Source: Inquilinus sp. Marseille-Q2685
GTDB lineage: Bacteria; Pseudomonadota; Alphaproteobacteria; DSM-16000; Inquilinaceae
Assembly: GCF_916619195.1 (NCBI RefSeq)
Contig: NZ_CAKAKL010000003.1
Location: 248,001-312,000 of the forward strand
Length of the DNA stretch: 64,000 nt
Direction: 5' to 3'
A program made the translations under genes and the position numbers. The notes beneath the pieces are model-generated. The model made no database searches. It was not told the origin of the DNA and was given only the letters and a program-made list of their open reading frames with translations. Below, piece by piece: positions 1 through 64,000 of the stretch; positions within the stretch are counted from its first letter, which is position 1, and each line of letters opens with the position of its first letter.

Positions 1-783
1 GGCGTCGAGCGGGAGATGGACCACCGCTCCGCCCTTCAGGCTGAACATCGCGACGATGGTGAACAGGAGCGCCACGAGGGTCAGCGGACCGATCTTCGGC
101 AGGTAGGCGCGCTCGTACCAGTCCGTGCCCTTCGTCTGCGTGAGGATCCGGCGCGTCAGATAGCCGCCGAAGAACGGGATGCCAAGATAGATCAGGACCG
201 CTTCGGCAATGGTCCAGAAGCTGACATCGATGATGCTGCCTTCCAGACCGAACGCCGGCGGCAGGACGGCCAGGAAGAACCAGGCATAGGCGCTGAAGAA
301 GAGGATCTGGAAGATCGAGTTGAAGGCGACGAGCCCCGCCACGTACTGGTTGCTGCCGCAGGCGAGCTGGTTCCAGACCAGGACCATGGCAATGCAGCGC
401 GCGAGGCCGATCAGGATCACGCCCGTCATGTAGTCGGGACGATCGCGCAGGAAGATGACGGCGAGGGCGAACATCAGGACCGGCCCGACCAGCCAGTTCT
501 GGACCAGCGAGAGCAGGAGAACGCGCTTGTCCCGGAAGACCTGCGGCAGCTCCTCGTATCGGACCTTTGCCAATGGCGGATACATCATCACGATCAGGCC
601 GATCGCGATCGGGAGGTTGGTCGAGCCGATCGACAGGCTGTCGAGCAGCCGCGGCAGCTCGGTGAACACCGTCCCCAGCATGACGCCCAGCGCCATGGCC
701 GCGAAGATCCAGACCGTCAGGTAGCGATCCAGGAAGGACAGGCGGCCCCTGGGTGTTGTTGGAGACATGGCGATCGGCTCCAT
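1..783 (-). CDS. acr3: ACR3-family arsenite efflux permease, partial (C-terminus off the window)
   Basis: Reading the minus strand from 783 gives a hydrophobic protein that starts [20 protein letters not shown] and runs off the left edge after about 260 residues. It shows the ACR3 pattern: alternating membrane segments and the stretch [19 protein letters not shown], which holds the conserved cysteine of the ACR3 family. ACR3 proteins are usually 350-400 residues, so the last third is missing. They export arsenite across the inner membrane using the proton gradient. Two in-frame ATGs are possible, at 783 and 768; 768 gives the more usual N-terminus. A palindrome upstream looks like an ArsR-type operator, but no arsR or arsC is visible in this window, so the rest of the ars operon would lie to the left. 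Family assignment is firm; the exact start is not. Confidence 0.88.
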
Positions 784-827
784 GGAGTCATCTCTGCCGC
801 GCCCTAACGGAGGCGCAGAAGTCAGAA

Positions 828-840
828 TCGATATAATCGA
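828..840. promoter_or_regulatory. Palindrome upstream of acr3, possible ArsR-type operator
   Basis: TCGAT-ATA-ATCGA is a perfect inverted repeat with 5-base arms, about 45 bases upstream of the 783 start. The surrounding stretch 820-870 is AT-rich compared with its neighbours, as expected for a promoter. ArsR-family repressors bind short AT-rich palindromes of this kind, and ACR3 genes are normally arsenite-inducible. The regulator itself is not in the window, so the assignment is inference. Confidence 0.35.
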
Positions 841-928
841 CCTTTCCAGATATGTCGAATTATTGTCGGCGGACATCAGGTCGCACCCTGCCTCGTGCAT
901 CGTCACGCCAGTGAGATCCGGCGATCGT

Positions 929-1516
929 TCAGGGATCGATGTGGTTGGGCAGACCGCGTTCCAGGAGGGCCTGGACGACATACGGAAACGCGAAGGGGCG
1001 AATCCGGTTTCCGCGCCTCTCGAGGTCCAGGATCATCTGCCGGAGCGGTCGTCCATAGGACCCCACCATCGTGTTGAGGGACTGGGCGAGGGATTTGAGG
1101 CGATCATCGCTCGGGCGAGCCTCGATTTCTCGGATGACGTTCGACAGAGCGGCTCGAGGCTCGGTGGGCAGCCAGCAGACGAAGAGGCGCGTCGCTTGGA
1201 ACAGCTCGCGATTCAGAGCCGTGCGGTGCGGCACGGGACCACCTCGACCTCGTCCCGGTTCGGGACGACCGGGCACGTCAACAATGTCGTCATCGCCCGT
1301 GGGGCCGTGCAGGAGCGGATTGAAGCAGGGCAGCGGTGGGGCTGGGATCGTCGCGAGGAACCCTCGCGCCGCGGTCTCGCCCGCGTAGAATGTCTCGATG
1401 AGCTTGGTCTCCCGATGCTGTGCTTCGAACATGTAGTATGACGCCTCGAGCGTCCTTCCTCCGGCGCAGCTCTGTTTCGTCTCTCCGGCCAGCGTCCAGA
1501 GATGGAGCACCGGCAT
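929..1516 (-). CDS. Hypothetical protein, about 195 aa
   Basis: I do not recognise a family. The frame stays open well beyond 1516 to 1957, but the residues upstream are arginine/proline-rich, like antisense of GC-rich DNA, and overlap the promoter side of the XRE gene. From ATG 1516 ([15 protein letters not shown]) the sequence looks more protein-like, and its C-terminal 80 residues read as amphipathic helices (for example [20 protein letters not shown]). No signal peptide or membrane segment is apparent. It lies between acr3 and an XRE regulator and is divergent from the latter. The upstream ribosome site is weak, so a later start such as ATG 1432 is possible. No function is proposed. Confidence 0.45.
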
Positions 1517-1896
1517 GACGATGTATTCCCGGCAGATCCTATCCTTGTTCGCCTGGCCGGTGCAGGTCCCGATCGGCAAGATCGCCTCCGTGGTCGATCG
1601 TTCGCCCGGACAGAATTCCGCGGATCGCAGGCGAGTCAATCGGGTGAGCGTCCTGTGTTCGGCATGTTGCGCCGGAAAGGGCGTTCCGATCCGGTCTCGA
1701 GCGCCTTCGGGATCCGTCCTTCGCCGGTTGCGCGTGACCCATTCCCTTCCGGTCGCGGCTCGCTCCGATTCGGCCGCCTGCCGGGGCCGGACGGCAAGGC
1801 GCATGGAGTTTGATGTCTGGAATATGAACTTTTCTGCTGAAATTTTGTCGGGTATACCAGACTGACAGGTGCCGGGCTGCGGCTTCTTCTCCCCGC

Positions 1897-2139
1897 ATGG
1901 AAGACATGCGGCAGGCGGTGGCTCGGAACCTCCGGCGTATTCGCGGAGATAGGTCACTGACCCAGGAGGAATTGGCGTTCCGGGCCGAGGTCAACCGCAG
2001 TTACATCAGCGACCTTGAGCAAGGGAAGTACAGCGCATCAGTCGAGATGCTGGGCAAGCTGGCCAAGGCGCTGAACGTCGCGCCCTCGGAATTCTTTGAA
2101 CCGCCGCCCAAGCGAACCAGGCGGCAGTCCAAGCCCTGA
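1897..2139 (+). CDS. XRE-family helix-turn-helix transcriptional regulator (80 aa)
   Basis: This compact single-domain DNA-binding protein carries the classic HTH_3/XRE fold. LTQEELAFRAEVNRSYISDLEQGK (residues about 20-43) holds the turn and the recognition helix, followed by the ASVEMLGKLAKALNVAPSEF helix typical of the family. The tail is short and basic (KRTRRQSKP), and there is no ligand or peptidase domain. Such proteins act as homodimeric repressors of nearby genes. It lies 77 bases upstream of a second XRE gene on the same strand and is divergent from the hypothetical gene to its left. Its target is unknown. Confidence 0.85.
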   Translation: MEDMRQAVARNLRRIRGDRSLTQEELAFRAEVNRSYISDLEQGKYSASVEMLGKLAKALNVAPSEFFEPPPKRTRRQSKP

Positions 2140-2215
2140 GTTCGGGGTTCCTCCCGTTCCTCATGTGATCCGTCCCCTCTGCGCCGTCCTGTCCGGACAA
2201 GAAGGGCCGAGAGCC

Positions 2216-2620
2216 ATGCCGCGGGGTCGACCAAGACGAGACAAGCCGGATCCGGTCGACGTCGACCTCGGTTGGAACATCCGACGCGTGCGCCAGCAGG
2301 CCGGCATCAGTCTCGAACGGGTGGCTCAGCAGCTCGATCTGTCCTTCCAGACGCTCCAGAGATACGAGACCGGGCTGACCCGGATATCGGCATCGATGCT
2401 GATCCGGATCGCGGGCGTCCTCGAGGTACCGGTCGCGAAGCTGCTCATCGGCATCGCGGTGAACGGAAGCGGCTCGGCAGCCGTCGGCGATCCCGACGAG
2501 GAACAGGCGCTGGAGATCGCGCGCGAGCTCCTGGCCATCCCGGATCCGGCCGTCCGCCACAGCCTCAGGCTGCATCTTCAGGCGCTGGCGCGGGCCGATC
2601 GCGAGGCGCCCGAGACCTGA
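2216..2620 (+). CDS. XRE-family helix-turn-helix transcriptional regulator (134 aa)
   Basis: The XRE domain covers residues about 17-75 (WNIRRVRQQAGISLERVAQQ, then LSFQTLQRYETGLTRISASM). It is followed by an Ala/Glu-rich C-terminal helix region with no recognised domain. The frame is open further upstream, but the ATG at 2216 has a purine-rich stretch just before it (GAAGGGCCGAGAGCC) and begins at the natural start MPRGRPRRDK. It ends 14 bases before the 3' end of the convergent synthetase gene. Its layout resembles alphaproteobacterial phage-like XRE regulators. Possible targets are the neighbouring XRE gene or the convergent biosynthetic operon; neither can be shown from sequence. Confidence 0.82.
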   Translation: MPRGRPRRDKPDPVDVDLGWNIRRVRQQAGISLERVAQQLDLSFQTLQRYETGLTRISASMLIRIAGVLEVPVAKLLIGIAVNGSGSAAVGDPDEEQALEIARELLAIPDPAVRHSLRLHLQALARADREAPET

Positions 2621-2633
2621 AGCGCGAGCGGAC

Positions 2634-4448
2634 TCAGCCGGCCCGGGCCAAGGGATTCTCCGTGTCGACGAAGCTGTCGCCCGGGTGCTCGGCGACGCGC
2701 ATCCGGAGCAGGCTCTTGGCGCGCCAGGGGCGGCCGAGAAGCGCGCCCCGCTCGGCGTTCGCCGTCCCGATGTCGATCTCGTGCCCGAGGCCTGCGAACA
2801 CCTCGTCGATGACGGTCCTGACCACGCGCCAGCACCCTTCCGGACGTATTGCGCCCTGGCGTGCCAGGAGGGCGACGAGCTCGCGGACGTGGCTCTCGAA
2901 CACCGCGTGGGAGACCAGCTCCCGGAGCGCGCCGCGATCGGGGACCTCCATCTCGCGGGCGGCTGCGGGGACCGGATCGGACGGATCGGCCGATGCCAGC
3001 ACCCGGGCTCCGAAGTCGCGCGCGACGATCCGGCGAAGGGCGTCGTGCTCGTCGACCACGAGAAGCGTGTTCTGCTGGTGGGCTTCGAGCGCGATCCCGA
3101 AGAGGAGGGACAGGCGGAGGAACGCCGTCAGGGCGAGGCGGCAATAGTCGGCGAACGCCGACAGGGTGTTGCCGTTGGTCGCCTCCGCGAGCTCGATGAA
3201 CAGCGGTTTGCCGGTGACGGGCGAGGGCACGAAAAGCGCCGCGACCGGGATCGCGATCTCGCCAGGCCGGAGGACGTGCGACACCGGCCGGCGGAGAAGA
3301 GCGGACAGCATGCCGGCGCGCCCGTCCTCGGGATCGGCGGACAGGAAGCGGAGGCCGACCGGCTCCCCGAGGATCGCGAGGGCGCCGCGGAGCGTCTCGT
3401 CCCGTGCCAGGATGCCTTCAATGCGCCGGGTCATCCAGGGGCCGGCCGCGACCACCCCGGGCACGAGCTCGCGTCGCGAGCTCGTCACCTGGATCGAGAG
3501 CGGAAGCTTGAGCCAGGGTGCCCCGGCGGGCTCGGTCGGCGTCAGCGTCCGCAGTGAGAGCGTGGCCAGGCAGGGCGTTTCGGCTCCTTCCGGCCGGATG
3601 ATCTCCCCCCGGGCGATCTCATCGGCAAACCGCGACGTCACGATCTCCCGCCACTGCCACGGATGGACCGGCAGAGGAAGATAGTCTTCAGGAGCGGCGC
3701 CCAGGGCGCCGAGCCCCAGGCGCCAGCGCTTGATCGCGGCCGGGAAGTGCCGCGCCAGGAAGGCCCACGGGTCGAGATCGGAGGAGGCGGTCTCCAGGAC
3801 GAGGCGGTCCCGGCGAACGGCAAGCCAGGACACGTCGATCCCTGCGCCGAACTCGGGCGCATAGCGGATGCTGTCCTTGGCCGTGAAGCCGATCCTGGTC
3901 TTGGCGCATGGGTGGTGCGGGTGGCCGACGGCGGACCACTGCTCGAGGAACACCGACCACTCGGCCTCGGGCACCGAGGCGCGAACCCAGTCGATCAGCG
4001 TCGCGCAGCCGCGAATCCGCGCCGCCTCGGCGATGGCGCCGTTGCGTTCGGACCGGGTGGCGATCGAGAGGGCCTCGTTCGTGATGCTGTTCTCGATCTC
4101 CTCGCAGAGCCGGTCCCACCGCCCCTCCGGATGCAGGCCGCGAAGGATTTCGAGCAGGTCGAGCGGGTCCTCGATCCTCCGCGCCAATCGCGATCCCGGA
4201 GGAGAGATCGTCACGCGTTCGATCTCGCCATGGCGCCAGCCGACGAACGGCGGCCGGCATTTGAGCCGGATGGCGCCGGCCGGCGTCTCGACCGAAGCGC
4301 GGGCCGGCCGGCGGTCGTCGCCGGGATCGGGCGGGTTTGCGTCCAGGAGCCGCTCGGAGAGAGCGCAGCGCAGGAGGCGCTCGAAGCTGCGCCGGCGCGC
4401 CAGCGCCGTGGCGGCGTCCATCGACAACCGTTGGACAGGCGGCGTCAT
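2634..4448 (-). CDS. IucA/IucC-family (NIS) siderophore-type synthetase
   Basis: This is an ATP-dependent ligase of the NRPS-independent siderophore (NIS) synthetase superfamily. These enzymes adenylate a carboxylate, usually citrate or 2-oxoglutarate, and condense it with an amine or alcohol. The 604-residue length is normal. Family motifs appear in order: GHPHHPCAKTRIGF (175-188), LPVHPWQW (257-266), the substrate-binding SIQVTSSRR (318-326), EAHQQN (455-460) and RDFG (477-480). The ATG overlaps the stop of the upstream nucleotidyltransferase gene (ATGA), so it is the last cistron of a five-gene coupled operon. No siderophore exporter, TonB receptor or ornithine/lysine hydroxylase is nearby, so the product need not be a classical siderophore. 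The type (A, B or C) cannot be assigned by eye. Confidence 0.9.
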   Translation of the reverse strand: MTPPVQRLSMDAATALARRRSFERLLRCALSERLLDANPPDPGDDRRPARASVETPAGAIRLKCRPPFVGWRHGEIERVTISPPGSRLARRIEDPLDLLEILRGLHPEGRWDRLCEEIENSITNEALSIATRSERNGAIAEAARIRGCATLIDWVRASVPEAEWSVFLEQWSAVGHPHHPCAKTRIGFTAKDSIRYAPEFGAGIDVSWLAVRRDRLVLETASSDLDPWAFLARHFPAAIKRWRLGLGALGAAPEDYLPLPVHPWQWREIVTSRFADEIARGEIIRPEGAETPCLATLSLRTLTPTEPAGAPWLKLPLSIQVTSSRRELVPGVVAAGPWMTRRIEGILARDETLRGALAILGEPVGLRFLSADPEDGRAGMLSALLRRPVSHVLRPGEIAIPVAALFVPSPVTGKPLFIELAEATNGNTLSAFADYCRLALTAFLRLSLLFGIALEAHQQNTLLVVDEHDALRRIVARDFGARVLASADPSDPVPAAAREMEVPDRGALRELVSHAVFESHVRELVALLARQGAIRPEGCWRVVRTVIDEVFAGLGHEIDIGTANAERGALLGRPWRAKSLLRMRVAEHPGDSFVDTENPLARAG

Positions 4449-4984
4449 GGCCGTGTCCGCCGGAGCTGCGCCGGGACGTCCGCTCCCTGTCGGGCCGCGA
4501 CGACCGCCTGGACGCTGCGGCGCAAATCGTCGGGAAGGCGAGCGCCGGCCCGGAGCACGGCCGCGAGATCGTCGAGGTCCTTCCGGCGGCCGAACTCGCG
4601 TGCGGCGTTGACCTTCTCAGCGATCGCGTCTGAGACCCCGATCGCATATCCGAAGCTCGGGTGCCGCCGCGGCGTCGGATGCTCCGAAGCCGCGGCCACG
4701 ACCCAGTTCAGGACGACAGGGCCCTTCTCATGCCGAAACCGGGCCCAGCGTTCCGTCTCCAGCCAGCCGCTGCCGGCAAGCGCGAAGCCGTGATCCAGGA
4801 GCGTCGCGAGGTCGGCCCGCACGGCCTCCCAAGCCGCCCGGGCATCGGGGTGATGAAGATCGAGATCGCCCGGGCTGCGCGGCAGGAGATGGTGCAGCAC
4901 CGTGCTGCCGGCGACCCAGCTCCGCCGCGAGCGATGGCTCCGCAGCAGGGCGAGCGTGATCTCCTGTGTCACGGTCAGGCTCAT
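4445..4984 (-). CDS. AbiEii-like nucleotidyltransferase-fold protein (179 aa)
   Basis: The N-terminal part carries a minimal nucleotidyltransferase signature: VAGSTVLHHL, then DLDLHH, the Asp-x-Asp metal ligands. Near the C-terminus, AIAEKVNAAREFGRRKDLDD resembles the K...KDxxD helix of the AbiEii/AbiGii family. The frame extends upstream, but ATG 4984 has a strong ribosome site (GGAGGAG, 7 bases upstream) and its ATGA overlaps the stop of the preceding gene, which fixes the start. There is no AbiEi partner; instead it lies inside a biosynthetic operon, between the NDK-like gene and the IucA/IucC gene. Its job is therefore more likely transfer of a nucleotide to a small molecule or partner protein than abortive infection, but this is inference. 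Confidence 0.6.
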   Translation of the reverse strand: MSLTVTQEITLALLRSHRSRRSWVAGSTVLHHLLPRSPGDLDLHHPDARAAWEAVRADLATLLDHGFALAGSGWLETERWARFRHEKGPVVLNWVVAAASEHPTPRRHPSFGYAIGVSDAIAEKVNAAREFGRRKDLDDLAAVLRAGARLPDDLRRSVQAVVAARQGADVPAQLRRTRP

Positions 4985-5826
4985 GCGGTTCGCTCCTCCG
5001 AGGCGGCGCAGCATCCCTGCAGCCGGCGCAGCCACGGGCGGACGGCGTGAAGGCCGGCGCGCAGGACGAGCGTGTCCCAGTCCCCGACGTGCTCGTGAGA
5101 GATGTAGGCTTCGAGCGGTCCGCTCTCGCCTTCGAGATAGGCCCCGATGAGGCGCGCTGCGGCGGTGTCCGGGGCGGAGAGGGCGAGGCGCCGCAGCGCC
5201 CGGATGGAGCGTTGAGCGGTTTCGGCCGCGTCACCCGAGCGGGGCAGGACGAGGACGCGATGGGGTTCGCGGCCGAGAACGGGCGCGAGGATTCGCACCA
5301 GCGTCGGGAGCGCGGAATGCCGGGCCCAGCTCCAGGGGCGCCGGGAGGACGTATCTCTCGGGATCGGCCGGCCCGCAGGCAGGGCAGCGAGAAGCCGGCT
5401 CTCCCGAGCCATCACCTCCTCGTCGTCGCTGACATGAATGAGATTGGTCACCGGGTTGTCGCACCAGTGCCGGCCGCGGATCGTGTCGGGGGCGCTGTCC
5501 GCCGGTTGTGTCCGGCCCTTCACGGCCTGGAGGCGGACGAGCGCCTGGTCGCCCGCCCACCAGGTGATCCGGACGGGCCGGCCGGCATAGAGCGCCTCGA
5601 CCAGGGGCCAGTGCGGCCCGGCGGTGCCGCCCGACAGCGCGTAGAAGGCGCGGATCGTCGCCGCGTCGTGGACCCGGATCACCGAGGCCTGCAGCCGGAG
5701 CCCGGTCCGGGCGGCGATATCGCGGTCGATCCTGCGGCAGAGGCCCGAGACAAGGGCGTCGGGCGCCTGGACGCACATCGCGAGCCAGGGGCGGCCTGCG
5801 ACCGGCTGCTCGGCGGGCCTGCTCAC
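4981..5826 (-). CDS. Nucleoside-diphosphate-kinase-like protein with an extra C-terminal domain
   Basis: Residues about 17-145 align with NDK along most of their length: GPHWPLVEALYAGRPVRITW, then GRTQPADSAPDTIRGRH, then NLIHVSDDEE with the presumed phospho-histidine at His131. The usual N-terminal KPD motif is APD (residues 21-23), so the conserved active-site lysine is lost. True NDKs are about 140 residues; here a further 135 or so residues follow that I cannot place. The frame is open upstream only as a shadow of the kinase gene. The real start is GTG 5826, whose GTGA overlaps the kinase stop. Its own stop overlaps the next ATG. I infer phosphoryl transfer on, or binding of, a non-standard phosphorylated intermediate rather than housekeeping NTP synthesis. 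Confidence 0.75.
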   Translation of the reverse strand: MSRPAEQPVAGRPWLAMCVQAPDALVSGLCRRIDRDIAARTGLRLQASVIRVHDAATIRAFYALSGGTAGPHWPLVEALYAGRPVRITWWAGDQALVRLQAVKGRTQPADSAPDTIRGRHWCDNPVTNLIHVSDDEEVMARESRLLAALPAGRPIPRDTSSRRPWSWARHSALPTLVRILAPVLGREPHRVLVLPRSGDAAETAQRSIRALRRLALSAPDTAAARLIGAYLEGESGPLEAYISHEHVGDWDTLVLRAGLHAVRPWLRRLQGCCAASEERTA

Positions 5827-6551
5827 GGCGCCGGCCCCGGTCGTGCCGGGCGGATCAGTGTGCCGCGGCAGGGGCGCCGCTGCAGGTAGTCGACCACGCG
5901 GTCGGGGAAGCGCCCGTTCAGGACCGCGGCCTCGATGCCTCGAGCCGCGATGAAGGCCGCGGCGCAGGCATCGACCGAGGTGTGACCCATAGCGGCGAGG
6001 GCGGTCGCCTCGATGTCGGGGAGGAGATGCTCCGGCTCGCCGATCCGCCCCGCGGCGTAGACGCCGTCGACATCGGTGAGGACGGCATAGCGATCGGCCT
6101 CGAGGAGCCACGCCACCCAGGCGCCGACCGCGTCGGAGGTGACGTCCCAGCTCCGCTCGACCGGCTCGAGCGCGAAGATCAGGCCGGACGGGAGCAGGAT
6201 CGGAAGCCGACGCTCCGCGAGAGTGCCGAGGCATTCCCCGATCGTGGCGCAGGCTCGCGTGCCCGGGGCGATCGCGGGGTCGGCGAGCACGAGCCCTGTC
6301 TGGTCCTGGGCGAGCGCGCAGGCCCGGTGCGCCGTGTCGGGCGCGAGCGGCCGCTCCCGGTCGATCGTCTCGATTGCCTTGTCCGGCCGTCCGCCGCCCG
6401 GGACCACCAGAAGCCGATGGCCTTCAGCCGCGAGGCCGGCCAGAGCGCCGATCAGCCGGGCGGTCTCGTCGAGATTCCGCGTCAGGCTGCCGCCCGCCTT
6501 GAGGACGCAGTCAATGGCGGTACGGGTGAAACCAGGAAGAGCGGACGCCAT
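5823..6551 (-). CDS. Amino-acid-kinase-fold small-molecule kinase
   Basis: This 242-residue protein has the full AAK (aspartate/glutamate/uridylate kinase) fold. VLKAGGSL lies near the start (Lys18, Gly20-Gly21), VVPGGG in the phosphate-binding loop, WDVTSDAVGAWVAWLLEA in the middle, and then AVLTDVDGVY. It lacks the C-terminal ACT domains of aspartokinases and looks most like the small AAK members related to MfnE of methanofuran synthesis or other product-specific kinases. ATG 6551 lies one base after the stop of the aminotransferase gene, and its stop overlaps the GTG of the NDK-like gene. The substrate is unknown. An amine- or carboxyl-bearing product of the aminotransferase is the obvious guess. 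Confidence 0.82.
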   Translation of the reverse strand: MASALPGFTRTAIDCVLKAGGSLTRNLDETARLIGALAGLAAEGHRLLVVPGGGRPDKAIETIDRERPLAPDTAHRACALAQDQTGLVLADPAIAPGTRACATIGECLGTLAERRLPILLPSGLIFALEPVERSWDVTSDAVGAWVAWLLEADRYAVLTDVDGVYAAGRIGEPEHLLPDIEATALAAMGHTSVDACAAAFIAARGIEAAVLNGRFPDRVVDYLQRRPCRGTLIRPARPGPAP

Positions 6552-6552
6552 G

Positions 6553-7860
6553 TCAGCCCCGCCCGGCCTGAATCCGCCCATCGGAGTCTCCAGCGGCCTT
6601 GCGGATGTCGGGGGCGAGCTCGGGAAGGGCTGTCCACACTTTCTCGAAGGCTGCGATATAGGCCCGCATGACATCGGAGCCGTTCGGCGGCGCGATTTCG
6701 ACGATGTCGAACAGGCCGGCGAGCAACTTCTCGGTGTTCGGGAGAGGTGGGCGCTCGGCCTCTTCGGGCCAGAAGGGCAGATAGGCCCATGCCGGGCGGC
6801 GCAGCCAGATCCAGACCGGGACCCCTTCCTGCAGCAGAAGGTCGACGATGAAATCCCGCGTGGCGGGAACGGCAGGGAGGCCGAGCTCGCCCGCCTCGAG
6901 GAGGAGCGCGAAGTTGAGGTAGGAGTTCCGGGCTTCCGTGAAGCGGTGGAGGATACGCAGGCCCGGAAGGCCCGACAGCCCGATGCGGAGGATGGCCGCG
7001 TTCTCGGCGCGGGCGGCGAGCTGCTCGTCGAGGCCCGGCAGCCGGCTGAGCGCGACCGCGGCCGACAGCACGTTCGGCCGGTAGTTGAGCCCGTAGCTCA
7101 TCGGCGCGAAGACGCGGCCGCCGTCGCGGGCCGAGCTCGACAGTGAGACCCGGTCGACATGTTCGATCAGCCCGCCATTGGTGCCGCAGAGGAATCCGAG
7201 TTCGCCCGCACCGAGATGCTTGGCGCCGTTGCCGGACAGCGTAAAGGCATCGCTGTCGATCCGGCCCGCGTCCGGCTGCGGCCTCACGGCCCCGATCGCC
7301 TGGGCGCAATCGTCGACGATCGCAATGTCGAGCGTGCGCGCGGTCTGCCGCAGGCGCGGAACCTCGGAGACGTTGCCGAAGAGATGGGAGAGGAGGAGCA
7401 CGCCGATTTCGGGTGAGAGCTTGGCCAGCGCCTCGTTCTCGTCAATACAGCCGTCCTCGAGCGAGACATCGGCGAAGACCGGTTCCAGCCCCGCGAAGTG
7501 GATCGGACCCAGAGCGCCGGGCCAGTTGAGGGCCGGTGTCAGGATTTTCGGGCCATGCTCCCGGAGATAGTCGAGCGCGATGTGGATCGCGGCTGTCCCC
7601 GAGCCGACCGCGCGCACCTTGAGCCCGCCGCTCCACTGCCCGAGCGCATCTTCGAGCTGCGAGACGATCGGATGGTTCACGCGGTGATAGCGACCGCTGC
7701 GGGCGGCCTCGATCAGCGCGGAGACGTGGTCGAGCGAGGGTGCAGGCCAGCGCGCGATCCGCTCCGGGCTGAGGACGGGCCGGCCGCCATAGGCGGCCAG
7801 CGTCGCCTTCGGACTCGGGATGCGCGGTCTGGCCGGGCGCAGCGCAGCGTGTCGGGGCAC
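6553..7860 (-). CDS. DegT/DnrJ/EryC1/StrS-family PLP-dependent aminotransferase
   Basis: This fold-type I PLP enzyme is the first gene of the operon. It shows SGTAAIHIAL for phosphate binding (88-97), DDCAQAIGA for the PLP-ring aspartate (183-191) and SGNGAKHLGAGELGF with the presumed Schiff-base lysine Lys214. The length of 435 residues is normal for the family, which transaminates keto-sugars or other ketones, usually with glutamate or glutamine as donor. The frame opens at GTG 7893, but GTG 7860 has the better ribosome site (GGGAGG, 6-7 bases upstream), so I use it. A sigma70-like promoter lies 65-90 bases upstream. No nucleotide-sugar dehydratase is nearby, so a non-sugar substrate is quite possible. 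Confidence 0.88.
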   Translation of the reverse strand: MPRHAALRPARPRIPSPKATLAAYGGRPVLSPERIARWPAPSLDHVSALIEAARSGRYHRVNHPIVSQLEDALGQWSGGLKVRAVGSGTAAIHIALDYLREHGPKILTPALNWPGALGPIHFAGLEPVFADVSLEDGCIDENEALAKLSPEIGVLLLSHLFGNVSEVPRLRQTARTLDIAIVDDCAQAIGAVRPQPDAGRIDSDAFTLSGNGAKHLGAGELGFLCGTNGGLIEHVDRVSLSSSARDGGRVFAPMSYGLNYRPNVLSAAVALSRLPGLDEQLAARAENAAILRIGLSGLPGLRILHRFTEARNSYLNFALLLEAGELGLPAVPATRDFIVDLLLQEGVPVWIWLRRPAWAYLPFWPEEAERPPLPNTEKLLAGLFDIVEIAPPNGSDVMRAYIAAFEKVWTALPELAPDIRKAAGDSDGRIQAGRG

Positions 7861-7879
7861 GAGAGACCTCCCTGCGAGG

Positions 7880-7952
7880 CCGGGTGACAGCACCCGGGCG
7901 TCAGTATTGGTGGAGAGATCTCAAGTCTTATTTGGTGTAACAGAAGTGTCAA
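7880..7952 (-). promoter_or_regulatory. Promoter and leader hairpin of the aminotransferase-synthetase operon
   Basis: On the minus strand, TTGACA (7952-7947) and TAAGAC (7930-7925) are separated by 16 bases, a good sigma70-type pair in the only AT-rich stretch between the two clusters. The leader then contains CCGGGTG-ctgt-CACCCGG, a 7-bp stem with a 4-base loop (7897-7880), ending about 20 bases before the GTG start. The hairpin may tune translation or be the site of an RNA- or DNA-binding regulator. No known riboswitch is recognised. Confidence 0.5.
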
Positions 7953-8024
7953 AAAGCTTCTTCGAATATAATCAGGAAAACATTGTTATCTGTATTGTCG
8001 CGCTGGTGCCGGCCGCGGTTGCGA

Positions 8025-8744
8025 TCACGGCCCGGCGGCGGCCCGGTCGAGGACGAGGGTCGCATCCGGATGGAGCCGGAGCACCGATGCGGGACAGTCG
8101 GCGGAGACGGGCCCGAAGCGCGTCGCGCGGGCGGCGGGCTCTTTCGCGGGGCCGGTCGCGAGCAGCAGGAGGCGTCTCGCCTCGAGGATCGTGCCGATGC
8201 CCATCGTGATGCCGGCGCGCGGTGGCTCCATGCGTTGGGGCAGGGTGGCGCGGCCGTCCTCGCGGGTGGACCGGGCGAGGCGCACGACACGCGTGCGGGA
8301 GTCGAGCGGCGAGCCCGGCTCGTTGAAGGCGATGTGCCCGTTCCGGCCGAGCCCGAGGAGCTGCAGGTCGATTCCTCCGGCCGCCTGGATCCTTGCCTCG
8401 TACCGGCAGGCTTCCTCCGCAGGATCGATGCTGGCGCCGTCGGGCACGTGCAGCCTCTCGGGCGCGATCCGGAGCGGATCGGCCAGGCGCTGTTCGAGAT
8501 AGCTTCGGAAGGAGCCCGGATGGCCGGGGGCCAGCCCGACATATTCATCGAGCGCGAAGATCTCCACGCCGCTCCAGTCCGCGCCCTCCGATGCGGAGCG
8601 GGCGAGGCGGGCGTAGAGCGGCTCCATGGTCCGGCCGGTGGCGACGCCGAGGACGAGGCGCGGGCGGGCGGCCATGGCCGCGAGGATCTCGGCGGCCGCC
8701 GCGGCCGCCACCTCTCCGGCGTCGGCGAGGATTTCGATCTTCAT
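8025..8744 (-). CDS. nagB: Glucosamine-6-phosphate deaminase/isomerase family protein
   Basis: This 239-residue NagB/SugI-type protein carries LDEYVGL (active-site aspartate) and GLGRNGHIAFNEPGS (catalytic His/Glu region), and VLGVATGRT near the N-terminus for phosphate binding. NagB converts glucosamine-6-phosphate to fructose-6-phosphate and ammonia. It is the last gene of the minus-strand catabolic cluster, and its ATG overlaps the stop of the dehydrogenase gene. That places a phosphorylated amino sugar or a close analogue among the likely intermediates. No NagA or sugar kinase is present, so the physiological substrate may differ from classic NagB. Confidence 0.85.
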   Translation of the reverse strand: MKIEILADAGEVAAAAAAEILAAMAARPRLVLGVATGRTMEPLYARLARSASEGADWSGVEIFALDEYVGLAPGHPGSFRSYLEQRLADPLRIAPERLHVPDGASIDPAEEACRYEARIQAAGGIDLQLLGLGRNGHIAFNEPGSPLDSRTRVVRLARSTREDGRATLPQRMEPPRAGITMGIGTILEARRLLLLATGPAKEPAARATRFGPVSADCPASVLRLHPDATLVLDRAAAGP

Positions 8745-9790
8745 CGTGTGGCTGGCACCCAGGGCCCGTAGAGCGCCTCGACCTCGCGGCGCAGGCGGGC
8801 GACGAAGTCCGGCCCGATTTCGACGTCATGGGCGATCGAATGCCAAAGGCCGGCCTCGTGGACGAAGCGCCGGAGCCCGGCGAGCGCTCGGGCGACGTCG
8901 TCCCAGGTGACGCCCATCGCCTCGGGCCGGATGTCGAGGCCGATGTGATGAAAGGCCCGCAGCATTTCCTCGGCCCGGCTCTGGTGCAGGAGCGATCCGA
9001 TCGTGATGCCGAGGCAGACCGGGGGGCCGTGGATGAACTTGCGACCGGTGCCGAATTCGAGCGCATAGAAGAAGAAGTGGTCGATGCCCTCGATCGGCCG
9101 CGGGTTCCAGCCATGGCTGTGGTAGGTGGTGCCGCGGCTCAGGCCCTCGACGAGCACGCGGATGCCGGCATCCGTGAGGTCGCGGATGTCGTCGAGATGG
9201 GCGAGGACGCTGTTCACCGCGGCCTCGGCTTCGGCCGCCAACTCGGGGTCAAAGGGCCATTTGGGCTCGCAGCGGCCCCGGTCCGCGGCGTATTTCCAGT
9301 CGAGCACGCCCGTATGGGCGCAGAGGATGTCGCCGATGCCGGAGAGATTGAGCGCCCGCGGCGCGGCCCGGATCACGTCGAGGTCGATATAGACCGCCTC
9401 GGGCACGGCCCAGCCGACATAGCGCACGACACCATTGACGCGCACGCCGGCGCGCTGCCCCCAGGCGGCGTTCATGCTGAGGGCGGTCTGGACCTGGAAC
9501 AGCGGCCGGCGCCGGCGCCAGGCGAGATACTTGGCGGTGTCGATCGCCATGCCGCCGCCGAGCCCGACCACGGCGGCGAAGTCGGGCAGGATGCTGAGAT
9601 CCCGCAGCAGCTCCTCCTCGTCGACCGACCGGACGAAATACGGCTCGCACTCGGCGCCGTCGAACGCCGCCGCGAACAAGGGCCAGAGATCCTCCATGGT
9701 GACGACGAGGAACGGGCGGTGGACGAAATTCCGGAGCTCGCCGACGAGGTTGCGGCCGAGGACGGTCTGGAAGCCGTGGGCTGGGGGCAT
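8741..9790 (-). CDS. Glycerol-1-phosphate-dehydrogenase-like, metal-dependent alcohol dehydrogenase
   Basis: The fold is that of the iron/zinc alcohol dehydrogenase and dehydroquinate-synthase superfamily. VVGLGGGMAIDTAKY (NAD(P)-binding glycine turn), GIGDILCAHTGVLDW (metal-ligand aspartate), and histidines in SHGWNPRPIEG and FIHGPPVCLG match the glycerol-1-phosphate dehydrogenase (AraM/EgsA) branch. These enzymes interconvert dihydroxyacetone phosphate and sn-glycerol-1-phosphate or related polyol phosphates. The frame begins 4 codons earlier at a TTG; ATG 9790 with GGAG upstream is preferred (349 aa). In this cluster it probably oxidises a polyol-phosphate fragment released by the phosphodiesterase. 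Confidence 0.8.
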   Translation of the reverse strand: MPPAHGFQTVLGRNLVGELRNFVHRPFLVVTMEDLWPLFAAAFDGAECEPYFVRSVDEEELLRDLSILPDFAAVVGLGGGMAIDTAKYLAWRRRRPLFQVQTALSMNAAWGQRAGVRVNGVVRYVGWAVPEAVYIDLDVIRAAPRALNLSGIGDILCAHTGVLDWKYAADRGRCEPKWPFDPELAAEAEAAVNSVLAHLDDIRDLTDAGIRVLVEGLSRGTTYHSHGWNPRPIEGIDHFFFYALEFGTGRKFIHGPPVCLGITIGSLLHQSRAEEMLRAFHHIGLDIRPEAMGVTWDDVARALAGLRRFVHEAGLWHSIAHDVEIGPDFVARLRREVEALYGPWVPATR

Positions 9791-9820
9791 GCTGGTCTCC
9801 AACGAAAGAGCGCCGGCCGG

Positions 9821-10939
9821 TCAGTCGAGCGGCGCCGTCTCGGCGGGTGTGCCGTCGAGGCGGTAGAAGGTGAAGCGGCGATTGACGGCGGGAAGCGGAG
9901 CGATCTGCATCTCTCCGCGGGCGGGCTCCAGCAGCACCATGGCGACGGTCGCGGTGAGGTTGCCGGAAAGCCCCTTGCGCGGCGGCCGGCAGACCGACCA
10001 CGGGCTGCCGAACTCGTCGAACAGGGCGTCCCGGAGATCCGTGATGTCGAGCGGCCGCCCCGTCGCGAGCCGGGAGCGGACGCGTTCCTGGCGGTAGAGG
10101 CTGTCGGGCGTGGCATCGAGCCCGGTGTCGCGCAGGCGGGCAAGCGCCGCCGGCGAGAGCCAGTGATTGGCGTGGACCAGGATTCCGTCCTGGGGCTGCA
10201 GCGCGAAACTCTCGTCGGGGGCGCATTCGAGGCTGACCGCGAAGCCCTCGGCATGGCTCAGCATCATGTTGTTCGAGGCGGTCTTCGGGGTGGTCCGGAC
10301 GGCATGGATGGCGAGCGCCAGATCTGCGCTCTCGAGGACCCGGCGACGAATGAGCGGCAGCGGCACGCCCTCGGCCGTTCCGTCGCGGTCGCTTTCGAGA
10401 TTGTTGGCGGTCAGGCCGATGCCCGCGGCGTTAAGGCCCGAGCGGGCGAGGCCTCCCGCCTCGGTGAAGGTCAGGTAGTCGGGGCCGTGCTCCTGCCGAA
10501 TCCGGAGTACGACCGCGGTGTCGACGCACTCGACCTTCCAGTCCCAGTTCTGGCCGTGCAGAAGGCGGCCGTCGCGCGTCGCCTCGGGCAGGAGGACGGC
10601 TCCGGTGCAGCCGTCCGCCGCGGCCTCCGCGCCGCGCCGGGCCTGGCGCAGGATCTCCGTGCGGGCGTTGAGGAGGACGATGTCCTCGACCTCGACGCCC
10701 GCGCCCTCGGCGATGCCGCGGATCTCGGCGGAGTGGCCGTCGTCGAAGGCGGTGATCGCCCGGACCTGGCGGTGGGCAGCACGACGGATCGCCATGCGGT
10801 CGAGACCGAGCCGGGCCAACTGCTCCTGATAGTGGCCGAGGCCGCGGCGGATGCGATCGGCGGCACGGGCGCCGTAGCTTCGGCCGCGGGCTTCGGGCGG
10901 CCCGGAGAGGTCGATCAGGGGAAAGGGTTCGACCGTCAT
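9821..10939 (-). CDS. C45-family autoproteolytic acyltransferase/amidohydrolase
   Basis: Members of the isopenicillin-N acyltransferase-like (peptidase C45, Ntn hydrolase) family cut themselves just before a cysteine that becomes the N-terminal nucleophile. Here ADG-CTGAVLLPEA marks the cut before Cys111, and HGQNWDWKVE is the conserved segment that follows. The 372-residue length fits the family. It contains LNAAGIGLTANN and ends with a typical acidic tail. Bacterial members hydrolyse or transfer acyl groups on amides such as N-acyl amino compounds. Its ATG overlaps the HAD gene stop, so it belongs to the transporter operon. I infer that it removes an acyl group from the imported compound. 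Confidence 0.8.
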   Translation of the reverse strand: MTVEPFPLIDLSGPPEARGRSYGARAADRIRRGLGHYQEQLARLGLDRMAIRRAAHRQVRAITAFDDGHSAEIRGIAEGAGVEVEDIVLLNARTEILRQARRGAEAAADGCTGAVLLPEATRDGRLLHGQNWDWKVECVDTAVVLRIRQEHGPDYLTFTEAGGLARSGLNAAGIGLTANNLESDRDGTAEGVPLPLIRRRVLESADLALAIHAVRTTPKTASNNMMLSHAEGFAVSLECAPDESFALQPQDGILVHANHWLSPAALARLRDTGLDATPDSLYRQERVRSRLATGRPLDITDLRDALFDEFGSPWSVCRPPRKGLSGNLTATVAMVLLEPARGEMQIAPLPAVNRRFTFYRLDGTPAETAPLD

Positions 10940-11685
10940 CGCGCCCGTCCTCCCGTGGACGCCGCCCGTTCCGCCGGCGACCCGTCGCGGTGCAGGTCGA
11001 GGCGGTGGATGAGCTGCGGCAGGGCGGCCATATGGCTGAAGACGAGATCGGCGCCCGCCGTTGCCAGGCGTTCGCCGAGACCGACATCGGCATGGCCGCC
11101 GCCGGTGAAGCCGAAGACGGTCATGCCGGCGGCCTGCGCTGCGGTCACGCCGGCGACGCTGTCCTCGATGACGAGACAGTCGGCCGGAACGGCGGCCATC
11201 CGGTCGGCGGCATGGAGGAAGAGGTCCGGCGCCGGCTTCCCGCGCGCGACCATCTCGGCGCTGAAGATCCGGCCCATCAGGAGCCAGTCGAGCCCGGTGA
11301 CGAGAAGGGCGAGCCTGAGCCGGCCGAGCGCGCTCGACGACGCGACGCAGTAGGGGACGTCCAGGCGCCGAAGCGTCTCCTCGACCTCCGGCAGCGGCTC
11401 GAGCCGGGCGCGGTAGGCCTCGGCGATCCGGCGCTCGAGCCGGTCGGAGAAGCCGGCGGCGAGCGGCCGTGCCTGCTCATCGGCGAGGGTCCGGAACATG
11501 TCGGCGGCCGGAACGCCGGTGAAGCGGTCGAGGAGCTCGCGGGGGGTGATCGCGAAGCCGGCGGAGGCGAGGGCCTCGGCCTCGGCTTCCGCGATGATCG
11601 GCTCGCTGTCGACGAGGACGCCGTCGCAGTCGAAGATGACGAGGCGCGGCCACACCGGACCGTGCCCCCTGGCGATGGGACTCAT
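10936..11685 (-). CDS. HAD-superfamily hydrolase (beta-phosphoglucomutase/phosphatase type)
   Basis: The HAD motifs are present in order: VIFDCDGVLVDSE (motif I, nucleophile Asp), VASSSALGRL (motif II), ARGKPAPDLFLHA (motif III lysine) and VIEDSVAGVTAA (motif IV). The cap sits between motifs I and II, so it is subfamily I (phosphoglycolate phosphatase, beta-PGM or sugar-phosphate phosphatase). The protein is 249 residues. It is coupled to the acyltransferase by a 4-base overlap and follows the phosphodiesterase gene. It probably dephosphorylates or isomerises the sugar or polyol phosphate released in this pathway. Confidence 0.85.
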   Translation of the reverse strand: MSPIARGHGPVWPRLVIFDCDGVLVDSEPIIAEAEAEALASAGFAITPRELLDRFTGVPAADMFRTLADEQARPLAAGFSDRLERRIAEAYRARLEPLPEVEETLRRLDVPYCVASSSALGRLRLALLVTGLDWLLMGRIFSAEMVARGKPAPDLFLHAADRMAAVPADCLVIEDSVAGVTAAQAAGMTVFGFTGGGHADVGLGERLATAGADLVFSHMAALPQLIHRLDLHRDGSPAERAASTGGRAR

Positions 11686-11695
11686 CGTGGTCTCC

Positions 11696-12550
11696 TCAGT
11701 TGGTCGGGGGCGCCGACAGACGCCGGCCGGTCATGGCGTCGAAGCGCGGGGCGGGCGCCAGGAAGTCCCGCTGGTGCACGATCACGTCCTCGCCGTGGAG
11801 CAGGATGACACCGTAGGCGGGCGAGCCCTCGGCGAAGGTGACGTCGGGGTCGTCGAGCTCGAGGTCGATGTGCTGGCAGGTGCCGCGGATCGCCGAGAAG
11901 GAGAGGGAGCCCCAACGACCCCAGACCGGCAGATGGACGTGGCCGAAAAAGATATGGCGCACGCCGCCATGCTCACGGACAAGGTCGAGGAAGGCGTCGG
12001 GTGCCGTGAGGCTCATCTGCTCGAAATGCCGGACCCCGATCGACCGCGCCGGGTGATGCATGAAGACGTGGACCGGGCGGTCGGGAGCTTCCGCAAGCCG
12101 GGCGCCGATCCAGCCGAGGCGGGCGGGGCAGAGGACACCGGCCCCGCGGGCGCCGCGTTCGAGGGTATCGAGGAAGAGGAGCCGTCCGGCCGGAACGTCG
12201 AGCACGGATTGGACGAAGCCGGCCGGATCCAGCGGCGTCTCCGGGAAGGCTTCGCGGAAGGCTTGTCGGTCGTCGTGGTTGCCGAGCAGGAGCCGGACCG
12301 GCATCGGCAGGGGGCGAAGGATCTCGCGCAGCAATCCATAGGCCTGAAGCGCGCCGCGGTCGGCGAGGTCGCCGGTGAAGACGCAGAGCGCGGCGTCCGC
12401 GTGCTCGGCGACGACGCTGGCAACGCAGCGCGAGAGGCGCTCGGCCGGGTCGAGGTCGTAGAGGTGCTCGCCCGGGCCCACCAGGTGGGGGTCGGTGATC
12501 TGGATGATCTTCATGGGCGGAATGCGGTCTCGGGTGGCGGCAGGGTTCAT
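11696..12550 (-). CDS. Metallophosphodiesterase, CpdA/GpdQ type
   Basis: A calcineurin-like binuclear metal centre is complete: ITDPHL (Asp-x-His), VFTGDLADRG, LLGNHDDR, MHHPARSIG and FFGHVHLPVWG. This arrangement is that of class III cyclic-nucleotide and glycerophosphodiester phosphodiesterases (GpdQ). The length is 284 residues from ATG 12550, whose ATGA overlaps the stop of the binding-protein gene; a second ATG at 12514 (MKIIQITDP) is also possible. There is no signal peptide, so it acts in the cytoplasm. Sitting next to a UgpB-like importer, it most likely splits an imported phosphodiester. Confidence 0.85.
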   Translation of the reverse strand: MNPAATRDRIPPMKIIQITDPHLVGPGEHLYDLDPAERLSRCVASVVAEHADAALCVFTGDLADRGALQAYGLLREILRPLPMPVRLLLGNHDDRQAFREAFPETPLDPAGFVQSVLDVPAGRLLFLDTLERGARGAGVLCPARLGWIGARLAEAPDRPVHVFMHHPARSIGVRHFEQMSLTAPDAFLDLVREHGGVRHIFFGHVHLPVWGRWGSLSFSAIRGTCQHIDLELDDPDVTFAEGSPAYGVILLHGEDVIVHQRDFLAPAPRFDAMTGRRLSAPPTN

Positions 12551-13803
12551 CGGCGGGAGATCAGGCGCCGGGCGTCCGAGGCCATGCGGGCGAGCGCCTC
12601 GTCAGGCGAGAGGCGATCCTGGGCGAGGGCCGCCATCGCATCGAGCAGCGCCTGCGCGATCTCGACGCCGTTCGGTCCGGGCCAGGCGGTCCAAGGAACG
12701 GACACCGGGATCTGTTCGATGCTCGTCGACCAGTTCGGGTGCTCCCGGTAGAAGTCGCCGAGATGGTCCGGGCCGAGCGCCAGGCTGGTGACCGGGGTAT
12801 AGCCGGACTTCTGCACCATCAACGTCTGCGCCTCGGGGCCGCTCGCGAACTGCAGATAGGCCCAGGCCGCGGCACGCTTGTCCGGATCGTCGGTCAGGAT
12901 CACGCCCGCCATCCCCCCGGTCGGCAGGCGGCCGCGCCCGCGATCGGCCAGCGGCAGCCTCGCTGTCTTGAGGGGGAACCGGCCGCCGATATCGGTCTCC
13001 AGGCCGCGGACGCCGGAGGTGGAGGCGACGAGGATGCCGAGCTTGCCGGCGACGAATTGCTGCCGGGCGGACTCGTCCCCGATCGCCGGCTGTCCGCCTT
13101 CTTCGCGGAACCGGCGGAACAGGCGGAGTGCGGCGAGCCCCTCCGGGCCGTCGAAGGCGATGTCGGTCTCGTCCGGCGTGAGGAGCGAGCCGCCCTGGTT
13201 CAGGATCAGGGCCTGGGTGGTCCAGTCGTCAACGCCGAGCCCGTAGTACATGCCGTCGATGTCGGGGCCGAGGCCGTCGACCCTGTGGGCGAGGCCGATG
13301 AGCCCGTCCCAGTCGGCGGGGAAGGGCGCGTCGTCGCCGCCGGCCCGGGCGACGAGCTCGCCGTTGACGTAGACGATCGGCGTCGACATCACGAAGGGAA
13401 GGGCCACCTGCCGGCCCGCCGCCCGCCCGAGCGCGAGCACCGGATCGGTGAAGCCGCGTCCGCCCCAGTCGGGCGTGGCCGCGATCAGGGGGCCGAGATC
13501 CTGGGCGAGGCCGCGGTCGGCCAGGGCCCGGAGCATCTGGTAGCCGGCGAAAGTCACGTCCGGCAGCGAGCCGGTCATGCCCTGCCGCAGCAGGCTCTGG
13601 AAGGCCTCGTCGTAGCTCGATGCCGGCGCCTGGAAGCGGATCTTGATCTCCGGATGGCGCTCCATGAAGGCGGCGGCGATCGGCTCATGGAAGCGCTGAT
13701 GCGAGGGCCAGGCGTAGAAGACGGTGAGCTCGACGGGGGCGGCGGCGGCCGGGGTGGCGGCGAGCGCCGCCAGGACCGCGGATACGGTCAGGAATCGGTT
13801 CAT
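12547..13803 (-). CDS. Periplasmic substrate-binding protein, UgpB/sugar type
   Basis: A clear signal peptide (MNRFLTVSAVLAALAATPAAAAP) is followed by a family-1 solute-binding protein of about 395 residues. HPEIKIRFQAPASSYDEAFQ, LPFVMSTPIVYVNGEL and AAAWAYLQFASGPEAQTLM are typical of UgpB and maltose-type binding proteins. It delivers substrate to the two permeases and the ATPase encoded by the neighbouring genes. It follows the second permease gene after 18 bases. Similarity to UgpB fits the phosphodiesterase and glycerol-1-phosphate-dehydrogenase-like genes downstream, but the ligand itself cannot be read from sequence. Confidence 0.9.
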   Translation of the reverse strand: MNRFLTVSAVLAALAATPAAAAPVELTVFYAWPSHQRFHEPIAAAFMERHPEIKIRFQAPASSYDEAFQSLLRQGMTGSLPDVTFAGYQMLRALADRGLAQDLGPLIAATPDWGGRGFTDPVLALGRAAGRQVALPFVMSTPIVYVNGELVARAGGDDAPFPADWDGLIGLAHRVDGLGPDIDGMYYGLGVDDWTTQALILNQGGSLLTPDETDIAFDGPEGLAALRLFRRFREEGGQPAIGDESARQQFVAGKLGILVASTSGVRGLETDIGGRFPLKTARLPLADRGRGRLPTGGMAGVILTDDPDKRAAAWAYLQFASGPEAQTLMVQKSGYTPVTSLALGPDHLGDFYREHPNWSTSIEQIPVSVPWTAWPGPNGVEIAQALLDAMAALAQDRLSPDEALARMASDARRLISRR

Positions 13804-13821
13804 CGAATGTCTCCCGAGGGA

Positions 13822-14658
13822 TTACCGGATGCCGGTGAAGGCCAGCCCCTGGACGAAGCGGCGCTGGGCGAAGAGGAAGGCGACGACGAGGGGGGCGGTG
13901 ATGATCACGCCGCCCGCCATCAAGGCGCCGACATTGCCGTCGACCCCGCCGCCCTCGCGGAAATAGGCGATCCCGAGCGGCGGGGTCATGAGCTCGGTCG
14001 AGGGGACGACCACCATCGGCCAGTAGAGGTCGTTCCAGTGCGCGACCACCGAGAAGATCGAGAAGGCGGCGACGGCTGGCCAGGCCGAAGGCAGGGCGAT
14101 GCGGAAGGCGATCGCGATCTCACCGAAGCCGTCGATCCGGGCAGCGTCGACGATCTCGTCGGGAAAGCGCCGGAACACCTGGCGGAAGAGGAAGATGGCG
14201 AAGGCCGAAGCGGCCCAGGGCAGGACCAGCGCCGGGAAGCTGTCGAGGAGCCCGAGCCGGGCGAGGCCGAGATAGAGCGGCAGCGCCGGGACCTGGACCG
14301 GGATCAGGAGCCCGAGGAGCACGAGCCCGAAGAGCGCTTCGCGTCCCCGGAAGTCGAGCTTCGCGAGCGCATAGCCGCATGGGATGGCGATCGCGAGCTG
14401 GAGCACGAGGATGCCGCCGCAGACCAGCACGCCGTTGACGAGGAAGCGCAGGAGCGGCGAGGCCGACAGCGCCTCGACATAGTTATGAAGCGTGAAGCGG
14501 GACGGCAGCAGCGCGAGCTCGCCCGTGAAGATCTCGGCGGCGGGCTTGAAGGAGGTCAGCGCCATCCAGAGGAAGGGCGCAAGCATGACAAGCGCACCGG
14601 TGAACAGCACGGCATGTGCGCAGAGTCCCCCGAGCGACGGCAGCAGGCGCCGGGTCAT
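13822..14658 (-). CDS. ABC transporter permease, UgpE/MalG type
   Basis: This inner-membrane permease has six predicted helices and 278 residues. It carries the EAA loop DAARIDGFGEIAIAFRIALP that contacts the ATPase, and TSFKPAAEIFTGELALLPSR in the first periplasmic loop, as in MalG and UgpE. The frame is open upstream to 14919 only as a shadow of the partner gene. ATG 14658 overlaps the stop of the first permease (ATGA) and begins MTRRLLPSLG. It forms the heterodimeric channel with the other permease. Confidence 0.9.
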   Translation of the reverse strand: MTRRLLPSLGGLCAHAVLFTGALVMLAPFLWMALTSFKPAAEIFTGELALLPSRFTLHNYVEALSASPLLRFLVNGVLVCGGILVLQLAIAIPCGYALAKLDFRGREALFGLVLLGLLIPVQVPALPLYLGLARLGLLDSFPALVLPWAASAFAIFLFRQVFRRFPDEIVDAARIDGFGEIAIAFRIALPSAWPAVAAFSIFSVVAHWNDLYWPMVVVPSTELMTPPLGIAYFREGGGVDGNVGALMAGGVIITAPLVVAFLFAQRRFVQGLAFTGIR

Positions 14659-15593
14659 TGGTAGTGCACCTTTCTGTCCATGAGGCGGGTCTGGGCGAGC
14701 GTCAGAGCCGTGGCGAGCGCCAGGAACACGACGGTGAGCGCCGAGGCGTAGCCGATCCGGAAGTAGCGGAAGCCCTCGAGATAGATCGCGTAGAGCAGCA
14801 CCTCTGTCGCCTTGTCGGGCCCGCCGCGGGTGAGCACGGCGACGGTGTCGAAGACCTGCAGGCCGCGGATCGCGGTGATGACGACGACGAACATCGTGGT
14901 GGGGCCGAGCATCGGCCAAGTGACGAGGCGGAACCGGTCGAGGCCGCGGGCGGCGCCGTCCACCGCGGCCGCGTCGTAGAGCTCGCGCGGGATCGATGCG
15001 AGCCCCGAGAGGAACAGCACCATGTTGAAGCCGGCGAGCTGCCAGATCCCGATCGCGGATAGCGTGAACATCGCGATGTCCGGATCCGCGAGGAAGCGCA
15101 GCTTCGGCTGGCCGACGGCCGCAAGAAGGAGGTTGGCGAGGCCGAAGCCCGGATGGAGCAGGACTTCCCAGGCGGTGGCGAGCGCGACCAGCGTCGCCGT
15201 CACCGGCAGGAAGAAGGCGACCCGATAGAAGCGGCGGAGCACCTGCCGCCCTTCGATCAGGAGCGCGGCGCCGAGGCCGACCGCGACCGATCCGGGGACG
15301 ACGACGGCGATGTAGACCCCGGTGTTGCCGAGCGCGCGGAGGACCCCGGGATCGGCGAAGAGCTCGGCATAGTTGTCGACGCCGATGAAGCGCCAGGATG
15401 CGGCCCCGAAGCCGTAATCGGTCAGCGAGAAGAGGATCACCAGCGCCGACGGCAGGATCAGCAGCACCAGCAGCAGCACCGCAGCAGGGCTCGCGAGGGT
15501 GAGGCCGGCCCTGGCGCGGCGCCGCCGGAGCTGGCCGGCGACGGCGGGCTCATCGGATCCCGCAGAGGAGAAGGGAAGGACGGTCATCGTCAT
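14655..15593 (-). CDS. ABC transporter permease, UgpA/MalF type
   Basis: The protein is 312 residues and starts MTMTVLPFSSAGSDEP at ATG 15593, overlapping the ATPase stop (ATGA). It has the basic cytoplasmic lead RRRRARAG, six membrane helices and the EAA motif YDAAAVDGAARGLDRFRLVT, followed by WPMLGPT as in carbohydrate uptake family 1 permeases. It works with the second permease downstream. The much longer open frame to 16616 is the antisense-like shadow of the ATPase gene and is not part of this protein. Confidence 0.9.
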   Translation of the reverse strand: MTMTVLPFSSAGSDEPAVAGQLRRRRARAGLTLASPAAVLLLVLLILPSALVILFSLTDYGFGAASWRFIGVDNYAELFADPGVLRALGNTGVYIAVVVPGSVAVGLGAALLIEGRQVLRRFYRVAFFLPVTATLVALATAWEVLLHPGFGLANLLLAAVGQPKLRFLADPDIAMFTLSAIGIWQLAGFNMVLFLSGLASIPRELYDAAAVDGAARGLDRFRLVTWPMLGPTTMFVVVITAIRGLQVFDTVAVLTRGGPDKATEVLLYAIYLEGFRYFRIGYASALTVVFLALATALTLAQTRLMDRKVHYQ

Positions 15594-16741
15594 GCCGCCT
15601 TCTGCTCGGCGGCCGCGATGCGGCGGCCGCTTTCGTCGAAGCACAGCGCGCGCTCCGGATCGGGCAGGATCCGGACGGCTTGGCCGCGCTCGATGCGGCC
15701 AAGCCGCTCGGCGTCGAGCCGGGCGACGACCAGCTCCGGGAAGCCCTCGACCGCGAGGTGGGCATAGCCATCGGCGCCGAGCCGCTCGACATGGCTGACG
15801 CTTGCGGCGAGGCCCTGCGGTGCCGACGCGTCGAGGAGGATGCACTCCTCGGGCCGGAAGGCGAGGGAGGCCCTGGTGCCGGCCGGCACGAGCCCGCGGA
15901 TCGCGAGGTGGGTGCCGAACGCCTCGACGGCGCCGGCGCCGGCGCCGGTGACCGGCAGCGTGTTCAGCTGCGGCTGGGCCATGAAGGCGGCGACATCGTG
16001 ATCGACAGGGGCTCGGTAGATGCCGGCCGGCGTGTCGAACTGGCGGACCTCCCCGTCCAGCATCACGGCGATCCGGTCGGACATGGTCATGGCCTCGGTC
16101 TGGTCGTGCGTGACATAGACGAAGGTTGCGCCGAGCCGCCGATGCAGGCGGGCGATCTCGGCGCGCATATGGACGCGGAGCTTGGCGTCGAGATTGGAGA
16201 GCGGCTCGTCCATCAGGAAGACGCGCGGGTGCCGGACGAGGGCCCGGCCGAGCGCGACCCGCTGCCTCTGCCCGCCGGAGAGCTGCCCCGGCTTGCGGTC
16301 GAGGAGAGCCGCGATGCCGAGGAGTTCGGCCACACCCGAGACCTCCTGGGCGATGTCGTCCCGGATCGCGCGCGCTCGGCCGAATGAGCCCATGACCGGC
16401 CAGCGCTGCCAGGCGGCCAAACGCCGGAGCCGGAGCGGGGTGGCGATGTTCTCCGCGACCGTCATGTGCGGGTAGAGGGCATAGTTCTGGAAGACCATGG
16501 CGATGTCGCGGCGGTCGGGGCCGAGCGCGTCGACCGGGCGGCCGCCGATGGCGACGTGGCCTGCGGTCTGGACGTCGAGCCCGGCGATGATCCTCAGAAG
16601 CGTCGACTTTCCGCATCCCGACGGTCCGACGAGCGTCAGGAACTCGCCCGGGCGGATGTCGAGCGAGATGCCGCGCAGCGCGGCCATTGGCCCGAAGCGC
16701 TTCTCGATCCTGGTCAAGGTGATTCCGGCTGGTTCCGACAT
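15590..16741 (-). CDS. ABC transporter ATPase, UgpC/MalK type
   Basis: All nucleotide-binding motifs are intact: GPSGCGKST (Walker A), VFQNYALYPHMTV (Q loop), LSGGQRQRVALGRAL (signature), VFLMDEPLSNLD (Walker B) and THDQTEAM (H loop). The C-terminal 130 residues form the MalK-type TOBE/OB regulatory domain. The length is 383 residues. It is the first gene of the cluster; ATG 16741 follows GGGGAGG on the minus strand. It energises uptake through the two downstream permeases. A 12-bp inverted repeat 40-80 bases upstream is the probable control site. Confidence 0.93.
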   Translation of the reverse strand: MSEPAGITLTRIEKRFGPMAALRGISLDIRPGEFLTLVGPSGCGKSTLLRIIAGLDVQTAGHVAIGGRPVDALGPDRRDIAMVFQNYALYPHMTVAENIATPLRLRRLAAWQRWPVMGSFGRARAIRDDIAQEVSGVAELLGIAALLDRKPGQLSGGQRQRVALGRALVRHPRVFLMDEPLSNLDAKLRVHMRAEIARLHRRLGATFVYVTHDQTEAMTMSDRIAVMLDGEVRQFDTPAGIYRAPVDHDVAAFMAQPQLNTLPVTGAGAGAVEAFGTHLAIRGLVPAGTRASLAFRPEECILLDASAPQGLAASVSHVERLGADGYAHLAVEGFPELVVARLDAERLGRIERGQAVRILPDPERALCFDESGRRIAAAEQKAA

Positions 16742-16779
16742 GGCCTCCCCGTGCGGCGTTGCATTCGCTTTCGTGTCAG

Positions 16780-16821
16780 AAGCAAAACTCCATAAATATA
16801 TTAAGAATGGGAGTTTTGCTT
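16780..16821. promoter_or_regulatory. 12-bp inverted repeat over the importer promoter, likely RpiR operator
   Basis: AAGCAAAACTCC (16780-16791) and GGAGTTTTGCTT (16810-16821) are perfect inverted repeats around an 18-base AT-rich spacer that itself looks like promoter sequence. The site lies in the 201-base gap between the rpiR-type gene and the ATPase gene, about 40-80 bases upstream of the latter. RpiR proteins bind as dimers to such palindromes next to their own gene. On the plus strand the repeat is followed by a T-rich stretch, so a terminator reading is also possible, but no plus-strand gene ends there. Confidence 0.55.
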
Positions 16822-16942
16822 TTTCTCAAGGCGAAAGCGGGCCGCCCGCGGCCTCAAGCCGCGTTTTTCTCATCGGAGGGGAAGAGGCGGGGGAGCTTTC
16901 TTATCCGAGTGGAAAGCCGGGCCTGGATCAGCCCGGCGCCAC

Positions 16943-17788
16943 TCAGCGCCGGAGGCGTCCGATCTCCGCGACGAGGGCGTCGATGATCAGAAGATGGCCG
17001 GTCGCGATCGCGAAGGCGCCGCCGGTCAGCGGCGACTCCTGGCTCACCGCGGAGAGGACGCAGTCGGCGGCGGCCGTGAGCGGGGTTTTCGAGCGATTGG
17101 TGATGGCGACGGTGAACGCACCGGCGGCGCGGGCGCGCTTCATCATGTCGAGCGTGTCCTGAGAGACGCCGGACGCCGAGACGGCCACGGCGACGCAGTC
17201 CCGGTCGAGGCCATGGGCGATCTCGAGCATGTAGGTCGGATCGCTCAGGGCCTGCGCGGTCAGCCCGGAGAGGAGAAGGTGGTAGGCCAGGAGTTCCGCC
17301 ACCAGGCCGGAGACTCCGGCGCCGAAAACGTCGATGCGCCGTGCCGCATTGAGCCGCGTGGCCACGGCGCGGAGCGTCTCCGGCTGGACCAGCGAGCGGG
17401 TTTCGCGGAGCGCCTGGACATGGGCTTCCAGCATGGCGTCGAGCAGGCTGTCATCCTCGGCTCCGGCGGCACCTGGCCGCTCATGCCTCGCGAGGTCGCC
17501 GGCAAGGTGGAGCTTCAGGTCCCGGATCCCCTCGAAGCCGAGGGTGCGGCAGAAGCGCATGATCGTCGCCTGGCCGCTTCGGGTGTTCTGGCCGAGCTCG
17601 CGGATCGACAGGTGCACGGCGGCCTCGGGGTTCTCGAGGATATACTTGCCGATCCGCTTCAGGCTGGCGGGCCAGCGGTCCATGGACATCCGGATGAGCG
17701 GCAGCACCGGGCCCATGGCGGCGCCGGACACCCGGTCGGTCGGCTTGCCGAGCCGCGGCGTCAGCTCGGAGGGCGGGCGCTTGCTCAT
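16943..17788 (-). CDS. RpiR/MurR-family transcriptional regulator (HTH-6 plus SIS domain)
   Basis: The N-terminal helix-turn-helix (LKRIGKYILENPEAAVHLSI, then RSGQATIMRFCRTLGFEGIRD) is joined to a SIS sugar-phosphate-binding domain from about residue 130 (IDVFGAGVSGLVAELLAYHL, VAVAVSASGVSQDTLDMMKR). The length is 281 residues. RpiR proteins sense phosphosugars and control adjacent sugar-use genes. Here it lies directly upstream of, and on the same strand as, the ABC importer and catabolic genes, separated by 201 bases holding a strong inverted repeat. It is therefore the likely regulator of the 8-16.7 kb cluster. Confidence 0.9.
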   Translation of the reverse strand: MSKRPPSELTPRLGKPTDRVSGAAMGPVLPLIRMSMDRWPASLKRIGKYILENPEAAVHLSIRELGQNTRSGQATIMRFCRTLGFEGIRDLKLHLAGDLARHERPGAAGAEDDSLLDAMLEAHVQALRETRSLVQPETLRAVATRLNAARRIDVFGAGVSGLVAELLAYHLLLSGLTAQALSDPTYMLEIAHGLDRDCVAVAVSASGVSQDTLDMMKRARAAGAFTVAITNRSKTPLTAAADCVLSAVSQESPLTGGAFAIATGHLLIIDALVAEIGRLRR

Positions 17789-17836
17789 GGGGCAGACGAG
17801 CCCCGGCGGAGCTCAGGCCCCGTGCCTCGTCCCCGG

Positions 17837-18517
17837 TCAGCCGATTCCACCGGCATGGGCGCGGGCGAGCAGTTCTTTTGTGAGATCGGGCAGCCGGCGG
17901 ATATCGCGATCAAACATCGTCTCCAGGCTTCGGGTCGCCCCCGCGGCGTCGGCGGCCGCGATCGCGTCGGCAAGCTGTTGTGTGTCGGCCACCATGCCCT
18001 GAACGGCGCCGGCATCCAAGCAGGCGATCATCCGGATGCAGCGGACCCGGTCGTTGACGTTGCCGATGATCCGCGTGACCTCCCGGTTGCGGGCAAGGCG
18101 GGACAGGCCGAGGGTCAACTGCTCGATGGCGGCCCAGGCGCTCGTCCTCGCCGGCGGGCTGAAGAGGAGGGCGGATTGGACCGCGATCTCCGCCGCTTCC
18201 GCCCGGGCATTTCCGCCGGCCGCTGCCGCGCCAAGCATCGCATCCGAGAGCAGAGTGCGAGCCAGCCGATAGAGCTCCGAGAACTCCTCGGTCTCCGGGA
18301 CACGGGCGAAGAAGCCCTCGCGCGAGGTGGCGGTGACGAGGCCTTCGGCATGAAGCCGGATGAGGCTCTCGCGCACCGGTGTGCTGCTGGCCTTGAGCCT
18401 CTCGCAGAGCCGGCCGACCTTGAGGTGCTCGCCGGGCCTGAAGCGGCAATGGACAGCCATGTCCTTCAGGCGGACGTAGCAGGTGTCGCGCCTGGCGGCG
18501 TCACGATCGTCGGCCAT
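17837..18517 (-). CDS. GntR-family transcriptional regulator (FCD type)
   Basis: The protein is 226 residues with an N-terminal winged helix (LKVGRLCERLKASSTPVRES, then LIRLHAEGLVTATSREGFFA) and an all-helical C-terminal domain resembling FCD ligand-binding domains. FadR/VanR-type GntR proteins respond to organic acids. The gene lies 48 bases upstream of the RpiR gene on the same strand, and its start overlaps the end of the AraC-type gene. Three regulators of different families in a row may give layered control of the catabolic cluster. Its effector is unknown. Confidence 0.85.
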   Translation of the reverse strand: MADDRDAARRDTCYVRLKDMAVHCRFRPGEHLKVGRLCERLKASSTPVRESLIRLHAEGLVTATSREGFFARVPETEEFSELYRLARTLLSDAMLGAAAAGGNARAEAAEIAVQSALLFSPPARTSAWAAIEQLTLGLSRLARNREVTRIIGNVNDRVRCIRMIACLDAGAVQGMVADTQQLADAIAAADAAGATRSLETMFDRDIRRLPDLTKELLARAHAGGIG

Positions 18518-19472
18518 GCGAGATCGGTCCTCCGCTCGATCCCCGGCCGTCCTGGCCGTGTCCGTGGAGCCGGAACCGTGCGGGCGTCACGCCCGTGTGA
18601 AGGGCGAAGGCTTCGGTGAAGCGGCTCTGGCTGTTGAAGCCGACGGCATGGGCGACGCTGGCGATCGGATCTTCGGTCTCGAGTAGGAGTCTGCTCGCCC
18701 TCTCCAGACGTCGTTCGATCAGAAACCGGTGCGGCGGCTGCCCGGCGGCCGCTGCGAAGGATTTGGCGAAGTGGAAGCGGCTCATGCCCACGACGCCGGC
18801 CATCTCGTCGAGCGAGACGTTGCGATCGAGATGCGCCTCGATGTAGCTCTGGATTCGCGCGAGCTTCCAGGGCGCGAGGCTGTAGGTCCGTGGCGGACGA
18901 CGCAGCTTGAGGTTGGAGTAGCGTCGGACCAGATGGACCGTGAGATCGAGCGTCCGGCTCTCGACGAGGAATTGCGAGCCGATGCTGGGCGCCTCCAGTT
19001 CGGCAAGGAGGCTGCGTCCGATCTGTTCGATCCGATGGTCCCGGAACAGGAAGTCGGACCTGATCTCAAGGCCACGGCTGTCCCGATCGATCTCTTCCTC
19101 GATGACGCGGCGGAGGAGGCTCCAGTCGAGATAGATCTGCGCGATCTCGAGATCGCGATCGAGCGTCCAGACCGTGCCGGCATCCGACGGCAATAGGGCG
19201 ATATGCCCGGGCACGGTCCGGCCTTCGGACCGCTGACCCCTCAAGATCCGCTCGATGCGATGGCCGCGGGCGCGGCTGATCGACACGGACGGAACCGGCA
19301 GCGGCGGCAATTCGATCTGGGGTGCTCGGATCCGATAGCGGCTGACGGCGATCTGCCGCCACTCGTCCGGGCTGATCCGCTCGACCTGCGCGCAGGCTCG
19401 ACGGTGGACGAGCTCCTGCGCCTTCCGCTCCTCTGGTATCGCTGTCGCCTTGCGCATGGCCCGCCTCGCCAC
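18501..19472 (-). CDS. AraC-family transcriptional regulator
   Basis: The C-terminal 100 residues hold the double helix-turn-helix of AraC/XylS: LDEMAGVVGMSRFHFAKSFA, then PIASVAHAVGFNSQSRFTEA and FALHTGVTPARFR. The N-terminal 190 residues are an effector/dimer domain of the kind seen in AraC regulators, without a recognised cupin signature. Two starts are possible (19472 and 19457). It overlaps the GntR gene by 17 bases and is the last gene before the conjugation module. The 93 bases between them hold no obvious gene. Confidence 0.88.
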   Translation of the reverse strand: MARRAMRKATAIPEERKAQELVHRRACAQVERISPDEWRQIAVSRYRIRAPQIELPPLPVPSVSISRARGHRIERILRGQRSEGRTVPGHIALLPSDAGTVWTLDRDLEIAQIYLDWSLLRRVIEEEIDRDSRGLEIRSDFLFRDHRIEQIGRSLLAELEAPSIGSQFLVESRTLDLTVHLVRRYSNLKLRRPPRTYSLAPWKLARIQSYIEAHLDRNVSLDEMAGVVGMSRFHFAKSFAAAAGQPPHRFLIERRLERASRLLLETEDPIASVAHAVGFNSQSRFTEAFALHTGVTPARFRLHGHGQDGRGSSGGPISHGRRS

Positions 19473-19648
19473 ACGAATTCGCCGGAGATGAGAACGATTT
19501 TCGCATCAAATGCGAAGTTCACGAATCTGTAAACAACCGAGAGACGATTTTCCCAAGAACCAGATATGCCTCCCAAGAAACCGATACACGCAGCTCCCGC
19601 GCCGTCCCACCTCAACCCGGTGCGCTTCGCTCCAAGACGGCGCAAACC

Positions 19649-20549
19649 GTGGGGCGCAGCGCGCTTGGACCGATGGGGCGGCTCCGGGGGAGCGGCATGG
19701 GCCGGCATCGAACATCGCCCGAGACTGTGCCTGAAGATGGCGGGGGCACCGCCCTCCGGATCGATCGCGCGGGCTGGGCCTGGGAATGGCTGCGGCGCAA
19801 CCCGGCCTATCGCCGGGAGGCCGCGTCTGCTCCGCGGCCGGAGCGCACGATCCTGCAGCGGGATCCGAAGATCGAGCTCTTGACCCTGCCGGACCGGCCC
19901 GTCGCGGCCGCTCATTGGGGGGTGCTTTTTCTTCGAGCAGCCTGACCGGAGCGCGGAGGTAGCCTCTCCACTCTGGAGCGAGACGCTGAATCCCGCAGTC
20001 CTGCCCGTCCGGGCGGAGCCCGGAGCGCAGCCACGCGACGCGCTCGATCTCACCGCCCTCGGCTGCGCCGTCGCGGTCCTGAAGGAACCGGATGGCGCCG
20101 AGCATGTCCTGCTGCGCAGCGGCGGGCGGGCCATCCAGCTCGTCGTCCGGTCCGGCACGGGCCTCGGGGGGGCTGTTCGCCTGCGCTACGAGCTCGCCGG
20201 CTTCGACGGACTGGATATGAAGCTCGCTGCATTGGAGCGGCTGCTGGCGCTCCGGCGCCTCAACCGGTTTCCCAACAGGCTCTATCCGCCGCCACCGCGC
20301 GCCGAGCGGTGGCCGGCGGCGCTCCGCGCGCTGGAGCTCGCCCGCGCCGGGGCGTCGCAGAGGGACATCGCCTCCGAGCTCTTCGGCCGCCCCAGCGCGG
20401 CCGAAGCCTGGGCCGGACCGAGCGACTTCATGCGCAGCCGGGTGCGGCGGCTGCTCCGCTTCGCCGAAGCCATGACCCGGGAAGGATACCGGCAGGTGCT
20501 GTCGGGACGGCCGGTCGCGCCCGCCGAGGCGGGCCCGGCGCCTCGCTGA
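19649..20549 (+). pseudogene. DUF6499/DUF2285 conjugation-associated regulator, interrupted by a frameshift
   Basis: Two adjacent frames together make one protein. The first encodes DRAGWAWEWLRRNPAYRREA, the N-terminal DUF6499 signature, and stops at 19945. The second, open without a start from about 19930, encodes FFEQPDRSAEVASPLW, then EHVLLRSGGRAIQLVVRSG and the DUF2285 core GASQRDIASELFGRP...VRRLLRFAEAM. The join lies at a run of six G (19917-19922) or five T (19926-19930); removing one base restores HWGVLFFEQPDRSA. Intact homologues are about 250 residues and sit at the head of Rhizobiales integrative elements next to traF and the relaxase. It is either a true pseudogene or a homopolymer error. 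The start codon is uncertain (19649 or 19697). Confidence 0.75.
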
Positions 20550-20692
20550 GGAGCGGCGTCGGCCATCCCACCAGTGGGGGTCGATTTGCCGGGGGTGCCG
20601 TTTCCGACCGTCCCGGCGTCGTCCGCTCTTGCCGAGCCTCCTCGCCAGGACGACGGCCATCGCCGCCGTCCGGGCGAACAGGAGACTCTGCC

Positions 20693-20944
20693 ATGGACGA
20701 CGACACCGCCCGGGCCGCCCGGGCGAAGAAGGGCAGCCCATTTCTCAACACCGATCAGGCCGCCTTCTATATCGGCTTGTCGTCGCGGACGCTGGAGAAG
20801 ATGCGGAGCTTCGGCCGCGGCCCGAAATTCCGCCGGCACGGTCGCCACGTCCGCTATCACATTGCCGATCTCGACAATTGGTCCGACGCGCGAAGCGGCG
20901 ATACCACCGGCACCGCTCGCGGACGCGGGGGTGTCGATGGCTGA
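20693..20944 (+). CDS. Helix-turn-helix (excisionase/MerR-like) DNA-binding protein, 83 aa
   Basis: This small protein has the winged-helix pattern FLNTDQAAFYIGLSSRTLEK followed by a wing, GPKFRRHGRHVRYHIADLDN, typical of AlpA/Xis-like proteins of integrative elements. The start at ATG 20693 is set by AGGAGA 6-11 bases upstream, although the frame is open much further back. It overlaps the traF start by a few bases and is co-oriented with the conjugation genes. Homologues next to DUF2285 genes are thought to control transfer or excision. No integrase is visible here. Confidence 0.85.
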   Translation: MDDDTARAARAKKGSPFLNTDQAAFYIGLSSRTLEKMRSFGRGPKFRRHGRHVRYHIADLDNWSDARSGDTTGTARGRGGVDG

Positions 20945-21458
20945 GCGGTCCTGCCGGCGTCGCGGGCTTGTGCTCGCCGCTGCGGCCGGCGCGGTGCTCG
21001 CGACCGGCCTGCCCGCCATCGCCGCATCCAGGCTGTGGCTGACCTACAATGCAAGCCCCAGCGCTCCCGTCGGCTTATATCTCATGGCTGCGAAGCGTCC
21101 CCTCCGGGTCGGCGATGTGGTGCTCGTCCGGCTTCCGAGAGACGCGGCTGCGCTCGCCGCCGAGCGCGGTTATCTGCCCCGCTCGGTGCCGGCGGTGAAG
21201 CGGGTCGCAGGTCTCGCGGGCGACCGGATCTGCGGCCAGGGAAAGCTGGTGCTGATCAACGCCGCACCCGCCGCGATCCGGTTTCCGGGAGACGGGAAAG
21301 GACGGGCACTGCCGTCCTGGGACGGGTGCCGGACGCTGCGGCCGACCGAGGTCTTCCTTCTCAACGAGGGCGCGAGCGCGTCCTTCGACGGCCGGTACTT
21401 CGGGCCGGTCGATGCGCAGTCGATCATCGGCAGGCTGGTGCCGCTATGGACCTGGTGA
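20937..21458 (+). CDS. traF: TraF-type S26 signal peptidase of the conjugation system
   Basis: The protein is 173 residues with an N-terminal membrane anchor (LVLAAAAGAVLATGLPAIAA). The catalytic dyad of TraF peptidases is visible: Ser42 in NASPSAPVGLY and Lys88 in SVPAVKRVAGLAGD. In IncP systems TraF processes the pilin TrbC, encoded about 9 kb downstream here, and cyclises it. The start ATG 20937 overlaps the end of the helix-turn-helix gene. Its stop overlaps the start of the lytic transglycosylase gene, so the three are translationally linked. Confidence 0.92.
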   Translation: MAERSCRRRGLVLAAAAGAVLATGLPAIAASRLWLTYNASPSAPVGLYLMAAKRPLRVGDVVLVRLPRDAAALAAERGYLPRSVPAVKRVAGLAGDRICGQGKLVLINAAPAAIRFPGDGKGRALPSWDGCRTLRPTEVFLLNEGASASFDGRYFGPVDAQSIIGRLVPLWTW

Positions 21459-22180
21459 CGCTCTTCCTCCTCTGCGGAGTTGGGGCGGCCGAGGGGCCGT
21501 GCGCGCCGCCTCCGAGCCTCGTCGATGTCCCGGTAACGGCGAGCCAGCTGGAGCCGCCGCCTCGATCAATCGATCCCGTGCCGGCCGGCCGGTCGCCCGC
21601 GCCCGCCATCGACCGCTGGCGACCCCTGATCGCGGAGGCGTCGCGCCGCTTCGGCGTGCCGGAGCATTGGGTCCGCGAGGTCATGCGCGTCGAGAGCGGC
21701 GGGCATGCGACGGGGAACGGCCGGCCGATCGTCTCGCGGGCAGGGGCGATGGGGCTGATGCAGGTCATGCCGAAGACCTATGAGGAGATGCGAAGACGCC
21801 CTGGGCTGGGTGCCGATCCCCAGGATCCGCGCGACAATATCCTCGCCGGGACCGCCTATCTCAGGGACATGTGGTCGTGCTTCGGCGTCCCAGGCGCCTT
21901 CGCCGCTTATCATGCCGGGCCGGCCCGGCTGACCGAGCATCTGGCCTCGGGACGGCCGCTGCCCTCGGAGACGCGCCGCTATCTCGCGCGGCTGGGCGTC
22001 CGTCTGGACAGGGCGTCGGCCGCTCCGGCGGCTCCGGCCGAATGCGCGCTCCTCAAGGACCGGGCGGCGCCGGGTCCTGCTGGATTAGGGCCCGACCGGC
22101 GCCGCGTCCTGATCGGGCAAGGCGACGGGCGCGAGCTCTTCGTGCCGCTCTCGACCGCGGCACCCGCCCCGGGGCGATGA
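21446..22180 (+). CDS. Lytic transglycosylase (SLT family) of the conjugation system
   Basis: This 244-residue exported protein has an N-terminal hydrophobic lead (MDLVTLFLLCGVGAAEG) and a soluble lytic transglycosylase domain at about residues 60-175. VMRVESGGHATG contains the catalytic Glu83, followed by AMGLMQVMPKTYEEM and NILAGTAYLRDM. It cuts peptidoglycan to let the secretion channel assemble, the role of VirB1 and TrbN. ATG 21446 overlaps the end of traF. The C-terminal 70 residues are low-complexity and not part of the enzyme. Confidence 0.9.
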   Translation: MDLVTLFLLCGVGAAEGPCAPPPSLVDVPVTASQLEPPPRSIDPVPAGRSPAPAIDRWRPLIAEASRRFGVPEHWVREVMRVESGGHATGNGRPIVSRAGAMGLMQVMPKTYEEMRRRPGLGADPQDPRDNILAGTAYLRDMWSCFGVPGAFAAYHAGPARLTEHLASGRPLPSETRRYLARLGVRLDRASAAPAAPAECALLKDRAAPGPAGLGPDRRRVLIGQGDGRELFVPLSTAAPAPGR

Positions 22181-22270
22181 AGGCGTTCGCGCGTCCGGAC
22201 AGGCCGCCGGGCGGCCGGAGGATAGGGATCGAACGCGGCGGGCGGGTTCGGCGGGCGGAGGGTGGCCGGC

Positions 22271-24249
22271 GTGACGGATCGGGATGAGTTCGAGCCCGAG
22301 CTCGGCCGGATCCGGTCGCTCGGGAGCGGACGGCGGTACCAGCAGCGGGTGCTGCAGGCGGCGGCGCTGGCCGGCGGGCGAGGGCGGGCGGGCGATCGGC
22401 CCTGCGCGCCACCTTTCACGGCAGCCGCATCGGCCGTGGCGCCGGGGTCGGCCGCGTTCTTGCCTCGCGCGACCGCTACGCCGCCCATCGGCAGCGCCGC
22501 GTCATCGTCAAGACGCGGATTGTCAGGCTTTCGCGCGCGGGCCTCGGAGCGGCTCAAGCCCATCTGCGATATATCCAGCGCGACGGCGTCACCCGCGACG
22601 GCGAGCCCGGGCAGCTTTACGGCGCCGAAGAGGACCGGGCGGACGGCCGGGCCTTCCTCGAGCGGTCGGCCGGCGACCGCCACCAGTTTCGCCTTATCGT
22701 CTCGGCCGAGGACGGCACGGCCTATGACGACCTCACGCCCTTCATCCGGCGCCTGATGACACGGATGGAGGAGGACCTCGGGACGAAGCTCGACTGGGTC
22801 GCGGTCGATCACCACAACACCGGCCACCCGCACAGCCACGTCATCCTGCGCGGCCGGACCGAAGACGGCCGGGACCTGGTCATCGCCCGGGAATACCTGA
22901 CACGGGGGATAAGGGAGAGGGCGGCGGAGATCGTGCGCCTCGATCTGGGGCCTCGCTCCGATCTCGAGATCGAGGACCGGCTGCGCCGCGAGGTCGACCA
23001 GGAGCGCTTCACTAGCATCGACCGAGAGCTCCTGCACGAGCGGGACAGGGAAGGTCTCGTCCGGACCGGAGACGCCGATCCGTTCCGGCAGGCGCTCAAG
23101 GCCGGCCGTCTGCAGAAGCTTCGCCGACTCGACCTTGCCGAGGAGGTGGAGCCTGGACGATGGCGCCTCGCTCCCGAGCTGGAGCCGGTGCTGCGCCGGA
23201 TGGGCGAGCGCGGCGACATCTTGAAGACGCTCCACCGTGAGCTCGCGAAGAAGGGCCTGACCCGGGCCGCTGCGGACCACGCCATCTATGATCCGTCCGA
23301 CCCGGCCACCCGCCCGATCACAGGCCGGCTGCTGCGGCGCGGCGTCTCCGACGAGATCGAGGACCGCCATTACCTCATCGTCGACGGGGTGGACGGCCGG
23401 ACGCACTATGTCGAAATCGGCCGAGGCGAGGCGACCGAGCCGATTCCCGAGGGCGCGGTCGTCGCGATCGCGCCGAAGCGGAGCGAGCCGCGCCCGGTCG
23501 ATCGCGTGATCGCCGAGATCGCCGCCGCCCATGGCGGGCGCTACAGCCCCGAGATCCATCTGCGGCACGATCCCGCCGCGAGCGTTCCGTTCGTGGAGAC
23601 GCATGTCCGGCGGCTCGAGGCGATGCGGCGCCAGGCAGGCCTGGTGGAGCGGGAGCCGGACGGGAGCTGGATCATCGCGCCCGACCATCTCGATCGGGCC
23701 GCGGCCTACGAGCAGGGCCGGGCGAAGGATGTGCCGGTCGTGGTGCGGACGCATTCGGCGTGGCCGGTCGAGCGGCAGGTGACGGCTGACGGGGCCACCT
23801 GGCTCGACCGCGAGCTCATGGCCGACAAGCCGGAGGCGCCGCGCGGCGCCGGTTTCGGGCGGGAGGTCCGGGACGCGTTGGCGCGGCGCCGGCAATGGCT
23901 GATCGAGGAGGGCCTTGCCCGCGCGGAGGAGGACCGGGTCGTCTACCGCGCCGATCTCCTGGCGCGACTGCGCCGCCGCGAGCTCCTGCGCGTCGCGGGC
24001 CAGCTTTCGGGAGAGCTCGGCCTCGCCTTCTCGGAGGCTCGGCCCGGCCAGCGGATCGAGGGCGTCTATCGGCGTCCGGTCGATCTCGCGAGCGGCCGCT
24101 TCGCTCTCATCGAGAGGTCGCGCGATTTCACGCTGGTGCCGTGGCGGCCGGTGCTGGAGCGCAGCCTGGGCCGGCCCGTCTCCGGCCTCGCGAGGGGAGA
24201 GACGATTTCCTGGACCATCGGCCGGCAGAGAGGATTGGGGATCTCATAG
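22271..24249 (+). pseudogene. Relaxase (DUF3363/VirD2-like), interrupted by a frameshift near its start
   Basis: From GTG 22271 (GGAGG 10 bases upstream) the first frame reads VTDRDEFEPELGRIRSLGSG and RRYQQRVLQAAALAGG, the usual N-terminus of these relaxases. The family sequence then continues in another frame as FHGSRIGRGAGVGRVLASRD, HLRYIQRDGVTRDGEPGQLY and FIRRLMTRMEEDLGTKLDW, open to 24249. The switch lies at 22380-22395 in a GGGC tandem repeat; gain of one base or one repeat unit would restore a single frame of about 660 residues. The histidine motif DHHNTGHPHSHVILRG is intact. Relaxases nick oriT and pilot the strand. Without frameshift repair only an N-truncated protein starting near 22756 would be made. 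Confidence 0.8.
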
Positions 24250-24330
24250 GTCCTTTCGCGGGCTCGGCCGAATGGAAGAGGCGCTGCCGATCTCGCTGGA
24301 AGACAGATCAACCGCGGAGGCGGCGTTCCG

Positions 24331-25215
24331 TCATCGTTCGGCAAGGTCCGACGGAAGCGCCCTCGCCCGCCGGCAATGGGGCATCAGGAATTCCGCCAGA
24401 TCCTGCAGGACGGCCCGAAGGTCCCCCGGATCCACGGCGACATCCGCGAGGAAGGCGCGCCATTGTCGTTGCTTCAGCGGATCTTCGGCGAAGGCGGCCG
24501 TCAGGGCTTCGGGTGGTTCAGCTGGAATGGCCGTGTCACGACGCCGGAACGTGGCGGCGATCGCCCGCGCGAGACGGTCGTCCGCGAACTCATAGCCCCG
24601 TGCCAGCACCCAGATGTCGTAGAAGTCCTTCAGCCGAGTGTTCGCCCGGCCGAGCGCCACCATGGCCTGGAACTTCTCCGCGACGACAGTCTCGCGGGCG
24701 TAGGCGCGCAACCGGGGAGCCGGCAGATCCAGCAGCACCGGCAGCGCCAGTTCCTCGAGCCCCGGCTCGATCGCGTCGCCGAAGCCAATGTCGACGACGA
24801 CACGCACACGAGCTCCACCGACAGCGGCGGCCATTTTGAGACGGAGCCCGCCATAGACGGCATCCTCACGGATGCGATCGACGCTGGGGCTGTCGAGGTC
24901 GAAGGCCACGCCATCCTCGGCCGGCATGGCGCAGACCTCACGGAACACCGCAAGCACGGCTCCAGGATCGGGGTCGCCGAAGCCGAGAAGATCGAGATCG
25001 CGCGTTGGCCGATGCGGGTCGGCGAACCACGTGGCCATGAGCATCGCGCCCTTCAGGACGAAGCGATCGCGATAGGGCGTCCGGCTCAGCCGATCGAGAA
25101 GGCGCTCCAGCACATACCGCGTGAGCAGCAGGTCGAACGGCTGGTTGCGCTCCCTGGCGAGGTTGAGCAGACGCGCGCGAACCGACGCGCCCGGATTGCG
25201 CACGGACCTAGCCAT
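24331..25215 (-). CDS. abiEii: AbiEii/AbiGii-family nucleotidyltransferase toxin
   Basis: This 294-residue type IV toxin carries LKGAMLMATWFADPHRPTRD followed by LDLLGFG, the nucleotidyltransferase core with the Asp-x-Asp pair. ETVVAEKFQAMVALGRANTR and LKDFYDIWVLARG form the conserved C-terminal helices. AbiEii transfers nucleotides to RNA targets and halts growth. It overlaps the AbiEi antitoxin gene upstream by 8 bases. The pair lies on the opposite strand between the relaxase and traG, a common place for stabilisation cargo in integrative elements. Confidence 0.9.
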   Translation of the reverse strand: MARSVRNPGASVRARLLNLARERNQPFDLLLTRYVLERLLDRLSRTPYRDRFVLKGAMLMATWFADPHRPTRDLDLLGFGDPDPGAVLAVFREVCAMPAEDGVAFDLDSPSVDRIREDAVYGGLRLKMAAAVGGARVRVVVDIGFGDAIEPGLEELALPVLLDLPAPRLRAYARETVVAEKFQAMVALGRANTRLKDFYDIWVLARGYEFADDRLARAIAATFRRRDTAIPAEPPEALTAAFAEDPLKQRQWRAFLADVAVDPGDLRAVLQDLAEFLMPHCRRARALPSDLAER

Positions 25216-25828
25216 CGATCGTGAGAGCCTCGAGGTAGGGTTGGAGAGCCGGCCAGACCTTCATCGCCGCTGCACAGCGGGCGATCTCACCCGGCGCGAC
25301 TTTCCGCTGGCGCAGCCCCTCCCGCAGCCCCTCGACGGCGACGGCCTGCCCCAGCACCCGTCGGTAGCGAAACAGGTCGACGATGGTGCGTACCGGGCTC
25401 GTGATCCGGACCGTCACCCCTTCGATCCGATGGGACTCCACACCGTCCTTGAGCGCTGCAGAAGGAAATCGCACGAACCGGATCGGCGGCTGCGTCACCC
25501 GCGGCCCCCAGTCCTTCGGCGCGATCGCCATCCAGACCTTCGGCGGCATCCGGTCGGTGAGGTCGTGGAACGCCAGGGCCGATACCAGGCAGACCACCCC
25601 CCGCGGCACACGCTTGGCCGCCTCCGCCAGTGTGTGGTGCGTCTCGAGCGGCGCGTCCGGCAGTTGATACAGGCCGCGGGCGAGACGGACGATGGTGCCT
25701 TCGCGTTCAAGCCGGGCAACGGACGTGGCCGTGGCGCCGGTTCGCATCAGCTCCGCCAGCCGAGCCATGCCCTGCTTGCGGAGCACCCCGATCACTCTGT
25801 CGCGGTGGGTTTTGACGCTCGAGTCCAT
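25208..25828 (-). CDS. abiEi: AbiEi-family antitoxin/regulator
   Basis: The protein is 206 residues from ATG 25828. An N-terminal winged helix (HRDRVIGVLRKQGMARLAEL, then GATATSVARLEREGTIVRLA) leads into the AbiEi C-terminal domain (ALAFHDLTDRMPPKVWMAIA, RIEGVTVRITSPVRTIVDLF). AbiEi represses its own promoter and neutralises AbiEii. The open frame continues upstream another 64 codons, but those encode the remnant of a different gene (an AAA ATPase), so the longer reading is a chance fusion rather than the native start. Confidence 0.88.
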   Translation of the reverse strand: MDSSVKTHRDRVIGVLRKQGMARLAELMRTGATATSVARLEREGTIVRLARGLYQLPDAPLETHHTLAEAAKRVPRGVVCLVSALAFHDLTDRMPPKVWMAIAPKDWGPRVTQPPIRFVRFPSAALKDGVESHRIEGVTVRITSPVRTIVDLFRYRRVLGQAVAVEGLREGLRQRKVAPGEIARCAAAMKVWPALQPYLEALTIDG

Positions 25829-26080
25829 AAGCTCCGTAGATGATACAAATGCTCGGACATTGAAGGCCAAGGGATGAGGATATGTATCACCTTGCGGCTT
25901 TCCTGAAAACGCACGTTTACGCCCCCGGCCATTGGCTATGGTTCGGAGCAGCGTGGTCTTGCCCGCGCGCCGCGGGCTGATGACGAGCACCGCGGGTGTC
26001 TCGGCCAAGGCTTCGCGCACCCGGCCCTCGAGAAGGCGTTGTACAAGAGCTCTCCTGTCTCCGGTGGACAGGAGTAAGGC
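25829..26080 (-). pseudogene. 5' remnant of an AAA ATPase (DUF4143-type) gene
   Basis: In frame with the antitoxin gene but upstream of it, the minus strand encodes ALVQRLLEGRVREALAETPA, then VLVISPRRAGKTTLLRTI, with a P-loop. This is the characteristic N-terminus of AAA_14/DUF4143 ATP-binding proteins, which are normally about 400 residues. After about 50 residues the similarity is lost. No ATG precedes it; a stop lies about 10 codons upstream next to a 22-bp repeat array. It appears to be the start of an ATPase gene left after a deletion or insertion that joined it to the AbiE operon. Confidence 0.6.
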
Positions 26081-26148
26081 ACCCGGCGATTAGGAGTGCG
26101 CTGTCCGGCGATTAGGAGTCAATGAACCGGAAACTAGCGGAGATCCTG
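26061..26148 (+). repeat. Array of about four degenerate 22-bp direct repeats
   Basis: Units begin at 26061, 26083, 26105 and 26127, each with CCGG, giving an exact 22-base period. The second and third share CCGGCGATTAGGAGT; the first is CCGGTGGACAGGAGT; the fourth is weak (9 of 15 positions). The first unit also forms a hairpin, CTCCTGTC (26052-26059) with GACAGGAG (26067-26074). Two helical turns per unit suits cooperative protein binding: iterons, an oriT-associated site, or a remnant terminus of an IS21-type element, whose ends carry direct repeats. No transposase gene is present. Confidence 0.6.
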
Positions 26149-26405
26149 CCCGAATAGCACCGGACAGGTGAGATTGCCATCGCTCGGCGTTGGCACCCGT
26201 AACACCAATATGTCCCTGTTGCCCTCGTCGCCAAGGCCAAGCCGGCTAGGGGCGGCTCGTCCTTCCCGACTATGCACCCGTACCTGCGCCCGCGCGCGAT
26301 GATCGCACATGGGCGCGGACACGCGATGTGTCGCGTTTCGGCCGGATGATGAATCCATCTCCCGCATGAGCGGCGCCATGACGCCGTGCCGTCCGGGAGC
26401 AGGGC
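26149..26405. other. Non-coding stretch upstream of traG, possible promoter/oriT region
   Basis: I see no credible gene here; short frames on both strands lack family features and ribosome sites. It separates the repeat array from traG, the first gene of the long traG-trb operon, so it should hold that operon's promoter, and it is a candidate place for oriT. No nick-site consensus was recognised. Confidence 0.4.
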
Positions 26406-28454
26406 ATGACCCCGACCAAGGTCCTGATCGGCCAGATCCTGGTCGTCTTCGCGATCGTGCTCGCCGGCCTCTGGGCCGCGACGCAGTGGTGCGCGGCCGA
26501 GCTCGGCCATCAGCCGCGGCTCGGCCCGGCTTGGTTCATGCTCCTGTCCTGGCCGGTCTACCACCCGTGGCGCCTGTTCGAATGGTGGTACGTCTACGAC
26601 GCCTATGCGCCCCAGCTCTTCGACCGGGCCGGCGTCGTTGCCGCCTCGAGCGGTCTTCTCGGCTGCGCCGTCGCGATCCTGGGCTCGCTGTGGCGCGCCA
26701 GGCAAAGCCGCGTCGTTACGACCTACGGCTCCTCGCGCTGGGCGACACGCCTTGAGGTCCAGGCGGCGGGGTTGTTCCGGCCGGCCGGCGTGTTCCTCGG
26801 GCGCCTCGGCCGCCGCTATCTCCGGCACGACGGTCCGGAGCACGTGATGGCCTTCGCACCGACCCGCAGCGGCAAGGGGGTCGGTCTCGTCGTGCCGACG
26901 CTGCTCACCTGGACGGAGAGCGCGGTCATCCACGACATTAAGGGCGAGAACTGGCAGCTCACCGCAGGCTGGCGCTCCCGCTTCTCGCATTGCCTGCTGT
27001 TCAATCCGACCGACCCCCGCTCGGCCCGCTACAACCCGCTGCTCGAGGTCCGCCGCGGCCCCGACGAGGTCCGCGACGTGCAGAACATTGCCGATATCCT
27101 CGTCGATCCGGAAGGGGCGCTCGAGCGCCGGAACCACTGGGAGAAGACGAGCCACTCGCTCCTGGTCGGCGCGATCCTGCATGTGCTCTACGCCGAGAAG
27201 GAGAAGACGCTCGCCCGCGTCGCGACCTTCCTCTCCGACCCCGAGCGCTCCTTCGCCGCGACGCTGAGAGCCATGATGGGGACGAACCATCTCGGGACGA
27301 AGGAGGCGCCGGTCGTCCATCCGGTCGTGGCCTCTGCCGCGCGCGAGGTCCTGAACAAATCGGAGAACGAGCGCTCCGGCGTGCTGTCGACCGCGATGTC
27401 CTTCCTCGGCCTCTACCGGGATCCGACGGTCGCGGCGACCACGGCGGCGAGCGACTGGCGCATCGCCGACCTGGTCGACGCCGAACGCCCGGTCTCGCTG
27501 TTCCTCGTGATCCCGCCGTCCGACATCTCCCGGACCAAGCCGTTGGTGCGCCTGGTCCTCAACCAGGTCGGCCGGCGCCTGACCGAGCGGCTCGAGGGCG
27601 ATCCGGACAAGCGCCGGCGCCACGCCCTCCTCATGATGCTCGATGAATTCCCGGCGCTGGGGCGGCTCGACTTCTTCGAGACCGCGCTCGCCTTCATGGC
27701 CGGCTATGGCATTCGCGCCTATCTGATCGCGCAGTCCCTGAATCAGATCTCCAAGGCTTATGGCGAGACCAACGCCATCCTCGACAACTGCCATGTCCGG
27801 ATCGCGTTCTCCTCCAACGACGAGCGCACGGCGAAAAGGATCTCCGACGCGCTCGGCACCGCGACCGAGCTCAGGGCCCAGCGCAACTATGCCGGCCATC
27901 GCCTGGCGCCCTGGCTCAGCCATGTCATGGTCTCCCGCCAGGAGACGGCCCGCCCGCTCCTGACCCCGGGCGAGGTGATGCAGCTCCCGGCTTCGGACGA
28001 GCTCGTGCTGGTCTCGGGTCTGGCGCCGATCCGGGCGAAGAAGCTCCGGTATTTCGAGGACCGGAACTTCGCCGGCCGCGTGCTGCCGGCGCCGGAGCTC
28101 GCGACGGACGGCTACCGCGACCGGCCGCCGCCGCGCCCCGACGACTGGAGAGGCCGAAGCCGCGGCCTCGACCACCGCCTCGCCGCGGCCGAAGGCGAGG
28201 CCAGCCTCGCCGAGGAGGAGGGCGGTGTCCAGCAACAGCGCCATCCGGGCCTGGCCGAAGAGGGCATCGTCCGGCCCGCCGAGCACGACCATGCGCCCGA
28301 GTTCGACCTCTTCGACGACGATGCCGACGCACCGGCCCAGGGCCGGGCCATGGACCGGCTGCGGCAGTCGAACGCGATCGGCCGCGCCCACGCGATGAAC
28401 CAGGGCGAGGGCGGGGGCCGCGACCCGGACGACGACCTTTTGCCGGCCTTCTGA
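26406..28454 (+). CDS. traG: Type IV coupling protein TraG/VirD4
   Basis: The 682-residue inner-membrane ATPase links the relaxosome to the secretion channel. Two N-terminal membrane segments (VLIGQILVVFAIVLAGLWAA and VVAASSGLLGCAVAILGSLW) precede the ATPase domain, with FAPTRSGKGVGLVVPTLL (Walker A, about residue 158) and LLMMLDEFPALGRL (Walker B). ISDALGTATELRAQRNYAGH lies near the C-terminal end of the core. The last 110 residues are acidic and Gly/Ala-rich. It is the first gene of the traG-RHH-trb operon, in the Tn4371/IncP gene order. Confidence 0.95.
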   Translation: MTPTKVLIGQILVVFAIVLAGLWAATQWCAAELGHQPRLGPAWFMLLSWPVYHPWRLFEWWYVYDAYAPQLFDRAGVVAASSGLLGCAVAILGSLWRARQSRVVTTYGSSRWATRLEVQAAGLFRPAGVFLGRLGRRYLRHDGPEHVMAFAPTRSGKGVGLVVPTLLTWTESAVIHDIKGENWQLTAGWRSRFSHCLLFNPTDPRSARYNPLLEVRRGPDEVRDVQNIADILVDPEGALERRNHWEKTSHSLLVGAILHVLYAEKEKTLARVATFLSDPERSFAATLRAMMGTNHLGTKEAPVVHPVVASAAREVLNKSENERSGVLSTAMSFLGLYRDPTVAATTAASDWRIADLVDAERPVSLFLVIPPSDISRTKPLVRLVLNQVGRRLTERLEGDPDKRRRHALLMMLDEFPALGRLDFFETALAFMAGYGIRAYLIAQSLNQISKAYGETNAILDNCHVRIAFSSNDERTAKRISDALGTATELRAQRNYAGHRLAPWLSHVMVSRQETARPLLTPGEVMQLPASDELVLVSGLAPIRAKKLRYFEDRNFAGRVLPAPELATDGYRDRPPPRPDDWRGRSRGLDHRLAAAEGEASLAEEEGGVQQQRHPGLAEEGIVRPAEHDHAPEFDLFDDDADAPAQGRAMDRLRQSNAIGRAHAMNQGEGGGRDPDDDLLPAF

Positions 28455-28465
28455 CGGAGCTCGCC

Positions 28466-28885
28466 ATGAAGTCGCGCCACCATCTTTATTTCGACGCCGC
28501 GCTCAGCGACCAGCTCGAGGCGCTGGCCTCCCGGTCCGGCGGCTCGAAGTCGGCGATCGTGGCCGACGCGCTGAGAGCCTGGCTCGCCCGTCGCGCCGCC
28601 AACGAGATCGATGATCTCCTGCGCGTCCGGCTCGACCGGATCTCGGCGCAGCTCAACCGGATCGAACGCGACCAGCGGATCGTGATGGAGAGCCTCGGCC
28701 TCTTCATCCGATACCAGCTGACGGTCACGCCGCCTCTGCCGGACTCCGAGCAGGCCGTGGCGCGCGCCGTCGGACAGGACCGTTTCCAGGCCTTCATCGA
28801 CCAGGTCGGGCGGCGCATCGCCGGCGGCCGCAGCCTCGCCGAGGACGTCCGGTCGCGCGCCTCGATGCCGGAGGCCGCGTCATGA
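28466..28885 (+). CDS. Ribbon-helix-helix (CopG-like) regulator between traG and trbB
   Basis: This 139-residue protein has an N-terminal RHH DNA-binding motif: a short strand (HHLYFDAALS) and two helices (QLEALASRSGGSKSAIVADA, then LRAWLARRA). A longer C-terminal helical part has the coiled-coil-like stretch RLDRISAQLNRIERDQRIVM. It lies 11 bases after traG, and its stop overlaps the start of trbB, the position held by the CopG-like gene of Tn4371-type elements. It probably represses the transfer operon or assists the relaxosome. Confidence 0.85.
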   Translation: MKSRHHLYFDAALSDQLEALASRSGGSKSAIVADALRAWLARRAANEIDDLLRVRLDRISAQLNRIERDQRIVMESLGLFIRYQLTVTPPLPDSEQAVARAVGQDRFQAFIDQVGRRIAGGRSLAEDVRSRASMPEAAS

Positions 28886-29862
28886 GCGTGGTGCTTGGCA
28901 GCGCGGAGGCCCAGGACCGGCGCCGTACCATGCTTCGCACCGCCATGGGGCCGGCGATCGCCGCCGCGCTCGCCGATCCGGCCGTGGTCGAGGTCATGGT
29001 CAATCCGGACGGAGCCCTGCGCCTCGACCGGCTCGGCGACGGGAGGATCGATACAGGAGCTCGGCTCGGCGCGGCCGAGGTCGAGCGCATCATCCGCATC
29101 GTCGCGTCATCCGTCCGTGCCGAGGTCCATGCCGGCCGTCCGGTGGTGAGCGCCGAGCTGCCGGAGACGGGCGAGCGCTTCGAGGGCGTCCTGCCGCCGG
29201 TGTCGACGGCCCCATGCTTCTCGATCCGCAAGCCGGCGGCGCGGGTGTTCTCGCTCCAGGACTATGTCGCGGACGGCATCCTCTCGCCCCTTCAGGCCGA
29301 GGCCCTGCGCCGAGCCGTCGAGAGCCGGCGCAACATCGTCGTCGCCGGCGGCACCAGCTCGGGCAAGACGACGCTCGCCAACGCGCTCCTGGCCGAGCTG
29401 GCGCGGCTCGACGAGCGCGTGATCCTGATCGAGGACACGCGTGAGCTCAACTGCCCCGCACCCGATTGCGTGAGGCTGCGCACCCGGCCGGGCGTGGCGA
29501 GCTTGAGCGATCTCGTCCGCTCCACGCTTCGGCTCCGGCCCGACCGGATCATCATCGGCGAGGTCCGGGGCGGCGAGGCGCTCGACCTGCTCAAGGCCTG
29601 GGGAACCGGCCATCCCGGCGGGATCGCGACGGTGCACGCCAACTCCGCCCGCGGGGCGCTCTACCGGCTCGAACAGCTGATCCAGGAGGCGGTCGTGACC
29701 GTGCCGCGGCGCCTTGTCGCCGATGCGGTCGACCTCGTCGTCTTCCTCCGCGGCCGCGGCACCGGCCGGCGGGTCGAGACCATCGCCGAGGTCACGGGCC
29801 TCGATGCCGACGGCGACTACGCGATCGCCGATCTCGTCCCCCACCGGCTCCATGCTCTGTGA
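28882..29862 (+). CDS. trbB: TrbB, VirB11-type secretion ATPase
   Basis: The 326-residue hexameric traffic ATPase of the mating apparatus is complete. It has VVAGGTSSGKTTLANALL (Walker A), ILIEDTRELNCPAPDCVRLR (Asp box), LRLRPDRIIIGEVRGGEALD (Walker B) and GGIATVHANSARGALYRLEQ (His box). It has no membrane segment and works at the cytoplasmic face, switching the channel between pilus assembly and DNA transfer. It begins the trbBCDEJLFGI run. ATG overlaps the preceding stop. Confidence 0.96.
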   Translation: MSVVLGSAEAQDRRRTMLRTAMGPAIAAALADPAVVEVMVNPDGALRLDRLGDGRIDTGARLGAAEVERIIRIVASSVRAEVHAGRPVVSAELPETGERFEGVLPPVSTAPCFSIRKPAARVFSLQDYVADGILSPLQAEALRRAVESRRNIVVAGGTSSGKTTLANALLAELARLDERVILIEDTRELNCPAPDCVRLRTRPGVASLSDLVRSTLRLRPDRIIIGEVRGGEALDLLKAWGTGHPGGIATVHANSARGALYRLEQLIQEAVVTVPRRLVADAVDLVVFLRGRGTGRRVETIAEVTGLDADGDYAIADLVPHRLHAL

Positions 29863-29875
29863 AAGGAGATACGCC

Positions 29876-30220
29876 ATGTCTCGACGTTTGAAGGCGCGGC
29901 TCCTCGGCTCGACTGCTCTCACCACAACGCTGCGGATTGCGGGAGCGGGGCTGGTCCTGCCGGTGCAGGCCCACGCCGCCGGCTCCAACATGCCGTGGGA
30001 GGAGCCGCTCCAGAATATCCTCGATTCCGTCCAGGGGCCGGTCGCCAAGATCATCGCCGTGATCATCATCATCACCACCGGCCTGACGCTCGCCTTCGGC
30101 GACACGGGCGGCGGCTTCCGCCGCCTCATTCAGATCGTCTTCGGCATCTCGATTGCCTTCGCCGCCTCGAGCTTCTTCCTGTCGTTCTTCTCGTTCAGCG
30201 GCGGAGCGCTGGTCGCATGA
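29876..30220 (+). CDS. trbC: TrbC, conjugative pilin (VirB2-like)
   Basis: The 114-residue prepilin begins MSRRLKARLLGS and has a signal-like segment ending QAHA, then mature hydrophobic helices IIAVIIIITTGLTLAFG and IVFGISIAFAASSFFLSFF. ATG 29876 has AAGGAG 6-11 bases upstream; the longer open frame is a shadow of trbB. TrbC is cleaved and, in IncP systems, cyclised by TraF, whose gene lies upstream in this module. Confidence 0.92.
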   Translation: MSRRLKARLLGSTALTTTLRIAGAGLVLPVQAHAAGSNMPWEEPLQNILDSVQGPVAKIIAVIIIITTGLTLAFGDTGGGFRRLIQIVFGISIAFAASSFFLSFFSFSGGALVA

Positions 30221-30480
30221 CGGAGCATATCGACGGCCTCGAGGTGCCGCTGCACCGGTCGCTGACCGAGCCGATCCTCTTGGCCGGCGCGCCGCGGGGG
30301 ATCGCGATCGTCAACGGCACCGTGGCGGCGGCGCTCGGCCTCGGCCTGCAGCTCTGGATCGCCGGGCTGCTCTTATGGGCGCTCGGCCACTCGCTCGCCG
30401 TCTTCGCGGCGCGGCGGGACCCTCATTTCGCGGATGTGCTTGCCCGCCATCTGCGCCAGCGGAGCTGGCTCTCATGCTGA
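30217..30480 (+). CDS. trbD: TrbD, VirB3-like inner-membrane component
   Basis: The protein is 87 residues with the VirB3/TrbD pattern: GLEVPLHRSLTEPILLAGAP, then a hydrophobic hairpin (LGLGLQLWIAGLLLWALGHS) and a short C-terminal tail, RRDPHFADVLARHL. ATG 30217 overlaps the trbC stop and the gene end overlaps the trbE start. VirB3 proteins anchor the VirB4 ATPase to the membrane. Confidence 0.92.
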   Translation: MTEHIDGLEVPLHRSLTEPILLAGAPRGIAIVNGTVAAALGLGLQLWIAGLLLWALGHSLAVFAARRDPHFADVLARHLRQRSWLSC

Positions 30481-32960
30481 ACCTCGCAGAGTACCGCCGC
30501 AGGTCCGACCGGCTCGCCGACCACCTGCCCTGGGCGGCGCTCGTCGCCCCCGGCGTCGTCCTCAACAAGGACGGCAGCTTCCAACGCACCATCCGCTTCC
30601 GGGGCCCCGACCTCGAGAGCGCGACCGAAGCCGAGCTGGTCGCGACCTGCGCCCGCCTCAACAATGTATTGCGCCGCTTCGGCTCCGGCTGGGCGCTCTT
30701 CTTCGAGGCCGAGCGCTTCGAGGCCCAGGGATACCCGGCCTCGCTCTTTCCGGACGCGATCTCCTGGCTCGTCGACGAGGAGCGGCGCGCCGCCTTCGAG
30801 GAGGGGACGGCGGCCCTCCCGGCGGCGGAGCGGGAAGGGGCATTCCTGCCGCGGCGGGGGCACTTCGAGAGCGTCTGTCACCTGACGCTCGTCTGGCTGC
30901 CGCCGGCCGATCCCGCGCGGCGGGCGGAGCGGGCGCTCGTGGAATCCGCCGGGCCGGAGACGGGCCGCGACTGGCGGCGCGAGCTCGCCGCCTTCGTCGC
31001 CGAGACCGACCGCGTGATCGACCTCCTGGCCGACCTGATGCCGGAGGTCCGCGCGCTCGACGACGGCGAGACCCTGACCTGGCTGCACGGGCGGGTCTCG
31101 ACGGCACGCCATCCGATCGCGGTGCCCGAGACGCCGATGCATCTCGACGCGATCCTGGTCGACGAGCCGTTCACCGGAGGGCTCGAGCCGATGCTCGGCG
31201 ACCGCCATTTGCGCAGCCTGACGGTGCTCGGTTTCCCGAGCCTGACCCGGCCGGGCCTGTTCGACGGCCTCAACCACCTCGACATCCCCTATCGCTGGAC
31301 GACGCGCTTCATCGCGCTGGCCAAGACGGACGCGGCCCGGGAGCTCACGCGCCTGCGCCGGCAGTGGTTCGCCAAGCGCAAGTCGATCCGGGCGCTCCTG
31401 CGCGAGGTGCTCTACCAGGAGCCGGCACAGCTTCTCGATTCCGACGCCGACAACAAGGCGGCCGACGCCGACCAGGGGCTACAGGCGCTCGGCGGCGACC
31501 ACGTCGCCTTCGGATACCTGACCACAACCGTCACGGTGACCGATGCCGACCGGAGCGCCGTCCAGGAGAAGCGCCGCGCCGTCGAGCGCGTCATCCACGG
31601 CGCCGGCTTCGCCACCATCCGCGAGAGCGTCAATGCCGTCGAGGCCTGGCTCGGCAGCCTGCCGGGGCATGTCTACGCGAATGTGCGTCAGCCGCTCGTC
31701 CACTCGCTCAACCTCGCCCATCTCCTGCCCCTGTCCTCGGTCTGGGCGGGGCCGGCGCTGAACGAGCATCTCGGTGGGCCGCCGCTGCTTTATGCCGAGA
31801 CCAGCGGCGCCACGCCGTTCCGGCTGTCCACGCATGTCGGCGATGTCGGCCACATGCTGATCGTCGGGCCCACCGGCGCCGGCAAGTCGGTGCTCCTGGC
31901 GTTGATGGCGCTTCAGTTCCGGCGCTATCCGGGCAGCAGGATCATCCTCTTCGACAAGGGCAACTCCGCCCGGGCCGCTGTTCTCGCCATGGGCGGCCTG
32001 CACCAGGCGCTCGGAGCGGACGGTTCGCTCGCCTTCCAGCCGCTCGCCGGGATCGACCGGCCGGGCGAGCGGAGCTGGGCCGCGGAGTGGATCGAGATCC
32101 TGCTGGCGCGCGACGGTGTCGCGGTCACGCCGGAGGTGAGGGAAGCGGTATGGTCGGCGCTCGGCAGCCTGGCCTCGGCGCCGGCCGGAGAGCGCACGCT
32201 GACCGGCCTTGCGATGCTCCTGCAGTCGAACCCGCTCAAGGCGGCGCTTCTGCCCTATACCCTCGACGGTCCCTTCGGCCGGCTCCTCGACGCCGCCGAG
32301 GACCGGCTCGAGACCGCCGACGTCCAGTGCTTCGAGACCGAGGCGCTGCTGCACGAGGCGAGCGTCGTGCTGCCGGTCCTCACATATCTCTTCCACCGGC
32401 TCGAGGCCCGGTTCGACGGCCGGCCGACGCTGCTGGTCCTCGACGAGGCGTGGGTCTATCTCGACAACGCGCTCTTCGCCGCCCGGATCCGGGAATGGCT
32501 GAAGACCCTGCGCAAGAAGAATGTCGCCGTGGTCTTCGCGACTCAGTCGCTCGCCGATATCGCCGGCAGCAGCATCGCGCCCGCGATCATCGAAAGCTGT
32601 CCGCAGCGCATCTTCCTGCCCAACGACCGGGCGGTCGAGCCGCAGGCGCGCGAGGCCTATCAACGCTTCGGGCTCAATGAGCGGCAGATCGAGCTGATCG
32701 CGCGGGCGACGCCGAAGCGGCACTACTACCTGCAGTCCCGTCGCGGCAACCGGCTCTTCGAGCTGGGCCTCGGACCCTTGGCGCTCGCGTTCTCGGGCGC
32801 CTCGACGTCCTCGGACCAGGCGCTCATCGACCGCGTCCTTGCCGAGGCGGGGCCGGAGGGGTTCGGCCGAGGCTTCCTCGCCGCCCGCGGGCTCGGCTGG
32901 GCCGCCGAGCTCGTCGACCGCTTTCCTTCGGTGACGATGGAGCAGACCCATGCTGCGTGA
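30474..32960 (+). CDS. trbE: TrbE, VirB4-type secretion ATPase
   Basis: This 828-residue protein is the largest ATPase of the mating channel. The start at ATG 30474 (MLNLAEYRRRSDRLADHLPW) overlaps the end of trbD; the frame is open further upstream only as a shadow. The C-terminal ATPase holds MLIVGPTGAGKSVLLALMAL (Walker A, about residue 465), PTLLVLDEAWVYLDN (Walker B) and VAVVFATQSLADIAGSSIAP. IELIARATPKRHYYLQS is typical of the VirB4 tail. No frameshift or missing motif is seen, so this part of the channel looks functional. Confidence 0.95.
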   Translation: MLNLAEYRRRSDRLADHLPWAALVAPGVVLNKDGSFQRTIRFRGPDLESATEAELVATCARLNNVLRRFGSGWALFFEAERFEAQGYPASLFPDAISWLVDEERRAAFEEGTAALPAAEREGAFLPRRGHFESVCHLTLVWLPPADPARRAERALVESAGPETGRDWRRELAAFVAETDRVIDLLADLMPEVRALDDGETLTWLHGRVSTARHPIAVPETPMHLDAILVDEPFTGGLEPMLGDRHLRSLTVLGFPSLTRPGLFDGLNHLDIPYRWTTRFIALAKTDAARELTRLRRQWFAKRKSIRALLREVLYQEPAQLLDSDADNKAADADQGLQALGGDHVAFGYLTTTVTVTDADRSAVQEKRRAVERVIHGAGFATIRESVNAVEAWLGSLPGHVYANVRQPLVHSLNLAHLLPLSSVWAGPALNEHLGGPPLLYAETSGATPFRLSTHVGDVGHMLIVGPTGAGKSVLLALMALQFRRYPGSRIILFDKGNSARAAVLAMGGLHQALGADGSLAFQPLAGIDRPGERSWAAEWIEILLARDGVAVTPEVREAVWSALGSLASAPAGERTLTGLAMLLQSNPLKAALLPYTLDGPFGRLLDAAEDRLETADVQCFETEALLHEASVVLPVLTYLFHRLEARFDGRPTLLVLDEAWVYLDNALFAARIREWLKTLRKKNVAVVFATQSLADIAGSSIAPAIIESCPQRIFLPNDRAVEPQAREAYQRFGLNERQIELIARATPKRHYYLQSRRGNRLFELGLGPLALAFSGASTSSDQALIDRVLAEAGPEGFGRGFLAARGLGWAAELVDRFPSVTMEQTHAA

Positions 32961-33657
32961 GAGCATCGCGGCGACCGCCGCCGTCCTCGTCCTCGCCACG
33001 GCGCCCGCCCGCGCAGACTGGCCGGTGTTCGATGCCTCGAACTATGCCGAGAACATTCTGCAGGCGGCCCGCGCGCTCGAGCAGATCGAGAACCAGGTCC
33101 GGTCGCTGCAGAATGAAGCCACCATGCTCCAGAACATGGCGCGCAACCTGGAGAGCCTCGATGTCTCCGCGCTGCCGTCGATGCTGTCGGACCTCGAGCG
33201 GATCGGCGGGCTGATGGACGAGGCGCGCGGGCTCGCCTTCAGGGTCGAGTCCGTCGAGGCGCTGTTCGACGAGATCTATCCGGGGCGGTACGGGACGGAC
33301 GCGACCGGGGAGCGGTTCGCCGCCGATGCGAGGCGGCAATGGCAGGAGGCGATGGACGGCTTCCGCCAGGCGATGACCGTGCAGGCGCGCGTGGTCGAGA
33401 CGGTGCGCGGCGACGCCGGCAGCCTTTCGGATCTCGTCAACGCCTCGCAAGGGGCGGCCGGCGCACTCGAGGCGCAGCAGGCGGCGAACCAGCTGCTCGC
33501 GCTCTCGGTCAAGCAGCAGCTGCAGATCCAGGACCTGCTCGCGGCGCAGTTCCGAGCCGATGCCGCCGAGGCGGCGCGCCGCGCCCAGGCGCAGGAGCAG
33601 GCGCGCGCAGCCTTCGCCCGGTTCCTCGGGTCCCCGACCGCCTACACCGCGCCGTGA
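32950..33657 (+). CDS. trbJ: TrbJ, VirB5-like exported transfer protein
   Basis: The 235-residue protein has a signal peptide (MLRESIAATAAVLVLATAPARA) and a long alpha-helical, coiled-coil-rich body (ILQAARALEQIENQVRSLQN, EATMLQNMARNLESLD). It overlaps the end of trbE by 11 bases. TrbJ/VirB5 proteins are minor pilus or tip components. The Gln/Ala-rich C-terminus is normal for the family. Confidence 0.92.
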   Translation: MLRESIAATAAVLVLATAPARADWPVFDASNYAENILQAARALEQIENQVRSLQNEATMLQNMARNLESLDVSALPSMLSDLERIGGLMDEARGLAFRVESVEALFDEIYPGRYGTDATGERFAADARRQWQEAMDGFRQAMTVQARVVETVRGDAGSLSDLVNASQGAAGALEAQQAANQLLALSVKQQLQIQDLLAAQFRADAAEAARRAQAQEQARAAFARFLGSPTAYTAP

Positions 33658-33667
33658 GGGATCGGGC

Positions 33668-34900
33668 ATGGGCGATCTCAATGTCGTCGACCGGTTCCTG
33701 GAGACCTTCATCCGCTATATCGACGGTGGGTTCGGCCTCCTCGGCGGCGACGTCGCCTTCCTGACCACGGTGCTCGTCGGGATCGACGTGACGCTGGCCG
33801 GCCTCTTCTGGGCGCTCGACGGCGAGCGTGACGTGCTTGCCCGGTTGTGCCGCAAGGTGCTCGCGGTCGGCGCCTTCGCCTTCATCCTGAACGACTTCGC
33901 GACGCTTGCCGACATCGTCTTCCGCTCCTTCTCGGCGCTGGGCCTGACGGCCAGCCAGAGCAGCCTCGGCGCCGGGGACCTGCTGCGGCCGGGGCGGCTC
34001 GCCGGGATCGGCTTCGAGGCGGCCTGGCCGCTTCTGGAGCAGGCCGGCTCGCTGATCGGTTTCACCACCTTCTTCGACAATGTGGTGACGATCGTGATCC
34101 TGCTCTTCGCCTGGTTCGTCGTGATCCTCGCCTTCTTCGTGCTGGCGGTGCAGCTTTTCATCACCATCCTCGAATACCGGCTGACGGCGCTCGCGGGCTT
34201 CGTCCTCGTCCCCTTCGCGCTGTGGAATCGGACGGCCTTCCTCGCCGAGCGGGTGCTCGGCGCCATCGTGGCCGCGGGCGTCAAGGTCATGGTGCTGGCC
34301 GTCATCGTCGGCATCGGGTCGAACTTCTTCAGTGCGTTCATCGGGGCGCTCCAGGGCCGCGAGCCCGGGCTGGCCGACGCGATGTCGCTGGTCCTCGCAT
34401 CGCTCGCCCTGCTCGGCCTTGGCATCTTCGGACCCGGGATCGCGACCGGCCTCGTCTCCGGGGCGCCGCAGCTCGGCGCCGGGGCTGCGGCCGGGACGGC
34501 GCTCGCCGCGGGCGGCGTCGCCGCCGCCGGCGGCATGGCGGCGACCGGAGCGGTCGCCGCCGCGGCCCGGCTGGGCGCCGCCGGCGGGCGCTTCACCGGC
34601 GCGCTCGCCGTGGAACGCCAGGTCGCGCGCCGAGAGGAGCTCGCCCGCGAGATCCGGGCCTTGGGCGGTAATGGAGGAGGAGCGTCCCCGGGGAGCGGCG
34701 GCGGGCCGATCGTGCCGCCGCCGCCGCCAGGCCCGCCGTCTCCCAGCGGTCCGTCCGGCGAGGCGCCGGGCTGGGCGCGGCGCCTGAAGCATCGAGAGGC
34801 GATCCGGCACGGCATCTCCGCCGCCGTCCACACCATCCGCTCCGGCGATCACGGCGGAGGCTCGCTCTCGGTGCCGCTGTCCGAGGAGGATCGGCGATGA
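33668..34900 (+). CDS. trbL: TrbL, VirB6-like polytopic membrane protein
   Basis: The 410-residue protein starts MGDLNVVDRFLETFIRYIDG at ATG 33668, 10 bases after trbJ. Five or more membrane helices follow (for example VVTIVILLFAWFVVILAFFV and VKVMVLAVIVGIGSNFFSAF). The conserved core FITILEYRLTALAGFVLVPF lies between them. The C-terminal 130 residues are Gly/Ala- and Pro-rich and hydrophilic, as in other TrbL proteins. It forms the inner-membrane platform of the channel. The stop overlaps the trbF start (ATGA). Confidence 0.94.
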   Translation: MGDLNVVDRFLETFIRYIDGGFGLLGGDVAFLTTVLVGIDVTLAGLFWALDGERDVLARLCRKVLAVGAFAFILNDFATLADIVFRSFSALGLTASQSSLGAGDLLRPGRLAGIGFEAAWPLLEQAGSLIGFTTFFDNVVTIVILLFAWFVVILAFFVLAVQLFITILEYRLTALAGFVLVPFALWNRTAFLAERVLGAIVAAGVKVMVLAVIVGIGSNFFSAFIGALQGREPGLADAMSLVLASLALLGLGIFGPGIATGLVSGAPQLGAGAAAGTALAAGGVAAAGGMAATGAVAAAARLGAAGGRFTGALAVERQVARREELAREIRALGGNGGGASPGSGGGPIVPPPPPGPPSPSGPSGEAPGWARRLKHREAIRHGISAAVHTIRSGDHGGGSLSVPLSEEDRR

Positions 34901-35598
34901 CCCCGTTCCGGCGGACCTCGAACCGCTACGGCCGAACGCCCGGGCCGGTCACGCCGTACCAGAAGGCGGCGCAGGCCTGGGACGAGCGGATCGGCTCGGC
35001 CCGGGTGCAGGCGCGGAACTGGCGCCTCATGGCGTTCGGCTGCCTCGGCCTCGCGGTCGGGCTCGGAGCGGGCCTCATCTGGCAGGGCATGCAGAGCCGC
35101 GTCACGCCCTATGTGGTCGAGGTCGATGCGGCGGGCCAGGGCCGGGCGGTGGGGCCGGCCGTCGAGGGCTACGAGCCGACCGATGCTCAGATCGCCTGGT
35201 ATCTCGGGCGCTTCGTCACGGATGTGCGCTCGGCGCCGATCGACCCGGTGCTCCTGCGGCGCAACTGGCTCGAGGCCTACGACTTCGCGACCGAGCGCGG
35301 CACGGTGTTCCTCAATGACCACGCCCGCGCCAACGATCCGTTCAAGGGCGTGGGCGAGAAGAGCGTCTCGGTCCAGGTGACGAGCGTGATCCGCGTGTCG
35401 GACCGCTCCTTCCAGGTCAAATGGACCGAACAGGGCTATGAGCGCGGCAACCTCATGCGCACCGAGCGCTGGACCGCGATCCTCACCGTCGTCCTCGACC
35501 CGCCGAGGAGCGCCGAGGTGCTGCGGAAGAACCCGCTCGGCCTCTATGTCGACGGCATCTCCTGGGCGCGCGAGCTCGACCCGAGGGAGACACGCTGA
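34897..35598 (+). CDS. trbF: TrbF, VirB8-like channel scaffold
   Basis: The 233-residue protein has a short cytoplasmic N-terminus, one membrane anchor (LMAFGCLGLAVGLGAGLIWQ) and a periplasmic VirB8 domain. Key stretches are VTPYVVEVDAAGQGRAVGPA, IAWYLGRFVTDVRSAPIDPV and FQVKWTEQGYERGNLMRTER, ending with GLYVDGISWARELDP. VirB8 proteins bridge the inner-membrane complex to the outer core. It is overlapped by trbL at its start and lies 12 bases before trbG. Confidence 0.95.
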   Translation: MTPFRRTSNRYGRTPGPVTPYQKAAQAWDERIGSARVQARNWRLMAFGCLGLAVGLGAGLIWQGMQSRVTPYVVEVDAAGQGRAVGPAVEGYEPTDAQIAWYLGRFVTDVRSAPIDPVLLRRNWLEAYDFATERGTVFLNDHARANDPFKGVGEKSVSVQVTSVIRVSDRSFQVKWTEQGYERGNLMRTERWTAILTVVLDPPRSAEVLRKNPLGLYVDGISWARELDPRETR

Positions 35599-35610
35599 GG
35601 GAGGCGTGAG

Positions 35611-36573
35611 ATGACCGCGATCCGACCGACCATCTTCCTGTCCGCGATTGTGCTGCTCGTCGCCTGCGGCGAGGGGACGCCGCCGCCGAAGATCGCCTAT
35701 GACGATTTCGAGCCGGCGGTCGTGGAGCGGGATCCGCCGAAGCCGGTCGAGATCGTGAAGGTGCCCGAGCCTGTGCCGCTGCCGGGGCAGCTCCTGCCGC
35801 AGCCGAAGCCGCCGAAGGGCGACAAACGCCCGCCCGCGGCCCGCGTTGCGGCCGCGAACCAGGCGGCGCTGCAGGAGCCCTCGGCTTCCGGCTACGTCAA
35901 CGCCGTCCAGGTCTATCCCTACATGGAGGGGGCGCTCTACCGGCTCTACGCGGCGCCGGAGCAGGTGAGCGATATCGCGCTCGAGCCCGGCGAGACGCTC
36001 TCCGCCGTCTCGGCCGGGGACACGGTGCGCTGGGTGATCGGCGACACGACGAGCGGGGCAGGGGCTTCGAGGCGGGTACATGTGCTGGTGAAGCCGTTCG
36101 CACCGGGATTGCGCACCAACTTGGTCATTCTGACCGATCGGCGAGCTTACCATCTCGCGCTCCAGAGCACAGAGCGGACGGCCATGGCTGCGATCTCATG
36201 GACCTATCCTGCGGACGAACTTCTGGTGCTCGAAGCCAGGAACAGCCTCGCCGACGCCGCGGCGCCAGTCGATCTCGGCCTCTCGCTCGAGAACCTCCGC
36301 TTTCGCTACGCCATCGGCGGCGACCATCCGCCCTGGCGGCCGGTCCAGGCCTTCGACGACGGTTCGAAGGTCTACATCCAGTTTCCGCGGCGGATCGACC
36401 AAGGCGAGATGCCGCCGCTCTTCGTCGTCGGCCCGGATGGCGACAACGCGCTCGTCAACTACCGGGTGCGGGGCGCGTACTACATCGTCGACCGCCTCTT
36501 CGCCGCGGCCGAGCTCCGGCTCGGCGAGGACCCGCAGCAGGTGGTCCGCATCAGCCGGACGGATGGGCGATGA
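35611..36573 (+). CDS. trbG: TrbG, VirB9-like outer core component (lipoprotein)
   Basis: The 320-residue protein has a lipoprotein-type signal, IFLSAIVLLVACGEGTPPPK, with the lipid-modified cysteine in LVAC. A proline-rich linker follows, then a VirB9/CagX domain: LEPGETLSAVSAGDTVRWVI, VKPFAPGLRTNLVILTDRRA and FDDGSKVYIQFPRRIDQGEM. It forms the outer core ring with TrbI. The stop overlaps the trbI ATG. A GGAG-rich ribosome site precedes ATG 35611. Confidence 0.95.
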   Translation: MTAIRPTIFLSAIVLLVACGEGTPPPKIAYDDFEPAVVERDPPKPVEIVKVPEPVPLPGQLLPQPKPPKGDKRPPAARVAAANQAALQEPSASGYVNAVQVYPYMEGALYRLYAAPEQVSDIALEPGETLSAVSAGDTVRWVIGDTTSGAGASRRVHVLVKPFAPGLRTNLVILTDRRAYHLALQSTERTAMAAISWTYPADELLVLEARNSLADAAAPVDLGLSLENLRFRYAIGGDHPPWRPVQAFDDGSKVYIQFPRRIDQGEMPPLFVVGPDGDNALVNYRVRGAYYIVDRLFAAAELRLGEDPQQVVRISRTDGR

Positions 36574-37781
36574 GCGAAGCCCCACGCGAGGATGGACGCA
36601 AGCTGCCGCCCGAGGCTCTGGTGCTGCGAGGGCGGCCGCGGCGCGTGATCCGGTTCCGGCGGCGCCTCGTGATCGCGCTCTCGGCGCTGTTCTGCGTAGC
36701 GATATTCGGGGCGGCCTGGCTCGCGCTCGAGGGCATGCCGCGACGCCGCGGGCCCGAGGCGCCGGTCGAGATCGCTCGCAGGACGACGCCGGACGGGCTC
36801 CTGGCGCTGCCCGGGAGCTACGACCAGATCCCGAAACCGGTGCCTGCGCTCGGTCCGCCGCTGCCCGGCGACCTCGGCCTCTCCGTGGTCGAGCGGGAGA
36901 AGTCGCTCGGCGTCGCGCCCTCGGGCCCAAGCCTGCGTCCGGATCCGGAGGCGGACGCCTCCCGCGCCGAGCGGCTCCGCCTTGCCCAGCAGGCGCGGCA
37001 GGCCCGCGAGGCCGGCGTCTTCTTCCGGATCTCGAACGAGGCTCGGGATGAAGAAAGGCAGAGGGCGAGCGGTGGGGTAGACACTCCACAGACCGGGGCG
37101 GAGCGGCTCGGCCTCGATCCCGGGCGCGGTCCGGGTGCGCAGCAGGGCAAGCTCGACTTCCTGGCCCGCCCGGCCGACGACGAGATCTACAACCCGCATG
37201 CGATCCAGCGGCCGGCCTCGCCCTATCAGGTGATGGCGGGAACCGTGATCGCGGCGAGCCTCCTCACCGGGCTCAACTCGGACCTGCCGGGACTCGTGAC
37301 GGCGCAGGTCACGGAGAACGTCTACGACAGCGTCACAGGCCGAGTCCTGCTGATCCCGCAGGGCGCGCGTTTCATCGGACGCTACGACAGCAACATCGCC
37401 TTCGGCCAGAGCCGGGCGCTCGTCGTCTGGCAGCGCATCGTCATGCCGAACGGACGCTCGATCGTCCTCGACAATCTTCCGGCGACGGACACCGCCGGCT
37501 ATGCTGGGCTTGAGGACGAGGTCGACGTCCACGGTTGGGAGCTCCTCAAAGGCGTCGTGCTTTCGACGCTCCTCGGCGTCGGCACCGAGCTTACCTTCGG
37601 CGACGACGAAAGCGACCTCGTCCGGGCGTTCCGGCAATCGACGCAGCAGAGCGTGAACCAGGCCGGCCAGCAGATCACTGAGCGGGCGCTCGATATCCAG
37701 CCCACGCTCAAGGTCCGGCCCGGCTGGCCGCTCCGCGTCGTCGTCCACAAGGATCTCGTGCTTGAGCCTTATCAGGGATGA
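36570..37781 (+). CDS. trbI: TrbI, VirB10-like channel protein
   Basis: This 403-residue protein begins MSEAPREDGRKLPPEALVLR at ATG 36570, overlapping the trbG stop. One membrane segment (LVIALSALFCVAIFGAAWLA) is followed by a long proline/charged periplasmic linker. The conserved C-terminal VirB10 beta-barrel holds YQVMAGTVIAASLLTGLNSD, GRVLLIPQGARFIGRYDSNI and WPLRVVVHKDLVLEPY. VirB10 spans both membranes and gates the channel. Confidence 0.95.
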   Translation: MSEAPREDGRKLPPEALVLRGRPRRVIRFRRRLVIALSALFCVAIFGAAWLALEGMPRRRGPEAPVEIARRTTPDGLLALPGSYDQIPKPVPALGPPLPGDLGLSVVEREKSLGVAPSGPSLRPDPEADASRAERLRLAQQARQAREAGVFFRISNEARDEERQRASGGVDTPQTGAERLGLDPGRGPGAQQGKLDFLARPADDEIYNPHAIQRPASPYQVMAGTVIAASLLTGLNSDLPGLVTAQVTENVYDSVTGRVLLIPQGARFIGRYDSNIAFGQSRALVVWQRIVMPNGRSIVLDNLPATDTAGYAGLEDEVDVHGWELLKGVVLSTLLGVGTELTFGDDESDLVRAFRQSTQQSVNQAGQQITERALDIQPTLKVRPGWPLRVVVHKDLVLEPYQG

Positions 37782-37792
37782 GGAGGCAAAAA

Positions 37793-38107
37793 ATGCCCGA
37801 TCTCAAGCTCCGCCGGCTGCCGGACCGCACGCCGGCCAGAATCTCGTTTCAGGCGGCTCCGGAGCTCGCGCAATCTCTGCGGGCCTACGCCGATCTGTAC
37901 CGTGAGACCTATGGCAGGGCGGAGTCGGTATCCGATCTGGTCCCCTACATGCTGGAGAGCTTCCTTGCCAGCGACCGCGCCTTCGTCCAGGCCCGGAAGG
38001 CGGGGCGCTTTGGTGTCGAGGCCGGTCCCGTCGGCGCGGCGTCGCATTCCGGGGAAGGGCGACACCGGGCTGACCTCTTCGCGCCATCACCCGAGAAGGA
38101 GGATTGA
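37793..38107 (+). CDS. DUF2274-family protein, last gene of the trb operon
   Basis: The 104-residue protein starts MPDLKLRRLPDRTPARISFQ, preceded by a strong AGGAGG site at 6 bases, which favours ATG 37793 over the ATG 15 bases earlier. DUF2274 proteins are found almost only at the end of trb operons in proteobacterial integrative elements. Their fold resembles a ribbon-helix-helix (LRAYADLYRETYGRAESVSD, LVPYMLESFLASDRAF), but the function is not established. It lies 11 bases after trbI and marks the right-hand limit of recognisable conjugation genes. Confidence 0.88.
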   Translation: MPDLKLRRLPDRTPARISFQAAPELAQSLRAYADLYRETYGRAESVSDLVPYMLESFLASDRAFVQARKAGRFGVEAGPVGAASHSGEGRHRADLFAPSPEKED

Positions 38108-38207
38108 TGTTCCCGCGTGGCTGCTGACGTTCGGCGAAACGCAGCCGATCGCTGCGGGATTGTCGCGACTGCTTGCGCACTGCCTTGGACCGCGGAGCCG
38201 CGCCATC

Positions 38208-39443
38208 TCAGATGACCTCCTTCAACTGGTGTGCGGTGTCGGTGTCGAGAAATTCAGGTCGCGGGATCGACGTACGCGCGACAAAGCGCCGGATATCCTC
38301 GTATCGGACACGAGCATCCTCCATCATTTGATAGTATCCCAGAAGCTCACGCAGCGGTGCCGAGAAATCTTTGTATGCGCCAAGGACTGCAACGAGGGCT
38401 CCAAATGAGAGGCGCCCTTCAATCACCAGATATCCTCCGATCGTGTAAAAGAAGAATGGCGTCATTTGCCAGATGAAGTTGTTTACTCCCTTAACGAAGA
38501 ATTTTCTTCGATAGATCTCAAATCTGATCCGCTGAATTCTCCTGAAGGATCGGTTGATGGACGAGGCAGGGGAAGCGTGTACGGATCCCGTTCCGTTGCC
38601 GATCAGGACGCCGAGCCTGCGCATCTCGAGAGCACGCTCTCGTCCCAGGGCATTGATGCGTCGCTGCCACCTGGGAACAAGGGCCAATTGAATGGGCAGC
38701 AGGCTGACGGCAGCCGCTCCGAGAACAGGGTCCTGAACGAACATGAAGAGGAAGATCGTCAGAAAGGTGCCGAGCTGAAAAACAGGCAGGACGAAAGCGT
38801 CGCCGGAAAATCCGCCGACCGGCTCCACCTCCTGAACGATGACGGGAATGATCTCGGCGCCTTCCATCTCACCGTGGCGCCGCCACTGCGAGTGGATCGC
38901 CAGACGGAGGCGGCGAGTCAGGGTTTCCGCCAGCCGTCCCTTGTGCAGGTTGATCTGGTATTTCAGCGAGCCATTGGCGATGACCGCAGCCAAGAAGATC
39001 AGGCACAGGATGAACAGATACTCTACCTGCTCGAAGCGCCATCCCCAGTAATCGGCAGGAAAGTGGCCGGAACTGATTGCGGAGTTGATGATGAGCTTCG
39101 GCAGCTCCAACGTCGCGTAGAGGATCGGCATCGAGACGGCCGCTCCCAGCAACAGGAGAATCTGTGCTCGCCAGCTCCGTTGCAGAATATACCGAAAGAG
39201 GCCCGGCGGCAGGGAGGCGGCACCTGATACCGGCTGTTCCGAAGCGATGGGACGGGGCGAGGACGGAGCGGCGCGCGCCCAGAACCATCGTCGGCTGCAC
39301 CAGCTCACTGCAAGCACGAGCAGGCCCGCGGGCCCAGCTATGATGACCACATGCGCAAACAGGTGCACCCAGAAGGGCGGATCATCGAAGACGCGAAGGA
39401 ACAGGGCGTCGCCGAGGAAATGGAAATCGGTGAACGAGAGCAT
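38208..39443 (-). CDS. ABC transporter membrane domain lacking its ATPase half (truncated)
   Basis: The 411-residue product starts at ATG 39443 (MLSFTDFHFLGDALF). It has several membrane helices and the exporter-type transmembrane domain: ILLLLGAAVSMPILYATLEL, SLKYQINLHKGRLAETLTRR and FGALVAVLGAYKDFSAPLRE, then LLGYYQMMEDARVRYEDIRR. Half-size exporters continue straight into a 240-residue nucleotide-binding domain after this point. Here the frame stops within 20 residues, at the junction with the conjugation block, and no such domain is found nearby. Base composition is visibly lower in GC than the trb genes. I take it as a gene cut at its 3' end by the arrival of the conjugation module; it may be non-functional. 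Confidence 0.75.
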   Translation of the reverse strand: MLSFTDFHFLGDALFLRVFDDPPFWVHLFAHVVIIAGPAGLLVLAVSWCSRRWFWARAAPSSPRPIASEQPVSGAASLPPGLFRYILQRSWRAQILLLLGAAVSMPILYATLELPKLIINSAISSGHFPADYWGWRFEQVEYLFILCLIFLAAVIANGSLKYQINLHKGRLAETLTRRLRLAIHSQWRRHGEMEGAEIIPVIVQEVEPVGGFSGDAFVLPVFQLGTFLTIFLFMFVQDPVLGAAAVSLLPIQLALVPRWQRRINALGRERALEMRRLGVLIGNGTGSVHASPASSINRSFRRIQRIRFEIYRRKFFVKGVNNFIWQMTPFFFYTIGGYLVIEGRLSFGALVAVLGAYKDFSAPLRELLGYYQMMEDARVRYEDIRRFVARTSIPRPEFLDTDTAHQLKEVI

Positions 39444-39557
39444 CGCGTCGTCTTTGCCTGTCCTCCCTATCCGCCGGTTCTTTGACGGAGCCGGCGGCAT
39501 CGGTCGCCGAAGGCGGCTTCCGCAGCCTTTGAGGACCGATGCCTTTCGGGCCGAGTT

Positions 39558-40010
39558 TCAGCCTGCGATTTGCCCGAGCAGAGCGTTGACGCGCTCCTTG
39601 GCCTTGGGCGGCAGCTTCGCGGCCGCGCCTCGCGCCGCCTCCAGATCTCCACCGTCGCCGACCACGATCACCGCGACCATGCCCAGACCGACATGCGGCG
39701 TGCACTTGATGCCGTAGATTCCGGGGCGATCGAACGTCACCGTCGCCTGCTTGTTGATGCCGACCTGGATTGCGGATGCGCCGTCCGGGAGCATCCCGTC
39801 GATCGAGACGGCATTGTGCCCCTTGTCGGTGGCCAGGAATGTCACGCTGTCTCCCGCTTGGATCCTCAGCAGATCGGGCGCATAGGCGTATGTCCGATCC
39901 CCGGATTTGTTCAGCATCTCGACGCTGACTTCCGCACCGGAAGCCGCGGCGGCCGCAAATGCGACGGCCGCTGCGGCGAGTGCGGCCGCGAGCCTACGAA
40001 GACCCCACAT
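39558..40010 (-). CDS. Pseudoazurin (type 1 copper protein)
   Basis: The 150-residue periplasmic cupredoxin has a signal peptide (LAAALAAAAVAFAAAAASGA). The type 1 copper ligands are clear: the first histidine in DKGHNAVS and the Cys-His-Met set in IKCTPHVGLGM. Pseudoazurins carry electrons to nitrite reductase or other periplasmic oxidases; here the gene follows copB in a copper operon on the minus strand, so a role as copper store or electron partner of the copper oxidase is likely. It lies 9 bases after the copB gene. Confidence 0.93.
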   Translation of the reverse strand: MWGLRRLAAALAAAAVAFAAAAASGAEVSVEMLNKSGDRTYAYAPDLLRIQAGDSVTFLATDKGHNAVSIDGMLPDGASAIQVGINKQATVTFDRPGIYGIKCTPHVGLGMVAVIVVGDGGDLEAARGAAAKLPPKAKERVNALLGQIAG

Positions 40011-40019
40011 GTCTCTCTC

Positions 40020-40799
40020 CTAGAACCAGAATCGAATGCCGCCGACGAAGGAGACGTCACTGACATCCTCTCCTTCGTCTCGGGCGAGATCGGCAGTCCG
40101 GCCCAGCTTTCGTTCCCAGTTCACACCGATGTAGGGAGCGAATTCGCGGGCGAACTCGTATCGGAGCCGCAGACCGAGTTCGATGTCGTTGATGCCGGAA
40201 CCGACACCGCGCTCCTCGACCTCCTGGATGGCCACATTGATCTCCGCGGCGGGCTGAAGGATCAGCCGCTGGGTTACCAGGAGATCGTATTCCGCCTCGA
40301 ACCTCGCAGAGACTTCGCCCTCGTTGCTGACGAAGGCTGCAGCGCCGACCTCAAAGAAATACGGTGCAAGACCCTGGATGCCGAGCACGGCGAAGCCGCG
40401 CTCCGGCTCCGGCCGGATGTCGTAGCGGATGCCGGCCTGGGCGTCGAAGAAATCCGAGATGCGGCGGCTGTAGAGGAGTTGCACCTCGGCCTCTTCCACC
40501 GGTCCATCAAGCGGAACCGCTCCCTCGGTCTTCAGCCAGGCCTTCTCGTCATCGCTGCCCACCCATCCCTGCGCCTCCCAGTTGAAGCTGTCCTGGCCGT
40601 CATTGAGGCGATATTCGAACTGGTCCGCTTGAAACCATGTGAAGATCGAGTGCTCCGCCATGACTTCGTCCGCCATCGTTCCTGCGGGACCGTCTTCTTC
40701 GGCCACGGCTCCCTCGGCGAGGAGGGACGTCACGGCGAGGCCGCAGATCATGACCAGCCACCGCGCCCGGCCCGCGCCGGATCGTCGTTCGTGCGTCAT
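40020..40799 (-). CDS. copB: CopB, outer-membrane copper resistance protein
   Basis: The CopB/PcoB family protein starts at ATG 40799 (MTHERRSGAGRARWLVMICG), giving 259 residues with an N-terminal export signal. Family stretches include IFTWFQADQFEYRLNDGQDS, WVGSDDEKAWLKTEGAV and LLYSRRISDFFDAQAGIRYD. FAPYIGVNWERKLG and a C-terminal aromatic residue (IRFWF) are outer-membrane beta-barrel features. The Met/His-rich N-terminal repeat of Pseudomonas CopB is reduced to a short stretch. It works with CopA downstream of the CopR-controlled promoter and lies 16 bases after copA. Confidence 0.92.
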   Translation of the reverse strand: MTHERRSGAGRARWLVMICGLAVTSLLAEGAVAEEDGPAGTMADEVMAEHSIFTWFQADQFEYRLNDGQDSFNWEAQGWVGSDDEKAWLKTEGAVPLDGPVEEAEVQLLYSRRISDFFDAQAGIRYDIRPEPERGFAVLGIQGLAPYFFEVGAAAFVSNEGEVSARFEAEYDLLVTQRLILQPAAEINVAIQEVEERGVGSGINDIELGLRLRYEFAREFAPYIGVNWERKLGRTADLARDEGEDVSDVSFVGGIRFWF

Positions 40800-40815
40800 C
40801 GGATGTCCTTGCTGA

Positions 40816-42612
40816 TCACGACCGGGCGGCACGCTGCTCGACGATGAAGCGCGTCATCATTCCCGATTCCATGTGGTAGAGGAGGTGGCAGTGAAACGGC
40901 CAGTCTCCCGGCTCGTCGGCCGTCAGCAGGGCCGTCACCGTCTGCCCCGGCGGAACCACGACGACATGCTTTCGAGGCGGAGCGTCCGCCTGGCCGTTTT
41001 CGAGCTCGACGAACATTCCGTGCAAGTGCATCGGGTGCGCCATCATCGTGGTGTTCACGAAGCGTAGGCGGACACGTTCACCGTAGGGGACCCGGATGCC
41101 ACCCCCCCGAGCAAACTTCTCTCCGTTCAACGTCCAGATGTAGCGCTCCATGATCCCGGTGAGGCGAAGCTCGATTTCCTGGGTCGGCTCACGCCGGTCC
41201 TCGGAGGGGACGGCCGCTCGAAGATCCGCATAGGTAAGGGCCTTCTTGCCCGCGGGCGTGTCGGCATCGGCCCAGCCGAACGGCCGCCGCCTGCTCCCAT
41301 TGCCGCCGCCTGCGGTCATGCTGCTGTGATCCATTCCGGACATGTCCATGCCGGACATGTCCATCGAGCTGTGATCCATCCCCGACATGTCCATGCCGGA
41401 CATGTTCATCGAGCTGTGATCCATCCCCGACATGTCCATGCCGGACATATCCATCGAGCTGTGATCCATCCCGGACATGTCCGTGCCGGACATATCCATC
41501 GAGCCGTGGTCCATCCCCATGTCGTTCATGCTCAGGATGGTACGGGCACGCCGTTCCGGTATCGGCCCTTCCAAGCCATGGCGGGTGGCCAGGGTCGCAC
41601 GGGCATAGCCGGTCCGGTCGATCGGTTCGGCGAAGATGGTATACGCAGCATCGTCCGGCGGCGTGACGATCACGTCGTAGGTCTCGCCGACACCGAAGCG
41701 GAACTCGTCCGCTGAGACCGGCTCGACGTCCTGCCCGTCGGCCGCGACGACGGTCATCGCAAGGCCGGGGATTCGAACGTCGAAGAAGCTCATGGCGGAC
41801 GCATTGATGAAGCGCAGCCGGACCCGCTCGCCTGGTCTGAACAGCCCGGTCCAGTTGTCCTGCGGCCCCCGCCCGTTGACCAGAAACGCATAGCCGGTGA
41901 CGTCGGCAAGATCCGTCGGATCCATGCGCATTTCGCCCCAATCGAGGCGGTCCCGAATGGCGGCGCCGTACCCGTCGCGATTTCCATCCCGAAGGAAATC
42001 GATCAGGGTCCTTTGTCTGCGGTTGTAGTAGGCGGCATCGACCTTGAGATTGGCCAGGACGCGCCGCGGGTTCTCCTGGGTATGGTCGGACAGGACGACC
42101 ACGTAGTCGCGGTCCGCCCGGACCCGATTGGCTGCGGCCGGCTGGATGACGATGGCGCCGTACATTCCGGACTGCTCCTGCCCGGCGGAGTGGCTGTGGT
42201 ACCAGTAGGTCCCGGCTTGGCGGAGCTTGAAGCGATAGGTGTAGGTTCCGCCAGGCGGGATGGCGACGAACCCGTTGAAGCCCGGCGCCCCGTCCATCAC
42301 CCCAGCGATCAACAGGCCATGCCAGTGGATCGAACTCGGTTCGTCGAGCCGGTTCGTCGCCTGGACGACGATCTCGTCGCCTTCAGTCCAGTTCATGGTC
42401 GGGGCGGGGACCGATCCGCCCATCATCACCGCCCGGCTGCTCACCCCGTCCACGGTGATCCGCGTCTCCCGAATGTCGAGACGGTAGGTCTTTGTGGCCT
42501 GGGCGAAGCTGCGGCGGCCAGGGTAGATGGAGACCAAGCCGGCGACCCCCGACGCACCGGCGAGCTTGAGGATGTCTCGTCTGGAGAGATCACCGTCTCG
42601 GCCATTAGGCAT
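40816..42612 (-). CDS. copA: CopA, periplasmic multicopper oxidase with Met-rich repeats
   Basis: The 598-residue protein has a Tat signal (LSRRDILKLAGASGVAGL) and three cupredoxin domains. Copper motifs are IHWHGLLIAGVMDGA, YWYHSHSAGQEQSGMYG, HPMHLHGMFVEL and HCHLLYHMESGM. Between domains 2 and 3 lies a run of MDMSGMDHSS-type repeats encoded by four 45-bp DNA repeats. CopA/PcoA proteins oxidise Cu(I) in the periplasm and bind many copper ions through such Met-rich segments. ATG 42612 has GGAG about 10 bases upstream. It is the second gene of the copI-copA-copB-pseudoazurin operon. Confidence 0.95.
   Translation of the reverse strand: MPNGRDGDLSRRDILKLAGASGVAGLVSIYPGRRSFAQATKTYRLDIRETRITVDGVSSRAVMMGGSVPAPTMNWTEGDEIVVQATNRLDEPSSIHWHGLLIAGVMDGAPGFNGFVAIPPGGTYTYRFKLRQAGTYWYHSHSAGQEQSGMYGAIVIQPAAANRVRADRDYVVVLSDHTQENPRRVLANLKVDAAYYNRRQRTLIDFLRDGNRDGYGAAIRDRLDWGEMRMDPTDLADVTGYAFLVNGRGPQDNWTGLFRPGERVRLRFINASAMSFFDVRIPGLAMTVVAADGQDVEPVSADEFRFGVGETYDVIVTPPDDAAYTIFAEPIDRTGYARATLATRHGLEGPIPERRARTILSMNDMGMDHGSMDMSGTDMSGMDHSSMDMSGMDMSGMDHSSMNMSGMDMSGMDHSSMDMSGMDMSGMDHSSMTAGGGNGSRRRPFGWADADTPAGKKALTYADLRAAVPSEDRREPTQEIELRLTGIMERYIWTLNGEKFARGGGIRVPYGERVRLRFVNTTMMAHPMHLHGMFVELENGQADAPPRKHVVVVPPGQTVTALLTADEPGDWPFHCHLLYHMESGMMTRFIVEQRAARS
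41325..41504 (-). repeat. Four 45-bp tandem repeats inside copA
   Basis: Units start at 41325, 41370, 41415 and 41460, each beginning TGTGATCCAT on the plus strand (CGTGGTCCAT opens a partial fifth). They encode a 15-residue unit rich in Met, Asp, Ser and Gly (SSMDMSGMDMSGMDH on the coding strand). They differ at only a few bases per unit, so they look recently amplified or homogenised. Copy number should vary among strains. Confidence 0.92.
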
Positions 42613-42626
42613 GGTGCTCTCCGAGG

Positions 42627-43160
42627 TCAGCTCGAAAACACGATCTTGCCGACCATCCCGGATTCGTAGTGTCCCGGAATGTTACATGCGAATTCAATCG
42701 TGCCGCCCGCCGGGAACGTCCAGGACAACTCGGCCGTCTTCCCCGGCTCGATGAAGACCGCATTCGGGTCGTCGTGGCTCATCCCGGGCATCGAGGTCGC
42801 GACCACCGCGGTCGGCGTCAGCATTCCGTGCTCGACCATGGTCTGCATCTCATGCTGATGCTCGGCATGCATCTCAGCGGTGCCCAGGTTGAACTCGTGC
42901 AGGAGTTCGCCTTCGTTCTTCAGCACGAAGCGCACCGTCTCACCGGCCTTGACCCGGACAGCCTTCGGTTCATAGGCGCTGTCCTTGATCGTGATCTCGA
43001 CGACGCGAGTCGTCGTCCGCCCTGTCGGCGGCTCCCCGATGCTCTTCGTCCCGGAGTGACCGGCGTCCGCGAATGCGAAGGACGCCGTCATGAAGACCGA
43101 CGCAGACAGCACGGCGGCCGTCAAACCTTGAGCATGCCCAGACTTGATGATGTTCGTCAT
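42627..43160 (-). CDS. copI: CopI-like periplasmic cupredoxin
   Basis: The 177-residue exported copper protein begins MTNIIKSGHAQG with a signal peptide ending in ASFAFADA. Copper ligands are the histidine in LLHEFNLG and the C-terminal set ACNIPGHYESGM (Cys, His, Met). A His/Met-rich stretch, EMHAEHQHEMQTMVEHGM, lies between. CopI of purple bacteria is a copper-induced periplasmic cupredoxin needed for tolerance. It is the first gene of the copper operon and divergent from copR, with one CopR-type palindrome in between. The frame is open upstream to 43280, but that part lacks a sensible start. Confidence 0.87.
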   Translation of the reverse strand: MTNIIKSGHAQGLTAAVLSASVFMTASFAFADAGHSGTKSIGEPPTGRTTTRVVEITIKDSAYEPKAVRVKAGETVRFVLKNEGELLHEFNLGTAEMHAEHQHEMQTMVEHGMLTPTAVVATSMPGMSHDDPNAVFIEPGKTAELSWTFPAGGTIEFACNIPGHYESGMVGKIVFSS

Positions 43161-43313
43161 ATCCTCGGCCCGACATTGTGGAGGGTGGTGAGGGTGCCTC
43201 GGCACCGGTGGGCAGCTCGTCGGGTGTTTCTCCCGGGGCGTCATGGCCAACCAGCAGGCAACCTTTGCCGGCACATCCATAGGCGGAACCGGTAACGACG
43301 ATTTTTCATGGGT

Positions 43314-43328
43314 GTTACAGAGTGTAAC
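43314..43328. promoter_or_regulatory. CopR-type operator 1, between copI and copR
   Basis: GTTACA-GAG-TGTAAC is a perfect palindrome with 6-base arms, placed 53 bases upstream of copR and about 150 bases upstream of copI. The same sequence occurs twice more in front of other copper genes in this window, at 46231 and 46835. OmpR-family response regulators bind such spaced repeats. The site could drive both divergent units. Confidence 0.75.
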
Positions 43329-43380
43329 GGGGCGAGGCGGCGGCTATAGAGTTGAGCCGCCCTGTGTTAGACCGCTCCGC

Positions 43381-44160
43381 ATGAAGCTCTCCCCGATCCC
43401 CCATCCGCCCCGCCGGGACTTCACTGAGGCCAGTGGTCTCGACGGTGGGGCTCATCTGCTCGTCGTCGACGACGATCCGGAGATTCGGGATCTGCTCGTT
43501 CGGCTGCTCCGCAAGCACGGATATCGGGTGACGAGCTCGCGCAATGGCGTCGAAATGCGCGAAATCTTGGCGACGGCCGGGATCGACCTGGTCGTGCTCG
43601 ATATCATGATGCCCGGCGAGGACGGGCTGACGCTCTGCCGGGAGATTCGCGCCTTCTCGGATATGCCCATCATCATGCTAACGGCGATGGGCGAGGAGAT
43701 GGATCGGATCGTCGGGCTCGAGATGGGGGCCGACGACTATCTCGCGAAGCCGTTCAGCCCGAGAGAGCTGCTCGCACGGGTCAAGGCCGTCCTGCGGCGG
43801 ACCTCGTCCTCTTCCCCTTCCCGGGAAAGGAAAGGCGGCCGGATGTTCGCCTTCGCCCGTTGGCGTCTCGACACCCACCGTCGCGAGCTGACGTCCCCGG
43901 ATGGCGTGGCGATCGATCTGAGCGCGGGCGAGTATGATCTGCTGCTGGCGTTTGTCGAACATCCACAGCGCATCCTGAGCAGAGACCAGCTTCTGGACAT
44001 GGCCCGGAATCGCATCGGCCAGCCCTACGACCGGAGCATAGACGTCCAGGTGAGCCGGCTGCGCCGGAAACTCGGCGATGCCGATCCGTTAGGGGCCGAC
44101 CTGATCAAGACGGTGCGCGGAGCGGGCTATCTGTTCCTCCCGACAGTCGAGCGCCCATGA
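43381..44160 (+). CDS. copR: CopR-like OmpR-family response regulator
   Basis: The 259-residue protein has a receiver domain (LLVVDDDPEIRDLLVRLLRK, phospho-acceptor Asp74 in VVLDIMMPGEDG, MGADDYLAKPFSPRELLARV). The C-terminal winged helix contains ILSRDQLLDMARNRIGQPYD and DVQVSRLRRKLGDADPLGAD. The stop overlaps the start of the sensor kinase gene (ATGA). Its place between copI and a sensor kinase, with a palindrome upstream, indicates control of copper resistance, although the receiver itself does not reveal the signal. Confidence 0.9.
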   Translation: MKLSPIPHPPRRDFTEASGLDGGAHLLVVDDDPEIRDLLVRLLRKHGYRVTSSRNGVEMREILATAGIDLVVLDIMMPGEDGLTLCREIRAFSDMPIIMLTAMGEEMDRIVGLEMGADDYLAKPFSPRELLARVKAVLRRTSSSSPSRERKGGRMFAFARWRLDTHRRELTSPDGVAIDLSAGEYDLLLAFVEHPQRILSRDQLLDMARNRIGQPYDRSIDVQVSRLRRKLGDADPLGADLIKTVRGAGYLFLPTVERP

Positions 44161-45524
44161 GCCGGCTGTCGAGGCTGCTGCCCGGCACGATTGCCGGACG
44201 TGTGATCGTTGTCCTCCTCACCGGGCTCACCGTTTCGCATATCGCGAGCGTGGGGCTCTATCGCAGCGACCTCCGCGAGGAACTCGGCATCTCGACCAGC
44301 CGCCTCTTGGCCGAGCGGATCGTTGCGATGCAAAGGGCGATCGCCGCTTCGTCACCAGAGGACCGGGATCGCACGGCTCATGCCTTATCCGGACCGGGCG
44401 TCGAGGTCCACTGGGACAACGCTCCATCGGTCGAGGCTATGGCGCCGGATGCCTGGACGACCCAGCTGACCCGGCACATCGCCGAGATCCAAACGGATCT
44501 CGAGGCCAACCGGCCATCGTCAATTCCGGCCGACGAACACGCGGAGGGCGATCCTGGCGGAGCCGCTTCCGGGATCCAGATCGCGACAAAGCTGCCGGAC
44601 GGAACCTGGGCGAATTTCGAGCTTCGCTCCATCGGCGACAGCATATTGCGGTCGCAGCAGGAACACCTCCTGATGTCAACGACGCTCATGGTCGTTGCCA
44701 TCCTTGGTCTTGCTGTCGTCTCCGTCAGGATTCTGACTCGGCCGTTGCGGGCCTTGGAGCGCGCGGCGAGACGTCTCGGCGTCGACATGGATGCGCCGCC
44801 GCTCCCGGAGACCGGCCCCCGAGAGGTCAGGAGCGCGGCACATGCCTTCAACGACATGCAGAACCGCATCCGTCGTCTGGTTCGCGACCGGACTCAGATG
44901 TTTGCCGCTATCTCGCACGACCTCAAGACGCCGATCACGCGTGTGCGCCTGCGCGCCGAATTCGTTGACGACACAGACCAGAAGGCGAAGCTGCTGGCCG
45001 ATCTCGACGAAATGGAGGCCATGGTTTCCTCCGCCTTGGCATTCCTGCGCGAGGACGCAAATACCGAAGAGGCCAAGGTCGTCAACCTGTCCGCCATCTT
45101 CGATACGATCTGCAATGCTGCGGCGGATGCCGGGCACAGGGCGGAATATGTCGGGGAGAGCTACTTGCCGTTCCGCGGCCGGCCGCTGGCTCTCAAGCGC
45201 GCCCTCACCAATGTGATTCAGAACGCGATCCTCTACGGGAACGGTGCGGTCGTCCGGGCAAGGTCGAGCGACCATGAGATCCGGATCGAGGTCGACGATG
45301 AAGGACCAGGCATCCCTCCGGCCGAGCAGGACCGCGTCTTCGAGCCGTTCTATCGCATCGACGGATCCCGCAGCCGCGAGACCGGTGGAACCGGCCTTGG
45401 CCTCGCCGTCGCGCGCTCGGTCATCCGGGCCCATGGCGGGGACATCGAACTGAGCAACCGGGAGGCGCGTGGCCTTCGTGTGACAATCACCCTGCCGAGG
45501 CTCGGATTGCCGCAGCCGCAATGA
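44157..45524 (+). CDS. copS: CopS-like sensor histidine kinase
   Basis: The 455-residue membrane kinase has a first membrane segment near residues 10-30, a periplasmic sensor of about 140 residues, a second segment (LMVVAILGLAVVSVRILTRP) and a HAMP linker. The H box is FAAISHDLKTPITRVRL (His254), the N box RALTNVIQNAILYGNG, and the ATP lid regions are DDEGPGIPPAEQDRVFEPFY and GGTGLGLAVARSVIRAHGGD. It is coupled to copR. The periplasmic domain has several acidic and Met residues but no clear copper motif, so copper sensing is inferred from neighbours. Confidence 0.9.
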   Translation: MSRLSRLLPGTIAGRVIVVLLTGLTVSHIASVGLYRSDLREELGISTSRLLAERIVAMQRAIAASSPEDRDRTAHALSGPGVEVHWDNAPSVEAMAPDAWTTQLTRHIAEIQTDLEANRPSSIPADEHAEGDPGGAASGIQIATKLPDGTWANFELRSIGDSILRSQQEHLLMSTTLMVVAILGLAVVSVRILTRPLRALERAARRLGVDMDAPPLPETGPREVRSAAHAFNDMQNRIRRLVRDRTQMFAAISHDLKTPITRVRLRAEFVDDTDQKAKLLADLDEMEAMVSSALAFLREDANTEEAKVVNLSAIFDTICNAAADAGHRAEYVGESYLPFRGRPLALKRALTNVIQNAILYGNGAVVRARSSDHEIRIEVDDEGPGIPPAEQDRVFEPFYRIDGSRSRETGGTGLGLAVARSVIRAHGGDIELSNREARGLRVTITLPRLGLPQPQ

Positions 45525-45560
45525 TGCGGTGCCGTCGCCGGCCGAGCTGCGGCCGGTACA

Positions 45561-45588
45561 GGCCCCAGCATCGTCGAATGCCGGGGCC
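45561..45588. terminator. Hairpin between the convergent copS and cusF-like genes
   Basis: GGCCCC-A-GCAT (45561-45571) pairs with ATGC-C-GGGGCC (45578-45588) around a 6-base loop, with one A/C mismatch. It lies in the 86-base gap between two genes that end toward each other. There is no T-run, so if it terminates transcription it would do so by stem stability or with Rho. Confidence 0.5.
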
Positions 45589-45610
45589 GTCGGGACTCTG
45601 ACGGTCTGGG

Positions 45611-46027
45611 TCAGGGTGCCGGGCGAAGGGAGTCGATGGCGTACTTGCCGTTCTCCCCCTTGCCCAAGGTGAAGGTCACCTGGCTGCCTTCCCTGATCGA
45701 TGCGAGATTCACGGACTGCGCCACGGGAAAATTCATTGTCATGGCTGGCCAGCCGAGAGCAGCGACCGGTCCGTGGCTGAGATTGACCATGCGTCGGCCC
45801 GCATCGACCGAGTTCACCTTGCCGGTGCCAGTCGGCTTGCCTCCCTGAGCCTGGGCGAGCCGGACGCCGCCAGCGAGGGGACGGGCAGCCGCTTCGGTTT
45901 GGCTGCCCACGCCTGCCGCGGCCATATTCGCTGAGATGATGAACGCCATGGAGAGCGCTCCTCCGGCGGTAGCGATGCGGGCCGCCAGCCGTCCAATCCC
46001 GGGCGCATCTCCGTTGGATCTAGCCAT
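45611..46027 (-). CDS. CusF-like periplasmic copper-binding protein
   Basis: The 138-residue protein has a signal-like N-terminus and a C-terminal CusF domain: TGTGKVNSVDAGRRMVNLSH, then HGPVAALGWPAMTMNF. CusF binds Cu(I) with one His, two Met and a stacked Trp, and all of these are present in that motif. CusF usually feeds a CusCBA efflux pump; none is in this window, so it may act as a free chaperone or partner of CopA. ATG 46027 has AGGAG 8-12 bases upstream. A CopR-type palindrome lies about 200 bases upstream. Confidence 0.88.
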   Translation of the reverse strand: MARSNGDAPGIGRLAARIATAGGALSMAFIISANMAAAGVGSQTEAAARPLAGGVRLAQAQGGKPTGTGKVNSVDAGRRMVNLSHGPVAALGWPAMTMNFPVAQSVNLASIREGSQVTFTLGKGENGKYAIDSLRPAP

Positions 46028-46225
46028 GAATGAATCTCCTATGTGACAGCGTAGATTTCTACATCCCGCAACGACATGGATGACTGTGGTCGGATACGTT
46101 CTCGGCCATAGGGGTTCATCGCAGGTCGTCCCCAGACCGTCTCAGCTCCGGCGGCTCAACTCGATGTCCTCCTCCGAGCGGGCGGACCACCTGGGATAGC
46201 GGGAATGCGTAAGCGGAACATGTCT

Positions 46226-46250
46226 GCCCTGTTACAGAGTGTAACAGGGC
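46226..46250. promoter_or_regulatory. CopR-type operator 2, upstream of the cusF-like gene
   Basis: The core GTTACA-GAG-TGTAAC (46231-46245) is identical to the copI/copR site. Here the palindrome extends five more bases on each side (GCCCT and AGGGC), 25 bases in all. It lies between the small secreted protein gene and the cusF-like gene, both reading leftward, so it most likely drives cusF. Confidence 0.75.
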
Positions 46251-46309
46251 CTCCGAAGGCGTCCGGAAGATCGGGCGCCGAGATGTGCCGATACCCGCCG
46301 GGAGCCTGC

Positions 46310-46681
46310 TCACTCAGGTCTGGCAGCGACGTCTTCTCCCATTGTCAGCGCGGCTCCGTCCCGCCCGTAGACCTGCGTCGCCTGGCAGTCAGCGCCGAAG
46401 GTGGCGACGATCCTTCCGGGGCTGTCGGAACGCTTGATCCAGAGCTGGGTGGAAGGGCGACGGGCGCTCGCATTGGGTGTGGAGTCGATGTCCGCCAGGG
46501 TGTCGGCTGAAATCCCGAGCGACGTCAGCAGCTTTGCGACTTCGGTTGAGCAGCGACTGTCATGCGACAGTACACGAACCTTCTCGACGATGTCGCGCGC
46601 GGGCATCTGCGCCGAAGCCGGAGCCGCTGCCATCCCGGCGACAAGAGATACGAACGCGACAAGAGCCGTCTGTGCCTTCAT
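46310..46681 (-). CDS. Small secreted protein of unknown function in the copper region
   Basis: The 123-residue protein has a clear signal peptide (MKAQTALVAFVSLVAGMAAA, cut near PASAQ). The mature part has about 100 residues with two cysteines (DSRCSTEVAK and GADCQATQVY) that could form a disulfide. I recognise no family. ATG 46681 is preceded by GAGGA. It is flanked by two CopR-type palindromes, one about 155 bases upstream and one downstream in front of cusF, so it is probably part of the copper response. It has only a few Met and one His, so it is not an obvious metal sponge. Confidence 0.7.
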   Translation of the reverse strand: MKAQTALVAFVSLVAGMAAAPASAQMPARDIVEKVRVLSHDSRCSTEVAKLLTSLGISADTLADIDSTPNASARRPSTQLWIKRSDSPGRIVATFGADCQATQVYGRDGAALTMGEDVAARPE

Positions 46682-46834
46682 GGGAAGTATTCCTCATCAT
46701 GCTGGTGGGCAGGACTTGGCTCGATGCTCTCGCACGAACATTCTTCAGATAGCAGAATGCAGTGAGCAGACATCTCTGCCGTGGCTTGTGAGAAAATGCG
46801 TAACTGGCGAATGTAATTGCAGAATTTCTTCCCT

Positions 46835-46849
46835 GTTACGGAATGTAAC
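46835..46849. promoter_or_regulatory. CopR-type operator 3, upstream of the small secreted protein gene
   Basis: GTTACG-GAA-TGTAAC matches the other two sites at all but one arm base, and has the same 3-base spacer. It lies about 155 bases upstream of the ATG at 46681, in an AT-richer stretch. Confidence 0.68.
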
Positions 46850-47394
46850 GGATGTCAAATTCCTTCTGAGATGGGGTTCGTCATCCTGCCTCAACGTAGA
46901 ATCGACATCGAGACGCGCAATGAGCTCGCCGTTGACGCTCTCGTGTCCTGAACTGCAGGTTCGCTTGTCGAGCGCCAGGGATTGTCGAGGCTCATTCGGC
47001 GAAATCGTGCGATCGACCGGATGATGGCATCCGCGGATTCCGGACGAAGAGTCGCGGCATGGCTTGTGCTCGGCGATGAGCCGGTGATCGCCGCTCCGGG
47101 TCCTTGACGCTGCGGCAAACGCGATGCCGGATCCGCCATTCGCTCAAGAGGACGCACCAGCGCTCGACCCGGGAGGCGTCGCTCGGCGCGAAGCGCAGGT
47201 GACAACGGGCCGCTCCGAGAGCGGAGGGACGCGTCGCGATGTTCAGAAATACGCGGGACCAGCGCAAGTCAGCGCCGCACTATCCAGGTCGGCTGCGAAT
47301 CATGCCAACGGACATGCTTCGGTTCAGGTTCAGGATCATTAAGATCACATCCCAAGCAGCGAAGGTCTCATGCTTCGGGCGAGGGTAAGCGATC
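46850..47394. other. Stretch without a convincing gene
   Basis: Open frames here lack ribosome sites and family features. One plus-strand frame from ATG 46871 to 47107 reads plausibly as protein (RQGLSRLIRRNRAIDRMMAS) but has an in-frame TGA at codon 27, so at most it is a decayed gene. The rest, 47108-47394, shows nothing I can name. Confidence 0.4.
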
Positions 47395-48081
47395 TTATCT
47401 CTCGGGCGGTTGCTTACGGCCATCCTGTTCGTGATGATGACCAGCGTCATTTCGTGACGGTACGGCGGGCGCATGTTCATGAAGCTTGTTGCCGGAAGCG
47501 CCGACGGATCTGGAAACGCCGACCCCGTGCTGGAAGACCATTTCGCCACCGAGCCAGCCGGTGACGGCAAGCAGGGCAACCGACACCGCGGAGAGCGGCA
47601 GGCCGTAAGGTAGCACGGCTCCCGCCATATCTTCCCACCGTAACACCATGTTCGCGAGGGCCAGAAGCAGAACGCCGATGTTCAGCAGACCGTGCATCCA
47701 GGCCAATCTCCAGCTGCGCGCGTGCTTGATCGTCAGCAGATCAATGGCGCCTGGGAGCGCTGCGCCCAAACCCATTGCGAGCCCGCCAACAAGCAACCAG
47801 AAGGAGGCCCGCGCCCAAAAGGCATCGCCTGCAGCCAGATAGGCAAGGTCGGTCACGAACGCTCCGATGAAGAGCGCTATGGGAAAGCCGACCAGCATCG
47901 GGTGCAGCGGATGGCCGTGCAGTGCAGCGGTGCTGCCGGTGCCAGAGGTATGGGTGTGATGGGCGATGACCGATCTCCGCGTGAACTGCCAATCTCGATA
48001 GAAACTCCAGCTCGAGCTGCATCGTTCCGTCGGTGCAGAACGCTTGAGACAAGGAGAACGAACCCGCGGTCCAGGCGGCAA
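47395..48081 (-). CDS. DUF2231-family membrane protein
   Basis: The protein carries ALHGHPLHPMLVGFPIALFI, the hallmark of DUF2231, followed by four predicted membrane helices (FWLLVGGLAMGLGAALPGAI, LLNIGVLLLALANMVLRW, LPLSAVSVALLAVTGWLG) and a His-rich C-terminal tail. Members are small inner-membrane proteins, often near heme/copper or redox genes; the function is not established. The N-terminal 45 residues before the conserved part are atypical, and no good internal start is present, so the true start is uncertain. Confidence 0.75.
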   Translation of the reverse strand: MPPGPRVRSPCLKRSAPTERCSSSWSFYRDWQFTRRSVIAHHTHTSGTGSTAALHGHPLHPMLVGFPIALFIGAFVTDLAYLAAGDAFWARASFWLLVGGLAMGLGAALPGAIDLLTIKHARSWRLAWMHGLLNIGVLLLALANMVLRWEDMAGAVLPYGLPLSAVSVALLAVTGWLGGEMVFQHGVGVSRSVGASGNKLHEHAPAVPSRNDAGHHHEQDGRKQPPER

Positions 48082-48311
48082 CAGTGCGAGCCGAAATGCC
48101 GCGATCCCAGGCGACCGGCTCTGCAGCGTCCCATGCTACAGTCTCGGAGAATGTCCGGCGGACCCGCTGCCGGCCGTGGCGATCTGGGCAGGCGGCATGT
48201 CCTTCCCTGGCGGGCTGACCGGCGTCACCGACGCAGTCATCCTCGCGGTGCCGCCGGTGCCCCTTCGGCCTGCCCGCGGCATGCACTTGGACCCAGGAAG
48301 AGAGGTGCCTT

Positions 48312-48782
48312 GTGAACACGACCGCTGCTCGTCAGTCCGGCCATGGTCCCGGCGAAAATGGGCACCGTTCCGCGGACGCCTCCGACGAGATCCTCCTGGT
48401 GTACGACTGGGAGTGTCCAGCCTGCGACACATACTGTCAGTGGGTGCGGATTCAACCGACCGCGGGCAGGCTGCGGCTCGTCAATGCGCGCGACTTGACC
48501 CCGGTGATGGAGGAGATCACCAAGGCAGGGCTCGACATCGACCAAGGGATGGTCGTCAGAAAGGGCGGACAGCTCTACTACGGCAGCGAGGCGATCCACA
48601 CGCTCGCGCTTCTCAGCAATCGATCGGGCTTGTTCAACAAGCTGAGCCACTATGTCTTTCGGTCCAGGGCACTGTCGCATCTCCTCTACCCTGGGTTGCG
48701 GGCATGCCGGAACCTGCTCCTGAAGGTCCTGGGCAAAACCAAGATCAACAATCTTCGGATCGAAGGAAACGACCGCTTCTGA
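48312..48782 (+). CDS. DCC-family (DUF393) thiol-disulfide oxidoreductase-like protein
   Basis: The 156-residue protein starts at GTG 48312 with AGAGAGG upstream. It has the DUF393 signature LLVYDWECPACDTYCQWV, holding a thioredoxin-like CPAC pair, then LVNARDLTPVMEEITKAG and YYGSEAIHTLALLS. Many DCC proteins have an aspartate and two cysteines in this position (DxxCxxC), as here. A redox role near membrane metal or heme systems is plausible. The gene stands alone between the divergent DUF2231 gene and a stretch without genes. Confidence 0.85.
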   Translation: MNTTAARQSGHGPGENGHRSADASDEILLVYDWECPACDTYCQWVRIQPTAGRLRLVNARDLTPVMEEITKAGLDIDQGMVVRKGGQLYYGSEAIHTLALLSNRSGLFNKLSHYVFRSRALSHLLYPGLRACRNLLLKVLGKTKINNLRIEGNDRF

Positions 48783-49178
48783 CAAACCGATCCGCGCCCG
48801 ATGCGCGCGGGCGGCTGCTCGCGGATCAGGCCGATCACCACCGTCTCATCGCCGGCCGCAGTTCTCGGAGACCGACCGAGACGAGCGCGACGAAGCCGAT
48901 ATCTGGCGCCGCCACCTTTTCCGAATTGATCCCTGCTGCTTGGACGGGTGCGGCTCATGACGGCTCGGAAGCGGGAGGGCGCCGCGGATTGATCAGCGCG
49001 ATCCGGCACACGCCTCGGCTGGCACCGCTGTCTACGCGAAGAGCCGCGCTGCCGAAGAGATCGTCATTTTGGAGCGCCCGGCAGCCGGTTCGGGCCGAGC
49101 CGGCCGTTGCCACAGGTGGGCAGCTCGGCACCCCCGATGCCACCCACGCCTTCAGAAGCCGGTGACGTCGGCCCGCAG
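48783..49178. other. Stretch without a convincing gene
   Basis: These 396 bases lie between two genes that end toward each other. All open frames are Arg/Pro/Ser-rich and overlap each other, as expected for non-coding GC-rich DNA. No strong hairpin or repeat was noticed. Confidence 0.4.
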
Positions 49179-51116
49179 TCAGGCCTCGACGTCGAGGATC
49201 ATCGTCAGCCCGCCGCCGCCTGCCTCCTCGACGTTGTTGTTCGTCGTATGATGGGGGATGTGGCAGTGGATCAGCCATTTGCCCGGCCGACGCGCGGTCC
49301 AGATCACGTCGAACCGCTGTCCGGGGCCGACATTTACGGTGTCGGCAAGATAGCGCGCGCTCTCCGTTAGGGTTTCTCCGTCGATGGCGACCACCTCGAA
49401 GGGGCCGCCATGGACATGCATCGGGTGCACGAAATTGTTATTGGATCCGATAAAGCGCAGCTTCACGGTCTCGCCGACCTTCATCCGGATCGTGTCGGTC
49501 GCGGGATAGGCCTTGCCGTTGATCGTGAAGAAGTTCGGCAGGCCGCCCTCCATGAGCATCGCCGGATAGGTGAGCCATCTCCGCTTCAGCCATTCCTGCA
49601 GCAGAATCGTGTACTCACGGTCGGCGCGGGGTTCGGCGGCCGGATCGCGTGGCGCGATCACTAGGGCGCCGTAAAGCCCCAGGGCCTGCTGACGGTCGGC
49701 GTGGTCATGGGTGTGGTAGAAATAGGTGCCGGATTGGCCGACCTCGAATTCGTAGGTGTAGCGGCCGCCGGGCGGCACGGGTGCTTGCGTGATCTCTGCC
49801 GGCCCGTCCATCTGGTTCGGGACGACCAGCCCATGCCAATGGACCGTCGTCGATTCCGGCAGGCGGTTGGTGAAGTTGATCCGCACCCGGTCGCCCTGCG
49901 TGAGGGCGAGGCGAGGGCCAGGAACCTGGCGGTTGTAGGCATAGGCCTCGACCGTCTCGCCGCCCAGGATGTTCCAGCGAATGACGGAGGCCTCAAGGTC
50001 GAACACCTTGGCGCCGTTCTCGATGCGGGGCTTGAGCGGCTGGTCGCCGCGGGCCGTGGGCGGGGCCTCATAGCTGACGAGGCCGGGCCGGATTGCAGCC
50101 ATGTCGCGCATCGTCTCGCCCGGCGTGTTGAAATCCATGATCATGCCCGGCGGCATGATGACGCCGCCCACGTCGCGCGCGCTCAGCCCGAGATTGACGG
50201 AGAAGGCCGGGGTGACGAGGCCGGTCAGCAGCATCAGGAAGGTGACGCCGGCCATGGCCGCGACCTGCGGCCCGGTCGGGGCCCTGGCGGGAGGAAGGTC
50301 CGATCCATGACGGCGTTCTCCGCCACCGTGCTGAGCCGCTCCATGATGCGCGTGCTGCTCGCCATGAGCCGCGGCCCCACCGCCGTGACGCTCGCGATGG
50401 TCTTTGGCACCCGGATTTGCCGGGCGCGCCTGGTGGAACCGGGTGCCCGGCTTGCGGTCGGTCATCAGCCCATGCTTCAGGTCCTTGGCCACCATCCAGA
50501 CGTTGAACGGATAGGCGAGCGCAAAGCCCGCCATCACGCCGAGCGACATCACCCCCCAGAACAGGAGCTCCGTCGGCTCCATGGCGCGCATGTCCCGGCC
50601 CATCATCAGGAAGGCCATGACCGGCCCCATGCCGGCCATCATGGCGTTCATGCTGATGAATTCGGGCAGGAAGGTCTTCCGCACGTTCTCCCAATACGTG
50701 CCGCCCATCATCTCCTTCATGAACAGCGACTGGAAGATGAAGAGGCCGAACGCGAAGCCCGCGGCATATTCGATGACGAGATCGATCCCCATCGGCAGGC
50801 CGAGGACGGCCGTCACTGCGGCTGCCAGAATGATCCCGGTCGCATCGCCGGCTACGCAGTGGATCGTCGAGCCGATGCCCTGCTTCCAGAGCGGCGCCGT
50901 GAACTCCTCATGGGTGCCCGGCCGCGGTTCCTTGTCGGCCAGCACATACAGCAGCAGGCCGAACGGTCCCATGTAGAGGGTGACGAGAATGAAGCCCCAG
51001 CGCATGACGACCGGCTCCGGATTGTTCCGGAACTGATCCCAGGCGACATAGGCCGTCGACAGCAGGGCGAGCACGAACCAGGCAATCAGGAAATAGTCGA
51101 TTGGCTGTTCGATCAT
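49179..51116 (-). CDS. DUF4396 membrane domain fused to a multicopper oxidase
   Basis: The 645-residue protein starts at ATG 51116 (MIEQPIDYFLIAWFVLALLS). Residues 1-220 form a DUF4396 membrane region with FGLFIFQSLFMKEMMGGTYW and FISMNAMMAGMGPVMAFLMM. A His-rich linker follows at about 225-285, then one more membrane segment (QVAAMAGVTFLMLLTGLVTP). The C-terminal 270 residues are a multicopper oxidase: VHWHGLVVPNQMDGPAE, YFYHTHDHADRQQALGLYG, HPMHVHGGPFEV and WLIHCHIPHHTTNNN. The topology suggests a membrane-tethered oxidase facing the periplasm. The oxidase is short (two cupredoxin domains). No signal peptide is needed because of the N-terminal helices. Confidence 0.87.
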   Translation of the reverse strand: MIEQPIDYFLIAWFVLALLSTAYVAWDQFRNNPEPVVMRWGFILVTLYMGPFGLLLYVLADKEPRPGTHEEFTAPLWKQGIGSTIHCVAGDATGIILAAAVTAVLGLPMGIDLVIEYAAGFAFGLFIFQSLFMKEMMGGTYWENVRKTFLPEFISMNAMMAGMGPVMAFLMMGRDMRAMEPTELLFWGVMSLGVMAGFALAYPFNVWMVAKDLKHGLMTDRKPGTRFHQARPANPGAKDHRERHGGGAAAHGEQHAHHGAAQHGGGERRHGSDLPPARAPTGPQVAAMAGVTFLMLLTGLVTPAFSVNLGLSARDVGGVIMPPGMIMDFNTPGETMRDMAAIRPGLVSYEAPPTARGDQPLKPRIENGAKVFDLEASVIRWNILGGETVEAYAYNRQVPGPRLALTQGDRVRINFTNRLPESTTVHWHGLVVPNQMDGPAEITQAPVPPGGRYTYEFEVGQSGTYFYHTHDHADRQQALGLYGALVIAPRDPAAEPRADREYTILLQEWLKRRWLTYPAMLMEGGLPNFFTINGKAYPATDTIRMKVGETVKLRFIGSNNNFVHPMHVHGGPFEVVAIDGETLTESARYLADTVNVGPGQRFDVIWTARRPGKWLIHCHIPHHTTNNNVEEAGGGGLTMILDVEA

Positions 51117-51699
51117 GCGATTCCTCGTGTCCGCTGGACGGGCAACCGCACGGAGATCAGCCGAGTTCCGCATCCGGCGATCGCGAGTTCATGCGCGAGG
51201 ACTGCTTCGGACGGGCATCAGGCATCGGATATGACGGGAACATCGCGCTCCTGTTCCCGACGATCGTCGACGAGCCGCGAAGCACGAAGGAGACATACGG
51301 ACTTTCGGACGCCGAACGGAACGCGGCGCCGGTGACCGGCGCGATCATGAGAAGCACCTATCCCATAAACGGGGAAGCCCCTCGCCTGATATCGGACGCT
51401 CGCAGGTAATGAGGCGCAGCCGCACGGCCTGTGTCAGGGTCAGGAACACTGTGATCAGGTGAAATGTCTCCAGCATGAGCGACGATAGTCCCTTGTCGGC
51501 CAAAGGCTCGGGCCGCGGAACGTCAGGTCGACGCCCCTTGTTCTTCTCTCCAAGCGCCCATTCACGCTCACGACATTGTGAGTGCCCTAGCAGGATCCTC
51601 ATGTCACTTCCGAAGGAGACGGCGGATCTCCTGTGATTGTGGAGGGCGACTGATGAGCAGGGCCGGGCATAGCTGAGCCATGGGTGAAAGGAGCTATGG
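51117..51699. other. Intergenic region between divergent membrane genes
   Basis: This stretch of 583 bases should hold the promoters for the DUF4396-oxidase gene (leftward) and the epimerase fusion gene (rightward). The latter has GAAAGGAG 6 bases before ATG 51700. No CopR-type palindrome was found here, and no open frame looks like a gene. Confidence 0.45.
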
Positions 51700-54231
51700 A
51701 TGCCGCCCGCCGAAACGGTCATCATCACGGGAAGCAGCGGCTTCATCGGCGCGGCGCTCGTCAACAGGCTTGCCGGACGTTACCGGCTGGTCGGATTCGA
51801 CAAGATCGCCAATCGGACGCCTCCCCCGGCTGCGGAGTGTGTCTGCATCGATCTGACCAGCGAGGAGGCGATCGAGGCCGCGTTCGAGCGCGTCCGCATC
51901 GCCTATGGCGACCGGATCGCTTCGGTGGTTCATCTCGCCGCCTATTACGATCTGTCGGGCGAGCCCAGTCCGCTATACGAGCAAATCACCGTGCGCGGCA
52001 CCGAACGGCTCCTGGAGCAGCTCGAGCGATTCCAGGTCGAGCAGTTCATCTTCTCGAGCACGATGCTCGTGCATGCGCCGACCGATCCCGGGCAAAGGAT
52101 CAACGAAGACTCCCCGGTCGATCCGCGTTGGCCGTACCCCCAGTCGAAGGTCGAGACCGAGGCGCTCATTCGCGGCCACAACCGCATTCCGACGGTCCTG
52201 CTCCGGCTCGCCGGAGTCTATGACGACCATGGCCGTTCGGCGTTCCTGTCGCAGCAGATCGCGCGCATCTACGAGCGGCAACTGTTGAGCCAATTGTATC
52301 CGGGAGATATCCGCCGCGGCCAGGCATTCGTTCATCTGGACGACGTGACGGACGCGCTCGTTCGACTGATCGAAAAGCGGAGCGAGCTGCCGAGACGTAC
52401 GCCACTACTGATCGGCGAGCCGGAGACGCTCAGCTATGACGAAGTGCAGCGGCTCGTTGGACGGCTGCTCCACTCGGAAGAATGGGAGACCCGCGAAATC
52501 CCGAAGTTCCTGGCCAAGACCGGTGCCTGGCTGGAGAACGACGTGCTGGACGAGGAGCCGTTCGTCAAGCCGTGGATGGTGGACTTCGCGGACGACCACT
52601 ACGAACTCGACCTCTCCCGGGCTCGCGCGCTTCTCGGCTGGGAGCCGAAGCATTCGCTTCGAGACACACTTCCGAAGATCACGGCCACACTCAAGTCGGA
52701 CCCCGCCGGCTGGTATCGCGCCAACAGGCTCGATCCCGCCCAGGTCGCCGCGGATCGCCTTCCGGCGGGGGACGAGCAGGAGGCGATGAGCCCGCTCGAG
52801 CATCGAAAGATGATGCGCGGGCACACCGCAGAGATGCGGAAGATGCACTTCGGAATGCTGTGGGTGCATTTTCTCAACATCTTCTTCGGACTGTGGCTCG
52901 TCACCACGCCCTTCGTCTTCGGGACGTTCGGCCAGGAGGTCTTTCCCGACGCGGTCTTGCGCGTCACTCAGGAGCGCGGGCTGTGGGATCCCGCGATGCG
53001 CAACGGCATCCTTGTTTGGAGCGACGTCGCCAGCGGCGCGCTCATCACGCTGTTCGGCACCTTGTCGCTCTCGCCGCGCTTCTCCTGGGCGCAATGGGCC
53101 AACACCGTCGTCGGAATATGGCTCCTGTTCGCGCCGCTCGTCTTCTGGTCTCCGAGCGCTGCGGTCTACATCAACGACACGCTGGTCGGTGCGCTGGTGA
53201 TCACCTTCGCCATCCTCGTTCCCATGATGCCGGGCATGAGCCACGAAGGAATGATGGATGGGTCCGACGTGCCGATCGGCTGGAGCTACTGCCCGTCCAC
53301 CTATCTGCAGCGTCTGCCGATCATCGCGCTCGCGGTGGTGGGCTTTTTCATCGCGCGCTACCTCGCGGCCTATCAGATGGGCCATGTGGACCGGATCATC
53401 GAGCCGTTCTTTGCCGGCAGCGCCGGGCTCAACGGCACCGAGACCATCATCACCTCGGACGTCTCCAAGGCATGGCCGATCCCGGATGGCGGGCTGGGCG
53501 CCGTGACCTACGTCTTCGAGATCCTGATGGGCGTCATGGGCGACCGACGGCGCTGGCGCACCATGCCCTGGATGGTCACGATGTTCATCATCGTGGTCGT
53601 GCCGCTCGGGGTCGTGAGCATCTACTTCATCATCATCCAGCCGATCGAGATCGGCACCTACTGCTCGCTGTGCCTGCTCGCGGCGCTCGCGATGGTCGTC
53701 ATGATTCCCTATGCACTCGACGAGCTGGTGGCCATGGGCCAGTTCCTCGGTCAAAGCTACCGCCGGGGAGAATCGATCCTCCGCACCTTCTTCATGGGCG
53801 CCGCGTCGCCAGGCAGCGGCACCGACGAGAAGCCGGATTTCGGAGCGGCATGGTCGGGCATGGCGAGTTCCGCGGCCCGGGGCGTGACGATCCCGTGGAC
53901 GCTCGCCGCCAGCGCGCTCCTGGGCGTCTGGCTGATGTTCAGCCGGCTCGTCTTCGGCACCGTGCCTCCGCTGGCCGACAGCGATCACCACGTCGGCGCG
54001 CTCGTCTTCACGGTCGCGGTGATGGCGATGGCCGAGGTCGGCCGCGCGTTGCGTTTCATCAATGTCCTGTTCGGGGTCTGGCTGGTTGCGGCGCCATGGC
54101 TGCTCGCAGGCGGCGGGGCCGTCGCTGCCGGGGCAGGGGTCGCGGCCGGGCTGATCCTGATCGCGCTCAGCCTGCCGCGCGGCCCGCGCAGCCGTGAGCA
54201 CTACGGCAGCTGGGATCGGTTCGTTGTCTGA
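51700..54231 (+). CDS. Epimerase/dehydratase - SPW - VKOR-like membrane fusion protein
   Basis: The 843-residue protein has three kinds of module. Residues 1-330 are an extended SDR epimerase with ITGSSGFIGAALVN (NAD-binding) and WPYPQSKVETEAL (Tyr-x3-Lys), followed by a cytoplasmic stretch. Residues about 385-520 contain paired membrane helices with SPW-type repeats (FGLWLVTTPFVFG, VVGIWLLFAPLVF). Residues about 540-690 resemble a vitamin K epoxide reductase domain with TYCSLCLLAALAMV, the redox CxxC at Cys655/Cys658; the usual second loop cysteine pair is not seen. A last SPW-like repeat (LLGVWLMFSRLVFG, VWLVAAPWLLAGG) follows. It may couple a cytoplasmic oxidoreductase to membrane quinone/thiol chemistry. 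Confidence 0.85.
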   Translation: MPPAETVIITGSSGFIGAALVNRLAGRYRLVGFDKIANRTPPPAAECVCIDLTSEEAIEAAFERVRIAYGDRIASVVHLAAYYDLSGEPSPLYEQITVRGTERLLEQLERFQVEQFIFSSTMLVHAPTDPGQRINEDSPVDPRWPYPQSKVETEALIRGHNRIPTVLLRLAGVYDDHGRSAFLSQQIARIYERQLLSQLYPGDIRRGQAFVHLDDVTDALVRLIEKRSELPRRTPLLIGEPETLSYDEVQRLVGRLLHSEEWETREIPKFLAKTGAWLENDVLDEEPFVKPWMVDFADDHYELDLSRARALLGWEPKHSLRDTLPKITATLKSDPAGWYRANRLDPAQVAADRLPAGDEQEAMSPLEHRKMMRGHTAEMRKMHFGMLWVHFLNIFFGLWLVTTPFVFGTFGQEVFPDAVLRVTQERGLWDPAMRNGILVWSDVASGALITLFGTLSLSPRFSWAQWANTVVGIWLLFAPLVFWSPSAAVYINDTLVGALVITFAILVPMMPGMSHEGMMDGSDVPIGWSYCPSTYLQRLPIIALAVVGFFIARYLAAYQMGHVDRIIEPFFAGSAGLNGTETIITSDVSKAWPIPDGGLGAVTYVFEILMGVMGDRRRWRTMPWMVTMFIIVVVPLGVVSIYFIIIQPIEIGTYCSLCLLAALAMVVMIPYALDELVAMGQFLGQSYRRGESILRTFFMGAASPGSGTDEKPDFGAAWSGMASSAARGVTIPWTLAASALLGVWLMFSRLVFGTVPPLADSDHHVGALVFTVAVMAMAEVGRALRFINVLFGVWLVAAPWLLAGGGAVAAGAGVAAGLILIALSLPRGPRSREHYGSWDRFVV

Positions 54232-54348
54232 ACCAGGGAGCGTTAGCATGGAGCCCCCGCTGTCCGCCATCAGCAGGACGACCGCCGTGGTCCCGGACAG
54301 GCGCTCGCGAACGACTTGCGGAGGCAACGGTCCGAGGACCGGCGGACC

Positions 54349-55338
54349 ATGAACGAGCACCCTCCAGGCGTCGTCGTCATCACCGGCGCATCGGCTGGAG
54401 TCGGGCGGGCCACGGCGGTGGCCTTCGCGCGCCGGCGCTGGAACGTGGCGCTGATCGCGCGCGGAATGCAGGGGCTCGAGGGCGCAGGGCAGGAGGTCGA
54501 GCGGGCGGGCGGCAAGGCGCTCACCATTTCGGCCGACGTCGCCGATGCGAAGAGCGTCTTCGAGGCGGCCGATCGTATCGCCCGGCAGTGGGGCGGGATC
54601 AACGTCTGGATCAATAATGCCATGGTGACGACGTTCTCGCCGGTTGCGGACATCTCGCCGGATGAGTTCCGGAGGGTCACGGAGGTGACCTACCTCGGAT
54701 GCGTCTTCGGGACGATGGCGGCGCTGAAGCACGATGTCAGGACGATCGTTCAGGTGGGGTCGGCCCTGGCCTATCGGGCGATTCCGCTGCAGTCCGCCTA
54801 TTGCGGAGCGAAGTTCGCGATCCGCGGATTCACCGACGCGCTGAGGAGCGAACTGCTGCACGACCGAAGCGATGTTCGCATCACGATGGTCCAGCTGCCT
54901 GCCGTGAACACGCCCCAGTTCGGCTGGGCTCGCAACAAGATGCGACGGCGGCCGCAGCCGGTGCCGCCGATCCATCAGCCGGAAACCGTCGCGGAAGCGA
55001 TCTTTCGTGCCAGCCAGCGGACACCGCGGGAGCTGTGGGTGGGATGGCCTAGTGTGAAGGCGATCCTGGGCGCCATGATCGCCCCGAGATTGCTTGACAG
55101 GCTGCTGGCCCGCGGAGGCTATGACGGCCAGCTCTCGTCCGAGCCGCACGATCAGAGTCGGCCCGACAATCTTTTCCGGTCCGCTCCGGAGGCTCACGCG
55201 ACACATGGCCGCTTCGACGATCGCGCCCGCAGCCGAGCTGTCACGTTGAACCCAAGCCTCGTGCGCGGAGCCATTGCGATTGCCGCCGCTGCGGTCCTCC
55301 TGGCCGTGGCGTTATTCACGCCGTCGTTGACGGGCTGA
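54349..55338 (+). CDS. Short-chain dehydrogenase/reductase with a C-terminal membrane tail
   Basis: The 329-residue protein starts at ATG 54349 (MNEHPPGVVVITGASAGVGR). The Rossmann turn TGASAGVGRA, NNAMVTTFSPVADIS and the catalytic YCGAKFAIRG (Tyr-x3-Lys) identify a classical SDR. Unlike most SDRs (about 250 residues) it continues past the core and ends with a hydrophobic segment, GAIAIAAAAVLLAVALFTPS, that should anchor it to the membrane. It follows the epimerase fusion gene on the same strand. The substrate is unknown. Confidence 0.85.
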   Translation: MNEHPPGVVVITGASAGVGRATAVAFARRRWNVALIARGMQGLEGAGQEVERAGGKALTISADVADAKSVFEAADRIARQWGGINVWINNAMVTTFSPVADISPDEFRRVTEVTYLGCVFGTMAALKHDVRTIVQVGSALAYRAIPLQSAYCGAKFAIRGFTDALRSELLHDRSDVRITMVQLPAVNTPQFGWARNKMRRRPQPVPPIHQPETVAEAIFRASQRTPRELWVGWPSVKAILGAMIAPRLLDRLLARGGYDGQLSSEPHDQSRPDNLFRSAPEAHATHGRFDDRARSRAVTLNPSLVRGAIAIAAAAVLLAVALFTPSLTG

Positions 55339-55401
55339 GCCGTTTCCGATCGGCGACAGCCGACGGTTCAATCGCGGCGCCGGGTCGGAGCCTTGAAGAC
55401 G

Positions 55402-57222
55402 ATGCCCGCTCGCATTGAAGACTATGCACTGATCGGCGACTGCAGAAGCGCAGCCCTTGTGGCGCGTGACGGCTCCGTCGACTGGCTCTGCTGGCCGCAC
55501 TTCGACTCGGACGCATGCTTCGCGGCGCTGCTCGGCGGCCCGGAGCACGGCCGATGGCTGATAAGCCCGGCAGATCCTCCGGCTCGGATCCGACGTCGGT
55601 ATCGGGACAAGACGCTCATCCTGGAGACCGATTTCGAGACCGAAGAAGGTTCGGTCACCCTGATCGATTTCATGCACATTTCCGCCGGCCATCCGCATCT
55701 GGTCCGTCTCGCGACCTGTCGGCGCGGCAAGGTCGCCATGCGATCGGAGCTGGTGATGCGCCTCGGCTACGGTGCCGTCGTGCCATGGGTGACGCGGATG
55801 GAAGACGGCAGCCTGCGCGCTATTGCGGGGCCTGACATGCTGACGCTGCGAACGACGGCGCCGATCAAGGGCGAGGATCTCAGGACCGTCGCGACGTTCT
55901 CCATCGAGGAGGGCGAGACGGTGCCATTCACATTGACCTACTCGCGCTCGCACCTGCCATTGCCGTCGCCCATCGATCCGGATGCCTCGCTTCGTCAGAC
56001 GGAGGAGTTCTGGCGGAGCTGGGCGGAGCGCTGCCGGTATGAAGGGCCGTGGGCCGAGATCGTCGTACGCTCCCACATCGTTCTCAAGGCGCTGACGTTT
56101 GCACCGACCGGCGGTATCGTGGCCGCCCCTACGACCTCGCTGCCGGAGCGGATCGGCGGCGTCCGGAACTGGGACTACCGATTCTGCTGGCTGCGCGATG
56201 CCACGTTCGCGCTCCTCTCCCTGATGAACGCAGGCTACTTCGACGAGGCCAAGGCGTGGCGGGATTGGCTCCTGCGCGCCGTTGCCGCGGGCCCGACCAA
56301 GATCCAGTCCTTGTATGGGCTCAATGGAGAGCGGCGCCTGACCGAGCTGGAGCTCTCATGGCTGCCCGGATATGAAGGCTCGCGGCCGGTGCGCATCGGC
56401 AATGCAGCGCATCACCAGCTGCAGCTGGACGTGTTCGGCGAAGTCATGGATGCCCTGTATCAGGCGCGAACGGGTGGTCTCGCCGCAGACGAGACGAGTT
56501 GGGCATTGCAACGCGCACTCGTCGGCCATTTGGAGGCGATCTGGAGCGAGCCGGACGAGGGGGTGTGGGAGGTCCGGGGCGGGCGCCGTCACTTTACGCA
56601 TTCGAAGGTCATGGCCTGGGTTGCCGTCGACCGCATGATTCGCAGCACCGTCGAATTCCGTCTCGACGGACCGCTCGACCGTTGGCAGTCGCTGCGCAAC
56701 GAGATCCACGCCGACGTTTGCCGCAACGGATTCGATCCCCGGACCGGCGCCTTTGTCCGGTGCTACGGCGGCAGGGAGCTTGACGCGAGCTGCCTTCTCA
56801 TTCCGCTCGTCGGATTTCTTCCGGCCAGGGATCCGCGCGTGCGCAGTACCGTCGAGGCGGTCGAGCGAGATCTGATGGCGGATGGTCTGGTGCTCCGGTA
56901 CGACCCGGCAGCGGCAGACGACGGCCTGCCGCGCGGGGAGGGTGCATTTGTCGCCTGCACTTTCTGGCTCGCGGACAATCTTGTCCTTCTGGGACGGCGG
57001 CGCGAGGCACGCCGGCTGTTCGAGCGGATGCTCGATCTTAGAAACGACGTCGGTCTTCTCGCCGAGCAATACGATGTGCAGGGCCGTCGGCAGCTCGGCA
57101 ACTTCCCGCATGTCTTCAGCCATGTCGGGCTGGCCGAAACCGCGCGGAATCTCACCGAGCTGGACAAGCGGGCGCGACAGCTTGCACCGAGTCTTCCGAA
57201 GCGGGCCGGCGAGCAACAGTGA
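55402..57222 (+). CDS. Glycoside hydrolase family 15 protein (glucoamylase/trehalase-like)
   Basis: The 606-residue cytoplasmic protein begins MPARIEDYALIGDCRSAALV; the frame opens three codons earlier at a TTG. GH15 features run throughout: SVDWLCWPHFDSDACFAALL at the N-terminal beta domain, VRNWDYRFCWLRDATFALLS at the start of the alpha/alpha barrel, LPGYEGSRPVRIGNAAHHQL and FVACTFWLADNLVLLGRRRE near the general-base region. Bacterial members of this type hydrolyse trehalose or other alpha-glucosides. It lies 63 bases after the SDR gene in what may be a stress-related set. Confidence 0.9.
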   Translation: MPARIEDYALIGDCRSAALVARDGSVDWLCWPHFDSDACFAALLGGPEHGRWLISPADPPARIRRRYRDKTLILETDFETEEGSVTLIDFMHISAGHPHLVRLATCRRGKVAMRSELVMRLGYGAVVPWVTRMEDGSLRAIAGPDMLTLRTTAPIKGEDLRTVATFSIEEGETVPFTLTYSRSHLPLPSPIDPDASLRQTEEFWRSWAERCRYEGPWAEIVVRSHIVLKALTFAPTGGIVAAPTTSLPERIGGVRNWDYRFCWLRDATFALLSLMNAGYFDEAKAWRDWLLRAVAAGPTKIQSLYGLNGERRLTELELSWLPGYEGSRPVRIGNAAHHQLQLDVFGEVMDALYQARTGGLAADETSWALQRALVGHLEAIWSEPDEGVWEVRGGRRHFTHSKVMAWVAVDRMIRSTVEFRLDGPLDRWQSLRNEIHADVCRNGFDPRTGAFVRCYGGRELDASCLLIPLVGFLPARDPRVRSTVEAVERDLMADGLVLRYDPAAADDGLPRGEGAFVACTFWLADNLVLLGRRREARRLFERMLDLRNDVGLLAEQYDVQGRRQLGNFPHVFSHVGLAETARNLTELDKRARQLAPSLPKRAGEQQ

Positions 57223-57316
57223 TATCGCCGGCCAGTGCCCGAGCAGCCGCATCGGTATCGCAATCCCGGGTCTACGGCTTTGCCGCTGGTTCAGCGCTCA
57301 AGGCTCTGGTGATAAA

Positions 57317-57332
57317 TTTAGCCTGTGCTAAA
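57317..57332. promoter_or_regulatory. TTTAGC-N4-GCTAAA palindrome upstream of the oxidase-ZIP operon
   Basis: TTTAGC-CTGT-GCTAAA is a perfect 6-base inverted repeat in a short AT-rich stretch, 72 bases before the multicopper oxidase start. Operators of metal-dependent repressors of the DtxR/MntR type have comparable spaced palindromes, and the second gene of the operon is a ZIP metal transporter, so metal control is a reasonable guess. It differs from the CopR-type sites. Confidence 0.45.
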
Positions 57333-57403
57333 ATCTGAGGCATTCTGACGAAAGTGGTGTAAGCGCTAATTGCTTCGCCCCGAGCGTCATTGGAGATGCC
57401 CGG

Positions 57404-58507
57404 ATGGACCTGTGGAACACCATCACCCGTCGCGGTCTCCTGGCCGGCGGGGTCATGGCCGGTGGGACGGCGCTTGCACAGATGGGCGTCGGCGACGCTC
57501 GGGCCCAACAGCATGTGGGGCACGCCACGGATCCGGCAATGCCGGACGGACCAGCCAGCCACGCCGCGCACGGCGGCATGACCACGGTGGGGGAGGTCGA
57601 CGGCGCCGCGAACGGCTTCGATCCCCAGCTGCTTCTCACCGACTGGGAGACAGGGGCCGTGAGCCGGGACGCGTCCGGCCGCGCGATCCGCGAGTTCGAG
57701 ATCACGGCGGAGGACAAAGAGATCGAGATCGCGCCCGGGATCATGTTCCCGGCCTGGACCTACAACGGCCGCGTGCCGGGTCCATCGCTGCGGGTGACCG
57801 AGGGCGACCGGGTTCGCATCCGGTTCCGGAATCTCGGGAGCCATCCGCACACGATGCATTTCCACGGTATCCATTCGGCCCGGATGGACGGGGTTCCAGG
57901 CGCCGGCGTCGCCGGACCGGGCGACGAGTTCGTCTACGAGTTCGATGCCTTTCCCTTCGGCTGTCACCTCTACCATTGCCATTTCGTTCCGCTCCGGCGG
58001 CATATCCATAAGGGCATGTACGGCGCCTTCGTCATCGATCCCGACCCGGCCCGCCATCCCGACCAGGCGGAGACCGCGCGGTCCCGCTTGCTTGGAGCGC
58101 CGGAGAATGCGTCCTGGCAGGAATTCGTGATGGTCATGAACGCCTTCGACACGAATTTCGACGACGAGAACGAGGTCTATGCGGTCAACACGATCGCGCA
58201 CGCCTACGCGAAGCAGCCGATTCCGGTCGAACGGGCGCGGCCGGTCAGAATCTATCTCGTCAACGTCACCGAGTTCGACCCGATCAACTCCTTCCATCTG
58301 CACGCGAACTTCTTCGACTATTTCGACCACGGGACGACGCTGACGCCGACCCACCGCATGGTCGACACGATCATGCAATGCCAGGCGCAGCGCGGCATCC
58401 TGGAGTTCAGCTTCAAGGACCATGAGCCGGGTCTCTACATGTTCCACGCCCACCAGTCCGAGTTCGCCGAACTCGGCTGGATGGGCCATTTCGAGGTGCG
58501 GGCATGA
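57404..58507 (+). CDS. Tat-exported two-domain multicopper oxidase
   Basis: The 367-residue protein starts MDLWNTITRRGLLAGGVMAG with a twin-arginine signal. Copper sites are HTMHFHGIHSARMDGVPG and FGCHLYHCHFVPLRRHIHKG in the first half, then INSFHLHANFFDYF and GLYMFHAHQSEFAELGWMGH in the second. This is the layout of small two-domain laccases, active as trimers. The stop overlaps the ATG of the ZIP gene, so the two proteins are probably made together. It may oxidise a metal ion (Fe, Mn or Cu) at the periplasmic side. Which metal is not visible. Confidence 0.9.
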   Translation: MDLWNTITRRGLLAGGVMAGGTALAQMGVGDARAQQHVGHATDPAMPDGPASHAAHGGMTTVGEVDGAANGFDPQLLLTDWETGAVSRDASGRAIREFEITAEDKEIEIAPGIMFPAWTYNGRVPGPSLRVTEGDRVRIRFRNLGSHPHTMHFHGIHSARMDGVPGAGVAGPGDEFVYEFDAFPFGCHLYHCHFVPLRRHIHKGMYGAFVIDPDPARHPDQAETARSRLLGAPENASWQEFVMVMNAFDTNFDDENEVYAVNTIAHAYAKQPIPVERARPVRIYLVNVTEFDPINSFHLHANFFDYFDHGTTLTPTHRMVDTIMQCQAQRGILEFSFKDHEPGLYMFHAHQSEFAELGWMGHFEVRA

Positions 58508-59652
58508 CCCGAGCCGTGGCCTGGACGCTTCTGCCCCTCCTGCTCATTGTCGCGGTCGCGGCCGCCTTCCTGACGTTCGATCCGTTGCGCAGCTTCTCGT
58601 CGGGAGCGCCGCCGATCGAGCAGGTGACGGTCGAGCGGACGACCCTCGACTCGGCCGGCATATCGCTCCTGGTTAGAGGCGGAGGCTCGGCGCCCGTGGA
58701 GATCGCGCAGATCCAGGTCGACGGCGCCTACTGGACCTTCACCCAGGATCCGCCAGGGCCAATCGATCGCCTCTCCACCGCCTGGCTCCGCCTTCCGTAT
58801 CCGTGGGTCGTGGGGGAGACGCACCATCTGACGCTGGTCACCCGGACTGGGGTAGTCTTTGACCACACGATCGATGTGGCCGTGGCGACGCCGCAGCCCT
58901 CCGTCGCCATGCTGCGGAATTTCGGGCTCGTCGGGCTCTTTGTCGGCGTGGTGCCGATCGCGCTCGGCATGCTGTTCTATCCCGCGCTGCGGACTGGCGG
59001 GGCCTCGGGCTTCACCTTCGCCCTGGCGCTGACGATCGGGCTTTTGGCCTTCCTTCTGGTCGATACGATGGGCGAGGCGGTCGAACTGGCCGGCCGAACG
59101 GCTCCCGAACTGCATGCGCCTGTTCTCGTTTGGCTGGTGGCAGGCGTTGCCTTCGCAGTCCTGATGACGATCGGCCGCCGAAAGGGCCATCCCCTGAGCG
59201 GCGTCGCCTTGGCCGCATCGATCGCGCTCGGCATCGGGCTGCACAATCTCGGCGAGGGGCTGGCGATCGGATCGGCCTTCGCCACCGGCGCCGCCGCGCT
59301 CGGCTCCTTCCTCGTCCTCGGCTTCACCCTGCACAACATCACCGAGGGCATCGGCATCGTCGCACCGCTGCTCGATCGTCGGCCCGGCTGGCCCGTCTTT
59401 GCCGGCCTGGCTGCCCTCGCCGGCCTTCCGGCGGTGTTCGGCATCTGGTTCGGCAGCTACGCCTATTCGCCCCACTGGGCGGCACTCGCCCTTGCGGTCG
59501 GCGCCGGCGCAATCCTCCAGGTGATCGTCGAAGTGGGCCTCCTGATCATGCGCCAAGGTATGGGGGCGGGCCGCGCCTCCGGTACGGCGGTCGCGGGGAT
59601 CGCCGCAGGAATTGCCGTGATGTACGGGACGGCACTGCTCGTACAGACCTAG
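58504..59652 (+). CDS. ZIP-family metal transporter with a periplasmic N-terminal domain
   Basis: The 382-residue protein has an N-terminal membrane anchor (VAWTLLPLLLIVAVAAAFLT) and about 100 residues of periplasmic domain. Eight or so further helices carry the ZIP metal sites GLHNLGEGLAIGSAF and TLHNITEGIGIVAPL. ZIP proteins bring divalent Zn, Fe or Mn into the cytoplasm. The N-terminal domain is not part of the standard ZIP fold (about 250-300 residues) and may receive metal from the co-translated oxidase. ATG overlaps the oxidase stop. Confidence 0.88.
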   Translation: MTRAVAWTLLPLLLIVAVAAAFLTFDPLRSFSSGAPPIEQVTVERTTLDSAGISLLVRGGGSAPVEIAQIQVDGAYWTFTQDPPGPIDRLSTAWLRLPYPWVVGETHHLTLVTRTGVVFDHTIDVAVATPQPSVAMLRNFGLVGLFVGVVPIALGMLFYPALRTGGASGFTFALALTIGLLAFLLVDTMGEAVELAGRTAPELHAPVLVWLVAGVAFAVLMTIGRRKGHPLSGVALAASIALGIGLHNLGEGLAIGSAFATGAAALGSFLVLGFTLHNITEGIGIVAPLLDRRPGWPVFAGLAALAGLPAVFGIWFGSYAYSPHWAALALAVGAGAILQVIVEVGLLIMRQGMGAGRASGTAVAGIAAGIAVMYGTALLVQT

Positions 59653-59719
59653 AGTCGGACTCGGAACCGGCAAAGCTCGGTGGTGTCGAGGCGAACGCCG
59701 GCTCTGATCCCTCGCGTCC

Positions 59720-60691
59720 TCACCTCGCGGGTTGTAGCGCGACGTCGTGGACCTCCGATCCTGCGCGCACCCGATCAATGATCGTCCGGCTCCTGACGTC
59801 GAGCACATCGAGATCCCGAGGACCGGCCGCCACATACGCCCGTCCGGCAGCCAGACGGATGTGATGCGGGCTGCCTTTGAGGTCGATGTCAGCGACGACC
59901 TGTCTCGTCCGAGCGTCGACCACGAAGATGCGGCCGCTTTCCGGTTCCGTGATCCAGGCCTCGCCCCCGTCGGCCGTGAAGGCGAGGTGCTTGTGGGATG
60001 GGGTGCGTCCGGCTCGAAGCGAGGCGATCTCCCGCTGGGTGTCGAGATCGACGATCACCGTGCTCTCGCCGTGCCAGGGCGTGACCCACAATTCGTTGGA
60101 GCCGGGACGCACCGCGAGGTCATGTCCCTCGATCGAAATGGGGACCTCGTGAACGCCCGCCTCGTCGGCGGCGAACAGGCGACGAGCCGAGATGTCGGTG
60201 ATCCAGGCCGCGCCACGAGAGACGGTCACGTCGTGTGGCCTGCCTCTCACTTCGGTCCTCGAAACGACACGCCATCCGCTTGGATCCAGGCGCGCGAGGA
60301 GGCCACGTTCGCTTACGACGAAAGCGGTGTGCCCGTCCGGACCGATGGCCACGTCATGCGGAGGGACACGGAGCGGAATACGCCGAACCTTCGCCGGATT
60401 CGTTCTCGGATTCACAACTGCGACAGTATCGGTGCCTTGTGTGGCGATCACGAGCAGCCCGTCCGGGGTCATGTCGAGGTTGTGGGGGCGGCCGCCCACC
60501 TCGATTTCTTGAACGATCCGGCCCGAGCGTGTGTCAACGCCGCGTACCGCTCCGTCTCTTTCGCTGGTAACATAAGCCGTGGCGGCGGGCTGCGCCACGG
60601 CGGTCCCGCCCTCCAGGGCACCGAGGAGCATAAGGGCCGCCGCCGACAGCCATGCTGCCGAGATGCGCTCTCTGCCGGGTCGGGATTTCAT
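59720..60691 (-). CDS. Secreted YVTN-type beta-propeller protein
   Basis: The 323-residue exported protein has a signal (LSAAALMLLGALEGGTAVAQ) and about seven propeller blades. Each has the pattern of a YVTN repeat, for example TAYVTSERDGAVRGVDTRSG, DMTPDGLLVIATQGTDTVAV and AFTADGGEAWITEPESGRIF. Histidines recur at blade starts (GRPHNLDM, VPPHDVAI, GRPHDVTV, GHDLAV, HKHLAF, SPHHIRL, VHDVAL), which could line a metal or heme site in the central channel. It is convergent with the ZIP gene and 146 bases downstream of aapM. The function is unknown. Confidence 0.85.
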   Translation of the reverse strand: MKSRPGRERISAAWLSAAALMLLGALEGGTAVAQPAATAYVTSERDGAVRGVDTRSGRIVQEIEVGGRPHNLDMTPDGLLVIATQGTDTVAVVNPRTNPAKVRRIPLRVPPHDVAIGPDGHTAFVVSERGLLARLDPSGWRVVSRTEVRGRPHDVTVSRGAAWITDISARRLFAADEAGVHEVPISIEGHDLAVRPGSNELWVTPWHGESTVIVDLDTQREIASLRAGRTPSHKHLAFTADGGEAWITEPESGRIFVVDARTRQVVADIDLKGSPHHIRLAAGRAYVAAGPRDLDVLDVRSRTIIDRVRAGSEVHDVALQPAR

Positions 60692-60837
60692 GTCGACCCT
60701 CGGGTTTCATGAGAATCAGCGACGTCGAGTCAGATGGGCTCCTCCCGGAAGGACGCAAGCCCGCGATCATCCATCCCTGATCTGGCGTGTGCGCCAGCCG
60801 GCACTGCGAAGGGACGCCCGCATCTGTCTCGGGCCAG

Positions 60838-61929
60838 TCAGCGGTCGACCTTGGCGCGTCGCTCGAGGAAGTCCGCGAAACGGGCGAAGCCGAAGGCGAG
60901 CGCGAAATAGATCGCGCCGATGAACAGATAGGTTTCGGCCGCGGGCGACGGCCAGGCCGGATCGGCGAGTGCCGCCTTGCCCGAGCTGATCAGGTCGAAC
61001 AGCCCGACCACGAGGACGAGGCTCGTGTTTTTGATCATCACGATGATCGTGTTGGCGAGGGCGGGGATGACGATCCGCAGCGCCTGGGGGAGGATGACCA
61101 GCCGCTGCCGCTGCCAGAACGACAGGCCGAGCGCCTCAGCCGCCTCGAACTGACCCTTGGGGATCGCCTGGAGCCCGCCGCGGACGACCTCGGCCAGATA
61201 AGCGGCCGCGAAGATCGTCAGAGCCACGAGCGCCCGCACGAACTTGTCCGGCAGAAGGGCCTCCGGCAGGAACAGCGGCAGCATGATCGAGGCGACAAAG
61301 AGCAGGCTGAGAAGGGGCAGGCCGCGGATCGTCTCGATCAGCAGGGTCGCGAGGAGATGGACGGCCGGCATCCGCGACCGCCGGGCGAGGGCGAGCCCGA
61401 TCGAGAGCGGGAAGGCGATGCCGATCGCGACGACGGTCAGGATCAGTGTGATCGGCAGGCCGCCCCAGGATGATGTCGGGACGCTCGCCAGCCCGAAGAC
61501 GCCGCCGAGCATCAGGACCATCACCAGCCCGAGAGCCGCCGCCCAGGCATATACGAGCCGCCGGCCCCAGAGCCGAGGCCAGACCGATGCGACGAGGAGG
61601 ATGAGGATGACGATGCAGACGAGGAGCGGCCGCCACCGCTCGGCGGGCGGGTAGATGCCGAACAAGATCTGGCCGGACTTGGCTGCGATGAAGCCCCAGC
61701 AGGCGCCGACTGCGGCTCGGCAGGCGTCGGGGTCTCGCGGCGAGAACACGGCGTCGACGATCGCCCATCGGACGAGGCCAGGGACGGACCAGATCAGCAG
61801 CGCGCCGAAGGCGATCGTCAGGCCGGCATTGAGCGGCGTCCCGAAGAGGAGCCTGGCCCAGGCGGCGAGGCGCGAGCGGCGGCCCGGAGCGGAGGCGGAT
61901 CGGTTGTCGAGGGTGGAGAGCATCGTCAT
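60838..61929 (-). CDS. aapM: AapM, general L-amino acid ABC transporter permease
   Basis: The 363-residue inner-membrane permease has helices such as AIVDAVFSPRDPDACR (loop) and LPITLILTVVAIGIAFPLSI. The polar amino acid permease signature AEVVRGGLQAIPKGQFEAAE is followed by ALGLSFWQRQRLVILPQALR (EAA loop). It pairs with AapQ, encoded 3 bases upstream. In Rhizobium the operon is aapJQMP; here no ATPase gene follows, and the next gene on this strand is the beta-propeller protein. Confidence 0.93.
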   Translation of the reverse strand: MTMLSTLDNRSASAPGRRSRLAAWARLLFGTPLNAGLTIAFGALLIWSVPGLVRWAIVDAVFSPRDPDACRAAVGACWGFIAAKSGQILFGIYPPAERWRPLLVCIVILILLVASVWPRLWGRRLVYAWAAALGLVMVLMLGGVFGLASVPTSSWGGLPITLILTVVAIGIAFPLSIGLALARRSRMPAVHLLATLLIETIRGLPLLSLLFVASIMLPLFLPEALLPDKFVRALVALTIFAAAYLAEVVRGGLQAIPKGQFEAAEALGLSFWQRQRLVILPQALRIVIPALANTIIVMIKNTSLVLVVGLFDLISSGKAALADPAWPSPAAETYLFIGAIYFALAFGFARFADFLERRAKVDR

Positions 61930-61932
61930 CGC

Positions 61933-63045
61933 TCAGCGCTCCACCAGGGCGATCCGCCGGTTGTACCAGTTCAGCAGGAGGGAGAGCGTGAGGTTCACGG
62001 CGAGGTAGCCGGCGAGGATGATCGCCACCCCTTCGAGGGCATGGCTCGATTTATTGATGACGGTGCCCATGATCGCGAGGAAGTCCGGATAGCCGACGGC
62101 GATCGCGAGCGTGCTGTTCTTCACGACGTTGATGTACTGGCTGGTCAGCGGCGGCATGATCACCCGGAGCATCTGCGGAATGACGATCAGGCGCAGGATC
62201 TGGCCGCGTCGGAGCCCGAGCGCGAGCGCGGCGTCCCACTGTCCCCGGCCGACCGACAGCACGCCGGCCCGGACGATCTCGGCGATGAAGCCGGTGGTGT
62301 AGAGGGTGAGGCCGACGACCACGGTCGTGAGCTCGGGCGTCAACTCGAAGCCGCCCCGGTAGTTGCCGCGTTCAAAGCGCGGCCAGTCCACCGCGGCGGA
62401 GGTGTCCGACACGCTCAGCGCGCCGATCGCCACCATACCCGCGACCAGAAGCATGGCTCGTCGCCATCGCTTCAGGGCAGGCATGGCCGCCAGCAGCGCA
62501 GCCAGCGCGGCACCGGCCAGCACGAGCGCGACCATCGCCGGGATTGACACCGACAGGCTCGGCAGCATCAGGCCGCGCATGGAGAGGAAGACGCCGGGCA
62601 CCGGATCGAACGCTGCATCGACCGGCGGGAGCACTCGCCACCACAGCGAATAGAGGAAGATCAGCAGCACGATCGGCGGCGTGTTGCGGGCGACCTCCAC
62701 CCAGAGCCGGCAGGTGCCGGATACGAGAGGGTTCGAGCTGAGCCTGCCGATGCCCACCAGAAGGCCGAGCATCGTGGACAGCACGACGACGAGGGCCGAA
62801 ATGAAGACGCTGTTGGCCAAGCCGACAATGATCGCCCAGTAGTACGGATCCTGGGAGCGGTAGCGAAGAAGGCTCTCGGATATGACGAACCGGGACGGCA
62901 GCGGCAGGAACTCCAAGCCGATCGGGATGCCGCGGGCCCGCAGATTGGCCGTCGTGGTCTCCACGAGCAGCAGGACGACCGCCGCGGCGGCCGCCAGCAG
63001 CAGCCCCTGGATCAGACGCGCCCGGATCCGTTGATCCCTCAGCAT
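61933..63045 (-). CDS. aapQ: AapQ, general L-amino acid ABC transporter permease
   Basis: The 370-residue permease has long N-terminal segments typical of AapQ (GLLLAAAAAVVLLLVETTTA, NLRARGIPIGLEFLPLP). The C-terminal core contains TTGFIAEIVRAGVLSVGRGQ and AALALGLRRGQILRLIVIPQ. With AapM it forms the heterodimeric channel. It lies 72 bases downstream of aapJ across a strong hairpin, and 3 bases before aapM. Confidence 0.93.
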   Translation of the reverse strand: MLRDQRIRARLIQGLLLAAAAAVVLLLVETTTANLRARGIPIGLEFLPLPSRFVISESLLRYRSQDPYYWAIIVGLANSVFISALVVVLSTMLGLLVGIGRLSSNPLVSGTCRLWVEVARNTPPIVLLIFLYSLWWRVLPPVDAAFDPVPGVFLSMRGLMLPSLSVSIPAMVALVLAGAALAALLAAMPALKRWRRAMLLVAGMVAIGALSVSDTSAAVDWPRFERGNYRGGFELTPELTTVVVGLTLYTTGFIAEIVRAGVLSVGRGQWDAALALGLRRGQILRLIVIPQMLRVIMPPLTSQYINVVKNSTLAIAVGYPDFLAIMGTVINKSSHALEGVAIILAGYLAVNLTLSLLLNWYNRRIALVER

Positions 63046-63076
63046 GGCTCCTCGCTTCTCAGACTCGGTGCGGCAA

Positions 63077-63103
63077 GGCGGGGGCGGCCAACGCTGCCCC
63101 GCC
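63077..63103. terminator. GC-rich hairpin between aapJ and aapQ
   Basis: GGCGGGGGCGGC (63077-63088) pairs with GCTGCCCCGCC (63093-63103) around CAAC, with one bulge and one G/T pair. There is no T-run on the minus strand. Stems at this place in binding-protein operons commonly protect the upstream mRNA and lower expression of the permease genes. Confidence 0.5.
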
Positions 63104-63117
63104 CACGGCGGCGGAGA

Positions 63118-64000
63118 TCAATCCCACGGGAACGGGAAGTTGACGCCGCCGTCGCGGTAGAGGGCATTCATGCCGCGCGGAACCTTCAGCGGACTGTTCG
63201 CGCCGAGATTGCGATCCCAGATCTCCGCATAATTGCCGAGCTGCTTGATGACGTTGTACGCCCATTTGTCGTCGAGGCCGATCGGCTGGCCGAATCCAGG
63301 CTCCCGGCCGAGGACACGCTCGATTTCGGGATCCTCGGAATTCAGCTTCTCGTCAATGTTGGCTTGGGTGATGCCCTTGCTCTCCGCCCAGAGCAGCGCA
63401 TTGAACGTCCAGCGCACGATGCTGAAGAGCTTGTCGTCGCCGTAGGCGATGGCGACGCCGTTCGGCTCCGAGCCGTGACCCATGACGATGATTTCGTGCT
63501 CGCCTGGATCCTTGGCAACGGTCGCACGCTGTCCGGCCGCGGCCGTGCCGTCTGTGATGTAGGAGTCGCACCGCCCGGCGAAATACGCATCGCGCGCCTG
63601 GATCGTCGAATCGAAATAGACCTTCTTCATCTCGATGCCGAACTCCGCCTCGGTCTCGAGCACGGCCTTCTCGGTCAGGCTGCCGCCGCCCTGCAGGCAG
63701 ACGGTCAGACCGTCGAGCTCCTTCTTCTCCTTGATGTTCGAGGCCTTGCGGACGAGCAGCCCGTCATTGTCGTAGAGGGTGATCGCGACGAAGCGCACGG
63801 CCGCGTCGCGCGTATAGGTGATGGTCGAGGTGCGCGACAGGATGTCGATCTCGCCCGTTTGCAGGGCCGGGAGCCGCTGCGCCGCGTTGAGGGGCACGAA
63901 CCGGATCTTCTCCTTGTCGCCGAGGATGGCGACCGCGAAGGCCCGGCAGATATCGGTATCGAAGCCCCGCCACACCCCTTGCTCGTCGGGGCGCGAGAGT
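63118..64000 (-). CDS. aapJ: AapJ, general L-amino acid-binding periplasmic protein, partial (N-terminus off the window)
   Basis: The last 294 codons are present; the start, including the signal peptide, is beyond the right edge. Visible are GVWRGFDTDICRAFAVAILG, VPLNAAQRLPALQTGEIDIL, DGLLVRKASNIKEKKELDGL, LQGGGSLTEKAVLETEAEFG and GLDDKWAYNVIKQLGNYAEI, characteristic of AapJ. It binds a wide range of L-amino acids and feeds AapQ/AapM. A sequence ending VNFPFPWD closes the protein. Confidence 0.93.
   Translation of the reverse strand, partial: LSRPDEQGVWRGFDTDICRAFAVAILGDKEKIRFVPLNAAQRLPALQTGEIDILSRTSTITYTRDAAVRFVAITLYDNDGLLVRKASNIKEKKELDGLTVCLQGGGSLTEKAVLETEAEFGIEMKKVYFDSTIQARDAYFAGRCDSYITDGTAAAGQRATVAKDPGEHEIIVMGHGSEPNGVAIAYGDDKLFSIVRWTFNALLWAESKGITQANIDEKLNSEDPEIERVLGREPGFGQPIGLDDKWAYNVIKQLGNYAEIWDRNLGANSPLKVPRGMNALYRDGGVNFPFPWD

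Follow-up and report, generated by a model that had tools for sequence, protein, structure and literature searches.

A conserved four-gene core and an adjoining phosphodiester uptake operon in Inquilinus: a possible make-and-recycle pathway for a sugar-like phosphodiester

Agrocinopines come from plant tumours, where an unrelated synthase encoded on T-DNA makes them, and rhizopine synthesis involves MosB, which is DegT-type; to our knowledge, the agrocinopine system has no AAK, NDK or nucleotidyltransferase (NTase), and the rhizopine system has neither a phosphodiester nor a kinase/NDK/NTase core. The locus considered here may resemble both in part. Agrocinopine opines offer a phosphodiester, import by the binding protein AccA with an ABC transporter, and a phosphodiesterase, AccF (PMC7356202, PMC4526662), while the rhizopine mos/moc system offers a nodule amino-cyclitol with symbiotically regulated synthesis and paired catabolism genes, although its catabolism runs via moc and inositol genes (PMC3538637, PMC5789663). 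The adjacent genes of the xanthosan system AvrBs2-XanT-XanP are described as a generation-uptake-utilization system, in which a sugar phosphodiester is produced, to be taken up later, and a dedicated phosphodiesterase then cleaves it (PMC12807533). Unlike our locus, however, a single enzyme derived from a phosphodiesterase converts UDP-galactose to xanthosan within plant cells, xanthosan import is TonB-dependent, XanP is a 2H phosphoesterase, and the core families of our cluster go unmentioned in the parts of that account used here (PMC12807533). In the MfnC-MfnE step towards methanofuran or methylofuran, a transaminase is likewise followed by an AAK kinase, MfnE, whose assumed product is the diphosphate of an amino compound (PMC8141765), whereas in our locus an NDK-like protein and an NTase come next rather than MfnF.

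Here we analysed a 64,000-nucleotide stretch of Inquilinus sp. Marseille-Q2685 (the window; C3:248001-312000). We tentatively propose that the core is biosynthetic and that, together with a matching operon for uptake and degradation next to it, it makes a sugar-like phosphodiester and then recycles this product, a reading that we consider plausible rather than probable.

Gene content of the core and the adjoining module

A preliminary description of this DNA recognised five coupled genes on the minus strand, and all five open reading frames are present (DegT 7860-6553 through NIS 4448-2634), joined exactly as it had reported by TGA-C-ATG, GTGA, ATGA and ATGA. The first core gene encodes a DegT/DnrJ/EryC1/StrS aminotransferase (6553..7860; PF01041, 2.3e-43), whose start at 7860 agrees with a relative in locus L039, a longer GTG start at 7893 being possible. 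It is followed by a kinase of the AAK family whose closest match is MfnE, which acts on phosphate monoesters (5823..6551; PF00696, 1.9e-16; aligned family A1/A6), an NDK-like protein with an NDK domain and a helical C-terminal extension (4981..5826; PF00334, 7.3e-12), a small NTase with a Pol-beta/MNT fold (4445..4984; AlphaFold model) and, as a clade-specific add-on, a NIS (IucA/IucC + FhuF) synthetase (2634..4448; PF04183, 9.9e-62; PF06276, 1.2e-24). The DegT, AAK, NDK and IucA/IucC names given earlier all have Pfam matches. A single promoter for the five genes was not recovered: a consensus scan of 7700-8300 gave no sigma-70 sites, and a weak TTGACA-16-TAAGAC was found by eye on the minus strand at 7952-7925, upstream of DegT. 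An Rfam scan of window positions 1-20000 gave no match.

Five genes proved too short a frame, as the same-strand run extends upstream to about 16741 and a regulator to 17788. The reported absence of an exporter, receptor or hydroxylase holds for those genes, and no exporter occurs among the core genes, but a UgpB-like ABC importer and a phosphodiesterase adjoin them and had been overlooked. This module lies upstream of the core on the same minus strand, beginning with a glucosamine-6-phosphate-deaminase-like (NagB-like) gene (8025..8744; PF01182, 4.3e-26; PRK00443.1-4, 236 bits, cut-off 326) and a glycerol-1-phosphate-dehydrogenase-like (G1PDH-like) Fe-ADH_2 gene (8741..9802; PF13685, 3.9e-15; PRK00843, 100 bits, cut-off 413). 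Beyond these are a C45 autoproteolytic acyltransferase/hydrolase (9821..10939; NF040521, 5.4e-85, above cut-off), a HAD phosphatase (10936..11685; PF00702, 6.7e-23) and a GpdQ-like metallophosphodiesterase (PDE; 11696..12550; PF00149, 7.9e-16). Among solved structures the PDE is nearest to 2dxl (86 bits) and 2zo9 (85 bits), labelled 'Phosphohydrolase', which we take to be GpdQ. The transporter comprises a UgpB-like substrate-binding protein (SBP; 12547..13803; UgpB 6r1b, 60 bits; UspB 4mfi, 58 bits), ABC permease 2 (13822..14664), ABC permease 1 (14655..15593) and an ABC ATPase (15590..16741), the last three assigned from relatives annotated, in the same order, as carbohydrate ABC permeases, sugar ABC permeases and ABC ATPases. 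A MurR/RpiR regulator with a SIS domain follows (16943..17788; PF01418, 3.7e-18; PF01380, 1.4e-14), as does a possible further member, a GntR/FCD regulator (17837..18517; PF00392, 1.5e-12) with a weak 37% match over 18245-18436 to the GntR of rhizobial loci.

Conservation and linkage across 35 loci

We compared 35 loci that are not independent of one another, comprising 27 found with the AAK query, 7 found with the NDK query and the window. AAK, NDK and NTase co-occur in 33/35, partly by construction because loci were picked by AAK or NDK query; of the 27 loci found with AAK, 25 also have NDK and NTase, and all 7 found with NDK have AAK. DegT is present in 31/35, being fragmentary in L033 and at a contig edge in L038 and L066. 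Sequence comparison therefore identifies the four-gene core of DegT, AAK, NDK-like protein and NTase as the conserved unit; the genes do form one unit as first described, but five of them are not conserved together. Core-bearing relatives are mostly rhizobia (nodule bacteria). The scan of genome contigs used only two peptide patterns and is hence not exhaustive. Among 385 class and 398 phylum genomes, samples that overlap, the AAK family exceeded 300 bits only in the window's own genome, and about 3.4 kb at each of 24 weaker AAK loci (42-89 bits) contained no match to NDK or NTase.

The NIS synthetase is found in 2/35 loci, the window and L041. Uniqueness of the gene order to one strain accordingly fails for the core and is nearly true for NIS (the window and a record labelled KBS0706); in rhizobia, Roseibium, I. 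limosus DSM 16000 and MAGs, the fetched flanks of the core lack NIS. These counts bear on the earlier view that the operon makes an unusual phosphorylated or nucleotidylated NIS siderophore-like product for iron. Such a product would fit an operon ending in a complete protein that, as in rhizoferrin and other NIS siderophore synthesis, has both an IucA/IucC and a C-terminal FhuF-like domain, each scoring above its Pfam cut-off; its top NCBIfam match is FslA (rhizoferrin; 224.8 bits, cut-off 1000) and its solved relatives are AsbB, DesD and IucC. Unlike in those systems, however, NIS here lies outside the conserved part, the genome's seven TonB receptor (PF00593) matches are all elsewhere, with none in C3:248001-312000, and the identified neighbours are phosphodiester uptake and degradation genes. 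No siderophore exporter was found among the part of the window's ORFs that was scanned, and the only NIS match in the genome is the protein itself. Because NIS is so rare beside the core and the window has no TonB receptor, we reject a siderophore locus as the main reading; it is very unlikely, and the iron-scavenging interpretation is probably wrong. Instead, the siderophore-type enzyme looks like a decorating step. Both NIS loci have a C45 gene in their recycling operon (the window, and genome G005 across a broken contig, where the 81% orthologue ends contig C109 and adjoins HAD, PDE and SBP), and the fetched flanks of the other 33 have none; linked to the core only there, C45 may undo an NIS-made amide.

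A PDE lies within the fetched flank in 23/35 loci and an SBP in 19/35, and PDE-bearing flanks usually also hold the UgpB-like ABC transporter, HAD phosphatase and MurR/RpiR regulator. An uptake transporter and PDE are thus linked to synthesis genes, as expected of a phosphodiester opine. This link is weakened, however, because the module also exists apart from the core: G001 encodes MurR-ABC-SBP-PDE-HAD with no AAK match, and in G009 and G016, which have no core NDK, an SBP still adjoins a PDE, so that the module may be a general phosphodiester scavenger. Some of the 12 loci with no PDE in the fetched flank are at a contig edge, though L036, L038, L046, L047, L057 and L065 are not obviously so.

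UgpB- and GpdQ-like proteins are typical of glycerophosphodiester recycling, and their presence would suit an envelope decoration, in which the phosphodiester serves as a polar head group or as a substituent of a polysaccharide while the adjoining operon recycles turnover products. A G1PDH-like gene points the same way, but it, like the NagB-like gene, occurs in 3/35 loci only (the window, L041 and L051), and neither the core nor the identified tailoring genes (in partly annotated flanks) include a glycosyltransferase, lipid-linked or membrane enzyme; we regard this alternative as quite unlikely. In favour of the make-and-recycle reading, 11/35 loci also hold a GMC enzyme that is close to glucose/fructose dehydrogenases (351 bits), often together with a class III aminotransferase, which points to a sugar. 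Phosphonate chemistry was rejected as a general theme, since a PEP-mutase-like gene is rare (5/35 loci) and its motif, EGNSFPKMNS, differs from what we take to be the expected EDKxxxKxNS.

Core enzymes and a candidate pathway

The best solved relatives of the DegT protein are 8gyh (104 bits), presumably Fic25, the sugar aminotransferase 7b0m (77 bits) and 2-deoxy-scyllo-inosose aminotransferases (72 bits). For the AAK kinase, MfnE is the best NCBIfam match at 107.9 bits, far under the curated cut-off of 300, followed by UMP kinase at 29 bits. Since this MfnE-like kinase follows a transaminase, a furan-type C1 carrier like methanofuran could be envisaged, and MfnB (PF04476) does occur in two of eight core-bearing genomes searched, both Mesorhizobium. 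It is absent from the other six, including all three of the window's genus, and for this reason, and given the kinase's score well short of the MfnE cut-off, we reject the furan carrier as extremely improbable.

The NDK-like protein has the NDK fold and catalytic histidine, with Y52, R105, N115 and H118 retained in 24/24 aligned members (from 33 loci having the gene). What we take to be the nucleotide/phosphate contacts of NDK are, by contrast, largely gone: K12 and F60 are each found in 0/24 and R88 in 2/24, whereas 13/13 ordinary NDKs keep all of these residues. Of 27 loci examined for such ordinary NDKs (L005-L031), 13 supplied them and 14 gave no motif match in the frame/position filter. 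No NDK-like relative was confirmed in viral contigs. In Sinorhizobium sp. 8-89, AAK and NDK are fused as one 514-aa frame.

For the NTase, Pfam and NCBIfam gave no match even at E values up to 1, yet its AlphaFold model (pLDDT 91.4) has a Pol-beta/MNT nucleotidyltransferase fold with the GS...DxD motif of that superfamily. Its earlier designation as AbiEii-like is therefore right at the level of fold, though it finds no counterpart in family matches. An AbiEii toxin of a toxin-antitoxin pair was rejected, as PF08843 matched 1/16 NTase members (best E 0.12) and the neighbours are the NDK-like protein and NIS.

An NTase of such a fold could accept an ordinary NTP. The cluster might then make a nucleotide- or aminoglycoside-type bioactive, with the NTase joining an ordinary NMP to an amino-sugar part, in the manner of ANT(2'')-Ia and LnuA acting on antibiotics, AAK and NDK supplying or remodelling nucleotides, and the transporter and PDE forming a general scavenging operon. 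Against this are the altered K12, F60 and mostly R88 positions, the kinase's resemblance to MfnE rather than UMP kinase, the PDE linked to the core in 23/35 loci, and a core with no resistance or export gene; we consider it unlikely.

We return to the make-and-recycle proposal. What is observed are the genes present, their conservation and linkage, one fusion, the predicted folds and the active-site residues; from these we infer the reactions, substrates and product of the proposal as follows. DegT would aminate a sugar-type ketone or aldehyde that carries a phosphate, giving an amino phosphate, X-P, which the MfnE-like kinase would phosphorylate to X-PP and the NDK-like protein, via phosphohistidine, to X-PPP. 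With X-PPP in the role of an NTP, the NTase would transfer X-P onto a hydroxyl, yielding a phosphodiester and pyrophosphate, and in this clade NIS would join a carboxylate, perhaps citrate, to an amine as a cap. The UgpB-like ABC transporter of the adjoining operon would bring the product back in, where the C45 hydrolase would cut the amide, the GpdQ-like PDE the phosphodiester, and HAD would remove phosphate; the NagB-like deaminase would remove the amine and the G1PDH-like enzyme handle a polyol phosphate. The ecological role would resemble that of a phosphodiester opine or rhizopine.

A more specific version, possible but rather doubtful, would be a nucleotide-free bacterial copy of the UMP-UDP-UTP-nucleotidyl-transfer route, taking an amino-sugar phosphate via its triphosphate to a phosphodiester. 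The core would then be a platform to which each strain adds its own decorations and which, in legume symbionts, is induced in nodules to make a private nutrient. Its enzymes would be a PyrH/MfnE-like kinase, a repurposed NDK and then the nucleotidyltransferase, and strain decorations would include a citryl-type amide, second amine, methyl and acetyl, with a recycling operon matched to each. The chemistry of the cluster may be new. The preliminary description is partly confirmed in its observation and partly supported in its interpretation: it is sensible to expect a product that is an amine, either phosphorylated or nucleotidyl-transferred. In keeping with its statement that the product class could not be matched to any known siderophore or antibiotic pathway, none of the papers among the matches listed in open PMC text describes such a cluster.

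Possible symbiotic regulation and implications

A sigma-54 site with a NifA-type UAS precedes DegT in 5/27 loci, compared with 4/1322 other windows. These five loci are rhizobial and of three designs, and their promoter sites suggest that the product there may be rhizopine-like. No such site was found in positions 1-20000 of the window, nor before DegT in the ten methyltransferase-type Mesorhizobium loci tested. Sigma-54-type sites also occur elsewhere in several loci (e.g. L036, L037, L043, L057, L065 and L066); L053 has a 10/12 sigma-54 site with a UAS before a GntR gene, and L054 the same site with no UAS. Of 36 loci scanned with a nod-box consensus, L033 scored best (32/40, at 20986, a position that does not precede the core) and L057 and L062 each gave 28/40, while the remaining 33 stayed below 27.

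The comparison corrects the iron reading of this cluster. If the proposed pathway is true, a sugar-type triphosphate would be the activated donor replacing a nucleoside triphosphate, and we know of no characterised pathway with such a donor in place of an NTP; NDK chemistry would extend beyond nucleotides. A new phosphodiester class from rhizobia and their relatives would moreover become accessible to genetics, and the old question of symbionts' private nutrients or signals would become directly testable.

Gene content and conservation of the locus

Open reading frame and family profile searches place five genes head to tail on the window's minus strand (7860-2634), in the order DegT-family aminotransferase, AAK-family kinase, NDK-like protein, small nucleotidyltransferase (NTase) and NIS (IucA/IucC+FhuF) synthetase. 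Upstream on the same strand, counted from the core, lie a NagB-like deaminase, a G1PDH-like protein, a C45 hydrolase, a HAD phosphatase, a GpdQ-like phosphodiesterase (PDE), a UgpB-like binding protein (SBP), two permeases, an ATPase and a MurR/RpiR regulator. The preliminary description listed the same five genes and their joins, which our reading of the open frames bears out, and set them behind one promoter, for which a consensus scan gave no match; by eye, a weak TTGACA-16-TAAGAC is visible at 7952-7925. Its parts stand, but the boundaries it drew do not: the unit consists of a four-gene core (aminotransferase to NTase) and the upstream recycling genes, and the NIS synthetase is a local decoration of that core.

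Relatives were collected by two queries. The NDK query matched 11 plasmid records, five from Rhizobium, four from Sinorhizobium and one each from Roseibium and Neorhizobium; the neighbourhoods of seven of these were inspected. The AAK alignment query, applied to the genome collection via two peptide patterns, returned 27 loci, mainly from Mesorhizobium, Sinorhizobium/Ensifer, Rhizobium and Neorhizobium, and otherwise from I. limosus, KBS0706, one Rhizobiales record and two MAGs, one of Kiloniellales and one of Hyphomicrobiales. With the window added and two duplicates (L039, L040) removed, 35 loci were counted, and the counts are non-independent as several Mesorhizobium loci are closely similar. 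The record labelled Mycobacterium sp. KBS0706 (NZ_VCCH02000065.1, L041/L039), which has the locus, is kin of the window's genus, and its label looks wrong.

The kinase is present in 35/35 loci, 27 of them by construction, and NDK and NTase in 33/35 each, both being missing from L065 and the truncated L066. DegT occurs in 31/35 loci, being a fragment in L033 and abutting the edge of the locus in L038 and L066. Lower counts were obtained for MurR (22), SBP (19) and HAD (18), and the add-on genes are rare (NIS 2, C45 1, G1PDH 3, NagB-like 3). A GMC gene and its small partner co-occur in 11/11 loci, and query matches to class III aminotransferases and methyltransferases are not cleanly separable, the L034 aminotransferase having an N-terminal methyltransferase domain. 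Judged by gene content, these counts therefore indicate a conserved unit made up of the four-gene core, with exchangeable tailoring genes.

Elsewhere in the window, genes for signal-peptidase-like, SLT transglycosylase, DUF3363 and T2SSE-type ATPase proteins (20574-24249 and 28882-29862, both plus strand) suggest that a conjugative element adjoins the locus. About 16 kb away from the core, at 24331-26020 on the minus strand, lies an AbiEii (PF08843, 2.7e-50) and AbiEi (PF13338, 5.6e-9) pair. The core's own small NTase has no more than the fold superfamily in common with AbiEii.

Proposed biosynthetic route

Of the curated models, MfnE fits the kinase best by a wide margin (107.9 bits vs 29 for UMP kinase), at a score under the MfnE cut-off, and the top solved match of the kinase profile is 7qrh (113 bits), followed by archaeal-type uridylate kinases (46). 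The diphosphate F1-PP of methylofuran synthesis is assumed to arise by the action of a transaminase and MfnE (PMC8141765). The kinase and NDK of Sinorhizobium sp. 8-89 are fused in a single 514-residue open frame (L043, 5070-6614), which supports consecutive steps. The plasmid matches H10 and H11 carry an 'aspartate kinase' annotation across the NDK part, suggesting the same fusion in S. numidicum. An NTase frame of 318 aa in L064 (11535-12488) spans the GMC-partner match and is a possible, predicted fusion of these two genes.

Since the kinase and NDK look unlike ordinary nucleotide enzymes, we propose that a compound X-P could be converted via X-PP and X-PPP to X-P-O-Y, with kinase, NDK and NTase acting in an order that would mirror the path from UMP to UTP to transfer. 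X would be sugar-like and amine-bearing, given the best solved relatives of DegT (8gyh, then the sugar aminotransferase 7b0m and 2-deoxy-scyllo-inosose aminotransferases) and the tailoring enzymes of related loci, which are close in sequence to FAD glucose/fructose dehydrogenases and also include class III aminotransferases. Every reaction step of this route is one that we infer, and the mechanism as a whole is plausible. A PEP-mutase-like gene lies near the kinase in some Rhizobium loci (L036, 10135-10992; also L035, L052, L065 and L066), and the L036 copy has an altered active-site motif.

Among the 35 loci, NIS is confined to the window and KBS0706. The best model for this synthetase is the rhizoferrin enzyme FslA, but at 224.8 bits against a cut-off of 1000, so that citrate as its carboxylate substrate is only a guess. 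The two NIS-bearing loci also have C45 in their recycling operons (window; contig C109 of the KBS0706 genome, 81% identical). It is in none of the fetched flanks of the other 33 loci, some of which reach only part of the module. As each of the six genomes of the genus has a paralogue at another site (54-56% identical; 55% at G000:C3:122232-123326), the locus copy was probably recruited. The simplest link between the two genes is that C45 would hydrolyse the bond made by NIS.

Possible symbiotic control sites and the recycling module

We searched the 700 bases before DegT in 27 loci for a sigma-54 site (≥10/12 matches) with TGT-N10-ACA within 200 bases. Both were found in 5/27 loci (L034, L043, L044, L048, L049), as compared with 4/1322 other half-overlapping plus-strand windows and ≤0.5% of 200 shuffles per locus. 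These five represent three designs, L048 being the same as L049 in that region and L034 similar to L044. The other 22 loci have no such site; S. meliloti 4H41, Roseibium, L041, L042 and ten Mesorhizobium loci of the methyltransferase type are among them. For the window, which lay outside the 27-locus test, a separate scan of the first 20 kb gave no sigma-54 site. A Nod-box-like sequence, matching the Nod-box consensus at 32/40 informative positions, occurs in the Sinorhizobium americanum plasmid locus (L033, 20986, minus strand).

Among the matches listed in open PMC text, we found no description of such a cluster. Xanthosan (PMC12807533), agrocinopine (PMC7356202, PMC4526662) and rhizopine (PMC3538637, PMC5789663) resemble it as concepts, but share no core genes as far as the available portions of these texts show.

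The PDE gene falls within the fetched flank in 23/35 loci, raised to 24 by KBS0706, where the recycling genes are on a separate contig whose end cuts C45. Because each genome has few close relatives of this PDE, its linkage to the core looks well above chance. The sister genome G001 carries the whole recycling module (MurR-ABC-SBP-PDE-HAD, complete in L089, G001:C1:278001-296000, at 4307-11081) and has no AAK match, and in genomes G009 and G016 SBP and PDE are adjacent with no core NDK, which counts against a private system. Such core-less modules fit either consumers of a product made by others or a general scavenging operon.
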